The notes under the pieces were generated by a model that saw nothing but the letters and a program-made list of their open reading frames with translations, was not told the DNA's origin and searched no databases. The position numbers and the translations under genes were made by a program. Positions 1-64,000 of a DNA stretch of 64,000 nt are shown in pieces; the first letter of the stretch is position 1, and every line of letters starts with the position of its first letter. Origin of the DNA: Microbacterium sp. zg-Y1090. GTDB taxonomy: Bacteria > Actinomycetota > Actinomycetes > Actinomycetales > Microbacteriaceae. The stretch is from assembly GCF_030246945.1 (NCBI RefSeq), contig NZ_CP126742.1:992001-1056000 (forward strand), read 5' to 3'.

Positions 1-224
1 CCGAGGCGATGATCGACGTGAGCGACCCGGTGTGGTCGGGGGTCGGCGACGGCTATGGCTACCTCGCCGCGCGCGAGCTCACCGTCACCGTCACGAGCCG
101 CCGCACCCCGGTGCCGCGCCGCGCGCGCGTGCAGCTGCCGGCATCGTCGGGGCAGGTGGCCGCGGCATCCACCCCGGTGCCGCGCTCGGTGCCGCTGCCG
201 ATTCCCATCCGGGCGGCGGGATGA
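1..224 (+). CDS. ImuA'-like protein, C-terminal end (5' part outside window)
   Basis: The open frame enters from the left edge (in frame from base 3) and stops at 224. About 73 residues are visible, ending in a Pro/Arg-rich tail with no recognisable motif. Its stop overlaps the ATG of imuB (ATGA, 221-224), so the two are translationally coupled. In actinobacteria the gene immediately before imuB-dnaE2 is imuA', whose product joins ImuB and DnaE2 in the damage-inducible mutasome. The assignment rests on this position and the coupled operon, not on a visible domain. Confidence 0.55.
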   Translation, partial: EAMIDVSDPVWSGVGDGYGYLAARELTVTVTSRRTPVPRRARVQLPASSGQVAAASTPVPRSVPLPIPIRAAG

Positions 225-1756
225 GCACCGCACCCGACACCCCCGTGCCCCGCACCCTCGTGCTGTGGCTGCCGGACTGGCCCGTCGTCGCCCTCGCCCG
301 CGAGGCGGGGGTGGATGCCGCCGCGCCCGTCGCCGTGCTCGCCAAGGGGGCGGTGGTCGCCTGTTCCGCGGCCGCCCGCGCCGAGGGGGTGCGGCGAGGG
401 CAGCGCCGCCGTGATGCGCAGGCCCGGTGCCCGCAGCTGACGGTCGCCGACGCCGACCCCACCCGCGACCAGCGGGTGTTCGCGCCGCTCATCGCCCGCA
501 TCGAGGAGCTCGCCCCCGGGGTGCAGCTGCTGCGGGCGGGCCTCTGCGCACTGCGCGCCCGGGGTCCGGCCCGCTATTACGGCGGCGAGGAGCGTGCCGC
601 CCACACCCTGCGCGATGCGATGGGCGAGACCGACACCCGCATCGCGATCGCCGACGGCCCCTTCACCGCAGAGCAGGCAGCCCGCCGCACCCTCGCCGAC
701 GCGCCGGTGCGGATCGTGCCGGCGGGGGAGTCCGCCGCTTTCCTCGCGCCGCTGCCGATCACCGCGCTCGACGAGCCCGACATCGTCGACCTGCTGGGAC
801 GGCTCGGCGTGCAGAGCCTCGGGCAGTTCGCGGCCCTCCCCGCCGAGCGCGTCGGCGAGCGGCTGGGGGAGCGCGGCATCCGCCTGCACGCGCTCGCGGC
901 CGGGCGCGACTCCCGTCCCGTGCAGCCGCGCACGCCGCCGCCGGATCTCGACCGCGAGGTGGCGTTCGAGCCGCCGCTCCAGATCGCCGACCAGGTGGCC
1001 TTCGCGATGCGCGTCGCCGCCGAGGAGTTCATCGGCGCGCTCGGCGCCCTCGACCTCGTGTGCACCGAGCTGCGGGTGCAGATCACCGGCGACCGCGCCG
1101 AGAATAGCGAGCGGGTGTGGCTGCACCCCGGCGCGTTCACCGCCGGCGAGGTGGTCGACCGGGTGCGCTGGCAGCTGGGCGAGGCGGGGCTGCGCAGCGC
1201 CGTCACACGGGTGCGCATCGCTCCCGAGACGGTGGATGCCGCCGCCCACCACGTGCGCTCGCTGTTCGGCGGCGGGCCGGACGAGCGCGTGCACCATGCG
1301 CTGTCGCGGGTGCAGGCGATGCTGGGGCATCGCGGCGTGGTGACGCCCGTCGTCGGGGGCGGCCGCTGGCTGAGCGAGCGGCAGGTGCTCGTGCCGTGGG
1401 GCGACCGCCCGGTGGTGCCGCGGCCCCGCGAGCGGCCGTGGCCCGGGAGCCTTCCCGACCCGCTGCCGTCGACGGTGTTCGACCCGCCGCTGCCGGTGGC
1501 GGTGGTCGATGCCGACGGCGACACAGTGGCCGTCGGCGACCGCGACGCGCTGACCGCGCCGCCGGCGGTGCTGGTCGAGAGCGGGCGGCGCCGGCGCATC
1601 GACGCGTGGGCGGGGCCGTGGCCGGTGCGCGAGCGCGGGTGGGATGCCGCGCGCGCCCGGCAGGCGCACCGGTTCCAGGTGGTGGATGCCGAGCAGTCCG
1701 CGTGGCTGCTCGTGTGCGAGGCCGGCGACTGGTCCGCCGAGGGTCGTTATGACTGA
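221..1756 (+). CDS. imuB: ImuB, Y-family-like translesion polymerase subunit
   Basis: This 511-residue protein has the DinB/UmuC-like fold. The N-terminal palm strand (LVLWLPDWPVVAL, about residues 14-26) is followed by the KGAVVACS segment, a helix-hairpin-helix-like region near 190-230 and a little-finger region after about 250. ImuB proteins are catalytically dead Y-family relatives that bind the sliding clamp and bring DnaE2 to lesions. Consistent with that, the usual DxD metal site of the first strand is not present here, only a single Asp. The ATG at 221 was chosen because it overlaps the upstream stop as ATGA. A longer in-frame extension to 32 would run inside imuA'. The gene is followed by a repeat-filled gap and dnaE2 on the same strand. 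Confidence 0.88.
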   Translation: MSTAPDTPVPRTLVLWLPDWPVVALAREAGVDAAAPVAVLAKGAVVACSAAARAEGVRRGQRRRDAQARCPQLTVADADPTRDQRVFAPLIARIEELAPGVQLLRAGLCALRARGPARYYGGEERAAHTLRDAMGETDTRIAIADGPFTAEQAARRTLADAPVRIVPAGESAAFLAPLPITALDEPDIVDLLGRLGVQSLGQFAALPAERVGERLGERGIRLHALAAGRDSRPVQPRTPPPDLDREVAFEPPLQIADQVAFAMRVAAEEFIGALGALDLVCTELRVQITGDRAENSERVWLHPGAFTAGEVVDRVRWQLGEAGLRSAVTRVRIAPETVDAAAHHVRSLFGGGPDERVHHALSRVQAMLGHRGVVTPVVGGGRWLSERQVLVPWGDRPVVPRPRERPWPGSLPDPLPSTVFDPPLPVAVVDADGDTVAVGDRDALTAPPAVLVESGRRRRIDAWAGPWPVRERGWDAARARQAHRFQVVDAEQSAWLLVCEAGDWSAEGRYD

Positions 1757-1871
1757 CCGGTCGTTGAGCGAGCCCCACCGGTCGTTGAGCGAGCGGAGCG
1801 AGACGAAACGCAGCAACCCACAGTCGGGACCGCGTTTCGTCTCGGTCGCTGCGCTCCCTCGCTCAACGACC
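1757..1871. repeat. Dispersed REP-like repeat, head-to-head copies between imuB and dnaE2
   Basis: Two copies in one orientation (a partial unit at 1757-1773 and a full unit at 1778-1810, beginning CCGGTCGTTGAGCGAGC) face one reverse copy (1831-1871). Together they form a long imperfect inverted repeat that could fold as a hairpin in the imuB-dnaE2 transcript. Further copies lie inside dnaE2 (4465-4593) and at 55.6 and 56.8 kb. Confidence 0.9.
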
Positions 1872-1894
1872 CGCCCCCGAACGGGCCCCCGCTG

Positions 1895-4800
1895 ATGGGC
1901 TTCAACAACCCCTCGGTGTCGTGGTCCGAGATGGAGCGGCTGCTCAGCGGCCGCAAGCCCGCCGGCGCCGACGGCGGCGACAGCCCCGCCTGGTCCCGCA
2001 AGCGCGGCGCCTACACGCCGCCGCCCATCGCCCGCCCCGACGACGTCGTGCCGTACGCCGAGCTGCACGTGCACACGTCGTTCTCGTTCCTCGACGGCGC
2101 CTCCTCCCCGGAGGAACTCGTCGAAGAGGCCGAGCGCCTGGGCCTTCACGCCCTCGCCGTCACCGACCACGACGGCTTCTACGGCATCGTGCGCTTCGCC
2201 GAGGCCGCCGAGGCCCGCAGCGTCAAGACCGTCTTCGGTGCCGAGCTGTCCCTCGGCCTCCCCGGCCCGCAGAACGGCGAACCCGACCCGCACGGCCGGC
2301 ACCTGCTCGTGCTCGCCCGCGGCGAGGAGGGCTACCACCGCCTCGCCGCCGCCCTCACCCACGCGCAGCTGGCGGGCGGGCAGAAGGGCCGCCCCGTCTA
2401 CGACCTGCATGACCTCGCCGCCCGCGCCGACGGCCACTGGGCGGTGCTGACCGGATGCCGCAAGGGCGCCGTCCGCGCCGCGCTCGCCGCCGAGGGTGCC
2501 GCCGGTGCCGCCCGCGAACTCGACCTTCTGATCGACGTCTTCGGCCCCGACGTGGTCAACGTCGAGCTGATCGACCACGGCAGCCCGCTCGACTCCCGCG
2601 ACAACGACGTGCTGGCATCCCTCGCCGCCGACCGCGGACTCCCGGTGCTCGCCAGCAACAACGTGCACTACGCCGCCCCCGAGCGGGCCGACCTCGCCGC
2701 CGCCGTCGCCGCGGTGCGCGCCAACCGCAGCCTCGACGAGCTCGACGGATGGCTCCCTCCTAACGCCGGCGCGCACCTGCGCTCGGGCCGCGAGATGGCG
2801 CAGCGCTTCGCCCGGTACCCCGGCGCCGTCGCTCGCACCGTCGAGCTCGCCGACGAGCTGGCCTTTCCGCTGCGGCGCGCGAAGCCCGCGCTGCCGAAAC
2901 TCCCCGTGCCCGAGGGGCACACCACCATGTCGTGGCTGCGGCACCTCGTCTGGCAGGCGGTGCCCCGCAAGTACCCCGACGCGACCGACGCCGCCCGCGC
3001 CCGCATCGAGAAGGAACTCGGGGTCATCGAGCAGAAGGACTTTCCCGGGTACTTCCTCATCGTCCACGGCATCGTGCAAGAGGCGCGCCGCCGCGGCATC
3101 CTGTGTCAGGGCCGGGGCTCCGCCGCCAACAGCGCCGTCTGCTATCTGCTGGACATCACCGCCGTCGACTCCATCGCCTACGACCTGCCGTTCGAGCGGT
3201 TCCTCTCGGCCCTGCGCGATGAGGAGCCCGACATCGACGTCGACTTCGACAGTGATCGCCGCGAGGAGATCATCCAGTGGGTCTATGCGACCTACGGGCG
3301 CGAGCGCGCGGCGCAGGTGGCCAACGTCATCCAGTACCGGCCGAAGAACGCCGTGCGCGACATGGCGAAGGCGCTCGGGCACTCGCCGGGGCAACAGGAT
3401 GCCTGGTCGAAGCAGGTGGAGCACTGGGGGCCGCTCCCCGAAGCCGATGCCGCCGCCGAGATGCACGACATCCCCGAGCGGGTGCTGCAGTACGCGACCG
3501 AGCTGCTGAAGGCCCCGCGACACCTCGGCATCCACTCCGGCGGCATGGTGCTGACCGACCGGCCCGTGGGTGAAGTGGTGCCGATCGAGCACGCGCGCAT
3601 GGAGAACCGCACGGTCATCCAGTGGGACAAGGACGACGCGGCGTGGATGGGGCTGGTGAAGTTCGACCTGCTGGGGCTCGGCATCCTCGCCGCGCTGCAG
3701 TACAGCTTCGATCTCATCGCGGATGCCACGGGGGAGCGGTGGGAGCTGTCGACCCTGCCCAAAGAGGAGCAGGGCGTCTACGACATGCTGTGCCGGGCCG
3801 ATTCGATCGGGGTGTTCCAGGTGGAATCCCGCGCGCAGATGGGCCTGCTGCCCCGCCTGCAGCCGCGCAGGTTCTACGACCTCGTGATCGAGATCGCGCT
3901 GATCAGGCCGGGGCCCATCCAGGGCGGGGCGGTGCACCCGTACGTGCGGCGCAAGCTCGGGCACGAGCCCGTGACCTACCCGCACCCCAAGCTCAAGCCG
4001 GTGCTGGAGCGGACCCTCGGCATTCCCGTCTTCCAGGAGCAGCTCATGCAGATGGGCATGGCCGTCGGCGGGCTGAGCGGGGCGGATGCCGACGTCCTCC
4101 GCCGCGCGATGGGCTCCAAGCGCGGCATCGAGCGGATCGATTCGCTGAAGAAGAAGCTGTACGCCGGCATGGCCGAGAACGGCATCACCGGGGACCTCGC
4201 CGATGACATCTACGCGAAGATCCAGGCGTTCGCGAACTTCGGGTTCGCCGAGAGCCATTCGCTGTCGTTCGCGCTGCTGGTGTACGCCAGCTCGTGGCTG
4301 AAGCTGCACTACCCGGCGGCGTTCCTCGCCGGGCTGCTGCGCGCGCAGCCGATGGGGTTCTACTCGCCGGCGACCCTCACCGCCGATGCCCGTCGCCACG
4401 GCGTCGAGGTCCTGCGCCCCGACCTGCACCGCTCCGGCGTCGAGGCCGTGTTGGAGCCCGCCGACCGGTCGCCGAGCGAGCGAAGCGAGACGAAACGCCC
4501 CGCCTTCCGGTCGTTGAGCGAGGAGCGTAGCTCCGAGACGAAACGTCCCGCCTTCCGGTCGTTGAGCGAGGAGCGCAGCGACGAGACGAAACGCCCCCCA
4601 ACAGGGCGGGATGCCTGCACCCACCGCAAGCAACCCCCCGTCCCCGAGTTCGACCCCACCGCCCCCGACGAATCCGCCGCGCACCGCCGCGACGGCGCAT
4701 TCGCGGTGCGACTGGGCCTCGCGGCCGTCAAAGGCATCGGCCAACCGCTCGCCCAGCGCATCGTCGCAGAGCGCGAGGCGTCGGGGGAGTACCGCGACCT

Positions 4801-5404
4801 GCGCGACCTGGTGCGGCGCACCGGGGCAACCGCCGCCCAGCTCGAGGCCCTCGCCACCGCCGGAGTGTTCGGCTGCTTCGGTCTCAGTCGCCGCGAGGCG
4901 ATCTGGCTCGCGGGCTCCGCGGCGCAGGACCGCGCCGAATTCCTCCCCGGCACCCTCGTGGCGGTGCAGCCGCCGCTGTTCTCCGACCCCACGAGCTACG
5001 AGGTGCTCGCCGCGGACCTGTGGGCAACCGGCATCTCCACCGATGACCATCCGCTGGCCCACTACCGGGCGAAGCTCGATGCCCGCGGAGTGCTCACCTC
5101 GGGGGAGCTGCGCACGCACGAGACCGGCCGCCGGGTGGAGGTGGCGGGCCTGGTGACGCACCGGCAGCGGCCGGCGACGGCATCCGGGGTGACGTTCCTC
5201 AACCTCGAGGACGAGCACGGGATGGTGAACATCGTCTGCTCGATAGGGGTCTGGAACCGCTATCGCCGGGTGCTGCGCGACTCTCCCGCGCTCATCGCGC
5301 GCGGGCTGCTGGAGCGCTCGCCGGAGGGTGTGACGAACCTGGTCGCGGATGCCTTCGAGGACCTCCGGGTGGGGGTGATGCACCGGTCGCGGGACTTCCG
5401 GTGA
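1895..5404 (+). CDS. dnaE2: DnaE2, error-prone DNA polymerase III alpha subunit
   Basis: The 1169-residue protein has a PHP domain at the N-terminus (ELHVHTSFSFLDGASS near residue 52, TDHDGFYG near 90). The C-family polymerase core carries the catalytic acidic cluster PDIDVDFDSD near residue 445, and there is a C-terminal OB-fold region after about 1080. It performs mutagenic translesion synthesis with ImuB. The start MGFNNPSVSWSEMERLLSGR is the family N-terminus. It is unusual in that three tandem copies of the dispersed chromosomal repeat sit in frame at 4465-4593. They add roughly 45 residues (three versions of R-S-x-S-E-x(n)-ETKRP) between the fingers/duplex-binding part and the helix-hairpin-helix region, without breaking the frame. 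The sequence resumes as ordinary DnaE2 (AVKGIGQPLAQRIVAERE) right after it. Transcription ends at the strong hairpin 35 bases downstream. Confidence 0.95.
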   Translation: MGFNNPSVSWSEMERLLSGRKPAGADGGDSPAWSRKRGAYTPPPIARPDDVVPYAELHVHTSFSFLDGASSPEELVEEAERLGLHALAVTDHDGFYGIVRFAEAAEARSVKTVFGAELSLGLPGPQNGEPDPHGRHLLVLARGEEGYHRLAAALTHAQLAGGQKGRPVYDLHDLAARADGHWAVLTGCRKGAVRAALAAEGAAGAARELDLLIDVFGPDVVNVELIDHGSPLDSRDNDVLASLAADRGLPVLASNNVHYAAPERADLAAAVAAVRANRSLDELDGWLPPNAGAHLRSGREMAQRFARYPGAVARTVELADELAFPLRRAKPALPKLPVPEGHTTMSWLRHLVWQAVPRKYPDATDAARARIEKELGVIEQKDFPGYFLIVHGIVQEARRRGILCQGRGSAANSAVCYLLDITAVDSIAYDLPFERFLSALRDEEPDIDVDFDSDRREEIIQWVYATYGRERAAQVANVIQYRPKNAVRDMAKALGHSPGQQDAWSKQVEHWGPLPEADAAAEMHDIPERVLQYATELLKAPRHLGIHSGGMVLTDRPVGEVVPIEHARMENRTVIQWDKDDAAWMGLVKFDLLGLGILAALQYSFDLIADATGERWELSTLPKEEQGVYDMLCRADSIGVFQVESRAQMGLLPRLQPRRFYDLVIEIALIRPGPIQGGAVHPYVRRKLGHEPVTYPHPKLKPVLERTLGIPVFQEQLMQMGMAVGGLSGADADVLRRAMGSKRGIERIDSLKKKLYAGMAENGITGDLADDIYAKIQAFANFGFAESHSLSFALLVYASSWLKLHYPAAFLAGLLRAQPMGFYSPATLTADARRHGVEVLRPDLHRSGVEAVLEPADRSPSERSETKRPAFRSLSEERSSETKRPAFRSLSEERSDETKRPPTGRDACTHRKQPPVPEFDPTAPDESAAHRRDGAFAVRLGLAAVKGIGQPLAQRIVAEREASGEYRDLRDLVRRTGATAAQLEALATAGVFGCFGLSRREAIWLAGSAAQDRAEFLPGTLVAVQPPLFSDPTSYEVLAADLWATGISTDDHPLAHYRAKLDARGVLTSGELRTHETGRRVEVAGLVTHRQRPATASGVTFLNLEDEHGMVNIVCSIGVWNRYRRVLRDSPALIARGLLERSPEGVTNLVADAFEDLRVGVMHRSRDFR
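4465..4593 (+). repeat. Three in-frame REP-like repeat units inside dnaE2
   Basis: Units at 4465-4497, 4507-4545 and 4555-4593 each begin CCGGTCG(T/C)(T/C)GAGCGAG and end GAGACGAAACG. They are the same family as the copies at 1757-1871 and 55.6-56.9 kb. The second and third contain an extra six bases inside the hairpin loop (GAGCGTAGCTCC and GAGCGCAGCGAC), so their lengths stay multiples of three and dnaE2 remains open. Confidence 0.9.
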
Positions 5405-5438
5405 CCCGGCGCCGGCGCGGGCCGTGGCTCCCGCCCGG

Positions 5439-5480
5439 CACGACGAAGGCCCCGGGTCGCAACCCGGGGCCTTCGTCGTG
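5439..5480. terminator. Bidirectional intrinsic terminator between dnaE2 and the HesB-like gene
   Basis: A perfect 19-bp inverted repeat (5439-5457 with 5462-5480, stem CACGACGAAGGCCCCGGGT) has a 4-base loop. It lies between two convergent genes (stops at 5404 and 5495). No long T-run follows, which is common for high-GC actinobacteria. The symmetry suits termination in both directions. Confidence 0.85.
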
Positions 5481-5494
5481 TCTCGTGGTGCGCG

Positions 5495-5776
5495 TCAGGC
5501 GCGCACGCCGAGGGCGAAGCTCAGTGAGCCGTCGTCGCCGATCTGGGCGTCGAGCACGCGGTCGTCCAGCGGCAGCGCAGCTGCCTGTTCGACGAAGACG
5601 CGGGCGCCGTCGGATTCGATGACGGCATCCTCGGGCTCGGGCGACGACACGAGCGCGAGCTCGAAGCCGGCCTCGGCCTGGTCCGCACCGCGGATGCGCA
5701 GTCCGCCCTCTTCCGTCGGGATCTGCGACGTGAGCGTCTTGACGGCACTGGTGGCGTTCTCGGTGAGTGTGAGCAT
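5495..5776 (-). CDS. HesB/IscA-fold protein without cysteines
   Basis: A 93-residue protein resembling the HesB/IscA (Fe-S biogenesis) fold: an N-terminal helix (MLTLTENATSAVKTLTSQI) followed by beta strands such as GLRIRGADQAEAGFELALV and a C-terminal FVEQAAALPLDDRVLDAQI segment. A-type Fe-S carriers ligate the cluster with three cysteines. This protein contains no cysteine at all, so it cannot act as a canonical A-type carrier. The same Cys-free type is annotated as HesB in other actinobacteria and its role is unknown. ATG 5776 was chosen over upstream starts because GGAAGGGAGC lies just before it. The gene is monocistronic, convergent with dnaE2 and shares its terminator. Confidence 0.8.
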   Translation of the reverse strand: MLTLTENATSAVKTLTSQIPTEEGGLRIRGADQAEAGFELALVSSPEPEDAVIESDGARVFVEQAAALPLDDRVLDAQIGDDGSLSFALGVRA

Positions 5777-5946
5777 GATGCTCCCTTCCGTGGATTGCGG
5801 CGAGACGGCCACGATTCCGAGAACCGGCCGCGGACGCAACCCACGACGCACCTTCGAGCGGGACTCTCACCGGATACGGAGGTTCGGCGCTGGCGAGCGC
5901 TGCTGGCCCGGGGCGTCGGCTGGTCGCGGCTAGAATCGATCAGCCA

Positions 5947-6018
5947 GCCTCTGTAGCTCAATGGAAGAGCAGTTGCGTCCTAAGCAAACGGTTGGGGGTT
6001 CGAGTCCCTCCAGGGGCA
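5947..6018 (+). tRNA. tRNA-Arg (anticodon CCT)
   Basis: A cloverleaf can be drawn directly. The acceptor stem is GCCTCTG/CAGGGGC and the D arm is GCTC-AATGGAA-GAGC. The anticodon arm GTTGC-GTCCTAA-GCAAA has CCT at 5979-5981 and one weak closing pair. The T arm is GGGGG-TTCGAGT-CCCTC and the discriminator is A6018. The 3' CCA is not encoded. It sits exactly at the left edge of the defence island, a common integration site. No second copy of its 3' end was found in the window. Confidence 0.93.
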
Positions 6019-6113
6019 CTCTGTGATGAGTCGCGACATAGGAGACATCTGAGTCGCGTCTGGTGGAGGCGGAGGCCGAGGCAGGTATTCACTCGCCCGA
6101 GGCTCGCAGCGCG

Positions 6114-7004
6114 TCACCGACCACTGAACTGGGCGAATCGCTCCGCAAGCAGATCGCGCGCTGGCCACGCCTTTCGGTTAGAAGGTGCGCGAATCGTGCG
6201 ACCGTGCATGTCTTGCAGGCCGTGGCGGAGCATTGGCCCGTCGACCTCGTCGAGGAGGCGGCGATCAATGCGTACCTCATAGTCGGCCGTGATGCCGAGG
6301 AGGAAGCGGTCGTACGCCGCGTGGTGCATCTTGCACATCGCGAGCCCGTTTGTCACGTGGGGGACGCCATGTGACTCGGTATCCCCGATGATATGTGCAG
6401 CATCGAGGAGCTCGGGGTGTTTGAGATCACAGACTGTGCAGGCATTCTCGTATGCGCGGAGAACGCGTGCTCGAAACAACGGCTGGTGCAGACGAGTTCG
6501 TACAACCGATTCTGCGTATCGACGCTGGTCGCTTGAGTACTGAAGCGGATCGCCGAGGAACCCGAGCCCTTGATCGAGCGGGAAGCGCACTTTCCGCTCC
6601 ACGACGTCGTTCTCTGCGATCACGATGGGGTAGTAGGGGAAGTAGTATCCCTCGCGAACCGCGCGAAAGTACACCATGGGCGAGCGAAGCTCGAAGGCCC
6701 GGATAAGTTTCAGATTGTCGCCCGCTTCTTCGTCGCGGTACGAGTACTCGATCCAGCCGTTTTCGTCCTCGAAGTCGCGGTACCTGTTCTTTTTCCAACC
6801 GGACATGATCGACAACGTCGACCGGAATGTCGCGGGGTTTCGAATACCTCGTCCGGTGTCGAGGAGTGGGATCCGTTCGCCGCGGAATGAATAGTTCAGG
6901 AGTTCCGCACGGCTGATTTCATACCCACCCCCGCCGATGAAGGCGGCGTCCAACCAACGGAAGACGTCGTTCCGGATGGCGAGCTCCTCTTCAGCGCTTC
7001 TCAT
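6114..7004 (-). CDS. HNH endonuclease with an SRA/ScoMcrA-like N-terminal region
   Basis: This 296-residue protein has a C-terminal HNH_2-type nuclease at about residues 185-240: CTVC, then DAAHI, then TNGLAMCKMHHAAYD, giving the H-N-H residues plus two zinc pairs. The first 180 residues (motifs GIRNPATFRSTLSI, SPMVYFRAV, GYYFPYYPIVI) resemble the domain that precedes HNH in ScoMcrA-type, modification-dependent type IV enzymes. A role in reading a modified base is therefore likely but is inferred from memory of that family. Its ATG overlaps the end of vsr by 14 bases and it is the last gene of the DISARM transcript. Its partner could equally be the C5 methyltransferase at 21.2-22.4 kb, acting as its restriction partner. 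Confidence 0.8.
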   Translation of the reverse strand: MRSAEEELAIRNDVFRWLDAAFIGGGGYEISRAELLNYSFRGERIPLLDTGRGIRNPATFRSTLSIMSGWKKNRYRDFEDENGWIEYSYRDEEAGDNLKLIRAFELRSPMVYFRAVREGYYFPYYPIVIAENDVVERKVRFPLDQGLGFLGDPLQYSSDQRRYAESVVRTRLHQPLFRARVLRAYENACTVCDLKHPELLDAAHIIGDTESHGVPHVTNGLAMCKMHHAAYDRFLLGITADYEVRIDRRLLDEVDGPMLRHGLQDMHGRTIRAPSNRKAWPARDLLAERFAQFSGR

Positions 7005-7419
7005 CGGTGCCTTTCCGCGCGAGCAGTTCTACTGTGTCTGCGATCTCCCGCGCAGACTCATGTTCCCAGAATCTCGCGACGATCCATCCGGCCGCCGACA
7101 ACCGTCGATCAGTGTCCCGGTCACGTGCGACGTTCGCCGCGAGCTTCGGGCCCCAATAGTCAGCATTCCGTCTAGGTGCTGTCCCGTGAATAGGGCAGCC
7201 GTGCCAGAAGCAGCCATCGATGAATACCGCGATACGTGCGCGGGTGAAGACGACGTCTGCGCGCCGTCGCAGGCCTGGGACGGGTGCGAAATCGACGCGA
7301 TACCGCAGACCGCGCGACTGCAGCTCCCGGCGCGCGGCGATCTCCGTCGACGTGTCGCGACGCTTGTTCGCGAGCATCGACTTTCTCGTGCCCTCAGATG
7401 AGGCCCAGGAATCGGCCAT
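6991..7419 (-). CDS. vsr: Vsr, very short patch repair endonuclease
   Basis: The 142-residue protein has the Vsr signature: N-terminal MLANKRRDTSTEIAARREL, the catalytic/zinc segment FIDGCFWHGCP (about residues 66-76), then DYWGPKLAANVARDR. Vsr nicks next to the T of T:G mismatches produced when 5-methylcytosine deaminates, protecting sites methylated by a linked Dcm-type enzyme. It starts 7 bases after the drmC stop and overlaps the HNH gene, so it is co-transcribed with DISARM. The matching C5 methyltransferase lies at the other end of the operon. Confidence 0.93.
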   Translation of the reverse strand: MADSWASSEGTRKSMLANKRRDTSTEIAARRELQSRGLRYRVDFAPVPGLRRRADVVFTRARIAVFIDGCFWHGCPIHGTAPRRNADYWGPKLAANVARDRDTDRRLSAAGWIVARFWEHESAREIADTVELLARKGTDEKR

Positions 7420-7426
7420 CAGCCCC

Positions 7427-8131
7427 TCAACCCAGATCGGTGATAGCTCCGTGCTCCCAGAGCTTGGCGAATCGCTGTCTCATGCCCGACGCGAACGCAA
7501 CGTCGTGGACGACGACACCCGCCTCGAGATTCCGTTCAGCGCCCGCGGTTGAGAGGTTCGCGCTGGTGACGAATGCGCTGCGCGAGTCCACGATCAGGAC
7601 CTTCGAGTGTTGCAGAGCATATTGCCCGTCGGGTGCCCTGTACGTCCAGAACCGTGCACCGGTCAGTTTGGTGCGAAGCATCGATGCAGTCTGGCCGTTA
7701 TTGACAGTCGAGTCGACGAGGAGGGTGGTGCGAACTCCGCGCGCGACCGCCTTCCACAACGCCTTCACGAACTCCGAGTCCGGTGTGGCTGAATACGTCG
7801 AAGCGAAGACGTCCTCTTTGGCGCCGTCGATCAGGTGTGCGATCGCCGACGTCGTGTGGTCGCCATCGCCATCGAAGGTGGGGCCGCTCCAGACCGCCCG
7901 TATGTCCCTCGCGCTCGTCTGGGCGGCGACCGCGAAGCCGCGCAGGACGGCGGCGAGCGCCGCGCCACCAACCACCTTGTACGCAGCCTCAAGCGGTGCA
8001 GCCGCCGCGGAACTGGGTGGCACCTTTTCGAGCGCCCTCGACAGCCGGCCGTCGATATCCAAGCTCGACGCGACTCTCAGTGCCATCGCAGGCGACAGTG
8101 TGGAAGCGAGCGCGACGAACGGGTCAGCCAT
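7427..8131 (-). CDS. drmC: DrmC, phospholipase D-like DISARM component
   Basis: A 234-residue single-HKD PLD-family protein. The motif QHSKVLIVD followed by SAFVTSANLS (about residues 168-190) supplies the H-x-K-x4-D and the downstream Ser/Asn. The N-terminal half contains a WSGP segment and IAHLIDGAKEDVFASTY, typical of PLD-like nucleases. In DISARM, DrmC is the conserved PLD gene after drmB and is reported to be partly dispensable. The ATG at 8131 was chosen because it overlaps the drmB stop (TGATG). The longer upstream frame reads through drmB and has no coding character. Confidence 0.9.
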   Translation of the reverse strand: MADPFVALASTLSPAMALRVASSLDIDGRLSRALEKVPPSSAAAAPLEAAYKVVGGAALAAVLRGFAVAAQTSARDIRAVWSGPTFDGDGDHTTSAIAHLIDGAKEDVFASTYSATPDSEFVKALWKAVARGVRTTLLVDSTVNNGQTASMLRTKLTGARFWTYRAPDGQYALQHSKVLIVDSRSAFVTSANLSTAGAERNLEAGVVVHDVAFASGMRQRFAKLWEHGAITDLG

Positions 8132-10212
8132 CAGCCGAAGCTCGCCGAGATGCCCGCCAGCAGCGGCTTCACATCGAGCGATCCGGCGTGGAGATCGAGA
8201 ACGAACCGCCGATCGAGGAAACGATTCGCGCGCTCGCACGACGTCTCCGACAGGAAGGCGCAGAAGTGGCACGCGGCACCGTGGAGGAAATCTTCCTGAT
8301 TCTTCGGTACGCGGTGAGCGCAGATCGGATCGGATGAGCACCGCTGCGCACGATGCAGAGCCTCTTGCAACACCGGTTCGAGACGGTCGGTGCGAGCCAG
8401 ATCCACGAGACCGCCGAGCGTACCCTCGCTGTCGGGCGACGTCGTCGTGATGAGAATGCCGGCAGCAGGATCTCGACCCTCCGATGCCCGCCACGCGTAG
8501 ATGCGCTCCGATAGCGACGCCGACCCGTATCCGCTCGACATCGCCATCTCGCGGATCAAAAGGTGCGACAGGGTGTGAAGCGCCCAGTAGCGCGGCGGTG
8601 GCATCCGATCGTCGGCGCTGACGGCGGCAGCTGTGGTGCTCTGGCGGCGGGCGAGATTCCGCTCGTGCGCCGCGCAATGCGCGGCCCACACGGCGCTTTC
8701 GAGGACGCCCGCCTCCCACGTCTCGACGACGGCTTCTTTGAAACGGAGGAAGACGCCCTCGCCGCGGTCCTCGGTGGCGGGTACCCACTTCGGCTTACCG
8801 GAGAGCGAGATGGGCGCGATACGCGTTGCGTCGTCGCCAACGCGGTCGAGCGCGTCGATCCGGGTGAATCCGATGAAGGCATTCGCCTTCCGGATGCGGT
8901 CGACCGCCACCACGTCGCTGATCGTGGTGTCCAGCGTCGCCGCAACAGGAACCGGGTGCACCTTGAACCCGTTGCGCCGATCCTCCGCGAGAAACTCCGT
9001 CGGATGGGTCAGCGTCTCCCATTCGGGTGCGAGCAAGTAGTTCGGGTCGTATCCGATCGGGCCGGCTGCAGCCGCCGCGAGTGGCGGAAGGTCCCCTCGT
9101 GCGATCTGGATTGCCGTCCAGAGTTCCTCATCCGAGATCCCGGCGAAGCGCTCGGTGATGTTTTCGGGAGCGAAGGTGCGCCAGCCCGCCACCGCAGCGA
9201 GCGAGGTCATCTTCGCCACCTGAGCGGGCGGTATACCGAGAACCTCGGTGACCGTATCGGCGGGCTGCGGCACCTTGCGTGAGGGGAGAACAAGCACGCT
9301 AATCGTGGCGGGGAACCACTGGTTCGCAGCCCCGAGCAGCATGAGCCGAACTTCGCCCTGGCAAGGTTCGTCCGCGGATGCGTACGACGGAAGATGCGGA
9401 TGCCGCCCGCGGCAGTTCGGGAGGGAGTCCTCGCCTCCCGCACGGGTCAGCTCAGCGATATTGCGGGAGGAGCCGCACACGACGCACTTGATTGATACCT
9501 GCGGACCGAGGTTCGAGCGCCACTCGAGCATGCGCATCTTCGGCTGTGCGACGCATTCGGTGCGGTGGCCGTCGGCACCGTGCACCCAGTCGACATATGG
9601 GAACTCGTCGAGGTGCCCGTTGGTGCATGCGATGAGATAGCGTGCGGGCACCGCAGCGCGGGGCCGCGCCTTCCCCCCGAAACGACCCTTGCAGGCCTTG
9701 TGAACGAAACGAGCCAGATCGGGTCGATGCTTGCGCGTGTTCTCGAACTCGAAGGTGCTCGCAGCCGACACCGGAGCGAGAAGGTCGCACCCCGTGCACC
9801 GTAGCCACTGCGGGAAGATGCGGGTAGGGATGCCGATCGGGGTCGTGTTACCGCCGAGGTCGTCCGGCAGCCACGGCGGTTGGCGGAGCTCCCCGACCTG
9901 CTGGCCCAGCTGGCGGCGCACCGCCTCGATGAGGCGAGGGACCAGCACGAGAGGAGGATCGCCACCCATCCTCGCGTACGCCTTGTCCCAGGCGTCGATG
10001 CCTTGCGGCATCACCGCGATCTGCGGCAGATCGACCGTTGCGCCGATGCCCGAGGTGTAGAGCATGCCGTTCGGCCGGATCGAGCCGATGCGGGCGCGAT
10101 TCTTCGGTTCTCCCGAGCCTGCGTAGGGGTCCGCGACGTCGCCGGGGACCTCTACGACTGTCTGCTCATCGCCGGCGGTCGCCCGCTCCGTGGTCACGCG
10201 CTCTTCGGTCAC
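8131..10212 (-). CDS. drmB: DrmB, DUF1998 DISARM protein
   Basis: The 693-residue protein has two CxxC zinc-finger-like sites (CTGC near residue 142, CVVC about 100 residues later). A C-terminal DUF1998 region (about 560-690) carries the typical final Cys pattern CSSDPICAHRV and GAACHFCAFLSETSC followed by NRFLDR. With DrmA it forms the DISARM core that senses and blocks incoming DNA. The GTG at 10212 is preferred over ATG 10248. It overlaps the drmA stop as GTGA and has AAGGA about 8 bases upstream, whereas the longer start would overlap drmA by 40 bases. Confidence 0.92.
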   Translation of the reverse strand: MTEERVTTERATAGDEQTVVEVPGDVADPYAGSGEPKNRARIGSIRPNGMLYTSGIGATVDLPQIAVMPQGIDAWDKAYARMGGDPPLVLVPRLIEAVRRQLGQQVGELRQPPWLPDDLGGNTTPIGIPTRIFPQWLRCTGCDLLAPVSAASTFEFENTRKHRPDLARFVHKACKGRFGGKARPRAAVPARYLIACTNGHLDEFPYVDWVHGADGHRTECVAQPKMRMLEWRSNLGPQVSIKCVVCGSSRNIAELTRAGGEDSLPNCRGRHPHLPSYASADEPCQGEVRLMLLGAANQWFPATISVLVLPSRKVPQPADTVTEVLGIPPAQVAKMTSLAAVAGWRTFAPENITERFAGISDEELWTAIQIARGDLPPLAAAAAGPIGYDPNYLLAPEWETLTHPTEFLAEDRRNGFKVHPVPVAATLDTTISDVVAVDRIRKANAFIGFTRIDALDRVGDDATRIAPISLSGKPKWVPATEDRGEGVFLRFKEAVVETWEAGVLESAVWAAHCAAHERNLARRQSTTAAAVSADDRMPPPRYWALHTLSHLLIREMAMSSGYGSASLSERIYAWRASEGRDPAAGILITTTSPDSEGTLGGLVDLARTDRLEPVLQEALHRAQRCSSDPICAHRVPKNQEDFLHGAACHFCAFLSETSCERANRFLDRRFVLDLHAGSLDVKPLLAGISASFG

Positions 10213-13200
10213 TTGGCATCCTTCTTCGCCTTGACGGTAAAGGTCCACTTCGGCGTCGTCGCAGTGACGGGCTCAGCGAGCTTGCCGGGGAAGGGCGAAA
10301 CGAGGAGGTCGATCTCGGGCTGCACCTCGCGCATCGAGTTCGCGACCTGGAAAAGCCGGTCGCCCTCCTCGCCGATCGAGTCCTCCGGGCTGATCAGCAG
10401 CGGTTCCACGATTTGGTTCGGGAGGGACTTTCTCGAATAGGTGAGCGCTCCGGAAGTCGCGGTTGCACGATCCGTCCACTTGTCGAGCCTCAACACGATC
10501 TTGCTCTTCATGCTTGACGCCGCCCCGGCGTCGGCGGCGAGGTCGACACGCGCAACCAGCTTGTCTACGAGAGCGTCAATGGTCGCGCGACGGATAGCGA
10601 TCCGGCCCGCTCCGGCGTTGGACTCCGCCGAGAGAGACTCGGCGGGCGTCACTGTGGCATCGATCACGCGCGCCGCCGAGACGATGAGCCCGGTCAGCCC
10701 GCGTTCGAGCGCTGCCTCCGAGAACGGGGTGACGGAGAGCGCCTCGACATTCGCGTAGAAGGTGTCGTGATAGTGCTCGAATTGCTCGTAATGAGCCATG
10801 TCGCGCGGCCGGGCGCGGTTCGCGAGCGTCACCACGAGCCCGGGTTTCGCCCCCTCGCGTCCGACGCGGGAGGACGCCTGGATGTACTCCGCTGTGTTCT
10901 TCGGCTGTCCCACGATCATCATGAGCCCGAGACGAGGGACGTCGACACCGACCTGGAGCATCGACGTGGCAAGGACGACGTCGTACGGCAGTTCCCGCGG
11001 GGCGAGTTCCTCGCCGGCCTTCCGCTTGGCCGCGATAACCGCCCGCCCTGTCGTCGTGTCAATGTCGGGGTCGAAGGGCGAAGCAAGGTGAGTCAGAGTC
11101 TTCCCGATCTCGGAGGACGAGATGCGGGATGTCAGTTCGCCGAGCTTGAGAGGCGTGCGCCTTCTGGGGTAACCCGTCGACTTATCCGGGCTGCTCACGC
11201 GCGTCGTCACATCGTCCTCGAGGTACCGGCGCATGCCGGCAAGCTCCCGTGTGGCGGAGAAGTAGTCCACGAGCGTCAGATAGGGCTCTGCAGCAGCGCC
11301 GTGCTCGTCGAAGAGCTTCTGACCAGCGAGCAGGAGGATCTCGCTGAGGCGGATCTCGGCGAGCGTCAGACGTGCGCCGTGGAGGCAGACGCCGAGGTAC
11401 CGGCGACCGGGAGCCTCTTTCGGAGGGTTCTCTCCATCGGCCCGGGCAGCACTCAAGTCCGCCGTTCCGGGTAGCGGCACCTCCTTCGAGAAGAAGGTGT
11501 CGCTCACGCTCAGTACTTGCGGTGGGAAGACCTCGACGTCGCGGGCATACAGCCGCTGAACCTGCTCGGCAGCTTTTCGAACGGTCGCGGTCGACGCGAT
11601 CACGAGCGGCTTCACCGGCTTCGCGGTCCCCGAAGCTCCGAGCTCCCAGCTCGAGAGGACGTCGATCGCCCCCTCGAAAAGACCCACGGCGGTGCCGAGA
11701 GCCCCGGTGATGAGGTGGAGCTCGTCCTGGATGATCAGGTCCGGCGGGCGCAGTCGGCCGACTGCCGTGACCTGGGTGGAGGGGTAGGCGCGTCCGTTCG
11801 CGGTCTTCGCGTTGTGGGTGTCGGCACCGCAGACGCTGGCGTCGGTGTCCAGGTGCTTGTAGCCGTGTCGCGGACACTTCTTGGCCACATAGCCGAACAG
11901 GCTGGCGGCTTCACCTTCGCGGGCTAGACGAGCGAACTTGTCGACGGTCGCCAGGAGGAAGGTGGGCGGATGCCGGTAGATCTCGTCGTCGACGGTGAGC
12001 ACGGGAAGCCCGACCTCCGCGGACCCGCCGGCCGCGAAAGGGCATCGAGCCCGACGGTCGCCGCAGTAGATGCGGATGCGCTTTTCAACATCGTCGGCTT
12101 CGACGTTCGACTTCGGGTTGATCGCCGTCCCGCACCAGGGGCAATGGTCGAACTGGAGCACCGTCAGCCCGTACGCGGAGTTGCCGTCTCTCTCGCGCAC
12201 GTCTTTCACCTGCTCGGCCGCTTCGGAGTAGCGCTTCGGGCTGACGCTCGATCCGACCCAGAGTCCGATGGTGAAGGGAGCTGAGCCCCAGCTCGCCGGG
12301 TCTTCTCGGCGGACGACCTCGGCGGCGCACATGAGAGTTGTCGCGCGCAGAAATTGCTGCGACGTGAGCAAGCGCAGCGTGTATCGCATGAGCACAGCGA
12401 CGCCGTCGCCACCGTCAAGTAGTCCTTCGGGCGTCTCGACCTTGCCCTGCAGACGGCGGATACCGAATGTGAACGCGGCGAGGCCGAGGTAGGCCTCCGT
12501 TTTGCCGCCACCGGTCGGGAAGAACAGCAGCTCGGCGCGCGCGTAGTCCGTCGACCGGCGCACGTGGGTGGGGTCGACCACCGACGGTAGCTGCATGAGG
12601 ATGAACGCGAGCTGGAACGCGCGCCACGATGCCGCTTCCTCGCCACGCGCATCGACGCGGGCGACAGCGTCGGCGATCGACATTTCCCTCTGCTCGATAC
12701 GAACCGCCGCGACCTGCGACCGCAACCGCTGATCCCGCATCGTGCGGTTCATGAACCAGAAGGCGCGCTGCGCCTGCTTATTGGAGACGAGGAGCTCAAG
12801 CCCTGCGCGCAGCCGCTCAAGCGCTGCAGCGCCGTCTTCAAGTCCGATGCGGCCTTGTTCCTGCAGCCACTCCGGAAGCGCGGCGTTCTTTGCTGCGCAC
12901 TTTTGCAGCCACGCCGAGTACCCATCGAGGAGAGGGTTCAGACCTGCTTCGAGCTCCTCGGGGGACGCGGCCATGAGTGCGCTCATGCTGAGCACAGCAC
13001 CCGTGACCGTTGGAGCCTGCGTTTGCGGCACCTCCGCCGTCGGTAGCCACGTCGTCCTGACCGCTGTCGCCCGACGAGGGTCGGCTGGCGAGACATCCCA
13101 TTCCACAGAGGCTGTGCGGCCGACGGCGAATTCGAGGCGATCGCGGTAGAGAAGATCGAGACGGCGCACTTCCGGGTCTCGGGAGCCACGATCGGCGACC

Positions 13201-13958
13201 ATCGCGTCACGTGCGGGCAGGAAGATGCCGTTGCCACTCGGTGTCGTGACCTCAAGCTCGGCTTGGAACATCCAGAGTTTGGGAGGCAACTCCCGCCCTG
13301 TGACCGCTGTATTGAGAAGAGCAGCCTCGACGACGCACCGTCCCTCGACGTCGAACACCTCGACACTGATCTCGACGTCGCCGGGCAGCGAGGCGCGCGT
13401 TGAGCTGCCGTTCGCGATCGCTGAGATGTCGATATCGGCGATTTCTTCGAAGGGCGTGCGGTCGTAGTAGGTCTGGATTTTGCCCTGCTCATCAGCCTCG
13501 CGCCTCGCTGAGTACTTCCCCCAGCGTGCGGTGAAGCGGAGTACAGGCGTGTCCGCCGGCACCTGGAACCGGAGCCCCATCGACGACGGGGCGATGATCT
13601 TCGATTCCGGGCCGCGGTCCTCGTCGCGTTCGCTCGGCGAAGCTTCGGTGATCGACGCCTCCTCGTCGGCTGGCACACCCTGTACGTCGTGGGCGCCGCT
13701 GAGATCGCCGACGGCGAGGGACTCATCTGCGCGAACATCGGCGAGTGAGGCCCCGTTTGCGTCGGTTGGCGATGCCACCGCATCCGGGGCGCCGTCGAGG
13801 AGCGAGATCGGCGCGAGTGCGCCGGCGAGGTAGCGAGCGCGGGGCGTGCCCACGATCGTTTCGTCAGGCCCGTCCCACGGGCCGACGAGGTCACGGGCGA
13901 TCAGGTCGACGAGTTCATCGCGGACCTGTGCCGCGGAGGTAGGGGATTCGCCGGTCAC
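10209..13958 (-). CDS. drmA: DrmA, DISARM helicase
   Basis: The 1249-residue SF2 helicase-like protein has a Walker A, FFPTGGGKTEAYLGL, near residue 482. A DExH-type box, IIQDELHLITG, lies near 743. The C-terminal helicase motifs ATSMLQVGVDVPRLG and YIQASSRVGREG lie near 1000-1031. Cys pairs CPWCG and CPRHGYKH between the two lobes suggest a zinc insertion. In DISARM, DrmA with DrmB binds DNA and is needed for restriction. GTG 13958 is preferred because it overlaps the drmMI stop (TAGTG) and has AAGGAG upstream. ATG 13985 has no ribosome site and would extend into drmMI. Confidence 0.93.
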   Translation of the reverse strand: MTGESPTSAAQVRDELVDLIARDLVGPWDGPDETIVGTPRARYLAGALAPISLLDGAPDAVASPTDANGASLADVRADESLAVGDLSGAHDVQGVPADEEASITEASPSERDEDRGPESKIIAPSSMGLRFQVPADTPVLRFTARWGKYSARREADEQGKIQTYYDRTPFEEIADIDISAIANGSSTRASLPGDVEISVEVFDVEGRCVVEAALLNTAVTGRELPPKLWMFQAELEVTTPSGNGIFLPARDAMVADRGSRDPEVRRLDLLYRDRLEFAVGRTASVEWDVSPADPRRATAVRTTWLPTAEVPQTQAPTVTGAVLSMSALMAASPEELEAGLNPLLDGYSAWLQKCAAKNAALPEWLQEQGRIGLEDGAAALERLRAGLELLVSNKQAQRAFWFMNRTMRDQRLRSQVAAVRIEQREMSIADAVARVDARGEEAASWRAFQLAFILMQLPSVVDPTHVRRSTDYARAELLFFPTGGGKTEAYLGLAAFTFGIRRLQGKVETPEGLLDGGDGVAVLMRYTLRLLTSQQFLRATTLMCAAEVVRREDPASWGSAPFTIGLWVGSSVSPKRYSEAAEQVKDVRERDGNSAYGLTVLQFDHCPWCGTAINPKSNVEADDVEKRIRIYCGDRRARCPFAAGGSAEVGLPVLTVDDEIYRHPPTFLLATVDKFARLAREGEAASLFGYVAKKCPRHGYKHLDTDASVCGADTHNAKTANGRAYPSTQVTAVGRLRPPDLIIQDELHLITGALGTAVGLFEGAIDVLSSWELGASGTAKPVKPLVIASTATVRKAAEQVQRLYARDVEVFPPQVLSVSDTFFSKEVPLPGTADLSAARADGENPPKEAPGRRYLGVCLHGARLTLAEIRLSEILLLAGQKLFDEHGAAAEPYLTLVDYFSATRELAGMRRYLEDDVTTRVSSPDKSTGYPRRRTPLKLGELTSRISSSEIGKTLTHLASPFDPDIDTTTGRAVIAAKRKAGEELAPRELPYDVVLATSMLQVGVDVPRLGLMMIVGQPKNTAEYIQASSRVGREGAKPGLVVTLANRARPRDMAHYEQFEHYHDTFYANVEALSVTPFSEAALERGLTGLIVSAARVIDATVTPAESLSAESNAGAGRIAIRRATIDALVDKLVARVDLAADAGAASSMKSKIVLRLDKWTDRATATSGALTYSRKSLPNQIVEPLLISPEDSIGEEGDRLFQVANSMREVQPEIDLLVSPFPGKLAEPVTATTPKWTFTVKAKKDAK

Positions 13959-16900
13959 TAGAACATCGCTCCTTCGGGAACGCATGATTGGTCAAAGTTG
14001 TCGCCGCGGTCGGGCGCGGGGGTGCGAGACTTGTCCGCCTGAAGCTCCCCCCTTCGGTTGTTCTCTGCAAGCAGCAGATCGAGGATCTTCACCCGAGAAT
14101 CGGGATCCACTGTCCATCGCTCAACTTGCCGGTAGCTGTAGAATCCGTGGTTAAGCTGAATACTGTCCCAGCCGAACGCTCGGACTACAGCTGAGTTGAT
14201 TCGCGCATGGATCGAGCGAAGGTGATCGATGTCGGCATCGCCTCGAACCAAAGGCGAGTTGACTCTCTTGTAGAGCGCCGTCAACCCCAGACCGCGGCTT
14301 CGCATAATATCCGCACGATCGCCGTCCAATAGCATGCCGAGTTCGGCCATCTCATCCGTTGGTTCAGGGCGAGGTAGCGTCTCGAATACGTCTGAAGTCG
14401 TGTATCTCGCTGCCGCATCGAGACTTGAGCCCCACCGCATTGCCCAGAGCTGATGTATCGACGAACTCAGTAAACAAAGTGATGCGAAATCGTCAAGAAG
14501 GAAGACGCCGAGGGAGTTACTGAATACCAATTTCGAATCGAATCGAAGCGGCATCAGAGTGTCGCTTGTGAGGACGATCGCGATCACGGCGTCCAGCTCC
14601 TGTAGCCCTGCGGACAACCCGGGAGCGCGTTCAGCGTACTGCCACCACCTCTCCCGATACTGCCTCTTCTTGACTCTGTCTCGCGCAGGCTTCACTAGTT
14701 CTCGGACTCGCCTGAGCGCGGCAGGAAATTGTTCTGCCTCGGAGAGTGTCAAATTACCGAAATCAATCACCGTGCTACTTGGCCCCGGTGAGGCGCGTCC
14801 GTTTACGTCTACTCCGGTCAAAAATGGCCGAACGACCCGCGCAGAGGATGGATCTTCCTCCAGAAGCTGCTCGCGTTCCGCGTCGCTCATAACGAATCCC
14901 TTGCCTGACAGGATCACGCCCATGAAGCTCAGTCCTTTATTCTCGGACAGCACAGTAGGCGGCTTGATATAGGCCGTCGCCGGCTCGAGTGCTGGCGAGA
15001 TGAGCGATACCCGCTGCCCGTCGCAGACTGAACGGCCACCGGCTTGAGGGCGAGCTGTCAGCCAGATCAGGGAAACGTGCACACTTGCGGTTGTCGGCCA
15101 TTTATAGCGCTTGACGGTTCGGTGCACCCGCCATGTGGTGAGCAAAAGGGGGTCGAGCGCTACTCGGCGCCCGTCGCCCTCCGATAACGACTCGGAGGCG
15201 ATCATCCCTACGGTCGCGTCCTGATTGGCGAGTGTCACCAACCGGAGTACGAAGTACGCGACGAGGTCTGCCTCGCCCTTGCGTTCGTTGGCGATTGAGT
15301 TGACCAAGAACTCCCGAAAGTTCGAACCCGAAGCGCCAGAGATCTTCTTTCCCCCGAGGAACGGGGGGTTGCCGATGATGGCGTCGAAGCCGCCGCGGGT
15401 GTGGATGACGTCCGGAGCCTCGAGTATCCAGTGCAGGGGCTTCCACCGCGCCTCGCCCGTATCAGCGGCCGGTGTGAGGCCCGCATCGATGATGGCATCG
15501 AGCTCGGTTCGGTCCGGCTCGGCATCTCCGTCGACGGGGTAGGCGGCGCGGAGGGCGTCGGCGAGGTCGTCGTAGCGGTCGTCGAGCTTCTTGCCGCGCT
15601 TGCCACCTTCGAGGAGGCCAGCCGCGATTATGCCCTCGGCGACGTCGCGTAGCTTCGCGGTGACCTGGTCGGCTTGGACCAGGAGTGCGTGTTTCGCTTT
15701 CGTGGAGCGCATGCGGTCGGCGTCGTCGACCTGCCCAGAGGAGAGCTCGCGGCGGATACGGGCGGCGTCGTCAAGATCCTTATCGACGTCGAACCAGAGC
15801 AGCTGCTCCCGCCCGCGGCGGCGCTCGGGATAGATGTGCTGGGCCTTCAACTGCTCCTCGGTGGTGACGCCGAGCAGCGAGTTGCCGTGGAAGACGCGGT
15901 CGTCCACGAAGGAGAACGGCTTGCCCGGGTCCATCGAGATGAGCCAGAGGGAGAGCTTGCACATCTCGACAGCCATGCCGTTGATGTCGGCGCCGTAGAG
16001 ACAGCGTGCGACGACTTCGCGCACCGCCCACCGTTTCAGATCCGGCTCGCCACTCACGTCAAGCCCTTCTTCGGCGCGTGCCTCGATGAGCCGGTCGGCG
16101 AGGTAGTGGGCTGCGGCGACGAGGAACGCGCCCGAGCCGGCGGCGATGTCTGCGACCTTCAGGTCGAGGATCTCCGCCGAGGACTTCAGCTTCCACTCGC
16201 TGCGATTCTCGGTATCGAGAGGTCCGGGATTATAGACGAGCGGCTCCAGCGCGTGGAGGACCACTTCCTCTGCGAGGGAGCGGGGGGTGTAGTGGGTCCC
16301 AGTGTTCGCCCTCTGCGGGGATTCCGTCATCACAAGCCCGTCAGCCGGAACGACGTAAGGCATCCCGCGCAGGTCATTGCGGATGAGGCCGTAGAAGGGA
16401 TGCAGCCGGGTTAAAACGTCGTCGTTGCCGAGGAGCGCATATCGAAGTCGCGTGCGAGCAGCGGCGGCGGGCTCAGGGGCATCGGCTCCGTACGCCTTCG
16501 CAATCTGCTTCGCGGTGCGGGGCCTGGACTGTTTCTGAGTCGTCTCCAGATGCTTTACGAGCCGTTCCGCGAAATCCGCCGGCGAAGAGGCGGCAGCAGC
16601 GACGTCTTCCAGCTCGTCAAGGGCGATCTCGGGCTCGAACCCCGCCGTACCCTGGAGGCCGACCGTGACGTCGGAGACGTAGGTAGCCGAGTAACCGAGC
16701 AAACCTTCGTAGACGTAGCCGATTTGCTCGACGTCGAGCTCGCGGAAAGAGAGCCGCAGCGCGCCGTCTTCGATCGTCTGCACGGCGCGGAGGACGGCTA
16801 GCATCGCCCGGTCGGTCAGTCGCACCCGCAGCCGGCCCTGACCGTCGGTGGCATGCAGCCATGGGAAACGAGCGGGATCGAACAGGGAGCCACCGTAGGC

Positions 16901-17953
16901 GGGCATCCGCATGTCCTGGAAGGAGGCCCCTCCGAACACCGCATTGCTCGCTGCGAGCAAACGGTGCCATGCCTCCCACGAGTGGTCGAGTGCCTCTTCC
17001 GAAGTCGCAGTCGCGTCCTGCTGGAGGTGCTCGCGGACTCGCGCGATCGCGTACGAGGAACGGTAGAGGTCATGATCGGGAAGCAGCCCGCGTTCCTCCG
17101 CGAAGAGGAGGAAGACGATGCGCATGAGCACCGTGACCGCGGCTGCGTAGACAGCTTTCGGGTCCTCCGGCAGCGGGGAGGGCTCGCCCTGCGCGAGTGC
17201 ACGAAGGTGTGTGTCTGACATCGATTGGAGGACGAGCTCGACGGCGCGGCGAACCTGGTCGCCGAGCGCCTCGGTGATCTCCTCCGCGCTCGCGATGCTC
17301 TTGTCGAAGAGCAGCGGAAGCCGCTTCATCTCGTCTCCACCCGCGATCGACGTATAGCTAGCCAGAGCGAAGAACGCATCGCGGCTAGGACGTTCCTCAC
17401 GCCACAACAACGCATCCCACACGCCGCTGGCCGTCGTGACGTCCTTCGCCGCTGATACCAGCGCCCACCATCGGCCGTCGGTGACGATGCCGGTCGTGAC
17501 GCCGGTCTCCCGCAGCAGCACCGCCATTCGGTCGATAGCGTTCGCCGACCACCCATCGCTGCCCACCGAACGCAGATCATCGGTGCGGTCCACAACGGTG
17601 ACGAGGGCGGACGGGACACTCGAGCCGGTCAGCGCGGCCCATGGTGTCACCGTGACAGCGCCATTAGGGGACTGCGCGGAGAGGCCTTCGGGCGACAGCT
17701 GCAGGTCGTCGGACCAATCGAGCAGGCGGCGCAACACGACCGCCACCCACCGGTCACGCGCCGTGTCGTAAACGTCCGCCGGCGCGGTCCACGCTGCGGA
17801 CCATCGGACGAACTCTTCGGCGAAGACGTCTGCTGTCTCGTCCGCTGCGGGGCGGGGTAGCCCCGAGGGGTAGAACGACTTCAACGCCGCTTTCGACAGG
17901 AAGGGACCGTCGTGGTCGATCAGCGACAACCACTCCCACACATCAACGGGCAC
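13958..17953 (-). CDS. drmMI: DrmMI, N6-adenine DNA methyltransferase of class 1 DISARM
   Basis: A 1331-residue PglX-like class of adenine methyltransferase. Motif I (DIAAGSGAFLVAA) lies near residue 603 and the catalytic motif IV (IIGNPPFLGGKK, the N-P-P-F box) near 863. The last roughly 450 residues form the target-recognition part. It marks host DNA so that DISARM spares it. It overlaps the drmD stop by 11 bases and ends within the drmA start, so the operon is tightly coupled. The stretch 14.0-15.3 kb, encoding the C-terminal recognition part, looks clearly less GC-rich than the surrounding drm genes. That suggests exchange of the specificity domain, though no composition was computed. Confidence 0.93.
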   Translation of the reverse strand: MPVDVWEWLSLIDHDGPFLSKAALKSFYPSGLPRPAADETADVFAEEFVRWSAAWTAPADVYDTARDRWVAVVLRRLLDWSDDLQLSPEGLSAQSPNGAVTVTPWAALTGSSVPSALVTVVDRTDDLRSVGSDGWSANAIDRMAVLLRETGVTTGIVTDGRWWALVSAAKDVTTASGVWDALLWREERPSRDAFFALASYTSIAGGDEMKRLPLLFDKSIASAEEITEALGDQVRRAVELVLQSMSDTHLRALAQGEPSPLPEDPKAVYAAAVTVLMRIVFLLFAEERGLLPDHDLYRSSYAIARVREHLQQDATATSEEALDHSWEAWHRLLAASNAVFGGASFQDMRMPAYGGSLFDPARFPWLHATDGQGRLRVRLTDRAMLAVLRAVQTIEDGALRLSFRELDVEQIGYVYEGLLGYSATYVSDVTVGLQGTAGFEPEIALDELEDVAAAASSPADFAERLVKHLETTQKQSRPRTAKQIAKAYGADAPEPAAAARTRLRYALLGNDDVLTRLHPFYGLIRNDLRGMPYVVPADGLVMTESPQRANTGTHYTPRSLAEEVVLHALEPLVYNPGPLDTENRSEWKLKSSAEILDLKVADIAAGSGAFLVAAAHYLADRLIEARAEEGLDVSGEPDLKRWAVREVVARCLYGADINGMAVEMCKLSLWLISMDPGKPFSFVDDRVFHGNSLLGVTTEEQLKAQHIYPERRRGREQLLWFDVDKDLDDAARIRRELSSGQVDDADRMRSTKAKHALLVQADQVTAKLRDVAEGIIAAGLLEGGKRGKKLDDRYDDLADALRAAYPVDGDAEPDRTELDAIIDAGLTPAADTGEARWKPLHWILEAPDVIHTRGGFDAIIGNPPFLGGKKISGASGSNFREFLVNSIANERKGEADLVAYFVLRLVTLANQDATVGMIASESLSEGDGRRVALDPLLLTTWRVHRTVKRYKWPTTASVHVSLIWLTARPQAGGRSVCDGQRVSLISPALEPATAYIKPPTVLSENKGLSFMGVILSGKGFVMSDAEREQLLEEDPSSARVVRPFLTGVDVNGRASPGPSSTVIDFGNLTLSEAEQFPAALRRVRELVKPARDRVKKRQYRERWWQYAERAPGLSAGLQELDAVIAIVLTSDTLMPLRFDSKLVFSNSLGVFLLDDFASLCLLSSSIHQLWAMRWGSSLDAAARYTTSDVFETLPRPEPTDEMAELGMLLDGDRADIMRSRGLGLTALYKRVNSPLVRGDADIDHLRSIHARINSAVVRAFGWDSIQLNHGFYSYRQVERWTVDPDSRVKILDLLLAENNRRGELQADKSRTPAPDRGDNFDQSCVPEGAMF

Positions 17954-20900
17954 CGGCGGACTCCAGCTTCTCGGCGTCTTCGGGGGTCAGAGCGAACACG
18001 AGCGCGGCAACGAAGGTGTGCGCTTGCACGTCGCGGTAACGGCGTTCGACGGCGTCGCGTTCCGTGTGCAGCTCGTCATCGAGGTGAGAGAGGCGCGTCC
18101 GGATGCGAGTCCGGTCACGGTCGTGCTGCTGCTTCTCCTCGGGCAGCTGGAAGAGCATCTCCTCGCCGGATCTGCGTGCCTCCTCGGCCGCGGCGAGGGT
18201 GCTCTCCAGTGTGCTGCGGAACCGGGCGAAGATCTCCTCGACGGTGGCGAGCTCCGCATCACGTCGTTCCAGCAGGTCGGATTCGACAGCGCCTCGGAGG
18301 CGTTCCGCGCGGCGCTGGACGGCGGCGTTGACGCGGCTTCGGATGCCGTCGACCGTATCCGAGTCGGTACTCCAGTCGGAGGCCAGCTTCGCAAGTACCT
18401 GCTCGCTCGGGCGGGTGAGACGCGTGCCATCCAGCGCGGACGCCAGCAGGTCCTCGGCTTTCTCCATGCCGAGTTCCTGGCGACGCGAGAGGCGTGTGCC
18501 GGCGAGGAAGACCTCTTCGTGCAAGCGCGTGCCGCCCTCGCCGACGAGCACGAGGCGGGCGACCCCCGCCGCGAAGGACTGATCCAGCCCGTCGACGATG
18601 ACTGCGCTCACGCCCCGGACGTGATCGGTGCGTGTCCACACCTGGCCCCGTAATTCGCGAGCTGCGCGCTGGATGAGGGGGTGGCCGAGATGCGCGTACA
18701 CAACGTCGGTCCGGTGCCGTGCGCGCTGCTCGTCGAATGTAATCGGGCGCTGCACATCTGGGGCGAGGCGCGTGTTGAGGCCCGCAAGCGCGGAAACCCA
18801 CGTTCGGGACACCCCGGGTGGGACTTGGAAGAGGCGCGCTTCCTCACGGGGATCGTCGACCTCGATGAGGCGGGGCTGGCCCGAGATTCGCAGTCCCTCT
18901 TCGAGAACACGAAGAAGGTTGCCCTCGTGCAGGTGCATGCGATCGCGGGAGCCTTCGAGGCGCTCGGCGAGGCGGGTCAGGTTGGCGCCGAGAGTGTGCT
19001 CCGCCTGCAGCACGCGATTGATCACCTGGCCACCGGCATCCGTCTGGCTCTTTCGCGCCGGGGCGTCTCCGAAGCCGAGTTCGCGCTGCAGGTCGGGCGC
19101 GATGATCTCATTGGCTGAGATACCGTCGTGTTCCGAGTTCGTGATCTTGCTCGCGAGCCGAGCGAGCAAGTCGTTGTCCTTCGCGTAGTCCGACGTGTTC
19201 TGTTTGTCGGCGCGAGGGTGCCAGACGAGGGGAGTCTCGTTCTGTCCGTAACGGTCGATGCGGCCGATCCGCTGCTCGAGACGGTTCGGATTGAACGGGA
19301 TGTCGAAGCTGACCAGACGATGACAGTAGGTCTGCAGGTCGATGCCTTCGCCGGCCGCATCCGTTGCCAGCAGGATCCGAATCGGTTCGTCACGAGGAGG
19401 CGCGTTGAATCGGGCGCGGATCTCCTCGCGCGTCTCGGCGTCGGTCGATCCGTCGATGATCGCTAGCCGCTCGCCGCCGAGCCCTCGCGATTCGAGCACG
19501 TCACGCAGCCATTCCAGGGTGGTGACGTACTCCGTGAAGATGACGATGCGTTCCTCGCCCCAGCCGTGCCCTTGAACGATCAACTCGCCCTCGATGAGCC
19601 GCAGCAGGGCTTCCAGCTTCGAATCGGGACGGCCGTCATAGCGGCGCCCCCAAGCGATCAGGTCGCGGAGGTCCGAGACGTCCTCATCGCCGAGCGGCAC
19701 CTGGGCACGCTTGGCGGTTCGAAGTGCTTCGAGCTCGGGCTGCTCGGCGCGACCTTCCTCCTCGTCGGATGCCTCGTCGCCCAGAATGTCGTCGTAGTCG
19801 GGAAGCTGCACGTCCTCGTCGCCACGCGCCTCCAGATATGTCTCAGCGGTCCCAGCGAAGGCGACCGGCGAGGAGAAGAACCGCTTCTTGAGGATCACCG
19901 TGGCGAGGTCGGACGCACGCTTTCCCCGACCCTGCTGCACAGCGGCGTTGCGACGACGCGTGAAGGCGATGAGCTTTTCGTATGCCTCGGCCTCGTCGCC
20001 CGAGGGGTCAAACCACAGTGGGCGTACCTCGCGAAGGCGGAATCCCTCATCCGGCAGGTCCCGCTTCAGGCGGCGCACCGCGACTTGTCGCAGAGCCTTC
20101 TCGTCGAGATCCGCGCCGCGCGCGAACCGCTGCGGGTCGATCATCTCCAGGAGTGCCGTGAAAGATTCGGTGTAGCCGTTATGCGGCGTGGCGCTGAGGA
20201 AGAGTCTGTGCTCGCAGAGCTCTGCGAGGCGTCGCACCGCGATCGTCCGCTGGCTGTCGACTGCATAGCGGGCCTTGTCTGCATTGGCGCGGCTCGGAGT
20301 AGCCGGGGCGACGTGGTGCGCCTCGTCGACGATGAGAATGTCGAAGGCACGGCGCTCGGCCGTGCGTTTGTCCTTGACGCTGGCATACACCTCTTCGAGC
20401 ATTCGCTCCGCGCGGGGCGAGGGCAGCCACGACATCGAGACGATTACGCGCGGATAGACCCGGAAAGGATTGGCGTGCACACCGAAGCTCCGGCGGAACG
20501 TTTTCATCGTCTCGGTGTTGACGATCTCGAAGTCCAGGCCGAACTTGTCGCGCAGCTCTTCCTTCCACTTGATCACCAGTCCGGCGGGGCAGACCACGAT
20601 CACCGAGCGGGCGCGGTGACGCAGCAGAAGCTCCTGGATGACGAGACCGGCCTCGATCGTCTTTCCAAGACCGACGTCGTCTGCAAGGAGCATGTTGGCG
20701 CGGGGAGAGTCGATCGCGCGGCGAAGCGGTTCGAGCTGGTACGCCTCAACGGATGCGCTGCTTCGGAACGGCGCCTGCAGCGTCTTGGGGTCGGCGCTGG
20801 TGAGCGCACCCCAGCGGAGCGCATCGACGTAGGCGGCGAATGTCGTAGGGTCGTCGAACTGGTCGGGACGCAGGGTTGTAGGCAACCCCTGTTCGTGGAT

Positions 20901-21143
20901 GACGCCCCGGCCTGGCTCGAGTTCCCAGATGACGGTGAGCTCGCGGCCGTAGAAATCCTCCTCGACGGACTGCATCGTGACAGCGTGCTGCAGCTCGGCA
21001 CGGCCGTCGTCCGCGCTGCTGCGCGGCAGCGACTGCGCGGTCACGTCGGTGACCGACCAGCGAGCGCCGCGCACGTTCACCAGGCTGCCGATCTCCGGCA
21101 CCTCGGTTGTACGGGTCCTGGTCTCGATCAATCGCGACGACAT
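17943..21143 (-). CDS. drmD: DrmD, SNF2-like helicase of class 1 DISARM
   Basis: This 1066-residue Swi2/Snf2-family ATPase has its Walker A, ADDVGLGKTIEAGLV, near residues 153-167 and its DEAH box, IVDEAHHVAPA, near 271. The C-terminal lobe carries ATDAAGEGIDLQ and EQRIGRIDRYGQ near 588-628. A Glu/Arg-rich helical tail follows. DrmD is the defining gene of class 1 DISARM and stands first in the canonical order drmD-drmMI-drmA-drmB-drmC, exactly as here. It begins 54 bases after the stop of the C5 methyltransferase gene, close enough for one transcript. Confidence 0.92.
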   Translation of the reverse strand: MSSRLIETRTRTTEVPEIGSLVNVRGARWSVTDVTAQSLPRSSADDGRAELQHAVTMQSVEEDFYGRELTVIWELEPGRGVIHEQGLPTTLRPDQFDDPTTFAAYVDALRWGALTSADPKTLQAPFRSSASVEAYQLEPLRRAIDSPRANMLLADDVGLGKTIEAGLVIQELLLRHRARSVIVVCPAGLVIKWKEELRDKFGLDFEIVNTETMKTFRRSFGVHANPFRVYPRVIVSMSWLPSPRAERMLEEVYASVKDKRTAERRAFDILIVDEAHHVAPATPSRANADKARYAVDSQRTIAVRRLAELCEHRLFLSATPHNGYTESFTALLEMIDPQRFARGADLDEKALRQVAVRRLKRDLPDEGFRLREVRPLWFDPSGDEAEAYEKLIAFTRRRNAAVQQGRGKRASDLATVILKKRFFSSPVAFAGTAETYLEARGDEDVQLPDYDDILGDEASDEEEGRAEQPELEALRTAKRAQVPLGDEDVSDLRDLIAWGRRYDGRPDSKLEALLRLIEGELIVQGHGWGEERIVIFTEYVTTLEWLRDVLESRGLGGERLAIIDGSTDAETREEIRARFNAPPRDEPIRILLATDAAGEGIDLQTYCHRLVSFDIPFNPNRLEQRIGRIDRYGQNETPLVWHPRADKQNTSDYAKDNDLLARLASKITNSEHDGISANEIIAPDLQRELGFGDAPARKSQTDAGGQVINRVLQAEHTLGANLTRLAERLEGSRDRMHLHEGNLLRVLEEGLRISGQPRLIEVDDPREEARLFQVPPGVSRTWVSALAGLNTRLAPDVQRPITFDEQRARHRTDVVYAHLGHPLIQRAARELRGQVWTRTDHVRGVSAVIVDGLDQSFAAGVARLVLVGEGGTRLHEEVFLAGTRLSRRQELGMEKAEDLLASALDGTRLTRPSEQVLAKLASDWSTDSDTVDGIRSRVNAAVQRRAERLRGAVESDLLERRDAELATVEEIFARFRSTLESTLAAAEEARRSGEEMLFQLPEEKQQHDRDRTRIRTRLSHLDDELHTERDAVERRYRDVQAHTFVAALVFALTPEDAEKLESAGAR

Positions 21144-21197
21144 TTCGCGCCCCCTAGTTTCCCCATGATGCCCAGTCCATTGTCCGTGCGCTGGCCG

Positions 21198-22373
21198 CTA
21201 GGCCATCGCCGCAAGTTGCTCTGATGAATCGCTTCGCGCCTGAGCGAGGGTCAAGTATGCGTTGACAACCCCAGCCGACAAGGCAGGTGGCACAGCATTC
21301 CCGATCATCGTCGCGAGCGCGTGCCGCGTCGGGCAGGAAAAGAAGTCGAAGTAGTCCGGAAACCCTTGAATGCGGGACGCCTCGTGAGCGGTAAGTGCGC
21401 GTGCTCGCTCAGGGTGCATGAAGCGGCCCTGGCCGATGCTTCCGAATCCGCTGGTGATGGTCTGCGCGGGCTCGTCCCAGCGGAGCCGGCCGTACATCGA
21501 CTTGTAGGAGTGGTCACCCTGATGGCACTTCGGGCGCAACCTGTTCGGAAGGTCGAACTCGTCATTGTCGAGCAAGTACCGCATTCGCTCGAGGTTTTCT
21601 CTCTTCGCCTGCGGCTCGCGATCCCAGGGAGCATCCCCTCCAATATCGAGCAGGTCGCCGATCGCCCAGCGGAGAGTGCGGCGCTCTCCCGTCGGCATCG
21701 CTTCGAAGAGCGACTCCGGTGAGATGGCCTCGCCCTCCGCAACGGCGAGCAGAACGTGGCGCCTGCGCCGCTGCGCGACGCCGAGAGCCTCGAGTTCGAT
21801 GATCCGCTCCGCGACGCGATACCCGATCTCTGTCAGCCGACGCTCCGCGCGGGTGACTACTCCCTCGCCGTTGTGGCGGTCGTTGCGCACAGCCGGCACA
21901 TTTTCGATGAGTACGACCCGGGGCTTGACGATTTCCGCTGCGCGCACCATGCGTAAGTAAAGCGCGTTCTTCTCGTCCACCTGGCGGGTGTGGTTGTTCA
22001 GACTGCTGTGTCCCTGACACGGGGGTCCGCCGAGGAGGATGTCGACCTCGCCGACACGCGCCGCGACTCGCTTCTCAGCGAACGTCGGACGGGTCCCCGC
22101 GTCTCCGTCGAAGAGCATCTCCACGGGTCCCGTCTCTATGTTCGAGGCAAACGGGAAGTTGCGGCGATACACCTCTGTCGCGAGCGGTTCGAAGTCCACG
22201 GCGAGCGCGATCTCCACGGCGCGATCGTGGAGCGACGCGGCCTGGGCAGCGCCCAAGGTGAGACCGCCGCAGCCGGCGAAAAGATCGACGATGCGAATCG
22301 GCGCGCCATTGCCATCGTCGAACCGCGGGGCGGTGCGCTGGCGCAGCGGATGAGATCGGAGAGCATCGGGCAT
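21198..22373 (-). CDS. C5-cytosine DNA methyltransferase (Dcm/DrmMII-like)
   Basis: The 391-residue enzyme has all the conserved C5-MTase motifs: I DLFAGCGGLTLG (about residues 30-41), IV GGPPCQGHSS with the catalytic Cys near 117, VI LIENVPAV, VIII AQRRRRHVLL, and X MIGNAVPPALS near the C-terminus. It methylates cytosine in a target set by the region between VIII and IX, which cannot be predicted here. A cytosine methylase (DrmMII) belongs to class 2 DISARM, yet this one precedes a class 1 operon and is balanced by vsr at the operon's far end. The weak ribosome site GAGTGAAG precedes ATG 22373. Confidence 0.92.
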   Translation of the reverse strand: MPDALRSHPLRQRTAPRFDDGNGAPIRIVDLFAGCGGLTLGAAQAASLHDRAVEIALAVDFEPLATEVYRRNFPFASNIETGPVEMLFDGDAGTRPTFAEKRVAARVGEVDILLGGPPCQGHSSLNNHTRQVDEKNALYLRMVRAAEIVKPRVVLIENVPAVRNDRHNGEGVVTRAERRLTEIGYRVAERIIELEALGVAQRRRRHVLLAVAEGEAISPESLFEAMPTGERRTLRWAIGDLLDIGGDAPWDREPQAKRENLERMRYLLDNDEFDLPNRLRPKCHQGDHSYKSMYGRLRWDEPAQTITSGFGSIGQGRFMHPERARALTAHEASRIQGFPDYFDFFSCPTRHALATMIGNAVPPALSAGVVNAYLTLAQARSDSSEQLAAMA

Positions 22374-22560
22374 GTCGACTTCACTCTAGTAAGTAGGGCT
22401 GACATTCGAGCGTGTGGAGCTGACCTCCGCAGGCTAGGCGCCATTCAACGAAGCCGGAGGCGCGAGACGCGCTCGGGTGATTCGCGACGACTAACCCAAC
22501 GTTGTGCCGGCGCGCGGGGCGTGGCCCTGTTGTGAGGAAAGGGGATTGGCTTTGGGATCC

Positions 22561-25500
22561 TCACGCCCGGGCGGCCAACCATCGCTCGGCCTGCGCCGAA
22601 GTCAGTCGGTAGTGTCCCTCGGCCCGGTACTCGCGACCGAGGTGTGTACCCCACGCAAAGCTCAGCATCCATCCCTGCTCGTCGAAATGCGTGTTCAGTT
22701 GTCGCGTCAGGGAGGCGAAAGCGCCCTTGAGCTTGCGACGCTCGACTTCCGTGAGCATCTCGAGCTCGGTCGTCGATGCCCATGAGTTCGGTCGCTCCGC
22801 GAGGGCATCCATCACCTTCCCGATCGTCACGCTCGTCGCCGAATCCATGGCGGCGAAGCGGCGCAGATCATCCGTGCTCCACAGATCGGGGCTCGCACCC
22901 GGATCACGATCGGGCGCATCAGTCCCGACTGCGAACCCGAGTGCACGGAAGTGACGGCGCGCCTCTGACGAATTGAACTGCGACGGCTCGACATCGAGTG
23001 CGACCGAGAACGCCTGTTTGACGGGCCATCGCGTGCCCTCGATGTCCACCCAGTAGGTCACGACGCGTGCTGGCTCATTCCCGTGCATCGCTTCGACCAC
23101 GCGGTCGCGCGACAGCTCCCTGCTCACCCCATCGACGGTGAAATGGATGCTCGAAGCGAACGCGCCTGATTGTGCAATTCGGTCGTATTCGCCGACGACG
23201 CCCATGAACCACTCCAGAGCGTCGGTAACCCTGGCGCGCGCTGTGATGTCGGCGAGTACTTCGATCGAGAAAGAGGGTCGACTCTCGAGCTTTGAGTCGG
23301 GTAGCTCGACATCTCGTGCGACATTCAGCCGGGCGCGGAACTCGTCCCGCAGCTTGCGGTCATCGAACGGCGCCCGGTTTGCAAGCCATTGGAAGACGAC
23401 TTCCACGGTGCCCGAGCTGTACACGACGATCGGCCAGATGTGGCTGCCGGCGCTGGGCTCGCGCACGTGCAGAAAGGCGCCGACATCGGTGGATGTGCCG
23501 AATGTCACGAATCCGCCCATCGCGCGCCACGCGGTGAACAGCTCGATCACCCCATGAATGATGGACGGTGCGAACCGGGACGCGAGCTGTGCGAGATATG
23601 CGCTCTCGCTTTGCTCGGACTCGTCCGTCCCGCCGGCGTCATCATCGTCACCCTCGAGGGCAACTCCCACGAGCGCGGCGAGGTCGCGCGCCGATAGCCG
23701 CTGCGCTGCGTCGGCGCGTCCGTCGGTGCTGAAGAGCACCCCTTCGGCCTCCAGCACATCGTGGGGATCACGGCCGGTGTGTTCGCTGCCGGCGGTCCAA
23801 CGGAATCCGGGCGAAACGGTTCCCGCCGCTTGAAGCACGCGCCATGCGTTCGGTATTTCGGTCTTGCCGAGGTATACCCCCAGCGGCACGGGGTGCGTGC
23901 CGGCGATGGTGGCCACATCGCCGTAGGTCGTCCACTTGCCGGGCGGTATCGCCTCGATGGCAGCGGTGGCCACCTTCCAGGCGATGCCCGATTCGACCGT
24001 GTCGGTGTCGGGGAGAGGTGCGATCCAGTTCTGGGTGATCCTGGTTGCGAGCAACGCGCCGCGTTGCGTGATCTGCTCCCGGCCCCAGCGCGAGTGTCCA
24101 GCGATGGAGCGGTTCAGAGCGATGTTGCTCTCGGCGAGGAGTTTGCGCTTCGTCTCGAATGGAGAGTTGCTGAGCTCTGAGTTGTAGCCCGACAAGGTCA
24201 GGTTGGCCAGCGTATGGAGGTAGGCCTCATGGAGATCCTCGACCGACGCGAACTCCCCGAGATCGCTCGACAGGCTGTCGTGCCAGGCCGGGGTGAGTGT
24301 CTGCGGCATGACATGCTCAATCGTGGATTTTTCGAGCGACGCCGGCTCCTTGCCTGCCCAGAGCTCCTCGAGCCACGCCAGCAGCGTTTTGCGTTGATTG
24401 GGGCGTCCGGAGTAGTAGAACGGCCTGCTGACGACTGCTTCCATGATCTGTCGATCGGTGGCGTAGAACTTTCGCCCCTTCGACAGGTAGCGGTGAAGCG
24501 AGGCTGACAGCTCGTCGGGCTCCAACTCGTCCGCGGCGCGGAGAAGTATGCGCGACAGCCCGCTCGGGGGAGCGTTGATGAGGAGTCGGCGTACGAGGTA
24601 CGACTCGAGGATTTCCAACGCCTGGGAAACCTCCTCGGCGGGTGCGCCCCGATCGCCTTCGTCGAGGATCCTCAGCACCAGGGGCTCCGCAGCTACGCTG
24701 ACCCACTGATTGAGTCTTTCGAGGCGCCCGCGCACCGACGAATCCGGCACGCGTGATGGATCCCGCATCTGGGCGAGAAGCTGCGCGAGACGGGCGTAGC
24801 GCCGCACTTCGTCCTCGACGTCTGCATCGCTGAGCTTCGACATCCGTGCCTCTTGCAACGCATAGATGTCACCCTGCTTCGCCTCAGGATGCGACCAGGT
24901 CATATCCATCCAGAAGAGCGCCTCGAGGTCGGCTGAGCTCAGCATCGTCTGCATCGGCAGCCACACTGACGTATAGACCTCTTCGCCGCGGAGACCGAGG
25001 CGCATGAAGATGTAATTCCGCAGCAGATCGCCCTGCGTCAGCTTCATTCCCGTGTTGTTGAGTGACTCGAAGATTCGATAGACGTTGTCGTCGTGGCTCG
25101 CGGTGATCGCGACGAAGACCAGGCCGTCGAGTACCGCGGACGCGATCCGATCGATGTCGTGCGGGTCCTCCCGGTCGTCGGCTTCGATCAGGCGAGCGCG
25201 AAAGAACCGATAGGCGTCGATGACGCCTGATCGGAGTTCGTCATTGATCGTGCGGTCGACGACCGAGCGGAACGCGTCACGGTCGGCCTGCGTAGGCAGC
25301 AGCTTCAAACGGTCGTCGCCACTCTTAAAACGGTCTGAGAGATAGGTCTCGTGGAGGCGCGCCACCTTCTCGGGAGAATCGAGGTCGGTCTTGGCGATGT
25401 GATCGCGGATCGCGGCGATCAGTACAGAGAGGGTTGTGAGGCGCTGTTGGCCATCAACGACGAGGAACTCCGCACCGCCCGGACCGATGCCGCCCGTCGA

Positions 25501-25689
25501 GAGTACGAGCGAACCCGTGAAGTGCTTGGCGTGGGGATCGTCGATGCGCGCATCGGACAGGTCGACGACGTCGCTCCACAGCCGGGACAACTGCTTAGGG
25601 GTCCACGAGTACGTGCGTTGATAAAGCGGGACTCGGTACTGCTTGGTGCCTTCGAGGACCTGCTGAAGTCGAATCTCCTGCACGTGCAT
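22561..25689 (-). CDS. GmrSD-type (DUF262-DUF1524) endonuclease fused to an alkyltransferase-like domain
   Basis: The 1042-residue protein begins with a DUF262 (GmrS, ParB-like) domain with QYRVPLYQRTYSW near residue 16 and the hallmark VDGQQRLTTL near 80. A helical linker follows, then a DUF1524 (GmrD) HNH nuclease with TIEHVMPQT near 457 and LANLTLSGYNSELSN after it. Residues about 570-640 (IPPGKWTTYGDVATIAGTHP, then NAWRVLQAAGTVS) match the O6-alkylguanine alkyltransferase-like DNA-binding fold. The reactive PCHR cysteine is absent, as in ATL proteins. Two further uncharacterised domains fill 690-1042. GmrSD enzymes cleave DNA with glucosylated or other modified bases. The ATL domain is probably an extra reader of a bulky modification. 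It is divergent from nothing and lies 187 bases upstream of the methyltransferase on the same strand. Confidence 0.88.
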   Translation of the reverse strand: MHVQEIRLQQVLEGTKQYRVPLYQRTYSWTPKQLSRLWSDVVDLSDARIDDPHAKHFTGSLVLSTGGIGPGGAEFLVVDGQQRLTTLSVLIAAIRDHIAKTDLDSPEKVARLHETYLSDRFKSGDDRLKLLPTQADRDAFRSVVDRTINDELRSGVIDAYRFFRARLIEADDREDPHDIDRIASAVLDGLVFVAITASHDDNVYRIFESLNNTGMKLTQGDLLRNYIFMRLGLRGEEVYTSVWLPMQTMLSSADLEALFWMDMTWSHPEAKQGDIYALQEARMSKLSDADVEDEVRRYARLAQLLAQMRDPSRVPDSSVRGRLERLNQWVSVAAEPLVLRILDEGDRGAPAEEVSQALEILESYLVRRLLINAPPSGLSRILLRAADELEPDELSASLHRYLSKGRKFYATDRQIMEAVVSRPFYYSGRPNQRKTLLAWLEELWAGKEPASLEKSTIEHVMPQTLTPAWHDSLSSDLGEFASVEDLHEAYLHTLANLTLSGYNSELSNSPFETKRKLLAESNIALNRSIAGHSRWGREQITQRGALLATRITQNWIAPLPDTDTVESGIAWKVATAAIEAIPPGKWTTYGDVATIAGTHPVPLGVYLGKTEIPNAWRVLQAAGTVSPGFRWTAGSEHTGRDPHDVLEAEGVLFSTDGRADAAQRLSARDLAALVGVALEGDDDDAGGTDESEQSESAYLAQLASRFAPSIIHGVIELFTAWRAMGGFVTFGTSTDVGAFLHVREPSAGSHIWPIVVYSSGTVEVVFQWLANRAPFDDRKLRDEFRARLNVARDVELPDSKLESRPSFSIEVLADITARARVTDALEWFMGVVGEYDRIAQSGAFASSIHFTVDGVSRELSRDRVVEAMHGNEPARVVTYWVDIEGTRWPVKQAFSVALDVEPSQFNSSEARRHFRALGFAVGTDAPDRDPGASPDLWSTDDLRRFAAMDSATSVTIGKVMDALAERPNSWASTTELEMLTEVERRKLKGAFASLTRQLNTHFDEQGWMLSFAWGTHLGREYRAEGHYRLTSAQAERWLAARA

Positions 25690-25937
25690 GTTTAGTCGCT
25701 CCCCAGAACTACGGCGCGTCAGTGCGCCGTTTCACACTATGGCCGGAAGGGATGATGGGGCGAATGCGGGGTCGGGGCGGCGGGTTAGCCCACGCTGCTT
25801 CCGCGACCTAGAACCCCTGGACGCCGGTGTCGAGGCCACGCAGAACGACCGCGCCTGCTGCGCCTCTGCCACACTCTTCGGCGGCATCTGACCAGGTCGT
25901 GCGAGGGATCCGGCTTCGTGCCGGTGCAAGTGCGCCC

Positions 25938-26396
25938 TCACATGCCGTTCCACCACGCCCACGGTCGAAAGCCCGTGTAGGGGTCACGTCGGTCACAGGC
26001 GAACTGCCTCACGAACTGCAGTTCGTCAGGTCTCTCGTCGATGAGTTCACGTGATACCGGCGTAGAGATGCCGGAATAGATGGCGTCCGACCAGACCCGC
26101 CAGGTGCGGTTTGTCACGAGCCCCAACTTGCGAATCTCCAGTTCGTCCTCGCATAAACGCAAGTAGTCGAGGGCGAGCGCACGGTCCTCCTTGCTCAGCC
26201 TGTGGCCCGCCCCCAAACGCACATCAGCGGATTCTCGATCGCGTAGTGTCCAGTAGCGCTGGACGTAGAGGCTCTCGAACTCGCGGTGTCGCTGACTACG
26301 ATCTCCCACAAAAGAAAGAATGGCGATGACGACGGCTGCGGCCGTGACAATTGCGGCGATGTCCGCCCAGTCGGTCAACGTCAACTCAGTCGCCAT
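25938..26396 (-). CDS. Small membrane-anchored protein of unknown function (DUF4760-like)
   Basis: A 152-residue protein. After MATELTLTDW there is one hydrophobic segment (about residues 10-30, IAAIVTAAAVVIAILSFV). A charged cytoplasmic part follows, with ESLYVQRYWTLRDRES, ALDYLRLCEDELEIRKLGLV and a final GFRPWAWWNGM. The layout resembles DUF4760-type proteins, but the function is unknown. ATG 26396 overlaps the end of the preceding gene by 11 bases, so the two are coupled. A longer frame to 26726 is only a shadow of that gene. Confidence 0.7.
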   Translation of the reverse strand: MATELTLTDWADIAAIVTAAAVVIAILSFVGDRSQRHREFESLYVQRYWTLRDRESADVRLGAGHRLSKEDRALALDYLRLCEDELEIRKLGLVTNRTWRVWSDAIYSGISTPVSRELIDERPDELQFVRQFACDRRDPYTGFRPWAWWNGM

Positions 26397-27765
26397 CCTT
26401 GTCGTGCGGAGACGTTGTCTCGACCGGCTCGTCCGCGAGGCTATTGGCCAGCAGGGGTGCGTCGACGTGGCTGCCCTGGGCTTTACGCGACTCATCCGGC
26501 TCGTCGGTGCGCTGCAGCCGCTCCGCCAACCTCCCGGCGAACCTGCCCGCCGACATGCGCGCGTTCTCCAGCGCCTCGTTGCCGAATCGCCCGACCGCCT
26601 GCAGCCCGCCTGCGCCGGCTTCAAGCACATCGTCACGCACTTCCTCGGCGGCCTCGGTCCAGCGTCTACCCTCGATGGCGGACCGCTCGGTGGCGATCCC
26701 GATGCTGCCGTGGAAGTCATCCACACCCACCGCCACGCGGTTGCTCGCTTGGACCACGACGCGCGACGACATCGGATTCAGGAGAACCTTCGCGTTCGCG
26801 CGCTTCGCCGCGGCATCCATCCGTGCGACGAGTCCCGCCGTGGTCCGGCTGATCAGCTCGACGCGGCGCTGTCGTGCCGCCTGGAGCCCGATGCGATGCT
26901 CGTCCAACTCGTGCGGTGCCGCGTCGAGTACGCGGTCGAGTTCGATGATGGCCATGCCCTCCTGCAGCTGGAAGCAGCGCGCGAGCACGGCGAGCCATTC
27001 GACGGTCGTGGCTTCAGCCGGTTCGGCGAGTTCTGCGAGGTCGCCCACTTTCGCGGTGGCGTCGAGCTTCTCCGCAAGCGCATCGAGCTGCCGCAGGGCG
27101 TAGGCCTGAGTCCGCGCGATGGTCCCCGCCGACGACTGCAGCTTGGACCACGTCACCTCCGACACTCGCCCGACCCGCTCGCGTACGACCATGGCCTCGT
27201 CGAGAAGGAACTCGACGCCGATCATGTCGGCGAACACCGCATCCTTCTGCGCACGCAGGATGTCATCGACCTTGGCGTCGATCTTCGCCAGGTACTCGGT
27301 GATCTCCTCCATGGTCTGCTGCATCGCATACTGCGCCATGAGGCCTCCGACGCCCGCGAGAAGCGCAGGGTTGGTGAGCATGGCACCTGGCTTGGCGACG
27401 AACTGCAAGCTCTTCGCGAACTGCCCGTTGGGCGCTCGCGTGGTGGCGTGAACGAAGTTCGTTGTCGAGTTCCGCACCAGGGGCAGGTGCTGCACAGCCC
27501 GTGCGGACTCGTCCGTCAGCTTCATCCAGCGCCCGGCGTTCGCGGAGACTCCGGATGCCGCCTGCAGCACCGCACCACCTTGGGCGCTGAGGGACGAGAG
27601 CCGACGAAGGTCGAGTTCCCGCGAGGCCACCCCGGTCGAGGCGAAGAATCGATCGACCGCGGCGGGCGGACCGATGACCGCCAGTCCATCGCCGTCGACG
27701 ATGAGTTCGATGTCGAGGCCGCCGGTGCCGTCGGAAGGTTCGAGGTGTTCCGGGGTGATGGTCAT
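26386..27765 (-). CDS. Uncharacterised 459-residue helical protein of the defence island
   Basis: No family is recognised. The N-terminal 60 residues look like a small alpha/beta domain (IELIVDGDGLAVIGPPAAVDRFF). Residues about 130-150 hold a short hydrophobic stretch (PALLAGVGGLMAQYAM). The rest is rich in Ala, Glu and Arg with heptad-like helices (ITEYLAKIDAKVDDILRAQKDA) and an acidic, disordered C-terminus. The composition suggests a coiled-coil protein able to oligomerise or associate with membranes. It overlaps the small membrane gene downstream by 11 bases and lies 33 bases after a DUF4230-like membrane gene, so the three form one unit. Confidence 0.75.
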   Translation of the reverse strand: MTITPEHLEPSDGTGGLDIELIVDGDGLAVIGPPAAVDRFFASTGVASRELDLRRLSSLSAQGGAVLQAASGVSANAGRWMKLTDESARAVQHLPLVRNSTTNFVHATTRAPNGQFAKSLQFVAKPGAMLTNPALLAGVGGLMAQYAMQQTMEEITEYLAKIDAKVDDILRAQKDAVFADMIGVEFLLDEAMVVRERVGRVSEVTWSKLQSSAGTIARTQAYALRQLDALAEKLDATAKVGDLAELAEPAEATTVEWLAVLARCFQLQEGMAIIELDRVLDAAPHELDEHRIGLQAARQRRVELISRTTAGLVARMDAAAKRANAKVLLNPMSSRVVVQASNRVAVGVDDFHGSIGIATERSAIEGRRWTEAAEEVRDDVLEAGAGGLQAVGRFGNEALENARMSAGRFAGRLAERLQRTDEPDESRKAQGSHVDAPLLANSLADEPVETTSPHDKDGD

Positions 27766-27798
27766 GGTCGTGGCATCCTCAGTTCCTGCGTCGGGTGG

Positions 27799-28446
27799 TC
27801 ATGAGGCGAATTCGAAGGTCAGCGTCGCATCGGGGTCGATGCCCTGGATGATGCCCGTGTAGTACGCCTCAGCTTGATCGCGCAGTATCTCGGCGTGGTC
27901 TTCGATGTACGTCTGCTGGTTCTCTTCGCTGAGGATGTTGTTGATCATCTCGGTCACCTCGACTTCTTCGGTCAGGAAGCTGAGGGGGCCGTTGCTCTCG
28001 ATGGCGTCTTCGAAGCGGGGGTCGTCGTACCCGATGAAGATGAATTCCGGGATGGACACCACGTAGGATCCTTCGCCGTCGCCGGCTGCTTCGATCGTCG
28101 CGTGTGAGCCGTCGATGCCCACTTGAGCGGTGAAGGCGTACTGGATAATCGTCGTCCGATCGCCCGCCGGCGCCGGAATACCCAGAATGCTGCCGTCGGC
28201 TTCCTGTCGGGAAATTCCCTGGATGCTGAGCGCCAGGAGCGCCACCTTCTCCTGGCGTTGCACCGACTGGTAGATCTGCGAATCGCTGGTCTGTGCGGCG
28301 GCGAACAGCCCACTGGACACGAAGCCGATGACAGTGGCCAACACGACGAGAAGCAGAACGAGGACGACACCGAGAGCTCTGCGGAGCGGCCCTTTTCTTC
28401 TGCGTGATTTTGGCGCGCGCGACGTCGGCGTAGACGTAATGGTCAT
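27799..28446 (-). CDS. Single-pass membrane protein, DUF4230-like
   Basis: The 215-residue protein has a basic N-terminus (SRAPKSRRRKGPLRRA), one membrane helix (about residues 25-48) and an extracytoplasmic domain with repeated beta segments (TIIQYAFTAQVGIDG, SYVVSIPEFIFIGYDD). A helix-rich end (ILRDQAEAYYTGIIQG) finishes in a beta strand. This layout matches DUF4230 proteins, whose function is unknown. The ATG at 28446 was chosen because of the G-rich ribosome site before it. The longer frame to 28515 has no such site. It is the first gene of the minus-strand island and is divergent from the GIY-YIG gene. Confidence 0.75.
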   Translation of the reverse strand: MTITSTPTSRAPKSRRRKGPLRRALGVVLVLLLVVLATVIGFVSSGLFAAAQTSDSQIYQSVQRQEKVALLALSIQGISRQEADGSILGIPAPAGDRTTIIQYAFTAQVGIDGSHATIEAAGDGEGSYVVSIPEFIFIGYDDPRFEDAIESNGPLSFLTEEVEVTEMINNILSEENQQTYIEDHAEILRDQAEAYYTGIIQGIDPDATLTFEFAS

Positions 28447-28631
28447 GCGATGTATTCCCCCCCAGGATGCCTGCAACAGTGCAGACGTTGTCAATCTATA
28501 CGCTCTCGGGGACACCGCTGTGAAGGGAGCCCTGGCATAAATTCATGGAGCGCTTCGGACTGCGGCCCGATGGCGCCTGCGCGATCGCGGGACACGCGGA
28601 AACAAGCTGGTCAAGGTGAGGTTTGGGGGCA

Positions 28632-29255
28632 ATGAGGACACCTGTTACGGTCCATCTCATGTCGAACTTTGAAGATGCAATGGCGGACCTTCGTGGTCGG
28701 CGAATCGCGATCACCGACGCGCCTGGAGTTGTTCCGTCCGCGCCGGGGCTCTACGCCATCTACGGCGATAAGGAGGCCTGGAACGAGCTGCGGATGACCC
28801 CGCATGTCGACAGCCCGCTGTATATCGGGAAAGCCGAGGACAGTCTGGCTCGCCGCGAATTACAGGGGCACTTCGCTGTCAATAGATCTGTTCGTGCGCA
28901 GACCGGCAGCAGCACGGTACGCCGGTCCTTCGCGGCGCTTCTACGAGAAACGTTGGGCCTGCGAGGGATTCCGCGCAATCCCGATAAGCCGGCGCACTTC
29001 AGCAACTACGGCCTTTCCCGCGAACATGACGATTTACTGACCGCGTGGATGCACCGCCACCTCGCCATCGCAGTGTGGCCCGCGTCGCGAGTGCTCGACG
29101 AACCGCTCGCAGATATCGAGCGCGCCATCATCCGACGATGGACCCCACCACTCAACCTGTCCGGGAACCCGCACCCCGCGCCGGGACTCAGCGCTGCTCG
29201 CGCGCGCCTGGCTGCGGAAGCGAGAGCCTGGGGCGCGTCCGACGCCGCGGTGTAG
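28632..29255 (+). CDS. GIY-YIG nuclease-family protein
   Basis: A 207-residue protein with the two strands that name the family: GLYAIYG (residues 39-45) and SPLYIGKAED (about 60-69), the latter followed by the catalytic-type Arg of SLARRELQGH. A His/Asp/Glu-containing helix (LSREHDDLLTAWMHRHL) and the WTPPLNLSGN segment follow, as in restriction-linked GIY-YIG proteins. It is the only plus-strand gene of the defence island and faces away from the DUF4230-like gene. The start is uncertain: TTG 28623, ATG 28632 or ATG 28659 are possible. 28632 was chosen because it lies just after a GGTGAG/GGGGG stretch. Confidence 0.78.
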   Translation: MRTPVTVHLMSNFEDAMADLRGRRIAITDAPGVVPSAPGLYAIYGDKEAWNELRMTPHVDSPLYIGKAEDSLARRELQGHFAVNRSVRAQTGSSTVRRSFAALLRETLGLRGIPRNPDKPAHFSNYGLSREHDDLLTAWMHRHLAIAVWPASRVLDEPLADIERAIIRRWTPPLNLSGNPHPAPGLSAARARLAAEARAWGASDAAV

Positions 29256-29326
29256 ACGCCGGATTCAGCGCTGCGCCCCCGGGGCTTCACGCGCGGGATG
29301 GCACGTTCCCCATCTCGACGCGCTCC

Positions 29327-29465
29327 GAAGAGGTCGAACCGGAAGCGCGAGCACACCGAGTGCAGCGACGCGCCCTTCACTCCTCAGGGCCACCGCTGGA
29401 TCAGCATGCTCCACGGGAGCAGCATCACGACGGATACCAGGCGTGCGGTGCTGTGCAGTGAAGGT
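29327..29465 (-). pseudogene. Fragment of a CPBP-protease gene
   Basis: About 140 bases match, at high identity, the segment of the intact CPBP protease gene near 39,570-39,705. The minus-strand peptide KGASLHSVCSRFRFDLF corresponds to KGASLHSVFSRFRFDLF there, and the bases before it encode the same SMLIQRW helix. Neither the start, the EExxxR catalytic motif nor the end is present. The fragment marks the right border of the defence island. Confidence 0.85.
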
Positions 29466-29581
29466 GTGCACGCCGCAACTCCATCGGGCCGAATGGGACC
29501 CTGCAGTGTCGCGGCGCCCGCCGTGAAGGGGAGGATCCCACCGATGACGGAGCATGACCGCGAGCCAAATAGGCTGGCGGG

Positions 29582-30828
29582 ATGTCGCGCGCTCGCGGGT
29601 TCGGCGTGCTCTGGAGCGCGAACGCTCTGTCGAACCTGGCCGATGGTCTCGCCTTCGTGTCGATGCCGCTGCTCGCGGCATCCATGACCGACGATCCGCG
29701 CCTGGTCGCAGGGCTGGCCACGCTCTACGCGCTGGTGCGTCTGCTGGTCGCGCTGCCGATCGGGGTCTGGGTCGACCGGCGGGACCGCCGCACCCTCCTC
29801 GTCGCGGCGAACTTGCTGCGAGGCGTTGCGTTGCTCGTTCTGGCGCTCACCGTTCAGTTCGGGGTCTCATCGCTGGTGGTCCTGTACGCGGCGATGGCCG
29901 TGGTCGGCGCGTTGGAGAGCGCGGCCGACAGCGCTGCCGTGGCCATGCTGCCTTCCCTCGTCGACCGGAAACGCCTCGACTCCGCGAACGGACGGGTCGC
30001 GGCCGCGCAGCTGTTCTGCGACGAGTTCGCCGGTCCTCCGCTCGGAGGCCTCCTGTTCGCGCTGGCAGCGGCCGCGCCCGTCTTCGCGATGGGCGGGCTC
30101 TGGGCGGCCGCAGGGCTCGTCGCCCTCGCGCTACCGATCCGGCGCTCGCCGCAGCCGCAGCCTGACGCCGAGCCCGCCCGGCGCTCGGTCTACGCCGAGG
30201 CGCGAGAAGGGATCGCCTGGCTCGCGCGGCACCGAGTCGTCGGCATCCTCGCGCTTATCGGAGCACTCGCGAGCGTCGGCTACATGCTGCCCTTCTCGAT
30301 CCTCGTCCTGTTCGCCGAGGAGCGGCTCGGGCTGAACGGCACCGGCTACGGACTGCTGCTCGCCTTCTCTGCGCTCGGCGGGCTGCTCGGCTCGTTCCTC
30401 GCGCCCGGCTGCGCACGTGGCTGGGATACCGGTGGACGATCGCGGCCAGCCTGTTGCTCGGGGCGCTGACTCTCGGCGGTCTCGCCGTCGCGATAGATCC
30501 GATCCTCGCCGGCGTGCTGTTGGCGCTGTACATCCTGCACGCGATCGTCTGGAGCATCTGCGCACTCTCGCTGCGGCAGCGGCTCGTGCCCGACGCCCTG
30601 CTCGGACGGGTCGGCGGCGCCGCGCGCGTGCTCGGTCTGCTGGGGCTGGCCGCCGGCTCCGCGGTGGGCGGCATGCTCGGGGCGATCGACCTGACGATTC
30701 CCGTTGCCGGGGGAGCGGTGGTGTTCGGGGGATGCTGCCTGCTCGCGGTGACCGCGCTGCGCGGCGAGCTCGCGCCCGACGAGCACACTGCCGTCGCGAT
30801 TGACGAGGTGGATGCCGAGATCCGGTAG
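29582..30828 (+). pseudogene. MFS drug-type transporter, broken by one frameshift
   Basis: Two consecutive frames together encode a complete major facilitator exporter of about 415 residues. Frame one (29582 to about 30405) starts MSRARGFGVLWSANALSNLA and includes the motif A loop GVWVDRRDRRT and helices 1 to 7-8. Frame two (about 30409-30828) continues RLRTWLGYRW and helices to GMLGAIDLTIPVAGG. Adding one C in the run at 30404-30408 (GCG CCC CGG CTG) restores one reading frame. Without it, frame one ends at 30469 in unrelated residues. Either the gene is newly inactivated or the sequence lacks a base here. It stands alone, convergent with the DUF3626 gene. Confidence 0.82.
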
Positions 30829-30859
30829 GTGCATTGCTTGGCGCCCTACCTTCGGTCGG

Positions 30860-31618
30860 CTAGCCGTCTCGGTCGTCAGCGCGTCGGCCATACCGTGCGA
30901 GCAGGTGCCACACCTTCTTAAGGGATTGCGCGGGGTGGAGTCCTGAACGGGCGGCGGCCCCGATGACGTCGGGCGTCAACTCATCCGCGAGGGATGCCGC
31001 GAGAGCTGCGTACTGCGGCCCTCGGTATGCGGGGTCAAGCGCGCCGGTCGTGACGCGGAAGCCGGGATGGAAGTCAACCTCGGAAAGGCGCGCCGCTGCC
31101 GCATGAACGGCCGTTCCTCGATAACAGGGGTCGAGAACGATCGCCTCGACATCGTTTGCGAAGGTGACGCCGCCGTGGACGTGCGCCTCGACATAGCGAT
31201 CCAATGGTTCGAGGTCTTCGGACAGCATCCGCTCGGCGAGCGCCGGCAGTTCATCCACACCAGCGATCCGGTCCGGTTCGAACACCGAATCGGGGTAACA
31301 GAAAGTCGCTCGTTCAGACGCCTCGGGCCCAAGGCGGAGGAACGCTGAGCCGAATCGCGGAGCGGCTCCGTGCATGTCTCCGAGGTCGACCGCGCCGTAC
31401 ACCGGGCGAGCGTCAGCGGGTGTCGTGTCGTATCGGCCGTTGAAGAGCCGGCTTTCCCAGCGCCAGCGGTCGCCGCCGGGATGAGCGGTGAGGCCTCCGT
31501 TGGACGTGCCGGTCTCGAACTGAGAGAGGTACCGACCGCTCGACGCCATGGCGTCGAGGACTGTTGCGCCGCGATAAGGCCAGTCCGGATGGAAATGGAG
31601 GAGCACTCTCGTGGGCAC
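30860..31618 (-). CDS. DUF3626 protein, N-terminally short
   Basis: About 252 residues carrying the family hallmarks: LLHFHPDW at the start, then LSQFETGTSNGGLTAHPGGD, a conserved PVYGAVDL and EAHVHGGVTF. Function unknown. DUF3626 proteins usually have about 100 residues before the HFHPD motif. Here the frame begins just in front of it, and the WYL gene stop lies 56 bases upstream, so the protein is short or truncated. GTG 31618 is the first start with homologous sequence. The longer frame to 31738 only adds an Arg-rich shadow of the upstream gene. Confidence 0.72.
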   Translation of the reverse strand: MPTRVLLHFHPDWPYRGATVLDAMASSGRYLSQFETGTSNGGLTAHPGGDRWRWESRLFNGRYDTTPADARPVYGAVDLGDMHGAAPRFGSAFLRLGPEASERATFCYPDSVFEPDRIAGVDELPALAERMLSEDLEPLDRYVEAHVHGGVTFANDVEAIVLDPCYRGTAVHAAAARLSEVDFHPGFRVTTGALDPAYRGPQYAALAASLADELTPDVIGAAARSGLHPAQSLKKVWHLLARYGRRADDRDG

Positions 31619-31673
31619 GGGGCGAGAGTAGCAAGAGCCCCGTTGCGCGCGGCGGGTGGGTGCATGGCGGCTA

Positions 31674-32678
31674 TCAGGAGACCGCCGGTGCTCCGCTCGC
31701 CGTCGCAAACCGACCTGCCAGCTGTGCGAACGCCTCACCCAGCTCGCGCGGCTCCACCGCCTCGATGTCCGCGTCGAACCGCCCCAGCGACGCCGCGAGC
31801 GCCACCCACGACCACGACCCCGCCGTGTACCGGCAACGGTCCGGTCCCAGTGCCTCCACCACGCCGTCCCCGGCGAACGGGAGCACCGCCTCGGCGGGCA
31901 GATGGAGTACCACCGTCCCCACGCACGGCCACCCGGAGCCGTCCTCCGACCCCATGAACCGCCCAGCTACGAACGCCGCGGCATCCCCGCCGGGAATCTC
32001 GCGCGGTGCGAACGCCAGCCGCGTCAGCGCGCGCGGCGTGATGCGATCGGCGCGGAAGAGGCGCCAGTCCTCGACGTCGAGGTCCCACGCCACGAGGTAC
32101 CAGCGGCCCTGTGACGCGACGAGGTGGTGCGGCTCCACCCGCCGCGGCCGCGCCACATCGGCATCCGGCCCCAAACCACCGGACGCGCCCGGGGTCGCGT
32201 AGTCGAACCGCAGCACCTCATGCGCGCGGACGGCGCTCGACAGCGCGATGAGCACCTCGGGCGACGCGGATGCCGCGGGGCCGTCGCCGGGGCGGGGCAC
32301 GGTGGTGAAGGCGATGGCATCCAGGCGCTGGCGCACCCGCGACGGCATCACCTGCCGCACGGTGGTGAGTGCCCGCAGCGCGGCCTCTTCGATGCCCGCT
32401 CCGGCCACGGTCGCCGCCTGCAGCGCGACGGCCAGCGCCACGACCTGGTCGTCGTCGAACAGCAAGGGCGGCAGCTCACTGCCGGCATCCAGTCGGTATC
32501 CGCCGTCGGGGCCCATGGTCGCCTCGATGCGGTAGCCCATCTCGCGCAGCCGGTCGACGTCGCGGCGCACCGTGCGGTGACTGATCTGCAGCCGGTCGGC
32601 GAGCACGGCGCCCGGCCAGTCACGCCTGCTCTGCAGCAGCGACAGCAGGTTCAGCAGCCGGGAGGTCGTCGTCATCAC
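31674..32678 (-). CDS. WYL-domain transcriptional regulator (YafY type)
   Basis: The 334-residue protein has an N-terminal winged helix (SRLLNLLSLLQ, then LADRLQISHRTVRRDVDRLR, residues 6-50) and a WYL domain (about 140-230, with RVEPHHLVASQGRWYLVAWD). A WCX-like C-terminal part ends in a helix EAFAQLAGRFA. Such regulators bind a small ligand through WYL. It is divergent from a VOC gene with a dyad between them, a standard regulator-target arrangement. A deleted second copy of this gene pair is present at 56 kb. Confidence 0.9.
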   Translation of the reverse strand: MMTTTSRLLNLLSLLQSRRDWPGAVLADRLQISHRTVRRDVDRLREMGYRIEATMGPDGGYRLDAGSELPPLLFDDDQVVALAVALQAATVAGAGIEEAALRALTTVRQVMPSRVRQRLDAIAFTTVPRPGDGPAASASPEVLIALSSAVRAHEVLRFDYATPGASGGLGPDADVARPRRVEPHHLVASQGRWYLVAWDLDVEDWRLFRADRITPRALTRLAFAPREIPGGDAAAFVAGRFMGSEDGSGWPCVGTVVLHLPAEAVLPFAGDGVVEALGPDRCRYTAGSWSWVALAASLGRFDADIEAVEPRELGEAFAQLAGRFATASGAPAVS

Positions 32679-32698
32679 GCCTCGACTTTAGGGGGGTG

Positions 32699-32717
32699 GA
32701 GGACCGAAACAGTCCTC
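32699..32717. promoter_or_regulatory. Dyad in the WYL/VOC divergent promoter
   Basis: A perfect 6-bp inverted repeat GAGGAC-N7-GTCCTC lies between the two divergent starts (32678 and 32776), where an operator for the WYL regulator would be expected. The role is inferred from position. Confidence 0.5.
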
Positions 32718-32775
32718 TACTGCTGCGACAGTGGGCGCAGCCGGGAGGCACCCGGCATCCGATCGAGGAGCAGAC

Positions 32776-33243
32776 ATGAGCATCACCACGACCACCCACC
32801 TGAATTTCCGCGGCGACGCCCGCGCGGCCCTGGAGTTCTATCGCTCCGTGTTCGGCGGCGACCTCTCGATCGCCACGTACGGCGATTTCGGGATGCCCGC
32901 CGAAGCTCCGGGTGCCTCGAACGTCGTGTTCGGGCAACTCGAGAGCGAGAACGGATTCCGCGTCATGGCCTATGACATCCCGGGCGCGACGGGCGGCTCG
33001 GCGGCGACGGCGGGCACGACGCGACGCGAGAACGGCGTCACCCTCACCGACCAGCCGTTCTTCGTCTCGGTGCGCGGCGACGCGCTCGACGAGGTGCAGG
33101 GCTACTGGGTGGCCCTCTCGGTCGGCGCCTCGATCGTCGAGCCGCTCGCGGCATCGGCCTGGAGCCCCGGATTCGGCATGCTCACCGACCGCTTCGGCGT
33201 GACCTGGATCCTCGACGTCGCCGCCTCAGACAACGGCCACTGA
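32776..33243 (+). CDS. VOC-family protein (PhnB/glyoxalase-like)
   Basis: A 155-residue VOC protein of PhnB type. It opens with a beta-alpha-beta module (THLNFRGDARAALEFYRSVFGGD) and closes with the PhnB ending SPGFGMLTDRFGVTWILDVA. The substrate is unknown. Many such proteins are dioxygenase or resistance-like enzymes, or bind small molecules. The ATG at 32776 has GAGGAG six bases upstream. It is divergent from the WYL regulator, which probably controls it. Confidence 0.88.
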   Translation: MSITTTTHLNFRGDARAALEFYRSVFGGDLSIATYGDFGMPAEAPGASNVVFGQLESENGFRVMAYDIPGATGGSAATAGTTRRENGVTLTDQPFFVSVRGDALDEVQGYWVALSVGASIVEPLAASAWSPGFGMLTDRFGVTWILDVAASDNGH

Positions 33244-33419
33244 CGCTGCGGGAGGCACGCGCGTGCGGTGTGCGTGTCTCCCCGCCGTCAGTCTCCGGAG
33301 GCCGCAGCGCGCTGCGACCGCACCCACCCGAGAAACGCCTCGATGGCATTCGCCGCAGCCCGTGCCCGCCCCGACGCGAACAGGCTCGGGTTTCTTGCCG
33401 CGCCCACCATACTGAACGC

Positions 33420-34034
33420 ATGAAAGCGGAGCAGGACGGACCCTCCGAACCATCGGACTGGGTTCGTTTGGGACGAGTGGACTGGCGATTCGTCTTCATC
33501 GTGGCGGGGCCGTTGTGGTTGCTGGCGTACATCCCCGTTGCCGTTGCTCGCCTCTTCACCGACGTACTCGCATTGCAGCTGCTGCTCGGGTTGGCGGGCT
33601 TTCTTGTGTTCGCGGTGGTCACACTGCTTGTGATGTGGGTGAGAACCCCGGGTGTGTGGGCCAACGTTGCCGAACAGAAGCTGCGCTCAGGTCGGAGAAC
33701 CGTCAACTGGGCAGACCTGTCCACAGCCGAGTTGGTACTCGTCAGCCAGAATCGTCATGGCGGACGCACGCTGCTACTCGTGCTACGCGACGCCGCAGGC
33801 ACGCGATTCCCGGTCATGCTTCGGCGACGCGAGAAGCTGGCGTTGACGGCTAGTGAGGCCGCTGTGGCCCGCGCGGTCATCGAGGCATCCTCAATCGCCA
33901 TGCCCCGGGCGAAGGAAGATCCGCGCGGTGACTTCTCCCGTTGGAACTTCCCGTCGAACGTGTCGAAAGCGGATGCAGTGCGCTTGGTCTCCCAGCCGCC
34001 GACGAAAGATGAGCTGCTCCCTATCCCGCAGTGA
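33420..34034 (+). CDS. Two-helix membrane protein, unknown function
   Basis: The 204-residue protein has an acidic N-terminus and two adjacent membrane helices (about residues 21-42, FVFIVAGPLWLLAYIPVAVA, and about 48-72). A cytoplasmic domain of about 130 residues follows, containing SGRRTVNWADLSTAELVLVS and a beta-rich LLLVLRDAAGTRFPVML segment that resembles PH-like folds in bacterial membrane proteins. ATG 33420 was chosen at the onset of coding character. The frame upstream to 33270 is Arg/Pro noise. No operon partner. Confidence 0.7.
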   Translation: MKAEQDGPSEPSDWVRLGRVDWRFVFIVAGPLWLLAYIPVAVARLFTDVLALQLLLGLAGFLVFAVVTLLVMWVRTPGVWANVAEQKLRSGRRTVNWADLSTAELVLVSQNRHGGRTLLLVLRDAAGTRFPVMLRRREKLALTASEAAVARAVIEASSIAMPRAKEDPRGDFSRWNFPSNVSKADAVRLVSQPPTKDELLPIPQ

Positions 34035-34093
34035 ACCGACCGTGCGCGGCTGCGGCGATCGGACGAGGTGGATGCCGCGTAGGCACCTCGGGC

Positions 34094-34858
34094 TCATTCG
34101 GCCGACGCGTCGGCGGCTTCCACCAGCAAGCTGGCGCCGGCGACAGCAACGCCGTCGGACGCACCGACGACATCGACATCGAGGGTGTAGTCACCATCGC
34201 CACGGAGGTTGGGGATCCAGATGTCGACGCTGGCGCCGTCATCGGCGGTGGGCTGCAGCCGGGCTCCCAGTCGACTGGCATCCCAATGGGCGCTGACATC
34301 CGCACCGCTGAGTGACCAAGTCACCAGCAGCGGCACCCCGGCGATCCCCTCGGCGGCGACATCGACGGTGACGGTGTAACCGAAGGGATCCACGGAGTCG
34401 TTCACTTCGACAGCGTCGACCTCCCGCAGGACCGCCGCGAGATGACTTGCCAGCGCGCCGGCGGCTATCGCCCTGTCGTAGGGATCCATGGGGGAGATGT
34501 CGTGAGCGGTGGCCGTGGGCATGGGCGACAACGCCATGGCCTCCTCCTTCGTCAGCCGGTACGGTTCCAGACGCTCGTCGTACACCGCCGCGCTCGGCGT
34601 CGCCGCCAGGGGATCCGGCAGCGGCACGTCGCTGATCTCTCGGGGACCGTCGAACGCATTTCTCACCGGAAAGTCGAACTCGTGCAGTGTCGATTCGCCG
34701 GTGAGGGCGAGGTCGAGGCTGGCGGCATCCTGCGCCTGGCCGGGGCTCGTGCACCCGCTGAGGCCGACGACGGCGATCATTCCGGTGGCGATACCCGCAC
34801 TGATGACGAGTGTGTTCTTCCGCTGCGGTCCAGTCGGAGTTGTGCTGTTGATGGACAC
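34094..34858 (-). CDS. Secreted lipoprotein of unknown function
   Basis: A 254-residue protein with a lipoprotein signal: TGPQRKN, a hydrophobic core, then the lipobox LSGC with Cys at residue 36. The mature part is acidic, with DYDR-type segments (SPMDPYDRAIAAGALASHL) and a C-terminal beta-sandwich-like half. The start is GTG 34858, preceded by a textbook AGAGGAGG. The longer frame to 35014 runs into the divergent promoter. It faces away from the LuxR-type ATPase gene, with about 150 bases of shared promoter region. Confidence 0.82.
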   Translation of the reverse strand: MSINSTTPTGPQRKNTLVISAGIATGMIAVVGLSGCTSPGQAQDAASLDLALTGESTLHEFDFPVRNAFDGPREISDVPLPDPLAATPSAAVYDERLEPYRLTKEEAMALSPMPTATAHDISPMDPYDRAIAAGALASHLAAVLREVDAVEVNDSVDPFGYTVTVDVAAEGIAGVPLLVTWSLSGADVSAHWDASRLGARLQPTADDGASVDIWIPNLRGDGDYTLDVDVVGASDGVAVAGASLLVEAADASAE

Positions 34859-35012
34859 GATCCACCTCCTCTCGAATGAGCGTGACCTGATACGGGCGAC
34901 GCTAGGCGTGAGGCGCTGACCGCCACATGACATGAAATGCCCATTTCGACGCGTCGTTCGAACCGCTGATGTGGGGATCGACGTGAGCCGGCGGCGGGCA
35001 TATGTTGGCCGC

Positions 35013-37904
35013 ATGCGGGCCTGGAAACCGCCGCTCTTGCCCCGCGCATGGCGCAGCTCCGATCAGCCGCCGTTCGTCGCGCGGGAAGAGGAACTGGATG
35101 CCGTGGTCTCGGTGTGGCCCGACGTGGTGAGCGGGGCGGTGCACTGCGTCTTCGTCACGGGAGAGCCGGGAGTCGGCAAGACCAGGCTCATCGCCGAAGC
35201 AGCGACCCGGCTCAGCGCGCACGGTGCCGCCGTCTTCGCAGGCTCGTGCGTCGCCGAGTTCGGTGCGCCGTTCGAGCCGCTCGACGCCCCGTTGCGCAGG
35301 CTGCTGGACCTTGTCCGGGGGGCGACGGCGACGGATGCCGCCAGCCGCTTGATACGCCAGGCCATCACGGCGGACCGCGCGGAGCCCGGGCCGGAGGCAC
35401 GGGACCCGGGCGATCAGCACCGGCTGGCGACGGCGATCGTCGGTCTGCTGAGTGAGGCCGCCGAGAGCCGGCCCATCGTGATCGTCCTGGACGATCTGCA
35501 CTGGGCCGATGAGGCCGCGCTGCGGCTGCTGCCCAGGATGATCGCCGGACTCGAGGACAGCTCGGTGCTGCTGCTCGGCGGAGTGCGTTCCACGCATCCG
35601 GACCGCTCAGCGGTCGTGGACCGGGTCCTGGCGAACCTCTCGTCCTTCGAAGGAGTGCGGCGCATCTCGCTGCAGACGCTGACGCCGGACGAGGTGCTCG
35701 CCTATGTGCGCACCCGGTCGACGGCATCCGACGCAGACCTGCTCGAGGTGGCGACGCGACTGCGGTTCTTGACGGGAGGCAACCCCTTTCTGCTGCGCGA
35801 GGCGTGGCGCTATGCCGGCGACATCGCCGGCCCCGATGTCGCCGGCATCTCCTTGCCCGAGTCGGTCAACGATCTGCCGTACACGAGGCTGGACACGATC
35901 GATCCCGCGCAGCGCCATCTTCTCGAGGCAGCAGCGGTGCTGGGCATGGACGTGGTCTCCGACGAGTTGGCCGCGATCTCCGGGGAACCGGCCGAGACGG
36001 TGCTGGATGCGCTCGACCGGGCCCTGGCGGCGGGACTGCTCGAAGCGCCCCATGGTGCAGGCGACGACCTGCGCTTTCCGCACGCGATCGCGCGGCAGGC
36101 GGTGCTCGACGGCATTCCCGCGCGAGACCGGCCGGCACTGCACGCACGCGCGGCCGCGATGCTCGAGCAGCGTGCACCCGCCCCCGCCCGGCTGACGCAG
36201 CGGCTCGCCTACCACTACGTGCATGCCCTCGACCTGGGCTTTCGGGACGAGGCGGTTTTGTACACGGCTGCGGCGGCGGAGCTCGCGGCATCCAGAATCG
36301 CGTACGAAGAGGCGGCGCGACTGTTCGAGCAGGCGGCGGACCTGACCCAGTCGCCGAGCCGGCGCGACGAGCTGCGCCTGGCGGCAGCGCGCAACTGGCT
36401 ACTGGCGGCCGATTTCGCCCGAGCGCGCGCTCTCGCCGAGCGGGTCTGCGCGCTGGGTACCCGCTCGATCAGCTGCGCGGCGCGATCCAGTACGAAGAAG
36501 CGACCTGGCGGCCGGGCATCCACGGTGGGCGGGCGGTGGAGCTGCTGATGGGCGCGCTGGACTTTCCCGCCGAGCCCGGTTCTCGGGGGGAACGGGTGGA
36601 GGCGCTCGCGGCGCTCGCGCGGGCGACGTCGTTCTCGGGGCGCCTGGACGAGGCGCGGGTGCGGGCGGCAGAGGCCACTGGGCAAGCTCGCGCGCTCGGT
36701 GATGCGCAGCTGCTGTTGCGGGTGCTGCGGACGGCATATCTTCACAGTCTCCGGCCCCAGATCCTCAGAGAGGCGTACGACCATGCCGGCGAGATCTGGA
36801 CAGTCGGCACCGCGCGTGCGGCCAGCCCGGCGGACATCGGCGAGTGGTTGTATGCCGCCCCCAACTATCGGGCCGCCGCAGCGTACGTCCTCGGCGACAA
36901 AGGCGGACTCGAACAGGCCGAGACGGCCCTGATCGCGGCAGCGGCGCGCGGGAAGCTACTGGCAGTACTGGCGCGACTGCGTCGACTACGGCCGCCACTT
37001 CATCGCCGGCCGGCTGGAGGCAGCAAGAACCGCATACCGGCGGGCGGCACGAGCCGAAGCGGCGTTCCTGTCGGATGCCGGGTCCAGCGTCGCCGCGCAG
37101 CAGCTGTACATGATCAAGCGAGAACTCGGACAGCTCGCGCCCGTGCGAGGGGTCATCACCGGAACCGAATCACCCCACGAGCATTGGGCGCCCGGGCTGC
37201 TCGGCCTGTACACGGAGTTCGAGATGAGGCGGCCGGCGGCGAGGATGCTGGCGTGGCTGCTGGATCAGGACGCCGCGGTGCGGCACGAGTCTGCGGAGTG
37301 GCCGGCCGTGCTGGCACTGCTCACGGAGGCTGCGGTGTTCCTCGAGGACCGTGACGCGGCGGCGAGGCTGCGACCCCTGATGCTGGAGTACGCCGGTCTG
37401 AACCTCATGTCGGGCTACTTCGTCTCGTGCTTCGGTTCGGCGGACCGCTACCTCGGACAGCTCGATGGTCTGCTGGATTCCGGCGACCCGCAGACCTCTT
37501 TCGACGCTGCGCTGGCGCTGGACGATCGGCTCGGCGCGGCACTGGATGCCGCCCACACCCGCACGGCCCTGGCCCACTGGCTGATCTCGCGCGATGCCCG
37601 TTCGCGGGACGCGCTCGTCCTCGCCGAACGCGTGCGGGCGGATGCCACCGCCGCAGGCTGGGCCCGCGTGCTGCGCGCGGTCGAGCGGGATGCGAGGCTT
37701 CGTGGTCGCGCCGACGGGCTGACCCCCCGCGAGATCGAGATCCTCCGTCTGATCGATCAGGGCCTGACCAATCGCGCCATCGCCGCGCAGCTGTTCATCA
37801 GCGAGCACACCGTGGCCAACCACATGCGCAGCATCTTCACCAAGACCTCGAGTTCCAACCGATCCCATGCCGTCCGCTACGCCCGGGATGAGGGCCTGAT
37901 GTGA
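35013..37904 (+). pseudogene. LuxR-family ATPase (LAL) regulator, two compensating frameshifts
   Basis: The full protein would be about 960 residues. It has an N-terminal AAA-type ATPase (Walker A GEPGVGKTRLI near residue 56, Walker B IVIVLDDLHWAD), a TPR-like middle and a C-terminal LuxR helix-turn-helix (LTPREIEILRLIDQGLTN ... EHTVANHMRSIF). The frame is lost by a one-base deletion near 36458 (frame one then stops at 36548), continues in the next frame, and returns by a one-base insertion near 36953 (SYWQYWRDC resumes). All three segments have normal codon use. This could be a young pseudogene or two residual sequencing indels. If the latter, it is a complete regulator divergent from the lipoprotein gene. 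Confidence 0.82.
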
Positions 37905-37913
37905 CGGTGCGCA

Positions 37914-38186
37914 CTACTCCGCTTCGATGAGGTGGCCATTGGGCATGACGCGGCCGGCGACTTCGATCACGCTGTCCGCAGGGAGGCCGGCCCGCTCGGC
38001 GGCGGCGCGGATCGCCTCTGCCGAGGGCGCCTCGTAGAGACAGTAGGTCTTGGTGCGGTCGAGCGAGAGATAGGAGAACACCCACCGCACATCTTCTTCA
38101 TCGTTGATGAGGTTGATATCGTCCGCGGCATCCACGGGCAGGGCCACCGGTTCGGCGAAGGTCCGCTCGATGACGAAGTACGGCAT
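37914..38186 (-). CDS. DUF4242 (SCO4226-like) protein
   Basis: A 90-residue protein matching DUF4242: MPYFVIERTF, then DVRWVFSYLSLDRTKTYCLYEAP and EAIRAAAERAGLPADSVIEV. The Streptomyces relative SCO4226 binds nickel as a ferredoxin-like-fold dimer. The function here is unproven. The ATG at 38186 has AAGGTGGTG upstream. It is convergent with the LuxR gene, with only 9 bases between stops. Confidence 0.85.
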   Translation of the reverse strand: MPYFVIERTFAEPVALPVDAADDINLINDEEDVRWVFSYLSLDRTKTYCLYEAPSAEAIRAAAERAGLPADSVIEVAGRVMPNGHLIEAE

Positions 38187-38278
38187 GCCATCACCACCTT
38201 GGATGTGGGGTCAGGGAGTGCTCGGTGGGGTCAGCCTACTCACGCTGCGGCGGGAGACAAGCAGCACTGTGCCCGGAT

Positions 38279-38294
38279 GGTACCGAGTGGTACC
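38279..38294. promoter_or_regulatory. Probable operator of the toxin-antitoxin operon
   Basis: Two copies of the palindrome GGTACC separated by GAGT (38279-38284 and 38289-38294), with a third related half (GTTACC) just after, lie 45-60 bases before the antitoxin ATG. Ribbon-helix-helix antitoxins bind such repeats to autorepress. The assignment is by position. Confidence 0.5.
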
Positions 38295-38338
38295 TTCCGT
38301 GTTACCGTCGAAGCACGTACTCCAGGAGGGGCTTTCGC

Positions 38339-38542
38339 ATGGCGATGAACCTACGTCTCGACGCTGCGCACGAGGAACTCCTCGACGCGCTCGCTGCTCA
38401 GGAGCGGCGCACCAAGACAGAGATCGTGAAGCTTGCGATCGAGGAGCGTGCGGCCAGAGCCGACAAGAGCGCGCGAACTCGCGCCATCTTCCAGCGGATC
38501 CTCGACGAGGACGCTGCCCTGCTGGACGCACTGTCGCAGTGA
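38339..38542 (+). CDS. Antitoxin of a Phd/Doc-like pair (ribbon-helix-helix)
   Basis: A 67-residue protein: a short strand MAMNLRLDA, then helices (HEELLDALAAQERRTKTEIVKLAIEE, of which the first part is strand-helix) as in CopG/RHH DNA-binding proteins. An acidic C-terminal helix would cover the toxin. AGGAGG stands 10 bases before ATG 38339. Its stop overlaps the toxin GTG (GTGA). Confidence 0.85.
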   Translation: MAMNLRLDAAHEELLDALAAQERRTKTEIVKLAIEERAARADKSARTRAIFQRILDEDAALLDALSQ

Positions 38543-38907
38543 CGGATTACCTCGAGCCCACCGACGTTGAAGACCTCATCGAGTTGGTGGATTTCCACCT
38601 TCGCGAGAGAAATCTTCTGCTCTCAGCGCTTGCCGCGCCGCTGCCCGTTTTTGGCGAAGAGGTCTATCCAGCGCTCCACGACAAGGCTGCCGCGTTGATG
38701 ATCGCCATCAATCGCGATCACCCTCTCTCGGACGGGAACAAGCGACTCTCCTGGCTGGTCGCGAAGGCGTTCCTTGCCCTCAACGGGCATCATCTGGCTG
38801 CCGACAATATTCGCGACGGTGACGAATTCGTTCGGGCAGTGGCGGACGGTCGGCTGGGGTTCGTAGAAGTGGCCGACTGGATCGACACCCACACAACGAG
38901 ACTGTAG
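38539..38907 (+). CDS. Doc/Fic-family toxin (death-on-curing)
   Basis: A 122-residue protein with the Fic core HPLSDGNKR (about residues 55-63), the Doc version of HPFx(D/E)GNKR. It transfers phosphate (Doc) or AMP (Fic) to target proteins. Doc phosphorylates EF-Tu and stops translation. N-terminal YLEPTDVEDLIELVDFHL and C-terminal FVEVADWIDTHTTRL also fit Doc. The GTG start overlaps the antitoxin stop by 4 bases. It is a complete type II module, intact in all motifs. Confidence 0.9.
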   Translation: MTDYLEPTDVEDLIELVDFHLRERNLLLSALAAPLPVFGEEVYPALHDKAAALMIAINRDHPLSDGNKRLSWLVAKAFLALNGHHLAADNIRDGDEFVRAVADGRLGFVEVADWIDTHTTRL

Positions 38908-38981
38908 ACGGCTCGCGACGGAGCCCGGCCCGAGCTGGAGCCGGGAGTCGGCACCGGCGGGCACCAGCGGGCACCCCGTCC

Positions 38982-39905
38982 CTAGACCGCCCCCACCGCC
39001 ACCCCGCGAGCCTCAGCATTCACCGGCACCCGCACCACCCCAACACCCCGCGTCCGGACCCACACCACCACGACAGCCACAACGATCACGGCCATCGGCA
39101 CCAACGTCTCCACCGAGGCCACGCCCGCGGAGCGGTCGTAGGCGGTGCCGATGTCCACGCGCAGTGCCACATCGAACACGAAGTTCACCGTGTTGAACAT
39201 CGCGTGCAGCACGATCGCGATCTCGATACCGCCGGTGCGCCAGGTGATCAGCGACAGCCCCACGGCGAAGACGAGGTACCAGGCGTTCAGCCACACGTCG
39301 GTCGAGAGGTGGACGATGGCGAACAGCACGCTCGAGACGACGATGCCGAGCACGAGCCCCGCCCCGGCTCCGCGCGCCCACCCGCCGGCGACGCGGAAGA
39401 TCAGTCCGCGGAAGCCGTACTCCTCACCTGCGCCCTGCAGCGGCGTGAGCAGGATCGTGGCGAGCAGGAACCACAGCACATCCGTGTGGCTCCAACTGGC
39501 CTCGGGCAGCGGTGACCAGTACAGCACGACCGACACGATGCTCCACGCCGGAACCACGAGCAGCAGCGCCTTTGCGAACAGGTCGAACCTGAAGCGTGAG
39601 AACACCGAGTGCAGCGACGCGCCCTTCACGCCGTACAGCCACCGCTGGATGAGCATGCTCCACGGGGTCAGCAGCGCCACCGACGCCATCCCCGCCGCGT
39701 GCAGCAGCGGCGTATAGGCCGCGCCGCCGTCGTGCTGAACCGAGTTCACCATCACCGCGACAGCGGCGAAGAGGATGTTGAGGAAGAACATCCCGCCGAT
39801 CAGCAACACGATCGCGAGGATGCCGCGACCGATGCGCCGCTGGTCGCCGGCGAGCACGCGGTGGTATTCGACCCCGGGGGCGAGGGTGTCGGTCTGGGCG
39901 GTCAT
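38982..39905 (-). CDS. CPBP-family intramembrane glutamic protease
   Basis: A 307-residue protein with about eight membrane helices and the CPBP (Rce1/Abi) motifs: GAGEEYGFRG near residue 160 (EExxxR), a His in FAIVHLSTD near 198 and LHAMFNTVNF near 235. These enzymes cleave membrane proteins or prenyl-CAAX substrates and often protect against self-made or foreign peptides. ATG 39905 (GAAGG upstream) is favoured. A MerR-type promoter ends at 39945, which rules out the longer start at 39953. A partial copy is found at 29.3 kb. Confidence 0.88.
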   Translation of the reverse strand: MTAQTDTLAPGVEYHRVLAGDQRRIGRGILAIVLLIGGMFFLNILFAAVAVMVNSVQHDGGAAYTPLLHAAGMASVALLTPWSMLIQRWLYGVKGASLHSVFSRFRFDLFAKALLLVVPAWSIVSVVLYWSPLPEASWSHTDVLWFLLATILLTPLQGAGEEYGFRGLIFRVAGGWARGAGAGLVLGIVVSSVLFAIVHLSTDVWLNAWYLVFAVGLSLITWRTGGIEIAIVLHAMFNTVNFVFDVALRVDIGTAYDRSAGVASVETLVPMAVIVVAVVVVWVRTRGVGVVRVPVNAEARGVAVGAV

Positions 39906-39944
39906 GACGGGGCCTTCTTTCATCGGAATGAGGGTGTGGCATCC

Positions 39945-39975
39945 ACTGGACACCGTGTGCTCACCACAGGGTCAA
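39945..39975 (-). promoter_or_regulatory. MerR-type promoter A (CPBP protease)
   Basis: On the minus strand, TTGACC (39975-39970), a 19-base spacer carrying the dyad CCTGTGGTGAGCACACGG, and TCCAGT as -10. The 19-base spacing and the dyad between -35 and -10 are the hallmark of MerR-controlled promoters. Three more copies follow (sites B, C and D). Confidence 0.7.
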
Positions 39976-40388
39976 GCGCGCCCGGCACCGGCCCCGCGTG
40001 ACGGACCACCGAAGGTGCGCTTCACGAGATCGATGTCGGCCAGCCGGGGCGTGCGGTAGGCGCCGCCCTCGGCGACGTACTCCCCGCCGTGCTTCGTGAG
40101 GTGCCGGGCGAACAGCGGGCACACCGGCACGACGGTGACGCCTTGGCGGATGCTGTCGGCGAGCGCCTCGCGCAGCAGCAGCATGCCGAAGCCGCGGCCG
40201 CCGTACGCCGGATCGACCTCGGTGTGGAAGAAGATCCGCTCGGCACGTCCCTCCGGCGCGTCGATGAAGTCCGCCCGCCCCGCGACGCGGCCGTCGGCGA
40301 ACCTCGCGATGTAACTGCTGATCCGATCTCCGATCGCGAGGTGCACCGTCGCGGTTTCGTTCGTTCCCGTCGTTGTGTCCTGACTCAT
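39972..40388 (-). CDS. GNAT-family N-acetyltransferase (YjdJ-like)
   Basis: The 138-residue protein resembles small GNATs of the COG2388 type: FADGRVAGRADFIDA, then RIFFHTEVDPAYGGRGFGMLLLREAL with the acetyl-CoA loop GGRGFG, then VTVVPVCPLFARHL. The substrate is unknown. GAAGGAGAG precedes ATG 40388. It follows the ABC permease by 49 bases on the same strand, so it is probably the third gene of the exporter operon. Confidence 0.85.
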   Translation of the reverse strand: MSQDTTTGTNETATVHLAIGDRISSYIARFADGRVAGRADFIDAPEGRAERIFFHTEVDPAYGGRGFGMLLLREALADSIRQGVTVVPVCPLFARHLTKHGGEYVAEGGAYRTPRLADIDLVKRTFGGPSRGAGAGRA

Positions 40389-40437
40389 GTCTCTCTCCTT
40401 CTCTGTTGTCATGGTCTGAACCCCTGGCCCGGCGCGC

Positions 40438-41322
40438 TCAGGCATCCCGGCGCTTGAGCAGCACCGCTGCGGCGGTGAACAGCACGACCACCCAGCCGAC
40501 GAGCACGAGCCCGCCCTGCCATGGTTCGGTGAGCCAGCCGGCGGATGCCGGTGCGAGAAGGTCCACCCAGCTCTGCTCGGTCGGGTATGTGAAGAGGATG
40601 CCGCCGGCGGTCGACGGCAGCAGCATCGCGAGGTTCTCCACCCAGCCCGACGATGCGAAGCCGAGCACGAGGGCCAGCACGAGCGGTGCCGCCAGCACCA
40701 GGCCGAGCGCAACGGCGATGCCTCCGGCGGTGTTGCGCAGGAGCGCTCCGATGCCGAACGAGATGAGACCCACCAGCACGAGGTAGCCCACACCTCCGAG
40801 CAGCGCGAGCCAGTACTGCGGGTCGTCGAGGGCGACGCTGAGTCCGTCGGCCGCGAACAGCGCCGCCGAGACCGGAGCCGTGATCGCGAACGCGACCGCG
40901 CTCACGACGAAGGTCGCGACGGCGAAGACGATCGCTTTGGCGACGAGCGCCGGCACGCGCTGCGGCACGGCGGTGAGGGTCGATCGGATCATGCCGGTGC
41001 CGTACTCGCCGGCGATGATGAGCACGCCCAGCACGCTCACGATGAGCGCGCCGACGTCGGTGCTGACCATCACGGCGTACACGGCCATGTCCTGGACGGC
41101 GTCTTGGGTGGGAACGGCCTCGACGCCCTGAAAGCTGAGCGACGCGGACATCTGCGCCCCGAACCCGACCGTGAGCACCACGAGGATCGCGTAGGCCCAC
41201 CAGGTGGAGCGGATGCTGCGGAGCTTGATCCACTCCGCGCGCAGCACACCGGTGAAGCGCAGATCGTGGCCGACGGGGGAGAGGGTGGGGTGTGTGGCGG
41301 TGGTGGTGCGGGTGGTGCTCAT
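40438..41322 (-). CDS. ABC transporter permease (ABC-2 type)
   Basis: The 294-residue membrane protein has the typical ABC-2 opening FTGVLRAEWIKLRSIRSTWW followed by six predicted helices, with EYGTGMIRSTLTAVPQR on the cytoplasmic side between helices 2 and 3 and LLKRRDA at the end. It forms an exporter with the ATPase encoded just upstream. ATG 41322 overlaps the ATPase stop by 4 bases. No substrate can be named. This class exports antibiotics or lantibiotics, or serves in self-protection. Confidence 0.9.
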   Translation of the reverse strand: MSTTRTTTATHPTLSPVGHDLRFTGVLRAEWIKLRSIRSTWWAYAILVVLTVGFGAQMSASLSFQGVEAVPTQDAVQDMAVYAVMVSTDVGALIVSVLGVLIIAGEYGTGMIRSTLTAVPQRVPALVAKAIVFAVATFVVSAVAFAITAPVSAALFAADGLSVALDDPQYWLALLGGVGYLVLVGLISFGIGALLRNTAGGIAVALGLVLAAPLVLALVLGFASSGWVENLAMLLPSTAGGILFTYPTEQSWVDLLAPASAGWLTEPWQGGLVLVGWVVVLFTAAAVLLKRRDA

Positions 41323-42233
41323 CGGGTGGCCTCCGTGCTGCGGTATTCGACGTCGTCTCGGGTCAGCTTCATGTAGGCCTCTTCGAGCGACTGCGTCACC
41401 GGGGTGAGTCCGTGCAACACGATTCCCGCCGCGGCGGCGAGCTCGGCGATGCGCGGCGCGGTGAGCCCGGTGACCGACACCAGGTCGTCCTCCAGGGGTG
41501 TCACGGTCGCGCCCTCCGCTTCGAGCAGGCGGGAGAGCCCGACGACCCGCGACGCGCGCACCTGCACAGCATCGCCCTCGGCGCGCGCGAGGATCTCACT
41601 CACGGGAGCGTCGGCGACGATGCGGCCCCGGCCGAGGATGATGAGGTGGTCGGCCGTCTGCGCCATCTCGCTCATCAGGTGCGAGGAGAGGAAGACGGTG
41701 CGCCCCTCCGCGGCGAGGCTTCGCGCGAGCCGGCGCACCCACACCACGCCCTCGGGGTCGAGCCCGTTCACCGGCTCGTCGAGGATGAGGGTCGCCGGAT
41801 CTCCCAGCAGCGCCACGGCGAGGCCGAGCCGCTGACCCATGCCCAGCGAGAACCCGCCCACGCGCTTGCGCGCGACGGAGTCGAGCCCCGTGAGCGCGAT
41901 CACCTCGTCCACGCGCTTGGCCCCGAGGCGATGTGTGGCGGCGGCCGCGAGCAGATGGTTGCGGGCGCTGCGCCCGGGATGCACCGCGTTGGCATCCAGC
42001 AGCGCCCCCACCTCACGCAGCGGCGCGCGGTGCCGGGCATAGGGCATGCCGTTCACCGTCACCGAGCCGGATGACGGGTGGTCGAGCCCCATGATCATGC
42101 GCATCGTGGTGGACTTGCCGGCGCCGTTCGGGCCGAGGAATCCGGTCACGATCCCGGGGCGCACGGTGAAGTCGATGCCGTCGACGGCGGTCTTCGCGCC
42201 GTAGCGCTTGGTCAGGGAGTGAGCTTCGATCAC
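41319..42233 (-). CDS. ABC transporter ATP-binding protein
   Basis: The 304-residue ATPase has Walker A GPNGAGKST (about residues 35-43), a signature FSLGMGQRLGL near 138 (LSxGM variant, as in DrrA-like exporters), Walker B LILDEP near 160 and an H-loop SSH near 190. The C-terminal extension has the DrrA-like ending LEEAYMKLTRDDVEYR. It energises the permease downstream. The GTG at 42233 has GGAG seven bases upstream. Promoter B lies about 70 bases upstream. Confidence 0.92.
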   Translation of the reverse strand: MIEAHSLTKRYGAKTAVDGIDFTVRPGIVTGFLGPNGAGKSTTMRMIMGLDHPSSGSVTVNGMPYARHRAPLREVGALLDANAVHPGRSARNHLLAAAATHRLGAKRVDEVIALTGLDSVARKRVGGFSLGMGQRLGLAVALLGDPATLILDEPVNGLDPEGVVWVRRLARSLAAEGRTVFLSSHLMSEMAQTADHLIILGRGRIVADAPVSEILARAEGDAVQVRASRVVGLSRLLEAEGATVTPLEDDLVSVTGLTAPRIAELAAAAGIVLHGLTPVTQSLEEAYMKLTRDDVEYRSTEATR

Positions 42234-42302
42234 TGAGGGGCTCCAGGTCTTTCTGTGTCGGACGACGCCGTACGGGGCAAGCCGGCCCCGCCGGGTTCAC
42301 CC

Positions 42303-42333
42303 AGTGGACACCGTGTCGTCGGCACAGGGTCAA
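42303..42333 (-). promoter_or_regulatory. MerR-type promoter B (ABC exporter)
   Basis: On the minus strand, TTGACC (42333-42328), a 19-base spacer with CCTGTGCCGACGACACGG, and TCCACT. It is nearly identical to site A. The -35 contains the TGA stop of the upstream glutaminase gene. It probably drives the ATPase-permease-GNAT operon. Confidence 0.7.
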
Positions 42334-43511
42334 GCGCGGACGCGAGCGCCCATCACCGATTCCGTATCGGCGATCTGGACGTGGTGCCCCTCCGACCTCA
42401 GCCGATACACGACCTCGCGCAGCATGCGGCGGGATACGTCATCGATGGACGACACCATGCCGAGGTCGAAGACGAGCCGGTGCTCGGTGGGCGCGGTGTC
42501 CACGACTTCGCGGACGATTCGCTCGGCTCCGGCGAATCGGATGCCGCCCTGCAGCTCGAAGACGCGCGTCGCGCCGGGCCCGCTGCCGCTCGTGCGGTTC
42601 GCGCGCACGACGGTGCGGGTCGTGGCCGGAACCTCCATCACATGCAGGCCCATATCCGACGAGAACCGTTCGAACAGCGAGATGCCGCGCACGCTGTTGC
42701 CGTGCGGGTCCAGCCGCGGGGAGAACGTCGCGATGCCGACCTGGCCGGGCAGCGCGCCGATGAGCCCACCGGCGACGCCGCTCTTGGCCGGAATGCCGAC
42801 CTGCGTCGCCCAGTCGCCGGCGGTGTCGTACATGCCGCAGGTCGCCATGACGGTGAGCACCTGCCGCACCACTCGCGCGCCGACGACCTGTTCTCCAGTG
42901 AGCGGGTTGACGCCCGCGTTGGCCAGCGTCGCCGCCATCATCGCCAGGTCTCGCGTGGTCACACGCACCGAGCACTGCCGGATGTATCCGTCCACGACGA
43001 CGGTCGGATCCTCGGTGAGGATGCCGTGGCTGCGCAGCATGTGCGCGATCGCGAGGTTGCGGTGCGCGTTCTGCATCTCCGACGCGCACGTCGCCTCGTC
43101 GACCTCGAGCCGGCGACCGGCGAAGGCGGACAGGCCGTCGACGACGCGGGCGACGCGCTCGGCGGGCGTCAGCTGCGGCGAGCCGACGAGCGAGTGCACC
43201 GTGATCGCGCCGGCGTTGATCATCGGGTTGCGGGGGCGCCCCGTGTCGCGCTCCAGGGAGATCTCGTTGAACGCCTCGCCCGACGGTTCGACGCCGACCT
43301 TCGCGAGCACGGCGTCGAACCCGGCGTCGTCGAGGGCCATCGCGTAGGCGAACGGCTTGGAGATCGACTGGATCGTGAACGCGGTATCGACATCGCCCGC
43401 GCCGTAGAGACGGCCGTCGGTCGTGGCGAAGACGGCGGCCAGCCGCTCGGGATTCGCTGCGGCGAGCTCGGGGATGTAGTCGGCGAGCTCGCCGGACGCA
43501 TCGGATGCCAC
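42330..43511 (-). CDS. glsA: Glutaminase with C-terminal STAS domain
   Basis: The protein has a beta-lactamase-fold glutaminase domain: catalytic Ser-x-x-Lys in FTIQSISKPFAYA, Asn/Glu sites in GRPRNPMINAGAI and NEISLERDTGRP, and GIPAKSGVAGG. It hydrolyses L-glutamine to glutamate and ammonia. A STAS domain of about 100 residues follows (FELQGGIRFAGAERIV ... HRLVFDLGMVSSIDD), a known GlsA-STAS fusion. The only start in this frame is GTG 43511, but good family sequence (YLDAALEG) continues upstream of it without a start. In the next frame an ATG (43555-43553) overlaps the stop of the preceding gene as ATGA. One missing base near 43540-43550 would join the two, so the present start is probably not the original. 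Confidence 0.85.
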   Translation of the reverse strand: MASDASGELADYIPELAAANPERLAAVFATTDGRLYGAGDVDTAFTIQSISKPFAYAMALDDAGFDAVLAKVGVEPSGEAFNEISLERDTGRPRNPMINAGAITVHSLVGSPQLTPAERVARVVDGLSAFAGRRLEVDEATCASEMQNAHRNLAIAHMLRSHGILTEDPTVVVDGYIRQCSVRVTTRDLAMMAATLANAGVNPLTGEQVVGARVVRQVLTVMATCGMYDTAGDWATQVGIPAKSGVAGGLIGALPGQVGIATFSPRLDPHGNSVRGISLFERFSSDMGLHVMEVPATTRTVVRANRTSGSGPGATRVFELQGGIRFAGAERIVREVVDTAPTEHRLVFDLGMVSSIDDVSRRMLREVVYRLRSEGHHVQIADTESVMGARVRA

Positions 43512-43551
43512 ACCCTCCAGCGCCGCGTCGAGGTAGGCGGGATGATCGACT

Positions 43552-44226
43552 TCATGAGAAGCAGCCCCCTGCAGGCCGTGGCCGAGCCGCCCGGACCGCC
43601 TGCGCGATCGGCGTCGCGCCCTGGTTGAGCTCGAGGATCTGCCGCGCGATCCGGGGTTCGTGGAGGAGCGCGGCGAGCGTGGCGGCGACGTCCTCGCGCG
43701 GGATCTCGTCGTGCGGCTGGGCGGGACCCAGGGCGACGGTCCCGGTGCCGGGATCGTCGACGAGCATCGACGGCCGCAGGATGAGCCAGTCGAGCTCGCT
43801 CACGCTGACGGTCACGTCGACGAGCTTCTTCACCGCGAAGTAGAACTCCTCGTCGGCGCTGAGGTTCTGCCCTCGGCCCGCCTCGGGCAGCACGGACACC
43901 AGCACGAATCGCCGAACTCCGGCGATCGATGCGGCATCCAGAGTCGTCACGACCCCTTCGCCGTCGATGGCGAGGGTGACGTCGCGGGCGCCGCCGTTCG
44001 ATCCGGCGCTGTAGACGATGGCATCCATTCCCCTCAGCAGGGATGCCAGCGCCTCGGGGGAGATGTCGGCGAGCCTGCCCACGCGCGCACCGATGCCCCG
44101 GGCTGCCAGCTCGGCGCGCTGCTGCTCGCGGCGCACGAGCCCCGAGACCTCGTCGCCGCGGTCGATGAGCTGCTGCGCGAGCAGCCCTCCGACGGCTCCG
44201 GTGACGCCGATGATGAAGACCTTCAT
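43552..44226 (-). CDS. NAD(P)-binding epimerase/reductase-like protein
   Basis: This 224-residue protein has a Rossmann fold: MKVFIIGVTGAVGGLLAQQL with the GxxGxxG loop, then VYSAGSNGG, RRFVLVSVLP and LDWLILRPSML. It belongs to the atypical short-chain (NAD(P)H-binding) group that includes quinone and flavin reductases. The substrate is unknown. GGAAGGGA precedes ATG 44226, and MerR-type promoter C ends about 37 bases upstream. It reads toward glsA and probably shares its transcript. Confidence 0.85.
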   Translation of the reverse strand: MKVFIIGVTGAVGGLLAQQLIDRGDEVSGLVRREQQRAELAARGIGARVGRLADISPEALASLLRGMDAIVYSAGSNGGARDVTLAIDGEGVVTTLDAASIAGVRRFVLVSVLPEAGRGQNLSADEEFYFAVKKLVDVTVSVSELDWLILRPSMLVDDPGTGTVALGPAQPHDEIPREDVAATLAALLHEPRIARQILELNQGATPIAQAVRAARPRPAGGCFS

Positions 44227-44262
44227 TGCACTGTTCCCTTCCGTCGAAGACGACGTGGGGAC

Positions 44263-44293
44263 ACTCCACCCCCTGTTCCCGGCACCGGGTCAA
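44263..44293 (-). promoter_or_regulatory. MerR-type promoter C (epimerase-glutaminase)
   Basis: On the minus strand, TTGACC (44293-44288), a 19-base spacer CGGTGCCGGGAACAGGGGG and TGGAGT. It shares the -35 and the right half-site GAACAGGGG with promoter D. It lies between the stop of the LuxR gene and the start of the NAD(P)-binding protein gene. Confidence 0.65.
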
Positions 44294-44312
44294 GCGGGGG
44301 TCTGGATCGCCG

Positions 44313-47066
44313 TCAGGCCAGCGGCATGTCGCGCAGCTGGCGTCGGGAGGTGATGCCGAGCTTGCGGAAGATATTGCGCAGGTGCGCCTCGATGGTGCGG
44401 GGGCTGAGGAACAGCTGCGTACCGACCTCGCGCGACGTCGCTCCCGAGGCCACGAGTCGGGCGATGTGCAGCTCCTGTGCGGTGAGCGCGTCGCTCGGCT
44501 GCGCGGTGCGCTTCTGCGGGTGCTCGCCGGTCGCGCGCAGCTCTCGGGCCGCGCGGGCGGCGAACGCCTCGGCGCCCATGGTCGTCAGCATGTCGTGGGC
44601 GATGCGCAGCTGCTCACGCGCGTCCTGACGCCGACCTTCGCGACGCAGCCACTCGCCGTAGACGAGGTGCGCGCGGGCCAGGTGTGTCGCCATGCGGCTG
44701 CGCGCGAGCTGATCGATCGCCTCCCTGTAGTGGTCCTCGGCGGTCGGACCGGTCGTGGTCAGCGCCCGGGAGCGGGCGGCCAACCCGAGGCCCCACGGGG
44801 TGCCGGCGGCATCCGCTCGCGCGGTGAGCTCCTCGAGGGCTTCGGTCGCGCTCTCGGGTCGTCCCGAACGGAACGCCGCCTCGATGAGTTCGGGGTAGAT
44901 GAGGTTGTTGAATTTCACCGCTTCGGATTCGATGCCGCGTGCCGCAGCGGTCTGTGCCGCCTCGTAATCGCCCGAACCGTTGTGCAGCACCGCCAACGCA
45001 TACCCCGCAATTGCCATCTCGGCAGGGCGCCCGCGGGCCGGGCCTGCCTGGCCGATCATCACGGTGATCTCCGCGGCCTCGTCGGCACGGCCGCGCCACG
45101 CAGCCAGGATGAGGCGCGCGTGCAGCAGAGGCCCCACCTTGGTGGCCGCTCCGGTCTCGGGCTGCTCGGCCGCCCGGATGGACTCGCCGGAGTGCACGTT
45201 CATGACGGATTGGATGGCAAGAGCCGCAGGGAGCATGGAGAGGGCGCCGGCTTCACGCGTTGACCGCATGTGCTGCGCGACCAGCGTGAAGAAGAGATCC
45301 TCGTCGAAGACCGTCATCGCCGTCCGCGCCGCGAGCCATCCCCAGCGGCGGATCTCTGCGTCGCTCGCCGGCTCGCCGGTCTCGCCGCCGCAGAATGCGG
45401 CCAGCGCCAGCCGCAGCTCGGGGACGCCTGCCGCGTGCCCCCGGGTGAACATGGTCACCAGCCCGTCGAGCAGCAGATCCGCTGGTCGCGGTGCCCCAGG
45501 CGGGGCAGGTGCGCTGCGGGCGGCCTCAGCCACGTCGCGCACGGTGGAGCCCGTCCCGGGCCCACCGGTGCTGATCGCGGCGTCGAGTGCCTCCAGGTAG
45601 GTTTCGCGCGACACTGCCGGATGCAGTCGGGCGAGGCTTTCGGCCGCCTTCAGCAGCATCACCGGGCTCTCGCCGTCGCGCGCGACGTGGAACGCGATTC
45701 GAGCGCGCAGCAACTCCAGGCGAGCCTGCTGCAACGCGTCGAGCGGCCCGGCCGCCGCCATCGCCAGCAGGTCGGATGCCGCCTCGGAGGCGCCGGCCTC
45801 GTGCTTGGCGTAGGCCGCTTCGAGCGCCCGGCGCGCCCGCGCGCCCGGCTCCGGTGTGAGGGTTGCCGCCTGCGCCATGAACGCCGCCGATGCCGCCACG
45901 CCGCCCCGGGCGCGCGCACGGCCGGCCGATCGTTCGAGTTCTGCGGCGGCATCCTCATCCGTCCCGAGCACGGCCTGGGCGCGGTGCCAGGCGCGGCGGT
46001 CGGGGTCGGTGTCGGGGTCGGTGGCGGCCGCCAGGGCGTCGTGCGCGCGACGCACGTCGGGCGGCGGCGCATCACGATAGACGGCCGAGCGTACGAGCGG
46101 ATGCCGGAAGGTGACCCGGTTGTCGACAACCAGCAGCCCGGCGGCCTCGGCAGGCGCGAGGGCGTCTTCAGCGACGCCGAGCTGCGCCGAGACGCGGCAC
46201 AGCAGCGCCGCGTCTCCGGTGGGGTCCGCTGCTGCGGCCAGCAGCAGCAGCTGGGTGTCGGCGGGGAGGCTCTGGGATCGGCGACGGAAGCTCTCTTCGA
46301 CGCGGCGCGGCACATCCAGAGCGCTCGGCACCTCGTATCCGCCGGCCAGCTGTGCGGCCGCCGCACTCAGCGGCAATTCGACCAGCGCCAGCGGATTGCC
46401 GTACGACTCGGCGATGATCCGCTCGCGCACCCTCTCGTCCAGGGGAGCGGGCAGCGCGGACGCCAGCAGTTCGCGCGCATGTTCCTCGCAGAGACCCGCG
46501 AGGCGCAGCTCGGGTAAGTCCGCCAGCGCCGTCGACGCGGCGGCGGCATCCGCTCGGGCGCCATCGCGCACCGCGAACAGGAGGGCGATCCGCTCGGCCG
46601 ACAGCCGCCGCGCCACGAACGCGAGCACCTGCGCGGAGGCATCATCGAGCCACTGCGCATCGTCGACGAGGCACAGCAGTGGCCCCTCTTCGGCCGCCTC
46701 GGCGAGCAGGTTCAGGGTGGCGAGCCCGACGAGAAAGCGGTCGGGCGGGTCGCCTGCCTGCTGACCGAACGCGACGGCCAGCGCACTCTGCTGCGGTTCG
46801 GGCAGGGCGGTCGCGTGGTGCATCAGCGCGCCGCACACCTGGTGCAGGCCGGCGAACGCGAACTGAGATTCCGACTCGACTCCGACGGAGACCTCGACGC
46901 GGAACCCCGAGGATCGGGCGACGCCGCGGGCGTGATCGAGCAGCGCCGTCTTGCCGATGCCGGCGTCACCGCGCACCACGAGCGCTCCGCTGTGCCCCGC
47001 CCGCGCGCGGGCGACAAGCTTCTCCACCGCGTCGCGCTCGGCATGCCGGCCGAGAAGGTGGGTCAC
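44313..47066 (-). CDS. LAL-family LuxR transcriptional regulator
   Basis: A 917-residue regulator. The N-terminal ATPase has Walker A GDAGIGKTALL near residue 35 and Walker B LLCLVDDAQWLDD. TPR-like helices span about 350-830. The C-terminal GerE helix-turn-helix is LTAQELHIARLVASGATSRE with FLSPRTIEAHLRNIFRKLG. LAL proteins are large ATP-binding activators of antibiotic, sugar or lipid genes. The GTG at 47066 is preferred over GTG 47093 because GAAGGGAG lies six bases upstream. It is divergent from the merR operon, with about 160 bases between. Confidence 0.9.
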   Translation of the reverse strand: MTHLLGRHAERDAVEKLVARARAGHSGALVVRGDAGIGKTALLDHARGVARSSGFRVEVSVGVESESQFAFAGLHQVCGALMHHATALPEPQQSALAVAFGQQAGDPPDRFLVGLATLNLLAEAAEEGPLLCLVDDAQWLDDASAQVLAFVARRLSAERIALLFAVRDGARADAAAASTALADLPELRLAGLCEEHARELLASALPAPLDERVRERIIAESYGNPLALVELPLSAAAAQLAGGYEVPSALDVPRRVEESFRRRSQSLPADTQLLLLAAAADPTGDAALLCRVSAQLGVAEDALAPAEAAGLLVVDNRVTFRHPLVRSAVYRDAPPPDVRRAHDALAAATDPDTDPDRRAWHRAQAVLGTDEDAAAELERSAGRARARGGVAASAAFMAQAATLTPEPGARARRALEAAYAKHEAGASEAASDLLAMAAAGPLDALQQARLELLRARIAFHVARDGESPVMLLKAAESLARLHPAVSRETYLEALDAAISTGGPGTGSTVRDVAEAARSAPAPPGAPRPADLLLDGLVTMFTRGHAAGVPELRLALAAFCGGETGEPASDAEIRRWGWLAARTAMTVFDEDLFFTLVAQHMRSTREAGALSMLPAALAIQSVMNVHSGESIRAAEQPETGAATKVGPLLHARLILAAWRGRADEAAEITVMIGQAGPARGRPAEMAIAGYALAVLHNGSGDYEAAQTAAARGIESEAVKFNNLIYPELIEAAFRSGRPESATEALEELTARADAAGTPWGLGLAARSRALTTTGPTAEDHYREAIDQLARSRMATHLARAHLVYGEWLRREGRRQDAREQLRIAHDMLTTMGAEAFAARAARELRATGEHPQKRTAQPSDALTAQELHIARLVASGATSREVGTQLFLSPRTIEAHLRNIFRKLGITSRRQLRDMPLA

Positions 47067-47227
47067 GAGTGGCTCCCTTCGGGTGGTCGCCACCGTACTA
47101 GGTGATGATCACCGACGCGAACAATCCCGATCGGCCGTGGCCGGCCGCGGAGACCGGAATCATCACCGACGCGACGCGGTGGCACCCGGTGCGAGCCTGA
47201 CGGGACCGTCCGAGAAGGGACCTCCTG

Positions 47228-47437
47228 ATGAAGACACCATCGCCCACACCGCCCGCCCGCGCAACCGCTGACATGCCGGCCGCGGGTGCTCTGCCGGACA
47301 CCACTGACACGGGTGCCGTCAGCCTCGCCGCCGCCCTCGCCGGCATTCTGCTGGGCGCGTCGGGCGCGAGCCCTCGCACCTCGTCGGCGTCCGCCGGCCG
47401 CCCGGGCGCGGCGCGCGTCACCGGCATCCACCGCTAG
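47228..47437 (+). CDS. Possible small protein upstream of merR
   Basis: A 69-residue frame, MKTPSPTPPARATADMPAAG..., has one short hydrophobic stretch (SLAAALAGILLGASGA). It has AAGGGA seven bases before its ATG and ends 10 bases before the merR ATG, as expected for a leading gene in a two-gene operon. Low-complexity Pro/Ala content and lack of a family leave it doubtful. Confidence 0.4.
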   Translation: MKTPSPTPPARATADMPAAGALPDTTDTGAVSLAAALAGILLGASGASPRTSSASAGRPGAARVTGIHR

Positions 47438-47446
47438 GAGCATCCC

Positions 47447-48208
47447 ATGGCCTGGAGCACCCGTGAGCTCGCCGATCTGGCGGGCACCACCGTCAACACC
47501 GTGCGGCACTATCACCGCCTCGGCCTGCTCGACGAGCCCACACGTCGCTATAACGGGTACAAGCAGTACGGCGTGCGCCACCTCGTGCGTCTGCTGCGCA
47601 TCCGCCGGCTGGCGCAGCTGGGCGTGCCGCTCTCGCAGGTCGGCCCGGTCGGCGCGGGCGACGAGAACGCGCCCGACGCGCTGCGCGCGGTGGATGCCGA
47701 ATTGGCGGCGAACATCGAGCGCCTGCAGCAGGCGCGCGCCGACATCGCGGCGATCCTGCGCGACGATGCCCCGGCCGACGCCCCCGCCGGCTTCGCATCC
47801 GTAGCCGCACACCTGTCCGAGGCGGACCGCTCCATCATCCACATCTATTCGCGGTTCTACGACGACGAGGCGCTCGCGGATCTGCGGCGCATGGTCGAAG
47901 TCGATGCCGAATCCGGCGCCGTCGGCGACGAGGTCAGCGCGCTGCCGGCCGATGCCGACGAGGCCACCCGGCAGCGGCTCGCCGAGCGTCTTGCCCCCTC
48001 ACTGGCGCGGAATCTCGTCGACTACCCGTGGCTCGCAGACCCCGCCCGGCACGCCGTGCAGCGAGCGCGCGCGACGCACCAGACCTTCGTCGAGGCGGTG
48101 ACGGAGCTGTACAACCCCGCCCAGATCGACGTGCTCGCCCGGGCCGGCCTGCTCGCGCAGGAGCGCGTGCGGGCGAGCGCCGAATCCGACGACTTGACCC
48201 TGTTCTGA
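47447..48208 (+). CDS. MerR-family transcriptional regulator
   Basis: The 253-residue protein has an N-terminal MerR winged helix: STRELADLAGTTVNTVRHYHRLGLL, then RRYNGYKQYGVRHLVRLLRI (residues 3-55). A dimerisation helix follows, then a C-terminal domain of about 150 residues (ADRSIIHIYSRFYDDEAL ...) that is not a metal site and has no typical Cys ligands. It probably binds an organic ligand like other drug-sensing MerR proteins. AGGAGC precedes ATG 47447. Its last codons form the -35 of promoter D, and the three related promoters A-C nearby make it their likely activator. Confidence 0.9.
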   Translation: MAWSTRELADLAGTTVNTVRHYHRLGLLDEPTRRYNGYKQYGVRHLVRLLRIRRLAQLGVPLSQVGPVGAGDENAPDALRAVDAELAANIERLQQARADIAAILRDDAPADAPAGFASVAAHLSEADRSIIHIYSRFYDDEALADLRRMVEVDAESGAVGDEVSALPADADEATRQRLAERLAPSLARNLVDYPWLADPARHAVQRARATHQTFVEAVTELYNPAQIDVLARAGLLAQERVRASAESDDLTLF

Positions 48209-48224
48209 GAACAGGGGATCTCCT
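48194..48224 (+). promoter_or_regulatory. MerR-type promoter D (small multidrug export gene)
   Basis: TTGACC (48194-48199), a 19-base spacer with the perfect dyad CCCTGTTCTGAGAACAGGG (48198-48216) and TCTCCT. The -35 lies inside the last codons of merR and the dyad contains its TGA. It is the most symmetric of the four sites and drives the membrane gene starting at 48263. Confidence 0.75.
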
Positions 48225-48262
48225 TATTTCCGCTCCACACCACAACAGAAAAGGGAAATGCC

Positions 48263-48847
48263 ATGAACTTCGTGCAAGAACTCATCCTGAACCTGCAAGA
48301 GCTCGCCACCCAGGTGCCCGCTCTCGTCAAACCCCTCATCGTCGCGCTCGCCGCCGCGATTCCCATGGTCGAGGGCGAGGTGGGGGCTGTGATCGGCATG
48401 ATCGGCGGAATGCACCCACTCGCCGCGGCAACGGCCGCGGTTGCGGGCAACTTCCTGACCGTGCTGATCATCGTGCTGCTCACCTCGCGGGCGCGCACCG
48501 CCGTCGTCTCCCGCAGCAGAGCGCGGGTCGGCGCGAGCGTGGGCGCGTCGTCACTCGCGGGTCTCGAGGACGTAGGGGATGCCGCGGTCATCGAGCCGGC
48601 GGCATCCGCCAAACCTGAATCGAAGGGGCGCCAGCGCGTCAAGACGTGGCTCGTGCGCTTCGGCGTGCCGGGTGCGAGCATTCTCGGGCCCCTCGCCATC
48701 CCCACCCAGTTCACCTCGGCGATGCTCGTCGCCGCCGGCACCTCGCGGGCGTGGGTGCTGCTCTGGCAGGCCGTCGCGATCGTGCTGTGGACGACGGTGA
48801 CCACCGTCGGGTTCTGGCTCGCCCTCACCTACGTCGTGGGGGTGTGA
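48263..48847 (+). CDS. Small multidrug export-family membrane protein
   Basis: The 194-residue protein has the Sm_multidrug_ex layout: an amphipathic N-terminus, helix LIVALAAAIPMVEGEVGAVI with the conserved P-x-x-E-G-E, then a helix with GNFLTVLIIVLL. A charged cytoplasmic loop of about 45 residues follows, with a second half RFGVPGASILGPLAIPTQF and a final helix. These proteins are annotated as exporters, but transport is little tested. AAAAGGGAAA precedes the ATG. Its stop overlaps the next start (GTGA). Confidence 0.85.
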   Translation: MNFVQELILNLQELATQVPALVKPLIVALAAAIPMVEGEVGAVIGMIGGMHPLAAATAAVAGNFLTVLIIVLLTSRARTAVVSRSRARVGASVGASSLAGLEDVGDAAVIEPAASAKPESKGRQRVKTWLVRFGVPGASILGPLAIPTQFTSAMLVAAGTSRAWVLLWQAVAIVLWTTVTTVGFWLALTYVVGV

Positions 48848-49467
48848 CGGCCATGGCTCCCCCCGTGCTGCGCAGATTCCGCTGGTGGGAGGCGTTCTCG
48901 CGTTCGCTCTTCCACCTGCGTCTCGTGGATGCCACCGGCTTCGCGGAGACATGGTCGGTCGACGTGCGGCACGGGGGAGATGACGACGGCGTGGTGTGGG
49001 CGGAGCTCTACCGCGACGGCCGCCCCTACGCCCGTGCGAAGACGCCCGCGACGTTCCCGGTGTCGGGCGGGAGGATCGAGGTCATCACCAGCGGCTACGG
49101 GCTGCGGCGCGCGCACTACGTCGCTTTCGACGGGTCGGAGCGGCAGCTGACCCCCGACCCGGCCTCCGCCGAAGGCCGACGCGCACGGCTGGAGCGCACC
49201 GCCCCGGCGGTCAGCCACGCGCTCAGCACCGCCTCGCTGATCGTGCTGGTCGTCGCCCTCGTGCTCGCCGTGCCGCAGCTGATCGAGACTGTCACGCAGT
49301 TCCCGCCCATCGCGGAGCGGATCGGCGCGTTCGAGAGCCCCATCCGCCTGCCGGCGTGGCTGAACATCTCCCTGGTCGTGGCGGCCCTGGCCGCCAGCAC
49401 GGAGCGCGCGCTGCGCCTGCGCTACAACCGGGTGCTCGACGGAGGGCTGTTCGATGGTGATGAGTAG
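48844..49467 (+). CDS. Two-helix membrane protein coupled to the export gene
   Basis: About 207 residues. A cytoplasmic N-terminal part (RRFRWWEAFSRSLFHLRLVD, then beta strands through ARAKTPATFPVSGGRIEV) is followed by two membrane helices (ALSTASLIVLVVALVLAVPQ and WLNISLVVAALAAS) and a basic end. No family is recognised. The start is GTG 48844 (4-base overlap with the export gene) or ATG 48853. The former was chosen for coupling. Co-transcription with the export gene suggests a joint membrane role. Confidence 0.75.
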   Translation: MTAMAPPVLRRFRWWEAFSRSLFHLRLVDATGFAETWSVDVRHGGDDDGVVWAELYRDGRPYARAKTPATFPVSGGRIEVITSGYGLRRAHYVAFDGSERQLTPDPASAEGRRARLERTAPAVSHALSTASLIVLVVALVLAVPQLIETVTQFPPIAERIGAFESPIRLPAWLNISLVVAALAASTERALRLRYNRVLDGGLFDGDE

Positions 49468-49821
49468 GGCGGGCGGCGGCTCGCCGGCGCCGTCGTCACG
49501 CGCGGTGGCGCCCGGTCACCGCGCGACCGTCGCCCGGCGGGATGACACGCTCGCGCCCGGGCCGGGTGACATCACCGTGCGGTCGACCTTCTCGGTCGAT
49601 CTGACCCACCTCGTCACCGCCGGGCTCGAGGGCGCGGGGAACGGTTCGGCACAGCCGGGCTGACCGGGCTCCCTGCGCCGGCCGGGGCTGGTGCAGCATC
49701 CTCCGGCGGCGCGCCCCCTGCCCGCCTCCGGCGTATCGCTCACCGACATCCGCGAGTACCGTAATGCCCGCCACGTGCCGTCGACGATGACGGCGCCGGA
49801 CGCTGCAGAAGAGGGCTTCCC
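49468..49821. other. Gene-poor gap
   Basis: Between the membrane gene and the VOC gene no convincing gene is seen. A 69-residue frame starting at 49454 covers the first 200 bases but is Pro/Ser/Arg noise without a ribosome site. No hairpin or repeat of note. The last 40 bases hold the leader of the next gene. Confidence 0.6.
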
Positions 49822-50493
49822 ATGGACGAGTCGACGAACGCCCCCGCGGCCATCTCCGCCGCGGAGTTCCACCGCGCCCCCGGCGTCTCGGACTGGCGGG
49901 TCACCGAGGTCGGCCCGCACGCCGTCTTCACCGCGACGTCGCTGGCGCAGGCCGCCGAACTCATCGCACCGATCCTCGCCGCATCCGAACGCTTCGGCAT
50001 CCTGCCCGACGTCGACCTGCGGCCCGAAGGTGTGGTCGTGCGGGTGGCTGATCGCACGCAAGACGGCATCCCGGCGGCCGCGCCCCAATTCGCCGCTGCC
50101 GTGTCGCGTGCCGCCGCCGAACGAGGGCTGACCGCCGACCCGTCGCTCGCCCAGTCGGTCGGCATCTATGTGGCGCAGCATTCGCAGGCCGACGTGCGGC
50201 CGTTCTTCCTGGCTGCGCTCGGCTACGAGCCGCTCGGCGAGACGGATGCCATCGACCCGTTGCGGTGCGGCCCACAGCTGGCGTTCAACCCGATCACCGG
50301 GGACACCCCGGCGCGCGGGCGCACGCACTTCGACGTCTTCGTGCCCGCCGATCAGGCGCAGGCGCGGGTGGATGCCGCGCTCGCCGCGGGCGGCCGCCTG
50401 GTCGATGACACCCAGGCGCCGGCGTGGTGGTCGCTGGCCTCGCCGGACAACCACGGCGTCGACATCGCGTCGTGGACCGACACCTCCGGGTGA
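49822..50493 (+). CDS. Fusion of pterin-carbinolamine-dehydratase-like and VOC domains
   Basis: The 223-residue protein is a fusion. Residues about 15-95 (GVSDWRVTEVGPHAVFTA ... LPDVDLRPEGVVVRVADRTQDGI) follow the PhhB/DCoH fold, with the paired LPDVDL and VVVRVADR strands but not the full catalytic His-His pattern. Residues about 110-223 form a VOC (Glyoxalase_6-like) domain ending SPDNHGVDIASW. Such two-domain proteins are common in Microbacteriaceae. Their substrate is unknown. ATG 49822 has GAAGAGG upstream. Confidence 0.8.
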   Translation: MDESTNAPAAISAAEFHRAPGVSDWRVTEVGPHAVFTATSLAQAAELIAPILAASERFGILPDVDLRPEGVVVRVADRTQDGIPAAAPQFAAAVSRAAAERGLTADPSLAQSVGIYVAQHSQADVRPFFLAALGYEPLGETDAIDPLRCGPQLAFNPITGDTPARGRTHFDVFVPADQAQARVDAALAAGGRLVDDTQAPAWWSLASPDNHGVDIASWTDTSG

Positions 50494-50500
50494 GGGCCGG

Positions 50501-50662
50501 TCAGTCGCCCAGTGCCTCCCGCAGCAGCTCGATGGCCTTCGGGCCCACTCCGTGAAGCGTCGCGATGTGATCCAGACCCACGCGTCGCACATCGTCCATC
50601 GTGCGGATCTGAGCCTGCGCCAGGGCGCGGCCTGCGGGTGCGCCGATCTTCGGGAGGTCCAT
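50501..50662 (-). CDS. Small helix-hairpin-helix protein
   Basis: A 53-residue protein, MDLPKIGAPAGRALAQAQIR followed by LDHIATLHGVGPKAIELLRE. It shows two HhH-like elements (PKIGAPAGRAL and LHGVGPKAIELL), a non-specific DNA-binding fold. Similar standalone proteins are annotated as DNA-binding in actinobacteria. ATG 50662 lies six bases after a GGGTCCACCG leader without a strong ribosome site. Convergent with the VOC gene. Confidence 0.75.
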   Translation of the reverse strand: MDLPKIGAPAGRALAQAQIRTMDDVRRVGLDHIATLHGVGPKAIELLREALGD

Positions 50663-50774
50663 GCGGTGGACCCTAGCCCTGACGGCGCCCTGCCGATACC
50701 GTGCGTGCGCTTCCCGCCTGTAGACGCTCGTCGCGCTGGGCCTCGGGTCTGTCGCGCCGGTCGCGATCGCCGCG

Positions 50775-51968
50775 TCAGTCGGCGGCGGTCGCCAGCACCT
50801 GCGCCAGTCGTCGGAACGCCTGGTCGGCGGGGTGCGCATGGTCGGGCAGATTCGACTCGTTCGTGAAGACGACGATGGTCGCCCCGGTCGCCGGGTGGTG
50901 GAACACAGCCGACGTGAAACCGAAACCCTCGCCGTTGTGCCCCCACCAGCCGTCGGTCTCGCCGATGCCGAGGGCATACCGGCCGTAGGGCGGGCCGGCG
51001 TCCAGCGGTGCACCCTGCGTGCGCTCGGTCTGCGTCGCCGCATCGACCAGCGCCCCGGTGGCGAGCGCCTCCGCCCACACGCGGCTGTCGTCGAGGGTAG
51101 AGACCATCGCCCCCGCCGGTCCGAAGATCGAGAAGTTCTGCGGCATCGGCGCGCGCGGCGTGGCATCCGGCCCATAGCCCGACGCGTGCGGCTCGGTCCA
51201 CGTGGCGGCGTCGACGACGTACCGCGTGTCGTCGAGTCCGAGCGGCTCGAGGATGCGCTTCTCGAGAACCTCGGCGTAGGGGCGGCCGGTCACCTGCTCG
51301 ATGACGGCACCCAGCAGGTTGGTGTTGGCATTCGTGTAGACGTGCCGTGCGCCCGGCGCGAACTGCGCCGGCTTGCCCAGCATGAAGGCGTTCAGATCGT
51401 CGAGGGAGTAGAGCCGCGTCGGGTCGGACGTGAATGCCGCGAGGAAGTCGTCGTTGGTGTAGTCGGCGTTGCCGCTGGACATGCCGGCCAGCTGCCGGAG
51501 CGTGATGCGATCCCCGTCGGTGACACCGTCGACATACGTGTCGATCGTGTCGTCGAGCGAGATCGTGCCGTCGTCGCACAGCTGCAGCAGCAGGGTCACC
51601 GTGTACGACTTGGTGACACTGCGCAGCGGCCACGACATGTCGGTCGTCGTCGGTTCGCCGCTGTCGATGTCGGCGAGCCCGGCGGCCGTCTGCCACGTGC
51701 CCTCGCCGGGGAGCCAGACCCCGGCGACGGCTCCCGGTACGTCGTGCGCGGCCATGACCTCATCGAGCGCGGCGGCCAGCTCCGACACCAGCGCCGCAGG
51801 CAGTGCGCCTTCGGCCGCCGCTGCCACGGTGGGCGAGGCCGACGGCGGAGCGGGCGGTATCTCGGATGCCGCCGCGCACCCGCCGAGCGCCAGCAGACCC
51901 GCCGCGGCGGCAGTGACGAGGGCAACGCGTCGGGATCGGCGGCGATCGCCGGAGGCCTCAGTCCGCAT
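50775..51968 (-). CDS. Serine hydrolase lipoprotein (class C beta-lactamase/DD-peptidase-like)
   Basis: A 397-residue lipoprotein: basic N-terminus with RRRSRR, hydrophobic core, lipobox LALGGC. The hydrolase domain has the catalytic SVTK near residue 118, YTN near 212 and GHNGEGFG near 345, the third box. It is related to class C beta-lactamases and D-alanyl-D-alanine carboxypeptidases (R61-like). It probably acts on cell-wall peptides or other amides. A beta-lactamase role is not shown. ATG 51968 was chosen from the signal peptide. Confidence 0.88.
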   Translation of the reverse strand: MRTEASGDRRRSRRVALVTAAAAGLLALGGCAAASEIPPAPPSASPTVAAAAEGALPAALVSELAAALDEVMAAHDVPGAVAGVWLPGEGTWQTAAGLADIDSGEPTTTDMSWPLRSVTKSYTVTLLLQLCDDGTISLDDTIDTYVDGVTDGDRITLRQLAGMSSGNADYTNDDFLAAFTSDPTRLYSLDDLNAFMLGKPAQFAPGARHVYTNANTNLLGAVIEQVTGRPYAEVLEKRILEPLGLDDTRYVVDAATWTEPHASGYGPDATPRAPMPQNFSIFGPAGAMVSTLDDSRVWAEALATGALVDAATQTERTQGAPLDAGPPYGRYALGIGETDGWWGHNGEGFGFTSAVFHHPATGATIVVFTNESNLPDHAHPADQAFRRLAQVLATAAD

Positions 51969-52167
51969 GGGACGGCACCGTCGGCGCGCTGACCGACAGG
52001 GCAAGAGGGCAGACCACCGGCTGCGACATGGGCGACTCCTGAGCACGAGTTCGGGGCAGGCGCGGATGAAGGACGCCCCTCACGCTAGCGGGTCATCGCC
52101 GTGCGACGGCGGCGTGGCTCCGGTCGGGATGCCGGTTGGGCCACGCCACCGCCTCAACGAGGAATCG

Positions 52168-53184
52168 TCAGTCGAAGACGACGGTCACCTTGTCCGCCGC
52201 GCCGGGCGTGGCTGCGAGCTCGAGGGCTTCGAGCGTCTGCTCGAACGGGAACCGGTGGCTGATGATCTTGGCGTACTTCTCCCAGTTCTCGACGATGTCG
52301 TCGGTCACCTCGAAGATCTCGGTCGGGTAGCCCATCGCCCACACGATGTTCAGCTCGGTTTGCAGGATGCCGCCGAAGTCGAGCTCGACCGGCTTCTTGT
52401 GCACCGCGACGATGCCGAGCGTCGCGCCGTGCTTGGCGATGCTCGTGACGGTCTGCGGCACGACCGCGACGCCCGCGGCATCCAGGTAGATGTCGGTGGC
52501 CGGCCGCACGCCGCGCACCCACGGGGTCGCGCCGTCGCTGTGCAGCTCGACCAGGCGCGCGCCGACGTCCTCCTTCGAGGAGTCGATGACGGCATCCGCG
52601 CCGATCTCCAGCGCCTTCTCGAGGCGCGAGGGGATCACGTCGACGACGACAATGTGGCTGGCACCCTTGCGACGGTAGCCGAGCAGGGCTCCCAGGCCGA
52701 TGGGGCCGGCGCCGAAGATGACGACCTTGTCGCCCTCCTTCACGCCGGTGCGGTTGACGGCGTGCAGGGCCACGGCCATCGGCTCGTTGAGCGCGGCGAC
52801 ATCCCACGGCACGTGGTCGGGGATGACCTTCAGCTGCACGCCCGGGGTGGCGTCGCGCACGACGACGTACGGGGTGAAGCCGCCCTGCGCGCCGCCCGAG
52901 CCGAGCAGGCCGTCGGTGAAGCGCATCGTGTCGATGACGACGTGGTCGCCGACGGCGAAGCCCTCGACCTCGGCGCCGACCTCGGCGACCTCGGCGGCAG
53001 GCTCGTGACCGAGGGGAGTGGCGCCCTGACGGGGCGGGATGCCGCCGTAGCTGGCATACATCGCGTCGGAGCCGCAGATGCCGCACGCGCGCATGCGCAG
53101 CAGCACATCCCGCGGGCCGACCTCGGGCTTGTCGACCTCGACCCAGTCGATCTGGTTCACACCGGTGACGTGGACGGATTTCAT
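52168..53184 (-). CDS. Zinc-dependent alcohol dehydrogenase (threonine dehydrogenase-like)
   Basis: A 338-residue medium-chain dehydrogenase. The catalytic zinc ligand lies in CGICGSD (residues 34-40), GHEPA follows near 60, and the NAD-binding loop is FGAGPIGLGALLG near 168. The usual second, structural zinc cluster of four cysteines after about residue 90 is absent. It oxidises an alcohol or polyol, substrate unknown. AGGAGG stands before ATG 53184. It is divergent from a TetR gene with a palindrome between them. Confidence 0.9.
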   Translation of the reverse strand: MKSVHVTGVNQIDWVEVDKPEVGPRDVLLRMRACGICGSDAMYASYGGIPPRQGATPLGHEPAAEVAEVGAEVEGFAVGDHVVIDTMRFTDGLLGSGGAQGGFTPYVVVRDATPGVQLKVIPDHVPWDVAALNEPMAVALHAVNRTGVKEGDKVVIFGAGPIGLGALLGYRRKGASHIVVVDVIPSRLEKALEIGADAVIDSSKEDVGARLVELHSDGATPWVRGVRPATDIYLDAAGVAVVPQTVTSIAKHGATLGIVAVHKKPVELDFGGILQTELNIVWAMGYPTEIFEVTDDIVENWEKYAKIISHRFPFEQTLEALELAATPGAADKVTVVFD

Positions 53185-53243
53185 GGCGGCCTCCTGATGC
53201 CTTCTGGTCTGGTCGGCGGGGTTTCCCGACCGCTTCCACAATA

Positions 53244-53260
53244 TCCGAACCGTGTTCGGA
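53244..53260. promoter_or_regulatory. TetR operator between the dehydrogenase and TetR genes
   Basis: A perfect inverted repeat TCCGAA-N5-TTCGGA lies 17 bases before the TetR GTG and 60 bases before the dehydrogenase ATG, the standard place for autorepression and control of the divergent gene. Confidence 0.7.
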
Positions 53261-53276
53261 AATGTAGAGTGACGGG

Positions 53277-53888
53277 GTGAGTGCGAACGGTGCAGTGGCG
53301 GCCAAAGGGCCGGGCCGACCGCGGCGCGCGAGCCGGGACGAGGTGCGCGCCGTCGCCCTCGCCCTGTTCGCGAAGCAGGGGTATGCCGCGACGTCGCTCA
53401 CCGAGATCGCCCGGGCCGTCGGCGTCAGCCGCACGACGCTGTTCTCGTACTTCCCCGCCAAGCGCGACCTGATGTGGGACGAGTTCGATGCGCGTGCCGA
53501 ACGGATGCGCAAGAGCCTCGCGGATTCCGAGGGTCTGCCGGCGATGGACGTCATCGTCGCCGCGATCCTCGCGCTCGCGCACTACAGCACCGCCGATCGC
53601 GCGTCATTCACCGCGCGCTGGCGCATCGTGGATGCCGATGACGAGCTGCGGGCGGCGGCGGCCCTGCGCACCGCGGCGCTCAGCGGGGAGATCCTGGAGC
53701 ACGTGCACCGGTGCGCGCCCGAACTCGACCGCGACCGCGCGGGGGATGTGGTCCGCGCGCTCATGGCCGTCGGCGAGCGTGTGACCTCAGACTGGGCCGC
53801 TGCCCCCGAGGTGAGTGAGCCGCTCGACACGGTCATGGCACGGCGGCTGCATCCGTTCGTGGAGGCGCTGCGACCGTTGCTCGGGTGA
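53277..53888 (+). CDS. TetR-family transcriptional repressor
   Basis: A 203-residue regulator with the TetR helix-turn-helix: VRAVALALFAKQGYAATSLT, then EIARAVGVSRTTLFSYFPAKRDLMW (residues about 22-66). The ligand domain resembles the AcrR/TetR_C group (tail RLHPFVEALRPLLG). GTG 53277 is the start. It probably represses itself and the dehydrogenase gene through the palindrome 17 bases upstream. Confidence 0.9.
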   Translation: MSANGAVAAKGPGRPRRASRDEVRAVALALFAKQGYAATSLTEIARAVGVSRTTLFSYFPAKRDLMWDEFDARAERMRKSLADSEGLPAMDVIVAAILALAHYSTADRASFTARWRIVDADDELRAAAALRTAALSGEILEHVHRCAPELDRDRAGDVVRALMAVGERVTSDWAAAPEVSEPLDTVMARRLHPFVEALRPLLG

Positions 53889-53931
53889 CGCGCGACCGGC
53901 TGCCGCCGGCATCCGCCTCGATAATGGACGG

Positions 53932-54324
53932 ATGGAGTCGTGGGAGCTGCACGAGTGGTTCGCGGACCACGTCGACGCGCTCAATCGCCACGACCTCGAG
54001 GCCATCCGGTCGTTCCTCGACCCGGCGGTGCGTCGGGCGCACCTTCCGGGAGGGGCGGACGCGTGGATCGAGGATCTCGCCGATCTCTTCCACGCGTTTC
54101 CGGACTGGCGCTGGCGCCGCATCCAGCTCGTCGTCGAAGACGACCGCGTCGCCGCGCACCTGCGCGGCAGCGGCACCCACCAGGGCACCTTCCGGGGAAT
54201 CGCGCCGACGCGTCGTCACGTCAACGTGGCGGAGTTCGCCTTCTGCCGCGTGGCCAACGGGCGGATCGTCGAGGCCTCGGGAAGCGGCGACACCGAGCTG
54301 CTCGCGCAGCTGCGCGGCGAGTGA
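53932..54324 (+). CDS. SnoaL-like polyketide cyclase-fold protein
   Basis: A 130-residue protein of SnoaL type (NTF2-like cone): LHEWFADHVDALNRHDLEAIRSFL, then DLFHAFPDWRWRRIQLVVEDDRV, then GTFRGIAPTRRHV and EFAFCRVANGRIVEASG. It is a cyclase-like or ester-cyclase-like enzyme of unknown substrate. ATG 53932 follows a short A/T-rich leader without a clear ribosome site. It is followed by a monooxygenase-like gene 28 bases on. Confidence 0.85.
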   Translation: MESWELHEWFADHVDALNRHDLEAIRSFLDPAVRRAHLPGGADAWIEDLADLFHAFPDWRWRRIQLVVEDDRVAAHLRGSGTHQGTFRGIAPTRRHVNVAEFAFCRVANGRIVEASGSGDTELLAQLRGE

Positions 54325-54352
54325 CGGCCCGCACCGCCCGTACCCTGAACGC

Positions 54353-54658
54353 ATGCCCGACGTGCACCTCACCGGCCAGCTCATCTGCCGCAGCGCCGAG
54401 GAGGACGCGCTGGTGCGGGAACACCTCCCGCACCACATCGCGCTCACGCGCGCGGAGCCCGGATGTCTGTCCTTCGCCGTCGTCCCATCCGCCGCCCCGT
54501 GGGCGTGGGATGTGGCCGAGCGATTCGCGGACGAAGCGTCGTTCCGCGCCCACCAGGCGCGGGTCGCAGCCAGCGAGTGGGGTGTGGCCACGGCGGGCAT
54601 CGAGCGGCGCTACACCGTGCGCGGGTTGTCACGCGCGGGTCTTGACCCCGCAGAATGA
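54353..54658 (+). CDS. ABM-fold (antibiotic biosynthesis monooxygenase-like) protein
   Basis: A 101-residue protein with the ABM layout: LTGQLICRSAEEDALVREHLPHHIALTRAEPGCLSF (beta-alpha with the EPGCLSF turn), AAPWAWDVAERFADEASFRAHQ and VAASEWGVATAGIERRY. Small ABM proteins oxidise quinones or act as putative monooxygenases. It follows the SnoaL gene by 28 bases and may be co-transcribed. Confidence 0.85.
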   Translation: MPDVHLTGQLICRSAEEDALVREHLPHHIALTRAEPGCLSFAVVPSAAPWAWDVAERFADEASFRAHQARVAASEWGVATAGIERRYTVRGLSRAGLDPAE

Positions 54659-54716
54659 ACGCGCCCCGACGTTCAGCGCCCCGGATTGCGAACACCGCTC
54701 TCACGCGGCTCCGCCG

Positions 54717-55079
54717 TCACTCCTGCGCGACCAACGTTCCCTGATGGAACCGCAGTTGTACGCGTCCGTCGGATTGCACCCACAGGGACGCATGCCGGCT
54801 CGGCTGCCCGGGTCCCGTGATCGTGTAGGTGACCAGTGCCAGATCCGGCGCGAGCTCCACGGCCTCCCACTCGTCGGTCACGACCGGGAGGGGGTGTTCG
54901 TCGGCGAGGGCCGTCACGATATCGTCGCGAGACCAGCGCCGGCCGGACCGGCCCACCTCGACGAAGTCCGGGTGCAGCAGTTCTCGCACCCGCTTCGGAT
55001 CGCGCCGGAGCTCCGGAGTCAGCATCGCCTCCTCGGCGGCGCGGGCGGATGTCAACAGTGCGTCGGCGCGAGCCATCAT
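54717..55079 (-). CDS. NTF2-like DUF4440 protein
   Basis: A 120-residue protein: LLTSARAAEEAMLTPELRRDPKRVRELLHPDFVEVG, then EWEAVELAPDLALVTYTITGP and ASLWVQSDGRVQLRFHQGT, the DUF4440/SnoaL-type cone fold. Function unknown. ATG 55079 (MMARADALL, with a second ATG next to it) was chosen over the longer frame to 55136. It is divergent from the ArfB gene. Confidence 0.8.
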   Translation of the reverse strand: MMARADALLTSARAAEEAMLTPELRRDPKRVRELLHPDFVEVGRSGRRWSRDDIVTALADEHPLPVVTDEWEAVELAPDLALVTYTITGPGQPSRHASLWVQSDGRVQLRFHQGTLVAQE

Positions 55080-55150
55080 GCGCCCACGGTAGCGACGAAG
55101 ACGACGGGCGTCTCGGGGTGACCCATCGCTCCGCACGCCAGAATGGACCC

Positions 55151-55588
55151 ATGCCCGCCGCCCATCGCCCCGGTCTGCGCGTCACGCCCGCGCTGACGAT
55201 CGCGGAGTCGGAGCTGACCTGGCGGTTCTCGCGCTCGTCGGGCCCGGGCGGGCAGGGCGTGAACACGACCGACTCACGGGTGGAGCTGGTGTGGGATGCC
55301 GCCGGCTCGGCATCCTTGACGCCGCATCAGCGCGAGCGGATCCTCCAGCGGCTGTCGGGTCGCCTGGTGGGTGGAGTACTGACCGTCACGGCATCCGAAC
55401 ATCGCGCCCAGGCGCGCAACCGCGACGCCGCGCGCGAACGGCTGGCGGGCCTCGTCGCCGACGCTGTGCGCCCGCCGGCACCGCCGCGGCGTGCGACGAA
55501 GCCGACGCGGGGCGCGAAGGAGCGGCGGCTGACCGCGAAGAAGCAGCGCACCGACGTGAAGCGCCTGCGCCGCCGGCCGGAGGACTGA
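55151..55588 (+). CDS. arfB: ArfB, peptidyl-tRNA hydrolase for ribosome rescue
   Basis: A 145-residue protein with the release-factor GGQ motif in SGPGGQGVNTTDS (residues 30-42). It ends in a basic tail (KPTRGAKERRLTAKKQR) that inserts into the mRNA entry tunnel of stalled ribosomes. It hydrolyses peptidyl-tRNA on non-stop ribosomes. The start is ATG 55151. It is followed by a tandem repeat array 23 bases downstream. Confidence 0.92.
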   Translation: MPAAHRPGLRVTPALTIAESELTWRFSRSSGPGGQGVNTTDSRVELVWDAAGSASLTPHQRERILQRLSGRLVGGVLTVTASEHRAQARNRDAARERLAGLVADAVRPPAPPRRATKPTRGAKERRLTAKKQRTDVKRLRRRPED

Positions 55589-55610
55589 CCGGCGGGGGCG
55601 GGGGCGGCGG

Positions 55611-55811
55611 CGTTTCGTCTCGCTTCGCTCGCTCAACGACCGGTGTGGTGGCGGCGGGGTGGGGGCGTTTCGTCTCGCTTCGCTCGCTCAACGACCGGGG
55701 CGGTGGCGGCGGGGTGGGGGCGTTTCGTCTCGCTTCGCTCGCTCAACGACCGGTGTGGTGGTGGCGGGGGGCGGGGGGCGTTTCGTCTCGCTTCGCTCGC
55801 TCAACGACCGG
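55611..55811 (+). repeat. Four tandem REP-like repeats
   Basis: Four near-identical 33-base units begin at 55611, 55666, 55721 and 55779 (start CGTTTCGTCTCGCTTCGCTC, end CGACCGG). They are separated by G-rich spacers such as TGTGGTGGCGGCGGGGTGGGGG, giving periods of 55, 55 and 58. This is the reverse orientation of the copies at 1.8 and 4.5 kb. The unit contains an imperfect palindrome (TCTCGCTTCGCTCGCTC region) and lies between the arfB stop and a small convergent gene, so it may serve as a terminator. Confidence 0.93.
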
Positions 55812-55815
55812 TGCG

Positions 55816-56001
55816 TCAGTCGCCGTCGGCGCCCGCGCCGCCGAGGTCGCCGACGTCGACAGCCGACGGCTCTTCGGGGTGGGCGACGTGGGCGGCTGTC
55901 TCCGTGGCGCCACCGGCGCGGAGGTTCGCGGCTTCGAGTGCTCGATCCAGGGCGAGATCCGTCTCGGATCCGGGCAGAATCTGGTCATCGCTGTTCGACA
56001 C
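55816..56001 (-). CDS. Small acidic protein
   Basis: A 61-residue acidic frame starting VSNSDDQILPGSETDLALD with the N-terminal DDQILPGSETDLAL and an Ala/Glu-rich middle. No family recognised and no cysteines. The GTG at 56001 has a near-perfect AAGGAGG seven bases upstream, which is why it is called a gene. The longer frame to 56049 lacks this. Its stop is five bases from the repeat array. Confidence 0.65.
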   Translation of the reverse strand: MSNSDDQILPGSETDLALDRALEAANLRAGGATETAAHVAHPEEPSAVDVGDLGGAGADGD

Positions 56002-56052
56002 GGGTGCCTCCTTGACCGCACCGTACTGAGGCGCCCGGCATGTCGGCAAGCC

Positions 56053-56145
56053 TCAACCTCGAAACCGCTCCGCCAGCCGTGCGAACGCCTGCGCCAGCTC
56101 GGGCGGCTCGATCACTTCGAGGTCGACGTCGAAACGTGCCAGCGC
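56053..56145 (-). pseudogene. 3' remnant of a WYL regulator gene
   Basis: The minus-strand frame ending at 56053 encodes LARFDVDLEVIEPPELAQAF and ARLAERFRG, matching the C-terminal helix of the intact WYL regulator at 31.7 kb (LGRFDADIEAVEP ... AQLAGRF). Everything upstream of this end is missing. Confidence 0.8.
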
Positions 56146-56257
56146 CGCCGTGATCGAACCGCTGGCCGCCTCGCCGTGGAGCCCCGGGTTCGGCATTCTC
56201 ACCGATCGGTTCGGAGTGACCTGGGTCGTCGACGTAGCCGGTGCCGGCACCGTCTGA
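56141..56257 (+). pseudogene. 3' remnant of a PhnB-like VOC gene
   Basis: In frame to the TGA at 56255-56257 the sequence encodes IEPLAASPWSPGFGILTD and RFGVTWVVDVA, matching the last 35 residues of the VOC protein at 33.2 kb (VEPLAASAWSPGFGMLTD). It abuts the WYL remnant on the opposite strand, so the divergent pair has been reduced to its two 3' ends. Confidence 0.85.
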
Positions 56258-56261
56258 CCGC

Positions 56262-56624
56262 TCAGCGGACGATCGGCAGTCCCGTGGCCTCGGCGGCGTG
56301 CGCGACGCCGCCGAGGTCGGTGACGTCGGTCAGCCCGGCATCCGCCATCATCCGCACCGCCTGCGACGAGCGGTTGCCCGATGCGCAGTACACGAGGTAC
56401 TCGGCGTCGGCGTCGAGCTCGTCCATCGACGCCGCGAGCTGGCCGCCGTTGAGGTCGTACGAGAGGGCACCGTCGAGGTGGCCGTCGGCGTACTCCGACG
56501 GAGTGCGCACATCGATGATGATCGTGTCGTCGGCGACGGTGACCGGCTCGGCGGGGGCGGCGCAGCCGACGAGGGTCAGGCTGAGGGCGACAGCGCCGAG
56601 GGCGGCGGGGAGGAGGCGGGGCAT
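56262..56624 (-). CDS. Rhodanese-domain lipoprotein
   Basis: A 120-residue lipoprotein: signal with lipobox LVGC (Cys 21), then one rhodanese domain: IIIDVRTPSEYADGHLDGALSYDL and the catalytic Cys 80 in VYCASGNRS. It would transfer sulfane sulfur outside the membrane. GAGGATTCCC precedes the ATG. It lies two genes away from a CstR-like repressor and next to two Cys-rich miniproteins, which fits a role in persulfide handling. Confidence 0.9.
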   Translation of the reverse strand: MPRLLPAALGAVALSLTLVGCAAPAEPVTVADDTIIIDVRTPSEYADGHLDGALSYDLNGGQLAASMDELDADAEYLVYCASGNRSSQAVRMMADAGLTDVTDLGGVAHAAEATGLPIVR

Positions 56625-56649
56625 GGGAATCCTCAGGACAAGGGCGGGG

Positions 56650-56763
56650 TCAGCAGCTGCAGCGGTCGGCGGGAGCGACCCCGGCGAGGGCTTCTTCGAC
56701 GTGCTGGCCGCAGCCGTCCCAGGTCGGCTTCTGGCAGCAGGGGCAGGTGACGCGTGCGCACAT
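56650..56763 (-). CDS. Cys-rich 37-residue miniprotein
   Basis: A 37-residue frame MCARVTCPCCQKPTWDGCGQ followed by HVEEALAGVAPADRCSC. It is homologous to the 61-residue protein encoded at 56898-57083 (MCRAVTCRVCGKTTWTGCGQ). Seven Cys in CxxxxxCxCC and CGQH arrangements suggest zinc binding. It is too short for a usual ORF caller. AAAGAAAG precedes the ATG. Confidence 0.7.
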   Translation of the reverse strand: MCARVTCPCCQKPTWDGCGQHVEEALAGVAPADRCSC

Positions 56764-56804
56764 GGTGGTGTCTTTCTTTCGGGTGGGGGTGGGGGAGTGG
56801 GGGG

Positions 56805-56884
56805 CGTTTCGTCTCGCTGCGCTCGCTCAACGACCGGGCGCTGCGCTCGCTCAACGACCGGGCGCTGCGCTCGCTCAACGACCG
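56805..56884 (+). repeat. REP-like repeat with two extra half units
   Basis: One full unit (CGTTTCGTCTCGCTGCGCTC... ending CGACCGG) is followed directly by two shortened copies (GCGCTGCGCTCGCTCAACGA), in the same orientation as the array at 55.6 kb. It separates the two Cys-rich miniprotein genes. Confidence 0.88.
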
Positions 56885-56897
56885 AGGCGAGCGGGGA

Positions 56898-57083
56898 TCA
56901 GCGGCCGAAGAGGCGGGCGAAGAAGCCGCCGCGCTGCGACTGCGCCGCCGCGATCTGGTCGGGGCTGTGCTTGCCGTTGCACCAGTCGGATGCCGGCACG
57001 CTGCGCTTCACGCTCTGCACGTGCTGGCCGCAGCCGGTCCAGGTCGTCTTGCCGCAGACGCGGCAGGTCACTGCTCGACACAT
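56898..57083 (-). CDS. Cys-rich 61-residue protein
   Basis: MCRAVTCRVCGKTTWTGCGQ, then HVQSVKRSVPASDWCNGKHS and a C-terminal RGGFFARLFGR. The Cys pattern (C-x4-C-x2-C, GCGQH, WCNGKH) suggests one zinc ribbon. The tail looks basic and amphipathic. It is a paralogue of the 37-residue protein downstream. AAGGAACACGAC precedes ATG 57083, and the CstR operators lie just upstream, so it is probably the first repressed gene. Confidence 0.82.
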   Translation of the reverse strand: MCRAVTCRVCGKTTWTGCGQHVQSVKRSVPASDWCNGKHSPDQIAAAQSQRGGFFARLFGR

Positions 57084-57114
57084 GTCGTGTTCCTTCGTTC
57101 GATGGGGTTCGGGA

Positions 57115-57153
57115 ATACCCCAGGGGGTATCGCCACCATACCCCGTGGGGTAT
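57115..57153. promoter_or_regulatory. Two CsoR/CstR-type operators
   Basis: Two dyads, ATACCCCAGGGGGTAT (57115-57130) and ATACCCCGTGGGGTAT (57138-57153), share the G/C-tract core flanked by TA that CsoR-family proteins bind. They lie between the miniprotein gene and the regulator gene, so one repressor can control both directions. Confidence 0.85.
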
Positions 57154-57190
57154 CATGGGTGTCAAATCGGCTCCCCGGAAGAGGCTCCCC

Positions 57191-57484
57191 ATGACCGACG
57201 TCACCGCCGCGGCAGGCGCTGCCTTGCATGATCCCGACGCGCAGCGCAAGATCGTCAACCGACTGCGCCGTGCGCAGGGTCAGCTCGCCGCCGTCATCTC
57301 GGCGGTGGAGTCCGACGCCTCGTGCCGCGACGTCGTGCAGCAGCTCTCGGCCGTGTCCAAGGCGCTCGATCGGGCCGGATTCCTCGTGATCTCCACGGCG
57401 CTCAAGGAGTGCCTGAACGACCCCGACGCCGAGGGTGGCTCGAACCCCGAGGAGCTGGAGAAGCTCTTCCTCTCGCTGGCCTGA
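57191..57484 (+). CDS. CsoR-family repressor, CstR-like (persulfide-sensing type)
   Basis: A 97-residue all-helical DUF156 protein: KIVNRLRRAQGQLAAVISAVE, then SDASCRDVVQQLSAVSKALD with Cys 45, and TALKEC with Cys 74. Copper-sensing CsoR needs Cys-His-Cys with the His four residues before the second Cys. Here that position is Ala 70. Two Cys without the His is the CstR pattern, which forms di- to tetrasulfide bridges in response to sulfide. With a rhodanese lipoprotein and two Cys-rich proteins adjacent, a persulfide-response role is likely. ATG 57191 follows GGAAGAGG and the two operators. Confidence 0.88.
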   Translation: MTDVTAAAGAALHDPDAQRKIVNRLRRAQGQLAAVISAVESDASCRDVVQQLSAVSKALDRAGFLVISTALKECLNDPDAEGGSNPEELEKLFLSLA

Positions 57485-57492
57485 CCGCGGCG

Positions 57493-58467
57493 TCAGGCGG
57501 TCGCGGCCGCGTGCGCCGCGAGCCGCCGCAGCCCCTCATCGATGCTCACCGACGGCGCCCACGCGAGCGCCCGGCGGGTCTCGCGCTGGTCGAACCAGTG
57601 CGCGGTCGACAGCTGCTCGGCCAGGAACCGCGTCATGGGCGGCTCGTCCGCTCCGGGCCGCAGCGCCCAGGCACGCTCGATGAGCGAGCCGGCGGCGCGC
57701 GCGAGGCCCGAGGGCACGCTCCACCGCGGCGGGGTGACGCCCGCCGCGAGGCAGATGCCCGCCAGCAGCTCCCCGACCGGACGCGGCTCGCCGTTCGTGA
57801 TCACGAACGCGCGGCCGTGCGCCTCGTCGGCGCGGTGCAGCGCCGCGACGATGCCGGTGGCCGCGTTGTCGACGTAGGTGGAGTCGATGAGCGCCCGCCC
57901 GCCGTCGAGCAGCGGCAGGCGTCCCCGCCGCGCGCGGTCGACGATGCGGCCGACCAGCTGGGTGTCGCCCGGCCCCCACACGAGGTGGGGGCGCACGGCC
58001 ACGACGCGCATCGCGGGGGAGTCGCGGTCGAGGGCGATGAGCTCGGCCTCGGCTTTCGTCCGCGCATATTCGCCGCGGGCGTGCTGAGGGGATGCCGGTT
58101 CGGCCCCCACGCCTGCGAGCGCCACTCCGGCGTGCGCCACCGAGGGCGACGACACCTGTACGAAGCGGGATGCCCCGGCGCGCTCTGCCGCGTCGAGTAG
58201 GGCTCGCGTGCCCTCGACGTTGACCTCATGGAACTCGGCGGGGTCTCCCGCCAGCGACACCTTGGCGGCGAGGTGGACGATGCCCTCGGCGCCGTCGACG
58301 ACGCGGGCGACGGCCTGCGGATCGGTGACGGACCCGAGAACGTCGGTGACGCCCTCGACGCGGCTGGGCCGTCGCTGCAGCGCGCGCACCTCGTGGCCGG
58401 CGGCGACGAGCTCGGCGGCGACCGCACGCCCGAGGTAGCCGGACGCTCCGGTGACGGCGACGATCAC
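57493..58467 (-). CDS. oleD: OleD, NADPH-dependent 2-alkyl-3-ketoacid reductase
   Basis: The 324-residue extended SDR has VTGASGYLG (residues 5-13), a catalytic EYARTKAE (YxxxK) near 135 and the DSTYVDNAATGIV segment. In olefin synthesis OleD reduces the 2-alkyl-3-ketoacid made by OleA to the hydroxy acid. The GTG at 58467 overlaps the oleBC stop (GTGA). It is the last gene of oleA-oleBC-oleD, convergent with the CstR gene, with 8 bases between stops. Confidence 0.88.
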   Translation of the reverse strand: MIVAVTGASGYLGRAVAAELVAAGHEVRALQRRPSRVEGVTDVLGSVTDPQAVARVVDGAEGIVHLAAKVSLAGDPAEFHEVNVEGTRALLDAAERAGASRFVQVSSPSVAHAGVALAGVGAEPASPQHARGEYARTKAEAELIALDRDSPAMRVVAVRPHLVWGPGDTQLVGRIVDRARRGRLPLLDGGRALIDSTYVDNAATGIVAALHRADEAHGRAFVITNGEPRPVGELLAGICLAAGVTPPRWSVPSGLARAAGSLIERAWALRPGADEPPMTRFLAEQLSTAHWFDQRETRRALAWAPSVSIDEGLRRLAAHAAATA

Positions 58468-61124
58468 GGCCGGCCCATCCGTCCGCCGGCGAGCGTGCGC
58501 TCGGCCCACTGCGACAGCCGGGTGCGGTCGATCTTGGAGTTGTGGCGGATGTCGGTGGGCAGCTGCGGCACCGCCAGCACGGCGACGAGCGGAAGATCCG
58601 TTCGCCGGCGCAGGTCTGCGGTCAGCTCCGGCGAGGCCAGCCCGGGGCGGGCGACGGCCGGAACCGTCTCGACGACGGCGACCGGCTGGCGCAGCCCGTG
58701 CGGGCCGATGGCGACGACCGCGGCGCGGCGCACCCCGTCGGAGCCCTCGATGTCCTGCTCGGCCCCGACCGGGGCGACCGGCCCGTCGGCGGTGGCGAGC
58801 ACGTGGGGGAGGCGCCCCTCGATCCACAGCCGTCCCTCGGCATCGAGGTGCCCGACGTCGCCGGTGCGGTGCCAGCGCCCCTCGGACGGGGTGTCGACCA
58901 CGGCACCCCGGTCGGTGAGCCACAGCCGGTCGTACGACGTCTTCAGGTGCGGTGCCGACACGACGACCTCGCCGAGCACACCGGGCTCCGCGCTCGGCGC
59001 GCCGGTCGCGTGGCCGTCGGCATCCAGCGCGCTGATCAGCACCTGGTTCACCCCGATCGGCGAGCCGACGCAGACGCCGCGATCGGCGGCATCGGCCACG
59101 GCACGGATGCCGTCGAGCGTCACGTCCGTGACGAGCAGGCACTCGGTCATGCCGTAGGGGGTGTGCGGCTCGGCGTTCGGCATGAGCTCGGCCGCGGCCG
59201 CCAGCAGCGGCTCCCCGACCGGCGCGCCCGTCGAGAGGAACGTCCGCACGGTCGCGAGAGCGCGGCGGTCCTCGCCGGTCAGCGCACCGGCCGTCGCGAC
59301 GACGTTGAGGATGGCCGCCGGCGACAGGAACACGATGCGGGCGTCAGAGGCGCGCACCGCCGCGGCGACGGCCCGCGCCGTCAGGGTGCGGGGGGCCGAG
59401 ACATCCATGTCGGGCGTCGCCGAGCGGGTGCCGAGCGCCGGCCCCAGCAGGGCGAACGGGGCGAAGCCCGTGACGAGCCCGGTGTCGCCTGTCACGTCGA
59501 AGTGGGCGGCGAGCACGTCGCGCAGCGCCGAGAGCTGGCGGTGCGTGTAGGCGACGCCCTTGGCCGGGCCGGTGGAGCCGGAGGTGAAGAGGATCGCCGC
59601 GGGGTCGTCGGGTGCCGGCTCGTCGGGGAGGGGAGCGCCTGCCCCGAACGCGGCCACCGTGGTGAGGTCGGCCGCGACCCCGAGCAGCTTCGCGGATGCC
59701 GCCGGCAGCCGTGGCACCGAGATGCGCAGGCCCGGCCACCCGAGCGCCCGGGCGGCGGCCAGGCCCGGCAACTCGCCGATGACGACGTCGGGCCAAGCGC
59801 CCCGCACAGCGCGGGAGAGTCCCCGCACCCCGAGCCCGGCGTCGGCCACCACGACGACGGCGCCGATGCGCAGGCACGCGTAGATCACGGCCGTGAGGGT
59901 CGGCCCCGGCGGCACGAGCACCGAGACGCGCTGGCCCTTCTGCACGCCCATCTGCGCCAGTCCCGCCGCCAGGCGCCGCACGCGGTCGTCGAGCTGCCGC
60001 CAGCTGACGCGGCGCTCGCCGCCGCGGCGGGTGGCCATGTCGATCACCGCGACGTCGTCGTCGCGGCGGGCGTCGAGGGCCGCCCACAGCGGCGTGAAAT
60101 CGGCGCCGCGGTCGTCGTCGACGGACGGCGACGCGGCGGCACCGTCGCTCGCCGTGCCCGCGTCGCCGGTCAGGCGGGCGCCGTTGTCGCCCAGCCACGT
60201 GAGGATCGCGTCGGCGTACGGGCGGTCCTCGGCGATGAGGTGGCCGGCGCCTTCGAAGCGGTGCACGTCGGCGTGCGGCAGGCGGTCGACGAGATCGTCG
60301 AGATAGCGGTCGCCGAAGATCGGATCGGCCGGCCCCCACAGCAGCAGCGCAGGCACATCGAGGGCGGCGACGCCGTCGGCGATGCGCTGCAGCTCGTCGA
60401 AACTCTCGTGCGCGGCATCCACCGGGATGTCCGCCACGAACGCGCCGATACCCTCCCGGCGTGCGGCGGTGCGGTACGGCGCCCGGTAGGCATCCTTCAC
60501 CTCGGGCTCGAGCGCCGGGTGGGCCAGCGCCAGCGTCGTCTCGAGAAAGGCGGGAGTGGCGACGGTGGATGCCGCGAGCACACCCCGGGTGCCGGCGAGG
60601 CGCAGCGGCGCCGGGATCGGCTCGCCCGCCGGATGGTGCACCGCGGTGTTGAGGGCGATGACCCCGGCCAGCAGCTGCGGGTGGTCGATCGCCCAGCCGA
60701 GGGAGACCACGCCGCCCCAGTCATGACCGAGGGTGACGACCGGTCCTTCGAGGCCGAGCGCATCGGTGACATCACCCAGGTCGCGCACGCGCTGCGCGAG
60801 GGTGCGGGGCGCGCCGGTGCGGGCCGAGAACCCCATGTCGAGCTGGTCTACGGCGATCACGCGCCAGGCCGGCTGCCCCTCCTTGGCCGCGCGCAGCGAG
60901 GCCGACACGAGGCGCCGCCAGAGGTAGGACCAGGTCGGGTTGCCGTGCACCGCGAGGATCGTGCCGACGGGCGCGATGCCCAGGCGCGCGAGCTCGGCGC
61001 CGGTGTCGAGGTAGTGCCACTCGTGCGCGGCATGCGTGCCCCGGCCGACGACCTCACGGGTGCGACTGCAGCGGACATCGAGACCCGGGAGCCCCGCCAG
61101 CGTCCCGGTGAGCGCGGCGCTCAC
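58464..61124 (-). CDS. oleBC: OleBC, beta-lactone decarboxylase/synthetase fusion
   Basis: An 886-residue fusion. Residues 1 to about 300 are the alpha/beta-hydrolase OleB (ILAVHGNPTWSYLWRR, then GHDWGG with the Asp nucleophile near 134). From about 350 comes the AMP-forming OleC (FTSGSTGPAKGVAYTHRQLS near 516, then TPYGMTECLL and HRTGDVGHLDAEGRLWIEGR). OleC forms a beta-lactone from the hydroxy acid and OleB decarboxylates it to a cis-olefin. Fused OleBC is the actinobacterial arrangement. GTG 61124 overlaps the oleA stop by 4 bases. The longer frame to 61472 is a shadow of oleA. Confidence 0.9.
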   Translation of the reverse strand: MSAALTGTLAGLPGLDVRCSRTREVVGRGTHAAHEWHYLDTGAELARLGIAPVGTILAVHGNPTWSYLWRRLVSASLRAAKEGQPAWRVIAVDQLDMGFSARTGAPRTLAQRVRDLGDVTDALGLEGPVVTLGHDWGGVVSLGWAIDHPQLLAGVIALNTAVHHPAGEPIPAPLRLAGTRGVLAASTVATPAFLETTLALAHPALEPEVKDAYRAPYRTAARREGIGAFVADIPVDAAHESFDELQRIADGVAALDVPALLLWGPADPIFGDRYLDDLVDRLPHADVHRFEGAGHLIAEDRPYADAILTWLGDNGARLTGDAGTASDGAAASPSVDDDRGADFTPLWAALDARRDDDVAVIDMATRRGGERRVSWRQLDDRVRRLAAGLAQMGVQKGQRVSVLVPPGPTLTAVIYACLRIGAVVVVADAGLGVRGLSRAVRGAWPDVVIGELPGLAAARALGWPGLRISVPRLPAASAKLLGVAADLTTVAAFGAGAPLPDEPAPDDPAAILFTSGSTGPAKGVAYTHRQLSALRDVLAAHFDVTGDTGLVTGFAPFALLGPALGTRSATPDMDVSAPRTLTARAVAAAVRASDARIVFLSPAAILNVVATAGALTGEDRRALATVRTFLSTGAPVGEPLLAAAAELMPNAEPHTPYGMTECLLVTDVTLDGIRAVADAADRGVCVGSPIGVNQVLISALDADGHATGAPSAEPGVLGEVVVSAPHLKTSYDRLWLTDRGAVVDTPSEGRWHRTGDVGHLDAEGRLWIEGRLPHVLATADGPVAPVGAEQDIEGSDGVRRAAVVAIGPHGLRQPVAVVETVPAVARPGLASPELTADLRRRTDLPLVAVLAVPQLPTDIRHNSKIDRTRLSQWAERTLAGGRMGRP

Positions 61125-62143
61125 CAGGCCAGTTCCATCATCGCCGTGTTCAGGCCGGAGCCCACGCCCATGAGTAGCACGCGGTCGCCGCGCTGCAGGC
61201 TCGCCTGCTCTTCGACGAGGGTGATGGGCACGGATGCGGGACCGATGTTGCCCAGCCGGGGGAACGTCGTCGGCACGCGGGAGCGGTCGAGGTTCACCGC
61301 CTTCACGATGGCATCGGTGTGCACTGACGACACCTGGTGCGTGATGTAGCGATTCATCGACTTCCAATCCCACTCGGCCGACGCCTCCTTCCACGCCGAC
61401 ACCACCAGGGCGAGACCCCCCTTGAGCAGCGCCTTGGCATCGGTGAACATGCCGTCGACGCTTCCGACGCACAGCTTGTGGAACTGGGTCGCGGCGCGGG
61501 TCACGCCGCCGACGATGCGGTGCCCCGCGGGGTGCTCGTCGGCGCGGCCGAGCACGGCGGCGGCGGAGCCGGAACCCAGCGTGAGCGAGGCGAACTCGCT
61601 CATGAACCCGTCGCGCCCGCTCTCGGTCTGCAGCAGACGCTCGATCGTGTTGACCTGGATCTCGTCGGCATCCTCACCGGCGACGACGACGGCGTACCGG
61701 ATCTGGCCGGAGTCGATCATCGTCGCCGCGAGCGACATGCCGTTGATGAAGCCGAGGCAGGCGTTGGCGATGTCGAAGTTGATGGCCGAGCTCGGCAGGT
61801 CCAGGCCGTGGTGCAGCGCCACCGCGACGGAGGGCTCGAGGTTGCTGCGGGTGACCGAGGTGTTGATCAGCAGCCCGACATCCGACGGGCTGACCCCGGC
61901 CTGCGCGAGCGCCTGCTTTCCGGCGGCGATCGTGGCGGCGTCGACGGTCTCGCCCCTCGCCCAGTTGCGCCGCTCCCGCACGCCCGCGACGCGGGTGAGC
62001 ATGCCGCTGCGCAGCTTCAGCCGCTTCAGCGACGGCGCGAGGCGCGCTTCGATGTCGTCCGAGGTGGTCACCCGACCGGGCAACACGCTCGCGACGGACA
62101 GCAGCGCGACGTTCTCGAAGCGGGCGGTGGCATTGCCGGGCAC
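61121..62143 (-). CDS. oleA: OleA, acyl-CoA condensing enzyme for long-chain olefins
   Basis: The 340-residue thiolase-superfamily enzyme (KAS III-like) has its catalytic Cys in IANACLGFINGM near residue 129, a His in RYITHQVSSVHTDAI near 280 and Asn in PRLGNIGPASVP. It joins two fatty acyl-CoAs head to head to a beta-ketoacid. GTG 62143 was chosen because of the strong GAGGAGGATCT upstream. The longer frame to 62293 has no ribosome site. It is the first gene of the operon. Confidence 0.9.
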   Translation of the reverse strand: MPGNATARFENVALLSVASVLPGRVTTSDDIEARLAPSLKRLKLRSGMLTRVAGVRERRNWARGETVDAATIAAGKQALAQAGVSPSDVGLLINTSVTRSNLEPSVAVALHHGLDLPSSAINFDIANACLGFINGMSLAATMIDSGQIRYAVVVAGEDADEIQVNTIERLLQTESGRDGFMSEFASLTLGSGSAAAVLGRADEHPAGHRIVGGVTRAATQFHKLCVGSVDGMFTDAKALLKGGLALVVSAWKEASAEWDWKSMNRYITHQVSSVHTDAIVKAVNLDRSRVPTTFPRLGNIGPASVPITLVEEQASLQRGDRVLLMGVGSGLNTAMMELAW

Positions 62144-62253
62144 AGATCCTCCTCGTGGAGGCGCGTCGTCCTCCCTATAGCGTTGTACCCCACCGCGCCC
62201 CTGTGTTCCCGGGGTTGCGCTCCGCGCATTCGCCTGCTCACGCTCTGCGTTCC

Positions 62254-62298
62254 GTGAGTTCCTGCTCACACAGCAGTCGCGTGTGAGCGGCAACTCAC
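62254..62298. repeat. Imperfect 18-bp inverted repeat
   Basis: GTGAGTT-cct-GCTCACAC and GTGTGAGC-ggc-AACTCAC face each other around a 9-base loop. It could be an operator for oleA, 110 bases upstream of its start, or the terminator of the cupin transcript. No T-run decides between them. Confidence 0.7.
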
Positions 62299-62408
62299 AT
62301 GCGCGAAAGAGAAGACGTCTGCGAGGATGCCGCCGCCGGCCGCGGCGGCATCCTCAGACCGCGGTCACGCGCCGGTGCACCATCCGCACCACAGTTGCAC
62401 CAATCGGA

Positions 62409-62462
62409 TGCGAGGGCGGCTCGAATGCCGAAGAGCGGGAGAAGCTCGTCCTGTCGCTCGCC
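62409..62462 (+). pseudogene. 3' remnant of a CsoR/CstR-like gene
   Basis: The frame encodes CEGGSNAEEREKLVLSLA, matching the C-terminus of the regulator at 57.2 kb (AEGGSNPEELEKLFLSLA). Nothing of the helices or Cys residues before it remains, and the frame then reads on without a stop at the normal place. Confidence 0.75.
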
Positions 62463-62480
62463 CGACCGATCCGGGGGTTG

Positions 62481-62909
62481 CTACCAGGGCATCGGTCGGT
62501 CGGCGTCGCGTGAACTGTCGTTCGGCATGTGCGGCAGGGGTTCCCCGCCGGCCCTGATGCACAGCCAGCGCAGCTCGGTCGGGCTGTCCGGCCACGCGCG
62601 CCAGGTACGCCACACGTTCTGCCCGACGCGGACCGCGGTGCCAGGATGCACGTCGATCACGTCGTCGTCGAGGCCCATCTGCCCCTCGCCTTCGAGGAAC
62701 ACGTACAGTTCCTCGACCTGCGTGTGCGTGTGCCAGTAGCCCGCTTCTTCGCCGGGCAGCAGCGCATTGGCGGACAAGCCGATGTACTGCATGGTCAACT
62801 CGTGGTCGACGATGCGCCTGCCGTCGCGCGAACGGGCGGGGGCGAAGCCGCCGAAGTGCTGCCGCCACTGGTCGAGCGGGCCGATCTGCGTCACCTCGTA
62901 GGGGCTCAC
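62481..62909 (-). CDS. Cupin-domain protein
   Basis: A 142-residue cupin: GEEAGYWHTHTQVEELYVFL gives the His-His-Glu metal set of the first cupin motif. GEGQMGLDDDVIDVHPGTAVRVG follows and PNDSSRD is near the end. It could be an isomerase or dioxygenase-like, substrate unknown. The GTG at 62909 overlaps the stop of the PNPOx gene (GTGA), so both are co-translated. Confidence 0.88.
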   Translation of the reverse strand: MSPYEVTQIGPLDQWRQHFGGFAPARSRDGRRIVDHELTMQYIGLSANALLPGEEAGYWHTHTQVEELYVFLEGEGQMGLDDDVIDVHPGTAVRVGQNVWRTWRAWPDSPTELRWLCIRAGGEPLPHMPNDSSRDADRPMPW

Positions 62910-63505
62910 GATGGCATCCCTTCTTCCCTGCCGCTGCTGCTGCCGCCGCCGCTGCGGGTGCGGCGCCAGGCTTCTCCGTCGCGCTCGTACACGACGCGGG
63001 TGTGATTGCGGTCGAGTGATCCCTGCCAGAACTCGACCCGCTGCGGCGCGATGCGCCACAGCATCCAGTCGTCCGCCGCAACGCCCGCCCGTGCCTCCGC
63101 CGACCGGGCGGCAAGGTCGGCCGCGACCTCGGCACCGGTCGCTTCGCGGACGTTTCCGCGCACGCGCACGGCGCGCACGAGCGGCTGCCACCAGAAGTTC
63201 AGCGCGGCGGCGGGATGCGCGGCCAGCTGCGTGCCCTTCACCGATGATCGTGGGCCCGCCACCGCCCAGCCGTGATCATCGACGTCCTTGAGGATCAGCG
63301 TGCGGGCGTCGGGCAGACCGTCGGCGTCGACGGTCGCCAGCGTGGCTGCATGCGGCTCGGGCACTCCCGAGTCGACAGCCTCGCGCAGCCAGGCGGTGAA
63401 GAGCTGCTCCGGGTCATCAGGAAGCGCGGAAAGATCGAACGGGGGAGGCGACCCGGTGAGCGACGGCAGCGAGCGCAGCCACTCCGCGATCGACGAGGAC
63501 TCCAT
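62906..63505 (-). CDS. PNPOx-family flavin enzyme (PdxH-like)
   Basis: A 199-residue split-barrel protein. It has EPHAATLATVDADGLPDARTLILKDVD, which is the FMN-binding strand set, then FWWQPLVRAVRVRGNVREA and the C-terminal RIAPQRVEFWQGSLDR typical of pyridoxamine phosphate oxidases. It is somewhat short for PdxH (about 215), but the RxxPxxxEFWQG end is intact, so vitamin B6 synthesis or salvage is plausible. ATG 63505 was chosen at the start of homology. It forms an operon with the cupin. Confidence 0.85.
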   Translation of the reverse strand: MESSSIAEWLRSLPSLTGSPPPFDLSALPDDPEQLFTAWLREAVDSGVPEPHAATLATVDADGLPDARTLILKDVDDHGWAVAGPRSSVKGTQLAAHPAAALNFWWQPLVRAVRVRGNVREATGAEVAADLAARSAEARAGVAADDWMLWRIAPQRVEFWQGSLDRNHTRVVYERDGEAWRRTRSGGGSSSGREEGMPS

Positions 63506-63658
63506 GCGCCCATCCTGGCGGGCCGCCCGCGCGAGGGGAACCCGCGGCATCATCGTCGCCTCGGCCGATCACGATCAGGCGGTGGATGCCGGGCCTCAAG
63601 ATCCGCCACCACTCGGCCCGTCGCGCGGCTGTCGCTGAGCGACGGTCTTGCCTGCGGC

Positions 63659-64000
63659 TCAGCCGGCGGCGAGGGCGGCGGACCAGACGTCTTCGTGCGT
63701 CTGCACGTACGGGATGACCGCGTGCCAGTGTTCGCCGTGCCCGGCCGTGAACATCGATGCCCACGGCTCCGCGCCCGTGCGGTGCGACGACTGCAGCAGG
63801 TCGTACATCGCGGCGGTGCGTCGGGCCATCTCCGCGGGCAGGTCGCTGCGCAGTCGTGCGTCCGCGCCGTATCCGTCCACGAAGGCGGCCAGATCGCGCG
63901 CCGACTCCTCCGGCGTACGGTCCGGGTCGTTCAGGGTGAACGACTGGGCGGCGTAGGCGAGGTCCCACAGCCGGGTGCTGGGCGCGGCGGCATCCCAGTC
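63659..64000 (-). CDS. Phosphotransferase (APH-like), C-terminal part
   Basis: The frame enters from the right edge (base 64000 in frame) and stops at 63659, about 113 residues. It starts DWDAAAPSTRLWDLAYAAQS, the D-W-D-x-A metal-binding motif of aminoglycoside-phosphotransferase-like kinases. FVDGYGADARL and a helical end follow. The substrate is unknown. The gene is transcribed toward the PNPOx gene and its start lies outside the window. Confidence 0.85.
   Translation of the reverse strand, partial: DWDAAAPSTRLWDLAYAAQSFTLNDPDRTPEESARDLAAFVDGYGADARLRSDLPAEMARRTAAMYDLLQSSHRTGAEPWASMFTAGHGEHWHAVIPYVQTHEDVWSAALAAG

Follow-up and report, generated by a model that had tools for sequence, protein, structure and literature searches.

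The window, the whole 64,000-nucleotide stretch of DNA analysed here, carries on its minus strand (positions 6114-22373) a tightly packed, operon-like row of genes encoding a C5-cytosine methylase, DrmD, DrmMI, DrmA, DrmB, DrmC, a Vsr homologue and an HNH protein. We consider it likely that this row is a class 1 DISARM system that uses two self-marks, is escorted by Vsr and has captured a Type IV-like nuclease at its end.

Gene content and operon structure

By its protein families, the row is class 1 DISARM, with drmD, drmMI and the core genes drmA, drmB and drmC all recognised by NCBIfam and PADLOC profiles. The SNF2-like helicase gene drmD (17943-21143, minus strand like all genes of the row) scores 1174.8 with NF038317 (cut-off 610) and 1207.2 with PADLOC DrmD, while the YprA-family helicase gene drmA (10209-13985) scores 1279.9 with NF038325 (cut-off 950) and matches the DrmA of 7s9v with an E-value of 2.7e-210. 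These are joined by drmB (8131-10248; DUF1998/MZB; NF038324, 637 against 240) and drmC (7427-8131), which encodes a predicted PLD nuclease (NF038319, 143.5 against 133) with the motif HSKVLIVD in its translation. The cut-offs for these four proteins and for Vsr are those curated by NCBIfam, and all five are exceeded. The drmMI gene (13958-17953) encodes a predicted N6-adenine methylase with an MmeI-type target recognition domain (PADLOC DrmMI, 1457.8 bits; Pfam Eco57I, MmeI_Mtase and MmeI_TRD). In class 2 DISARM, drmE replaces drmD and drmMI; here these two genes occupy the place where drmE would stand, and no DrmE appeared among the PADLOC matches listed for nine proteins (the best 25 where more matched). 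As a separate observation, DNA inversion appears to exchange the target domain of DrmMI in some DISARM loci.

The canonical drmD-drmMI-drmA-drmB-drmC order of the original prediction is borne out by NCBIfam and PADLOC in content, order, strand and coordinates, and its placing of a cytosine methylase before these genes and of Vsr and HNH after them agrees in content, order, strand and coordinates. The genes are not spaced by nine bases, as had been stated: 54 bp separate the C5 gene from drmD, the drm genes overlap or abut, drmC and vsr are 7 bp apart, and vsr overlaps the HNH gene by 14 bp. Neither a sigma-70-like promoter nor a terminator-like site was found on the operon strand in the stretches 21000-22800 and 5900-8200. 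From the spacing we infer co-transcription from the C5 gene to the HNH gene. The genome has a single PF00145 match and a single PF03852 match; since both lie within the operon, the row cannot be put down to chance.

A C5 methylase throughout the clade

The C5 gene (21198-22373) matches PF00145 with 157.4 bits and TIGR00675 with 132 (cut-off 100.65), and its product has the GPPC, EN[VI], QRR and GNA[VI] motifs. It belongs to what we call the alpha type of DISARM-linked C5 methylases, which is orthologous across the loci that carry it, with 61-69% identity between the window's protein and those encoded upstream of drmD in nine other distinct alpha-type loci. It had been taken for a methylase of the class 2 kind, which the profiles contradict: among the PADLOC matches listed, DruM2/DruM is best with 348.6 bits, against merely 116.3 bits for class 2 DrmMII.

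A C5 gene lies directly upstream of drmD in every one of the 18 loci sampled from the window's DrmA clade and in none of the 11 of the sister clade. It is on the operon strand, at most 63 bp from drmD or overlapping it, except where vsr stands between the two. Judged by this distribution, the C5 gene is a clade-wide component of DISARM and no intruder. We also considered a proposed methylation-sensor residue of DrmA as a marker of C5 use and rejected it, as it does not differ between loci with and without C5. Located by its offset in the alignment to 7s9v, the sensor valine is present in 37 of 38 loci of both kinds, and a search of the tail found nothing; there is therefore no sign here that DrmA reads the cytosine mark.

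Repeated recruitment of vsr

The vsr gene (6991-7419) encodes a predicted T:G mismatch endonuclease of the Vsr family. Its product scores 119.6 with TIGR00632 (cut-off 97.85), matches 1cw0 by profile with an E-value of 6.3e-27, and has all the active-site residues E26, D55, D68, H73 and D100. In an alignment of 14 Vsrs, E26, D55, H73 and D100 are invariant and D68 is kept in 13. In the order E26, D55, H73, D100 and D68, these correspond to E25, D51, H69, D97 and H64 as given in PMC12907096, so that Asp stands in the window's Vsr where E. coli has His64.

Among 38 class 1 loci, vsr is present in 14/20 with a C5 gene and 0/18 without (Fisher 4.3e-6), which upholds the claim that Vsr belongs with the cytosine methylase. 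In the C5-less group, the DNA upstream of drmD is out of view in L096, L097 and L102 and short in L094 and L103; restricting the group to the 13 loci where it is well visible, L057 and L062 counting among them by virtue of the additional stretches L104 and L105, gives 0/13 (Fisher 5.0e-5). The 38 loci exclude those broken by contig ends (L046, L047, L063 and L101), those that the window's profiles do not place in class 1 (L050, L051, L066-L068, L070, L071 and L098) and two duplicates (L056, the same as L036, and L069, a second copy in G611). The window's DrmA clade is over-represented because many loci were collected by similarity to its DrmA. The correlation is also not phylogenetically independent, since the DrmA tree shows just two changes of C5 state, leaving two phylogenetic pairs, with which a sign test is unable to reach 0.05.

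The history of vsr adds to this association. It occurs in four layouts (after drmC on the same strand, after drmC on the opposite strand, upstream of C5 and divergent, or between C5 and drmD on the opposite strand), and a single clade for the 13 main-clade DISARM Vsrs is rejected (p-AU 8e-8), which together indicate repeated recruitment into loci with C5. A single recruitment followed by inheritance is ruled out by the same tree, on which DISARM and other settings require seven changes, the starred branches forcing four. Since the place of vsr stays constant while the C5 type changes (beta in L053 and L054, alpha in the window and L035), Vsr is not tuned to one C5 methylase.

Outside class 1 DISARM, a C5 gene lies within 500 bp of vsr in 21/39 control loci, and five of the 39 (L117, L127, L137, L138 and L145) are near another DrmAB system. 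These controls are the 40 best-scoring of 75 Vsr matches left after removal of the window and three mapped loci, less L143. Within class 1, 6/20 loci with C5 have no vsr in the fetched DNA, to which Vsr-less status refers except for genomes searched whole; the genomes of three of these six, G161, G663 and G758, are without any Vsr match, so vsr is dispensable. The whole-genome search included nine genomes without C5 at the DISARM locus, in one of which (G718, L063) the locus runs into a contig end.

An SRA-HNH protein at the end of the operon

The last gene (6114-7004) encodes an SRA-HNH nuclease by fold, predicted to be modification-dependent (Type IV-like). The protein has an N-terminal SRA fold and a C-terminal HNH with its catalytic and zinc residues; H204, N219, H228, D232, C189, C192, C224 and H227 are invariant in 22/22 sequences. 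Similarity to TagI is weak (profile E-value 0.0038), and the HNH and zinc residues were matched to those of TagI by order and spacing, without superposition. Y75, D77 and Y87 are invariant too, with a spacing unlike that of the TagI pocket (Y55, D58 and Y67).

A homologue adjoins 3/20 DISARM loci with C5 (the window, L043 and L053) and 1/18 without (L060; p 0.61), and by this measure there is no Type IV enrichment beside C5-bearing DISARM. Against the Vsr loci outside class 1, the count is 3/20 versus 0/39 (p 0.035) with the weak matches in L114 (74 bits) and L132 (31 bits) set aside, and 3/20 versus 2/39 (p 0.32) with them included. Elsewhere the gene is solitary: in 20/20 non-DISARM loci, fetched from 66 other matches and mostly the better-scoring, no C5 or Vsr was present in the roughly 9 kb taken on each side (shorter where a contig ended), and no neighbouring gene family recurred in more than two of the 20. 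The original prediction had made the HNH protein part of a composite Dcm-Vsr-HNH unit. This is not supported, since a modification-dependent fold implies a logic opposite to that of a cognate restriction enzyme, and a cognate role was rejected on this ground and on the solitary occurrence elsewhere. The absence of the flanking genes from all related DISARM loci, which the prediction had named as contrary evidence, is not seen for C5 and vsr and is nearly the case for HNH (3/20). It is more likely that the SRA-HNH protein is a neighbour that was captured than that it is a cognate enzyme. That its gene overlaps vsr when the same operon encodes a 5mC writer is nonetheless a genuine puzzle.

The surroundings are those of a variable region. 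On the plus strand, tRNA-Arg(CCT) (5947-6019) forms the left border of a stretch that varies among same-genus relatives, while the order of flank and tRNA is the same in 4/9 same-genus genomes searched (G215, G328, G355 and G668). In G668, a homologue of the window gene at 26386-27765 lies about 1 kb away from the HNH closest in sequence (69%), with no DISARM between; a 94-aa gene upstream of HNH, without a Pfam match, occurs among the searched loci only in this genome. The tRNA end has no second copy as an attachment site in the window, its sole match being the tRNA itself, and no repeats were found in 5800-6300. On the other side, 187 bp upstream of C5 and probably outside the operon, a minus-strand gene (22561-25689) encodes a GmrSD Type IV enzyme (PF03235, 120.2 bits; PF07510, 79.6 bits) with an alkyltransferase-like DNA-binding segment (PF01035, 23 bits, below the cut-off of 27).

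Proposed explanation and alternatives

In the explanation that we favour, host DNA would carry two marks, one set by DrmMI at an adenine motif and one set by the C5 methylase at a cytosine motif, and the Drm proteins, by analogy with Serratia, would attack DNA lacking these marks. Because 5mC deaminates to T, the cytosine mark would erode its own sites. By nicking the T:G mismatches, Vsr would allow C to be put back. It belongs to the group of Vsrs that have Asp instead of His64, in which two enzymes that have been studied are tolerant of different sequence contexts. In Caulobacter, a Vsr-like protein renders loss of a C5 methylase costly (PMC12907096), and Vsr may likewise hold the cytosine mark in the operon by making loss of the methylase gene costly. 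Repair of deaminated 5mC together with this cost is the most likely role of Vsr. The SRA-HNH protein would be a separate weapon, cutting DNA whose cytosine modifications lie in contexts other than those of the host methylase and presumably blind to the self mark.

A more ambitious reading, which we hold to be unlikely, is an integrated unit that writes, guards and cuts: DISARM would kill unmarked DNA, Vsr would guard the cytosine mark and its writer, and SRA-HNH would kill DNA with cytosine marks in the wrong context, so that with writer and reader tuned together foreign DNA would be cut for missing and for wrong marks alike. A distant DISARM locus with C5 and Vsr and an AspBHI-like nuclease gene within the operon (L095) would be a second independent case. 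Alternatively, Vsr might be an effector nuclease of DISARM instead of a repair enzyme, as suggested by ARMADA, whose YprA helicases carry fused Vsr-type domains that are predicted to be active (Bell et al. 2025, PMC12458937), and by C5-Vsr pairs beside other DrmAB-type systems (L137, L138 and L050). We doubt this strongly: vsr is missing from every C5-less class 1 locus, the Vsrs are free-standing proteins that intermingle with those of other loci, many beside C5, and their catalytic residues are kept.

That DISARM was inserted into a Type II restriction-modification system made up of C5, Vsr and HNH, close to the original suggestion of a DISARM nested in a Dcm-Vsr-HNH system, is very improbable. 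HNH does adjoin C5 or vsr in the three C5-bearing loci named above, and L114 has an HNH of another kind beside C5 with Vsr 3 kb off. Such nesting is nevertheless contradicted by the orthology of the C5 methylase and its presence in 18/18 clade loci, by the varying position of vsr, by the solitary HNH homologues without C5 (0/20), Vsr or a recurrent partner, by their modification-dependent fold, and by the lack of a tie between HNH and C5 in DISARM loci. It is about as doubtful as an effector Vsr that all genes beyond drmD-drmC reflect neutral crowding in a defence island. The variability right of tRNA-Arg speaks for crowding, as do the Type IV enzymes that flank C5-less DISARM too, namely the HNH of L060 and GmrSD_N, which among the matches listed is found in at least 2/59 flank ORFs of C5-less loci versus at least 3/51 of C5-bearing ones (the scans covered 51/66 and 59/76 ORFs, omitting locus-end ORFs and two of L097, and none of L040 and L048). 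The clade-wide C5, the repeated recruitment of vsr, seen in C5-bearing loci only, the tight spacing and the gene overlaps argue against it. For HNH alone, crowding remains the better reading.

Comparison with known systems

The pattern of vsr in class 1 DISARM is new in the literature that we searched, which is poor in subscription papers and in which no title or abstract linked Vsr to a DISARM locus. Its recurrence in multi-gene defence suggests that marking self with 5mC is paid for in mutations, and repair may belong to the cost of using such a mark. We take the DISARM of Serratia sp. SCBI to be class 1. Like the window, it has a single operon with a DrmA homologue (7s9v), DrmB, an adenine methylase and a C5 methylase (PMC9142583). 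A hybrid DISARM with two self-marks, as originally proposed, is thus right in that both methylases stand in one row, but it is not new, since this two-methylase form is already described. The window's operon differs in ending with vsr and SRA-HNH, and Vsr has no occurrence in the main text of the Serratia paper.

In E. coli Dcm-Vsr and Caulobacter VsrA with ScmA, a C5 methylase is likewise served by a T:G endonuclease, and VsrA, V.NgoAXIII and V.Nme18VIP share the Asp of the window's Vsr; these methylases are solitary, however, whereas the window's lies inside a DISARM operon (PMC12907096). ARMADA and Druantia also link YprA helicases to Vsr-type nucleases, and the window's C5 is nearest the Druantia methylase profile, but their Vsr domain is fused to the helicase while the window's Vsr is a free protein (PMC12458937). 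As in BREX with the GmrSD-family BrxU, a methylation-guided system stands beside a Type IV enzyme, where protection is complementary; in the window, by contrast, the system is DISARM, SRA-HNH closes the operon and GmrSD lies upstream (PMC8565348). TagI, ScoA3IV and TbiR51I have the same succession of SRA and HNH; in our alignment the HNH residues are invariant, as is an Asp four positions beyond the last His. ScoA3IV and TbiR51I are toxic to Dcm+ E. coli (PMC6212794). The window's gene differs from these in overlapping vsr in a C5-bearing operon and in that its modification dependence is predicted. Here a single operon encodes a 5mC writer together with a nuclease that is probably 5mC-dependent. 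This conflict is directly testable and prompts one to ask how the cell keeps its own C-marked DNA from being cut.

The operon and its C5 methylase

The predicted row C5-drmD-drmMI-drmA-drmB-drmC-vsr-HNH is confirmed in its anatomy by coordinates, NCBIfam and PADLOC. All genes lie on the minus strand: the C5-cytosine methylase gene (C5, 22373-21198), drmD (21143-17943), the adenine methylase gene drmMI (17953-13958; PADLOC DrmMI, 1457.8 bits), drmA (13985-10209), drmB (10248-8131), drmC (8131-7427), vsr (7419-6991) and HNH (7004-6114), with drmD, drmA, drmB, drmC and vsr passing their NCBIfam cut-offs. C5 is 54 bp from drmD, neighbouring drm genes abut or overlap, drmC and vsr are separated by 7 bp, and vsr overlaps HNH by 14 bp. 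In the host genome (3.07 Mb, one contig), PF00145 and PF03852 each have a single match, within this operon. According to an excerpt of Bravo et al. 2022 (PMC9142583), DISARM has DrmMI and/or DrmMII and the Serratia operon has both; two-mark DISARM is therefore already known, and the window system, originally predicted to be a composite, is a class 1 DISARM of that design. The HNH gene, reread as SRA-HNH, is probably a captured neighbour. A same-genus island (L153:5873-9128, genome G668) carries an HNH homologue, its start overlapped by 4 bp by the end of a 94-aa gene, and then 181-aa and 455-aa genes, the latter matching window 26386-27765.

We mapped the window's genes across class 1 loci gathered from genome searches and built a DrmA tree of 38 of them by a quick method, in which the window's nearest relatives are from Demequina and Microbacteriaceae. 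C5 is present in 18/18 loci of the window's clade (SH-aLRT 99) and in 0/11 of its sister; by parsimony, L052 and L095 represent a second gain. As ORFs are predicted, C5 lies on the operon strand and overlaps drmD or is at most 63 bp from it, except in L040, L041, L043 and L048, where vsr intervenes. Leaving aside L052 and L095, the C5s form two groups that are 23-37% alike, alpha (window, L033-L037, L039, L042, L044, L055) and beta (L038, L040, L041, L043, L048, L049, L053, L054), which means that the methylase was swapped at a fixed place upstream of drmD. Among C5s near control Vsr loci, outside class 1 DISARM, none is alpha-like over its full length and one is beta-like (L146, 50%). The proposed DrmA sensor valine (Serratia V1296, window V1221 when mapped by offset) is no marker of C5, being found in 37/38 DrmAs with or without it, and so does not tie DrmA to the C mark.

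Vsr is recurrently linked to C5-bearing DISARM

The vsr gene occurs at 14/20 class 1 loci with C5 and 0/18 without (Fisher 4.3e-6), or 0/13 counting only secure negatives (5.0e-5). With just two changes of C5 on the DrmA tree, these figures are not in themselves independent evidence; the position and ancestry of vsr are stronger. It follows drmC on the same strand in the window, L034, L035, L037, L044, L053, L054 and L095 and on the opposite strand in L036, is divergent upstream of C5 in L038, and in L040, L041, L043 and L048 separates C5 from drmD, again on the opposite strand. On a tree of 54 Vsrs (39 others and 15 DISARM-linked, including L050, which has a DrmAB system outside class 1), a single clade of the 13 main-clade DISARM Vsrs is rejected (p-AU 8e-8). 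On this tree, whose bootstrap had not yet settled completely, DISARM linkage requires seven changes, at least four of them forced by starred branches. There were thus several recruitments of Vsr, in our sample by C5-bearing loci every time.

The absence of vsr from 6/20 C5-bearing loci counts against a strict need for it. Genomes G161, G663 (L042) and G758 (L039) have no Vsr match anywhere; in G634 (L033) and the L049 genome there is a match beyond the fetched stretch, and G359 (L055) has one gene with a stop, adjoining another C5. Among nine genomes whose DISARM locus shows no C5, two carry Vsr, on another contig. In the family as a whole Vsr is no rarity (78/369 genomes). Of 39 control Vsr loci, a C5 lies within 500 bp in 21 and anywhere in the fetched stretch in 30, while nine have none. 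For the recurrent link of vsr with C5-bearing DISARM, our literature search found no published report.

Neighbouring and related systems

A GmrSD protein (22561-25689), with an alkyltransferase-like DNA-binding segment mid-protein (PF01035, 23 bits, below the cut-off of 27), is encoded 187 bp upstream of C5. Complementary protection by BREX and the GmrSD-family BrxU is described in PMC8565348. Type IV enzymes flank DISARM with and without C5 alike, and we found no robust difference. In L095, a class 1 DISARM with C5 and Vsr, the operon itself contains an AspBHI-type ORF between drmMI and drmA (9464-10663, minus strand; PF18062, 211.6 bits, plus Mrr_cat), a gene for a modification-dependent nuclease of a different kind.

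C5-Vsr pairs also lie near another DrmA/DrmB system in L137, L138, L145/L070 and L127, its large gene matching PADLOC TmtA in L138 and L070. On a Caulobacterales contig (L050:689-13887), the row runs C5, vsr, an 870-aa ORF with no PADLOC match at 1e-10, a NERD-helicase-like gene, drmA, drmB and an MzaE-like gene.

In L057 (5791-9679; MmeI_TRD, 59 bits), L069 and L062 (6181-9612), drmMI and drmA are separated by a second DrmMI 3' cassette in inverted orientation and a serine recombinase (PF00239, PF07508). L057 and L069 lie at the two ends of one G611 contig, with a 2587-bp segment in opposite orientation and the expressed and silent target domains swapped. This has the appearance of a phase-variable DISARM methylase switched by inversion, a topic that none of the papers listed in our literature search treats by title.

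Vsr residues and proposed role

An alignment of 14 Vsrs (L095 excluded) shows no variation at E26, D55, H73 and D100; at position 68, 13/14 have Asp and L050 has His. The corresponding E. coli Vsr positions, with His64 at our position 68, are given in an excerpt of PMC12907096, which also shows that VsrA imposes a cost on losing ScmA, a C5 methylase. We infer that Vsr here mends self-marks that have deaminated and keeps the C5 gene stable. A tolerant Vsr would account for related Vsrs serving both alpha and beta C5s. The same excerpt describes two Neisseria enzymes, V.NgoAXIII and V.Nme18VIP, that accept relatively degenerate motifs, and records Asp at the His64 position in both and in VsrA; in this residue, 13/14 of the Vsrs aligned here are the same as VsrA, V.NgoAXIII and V.Nme18VIP.
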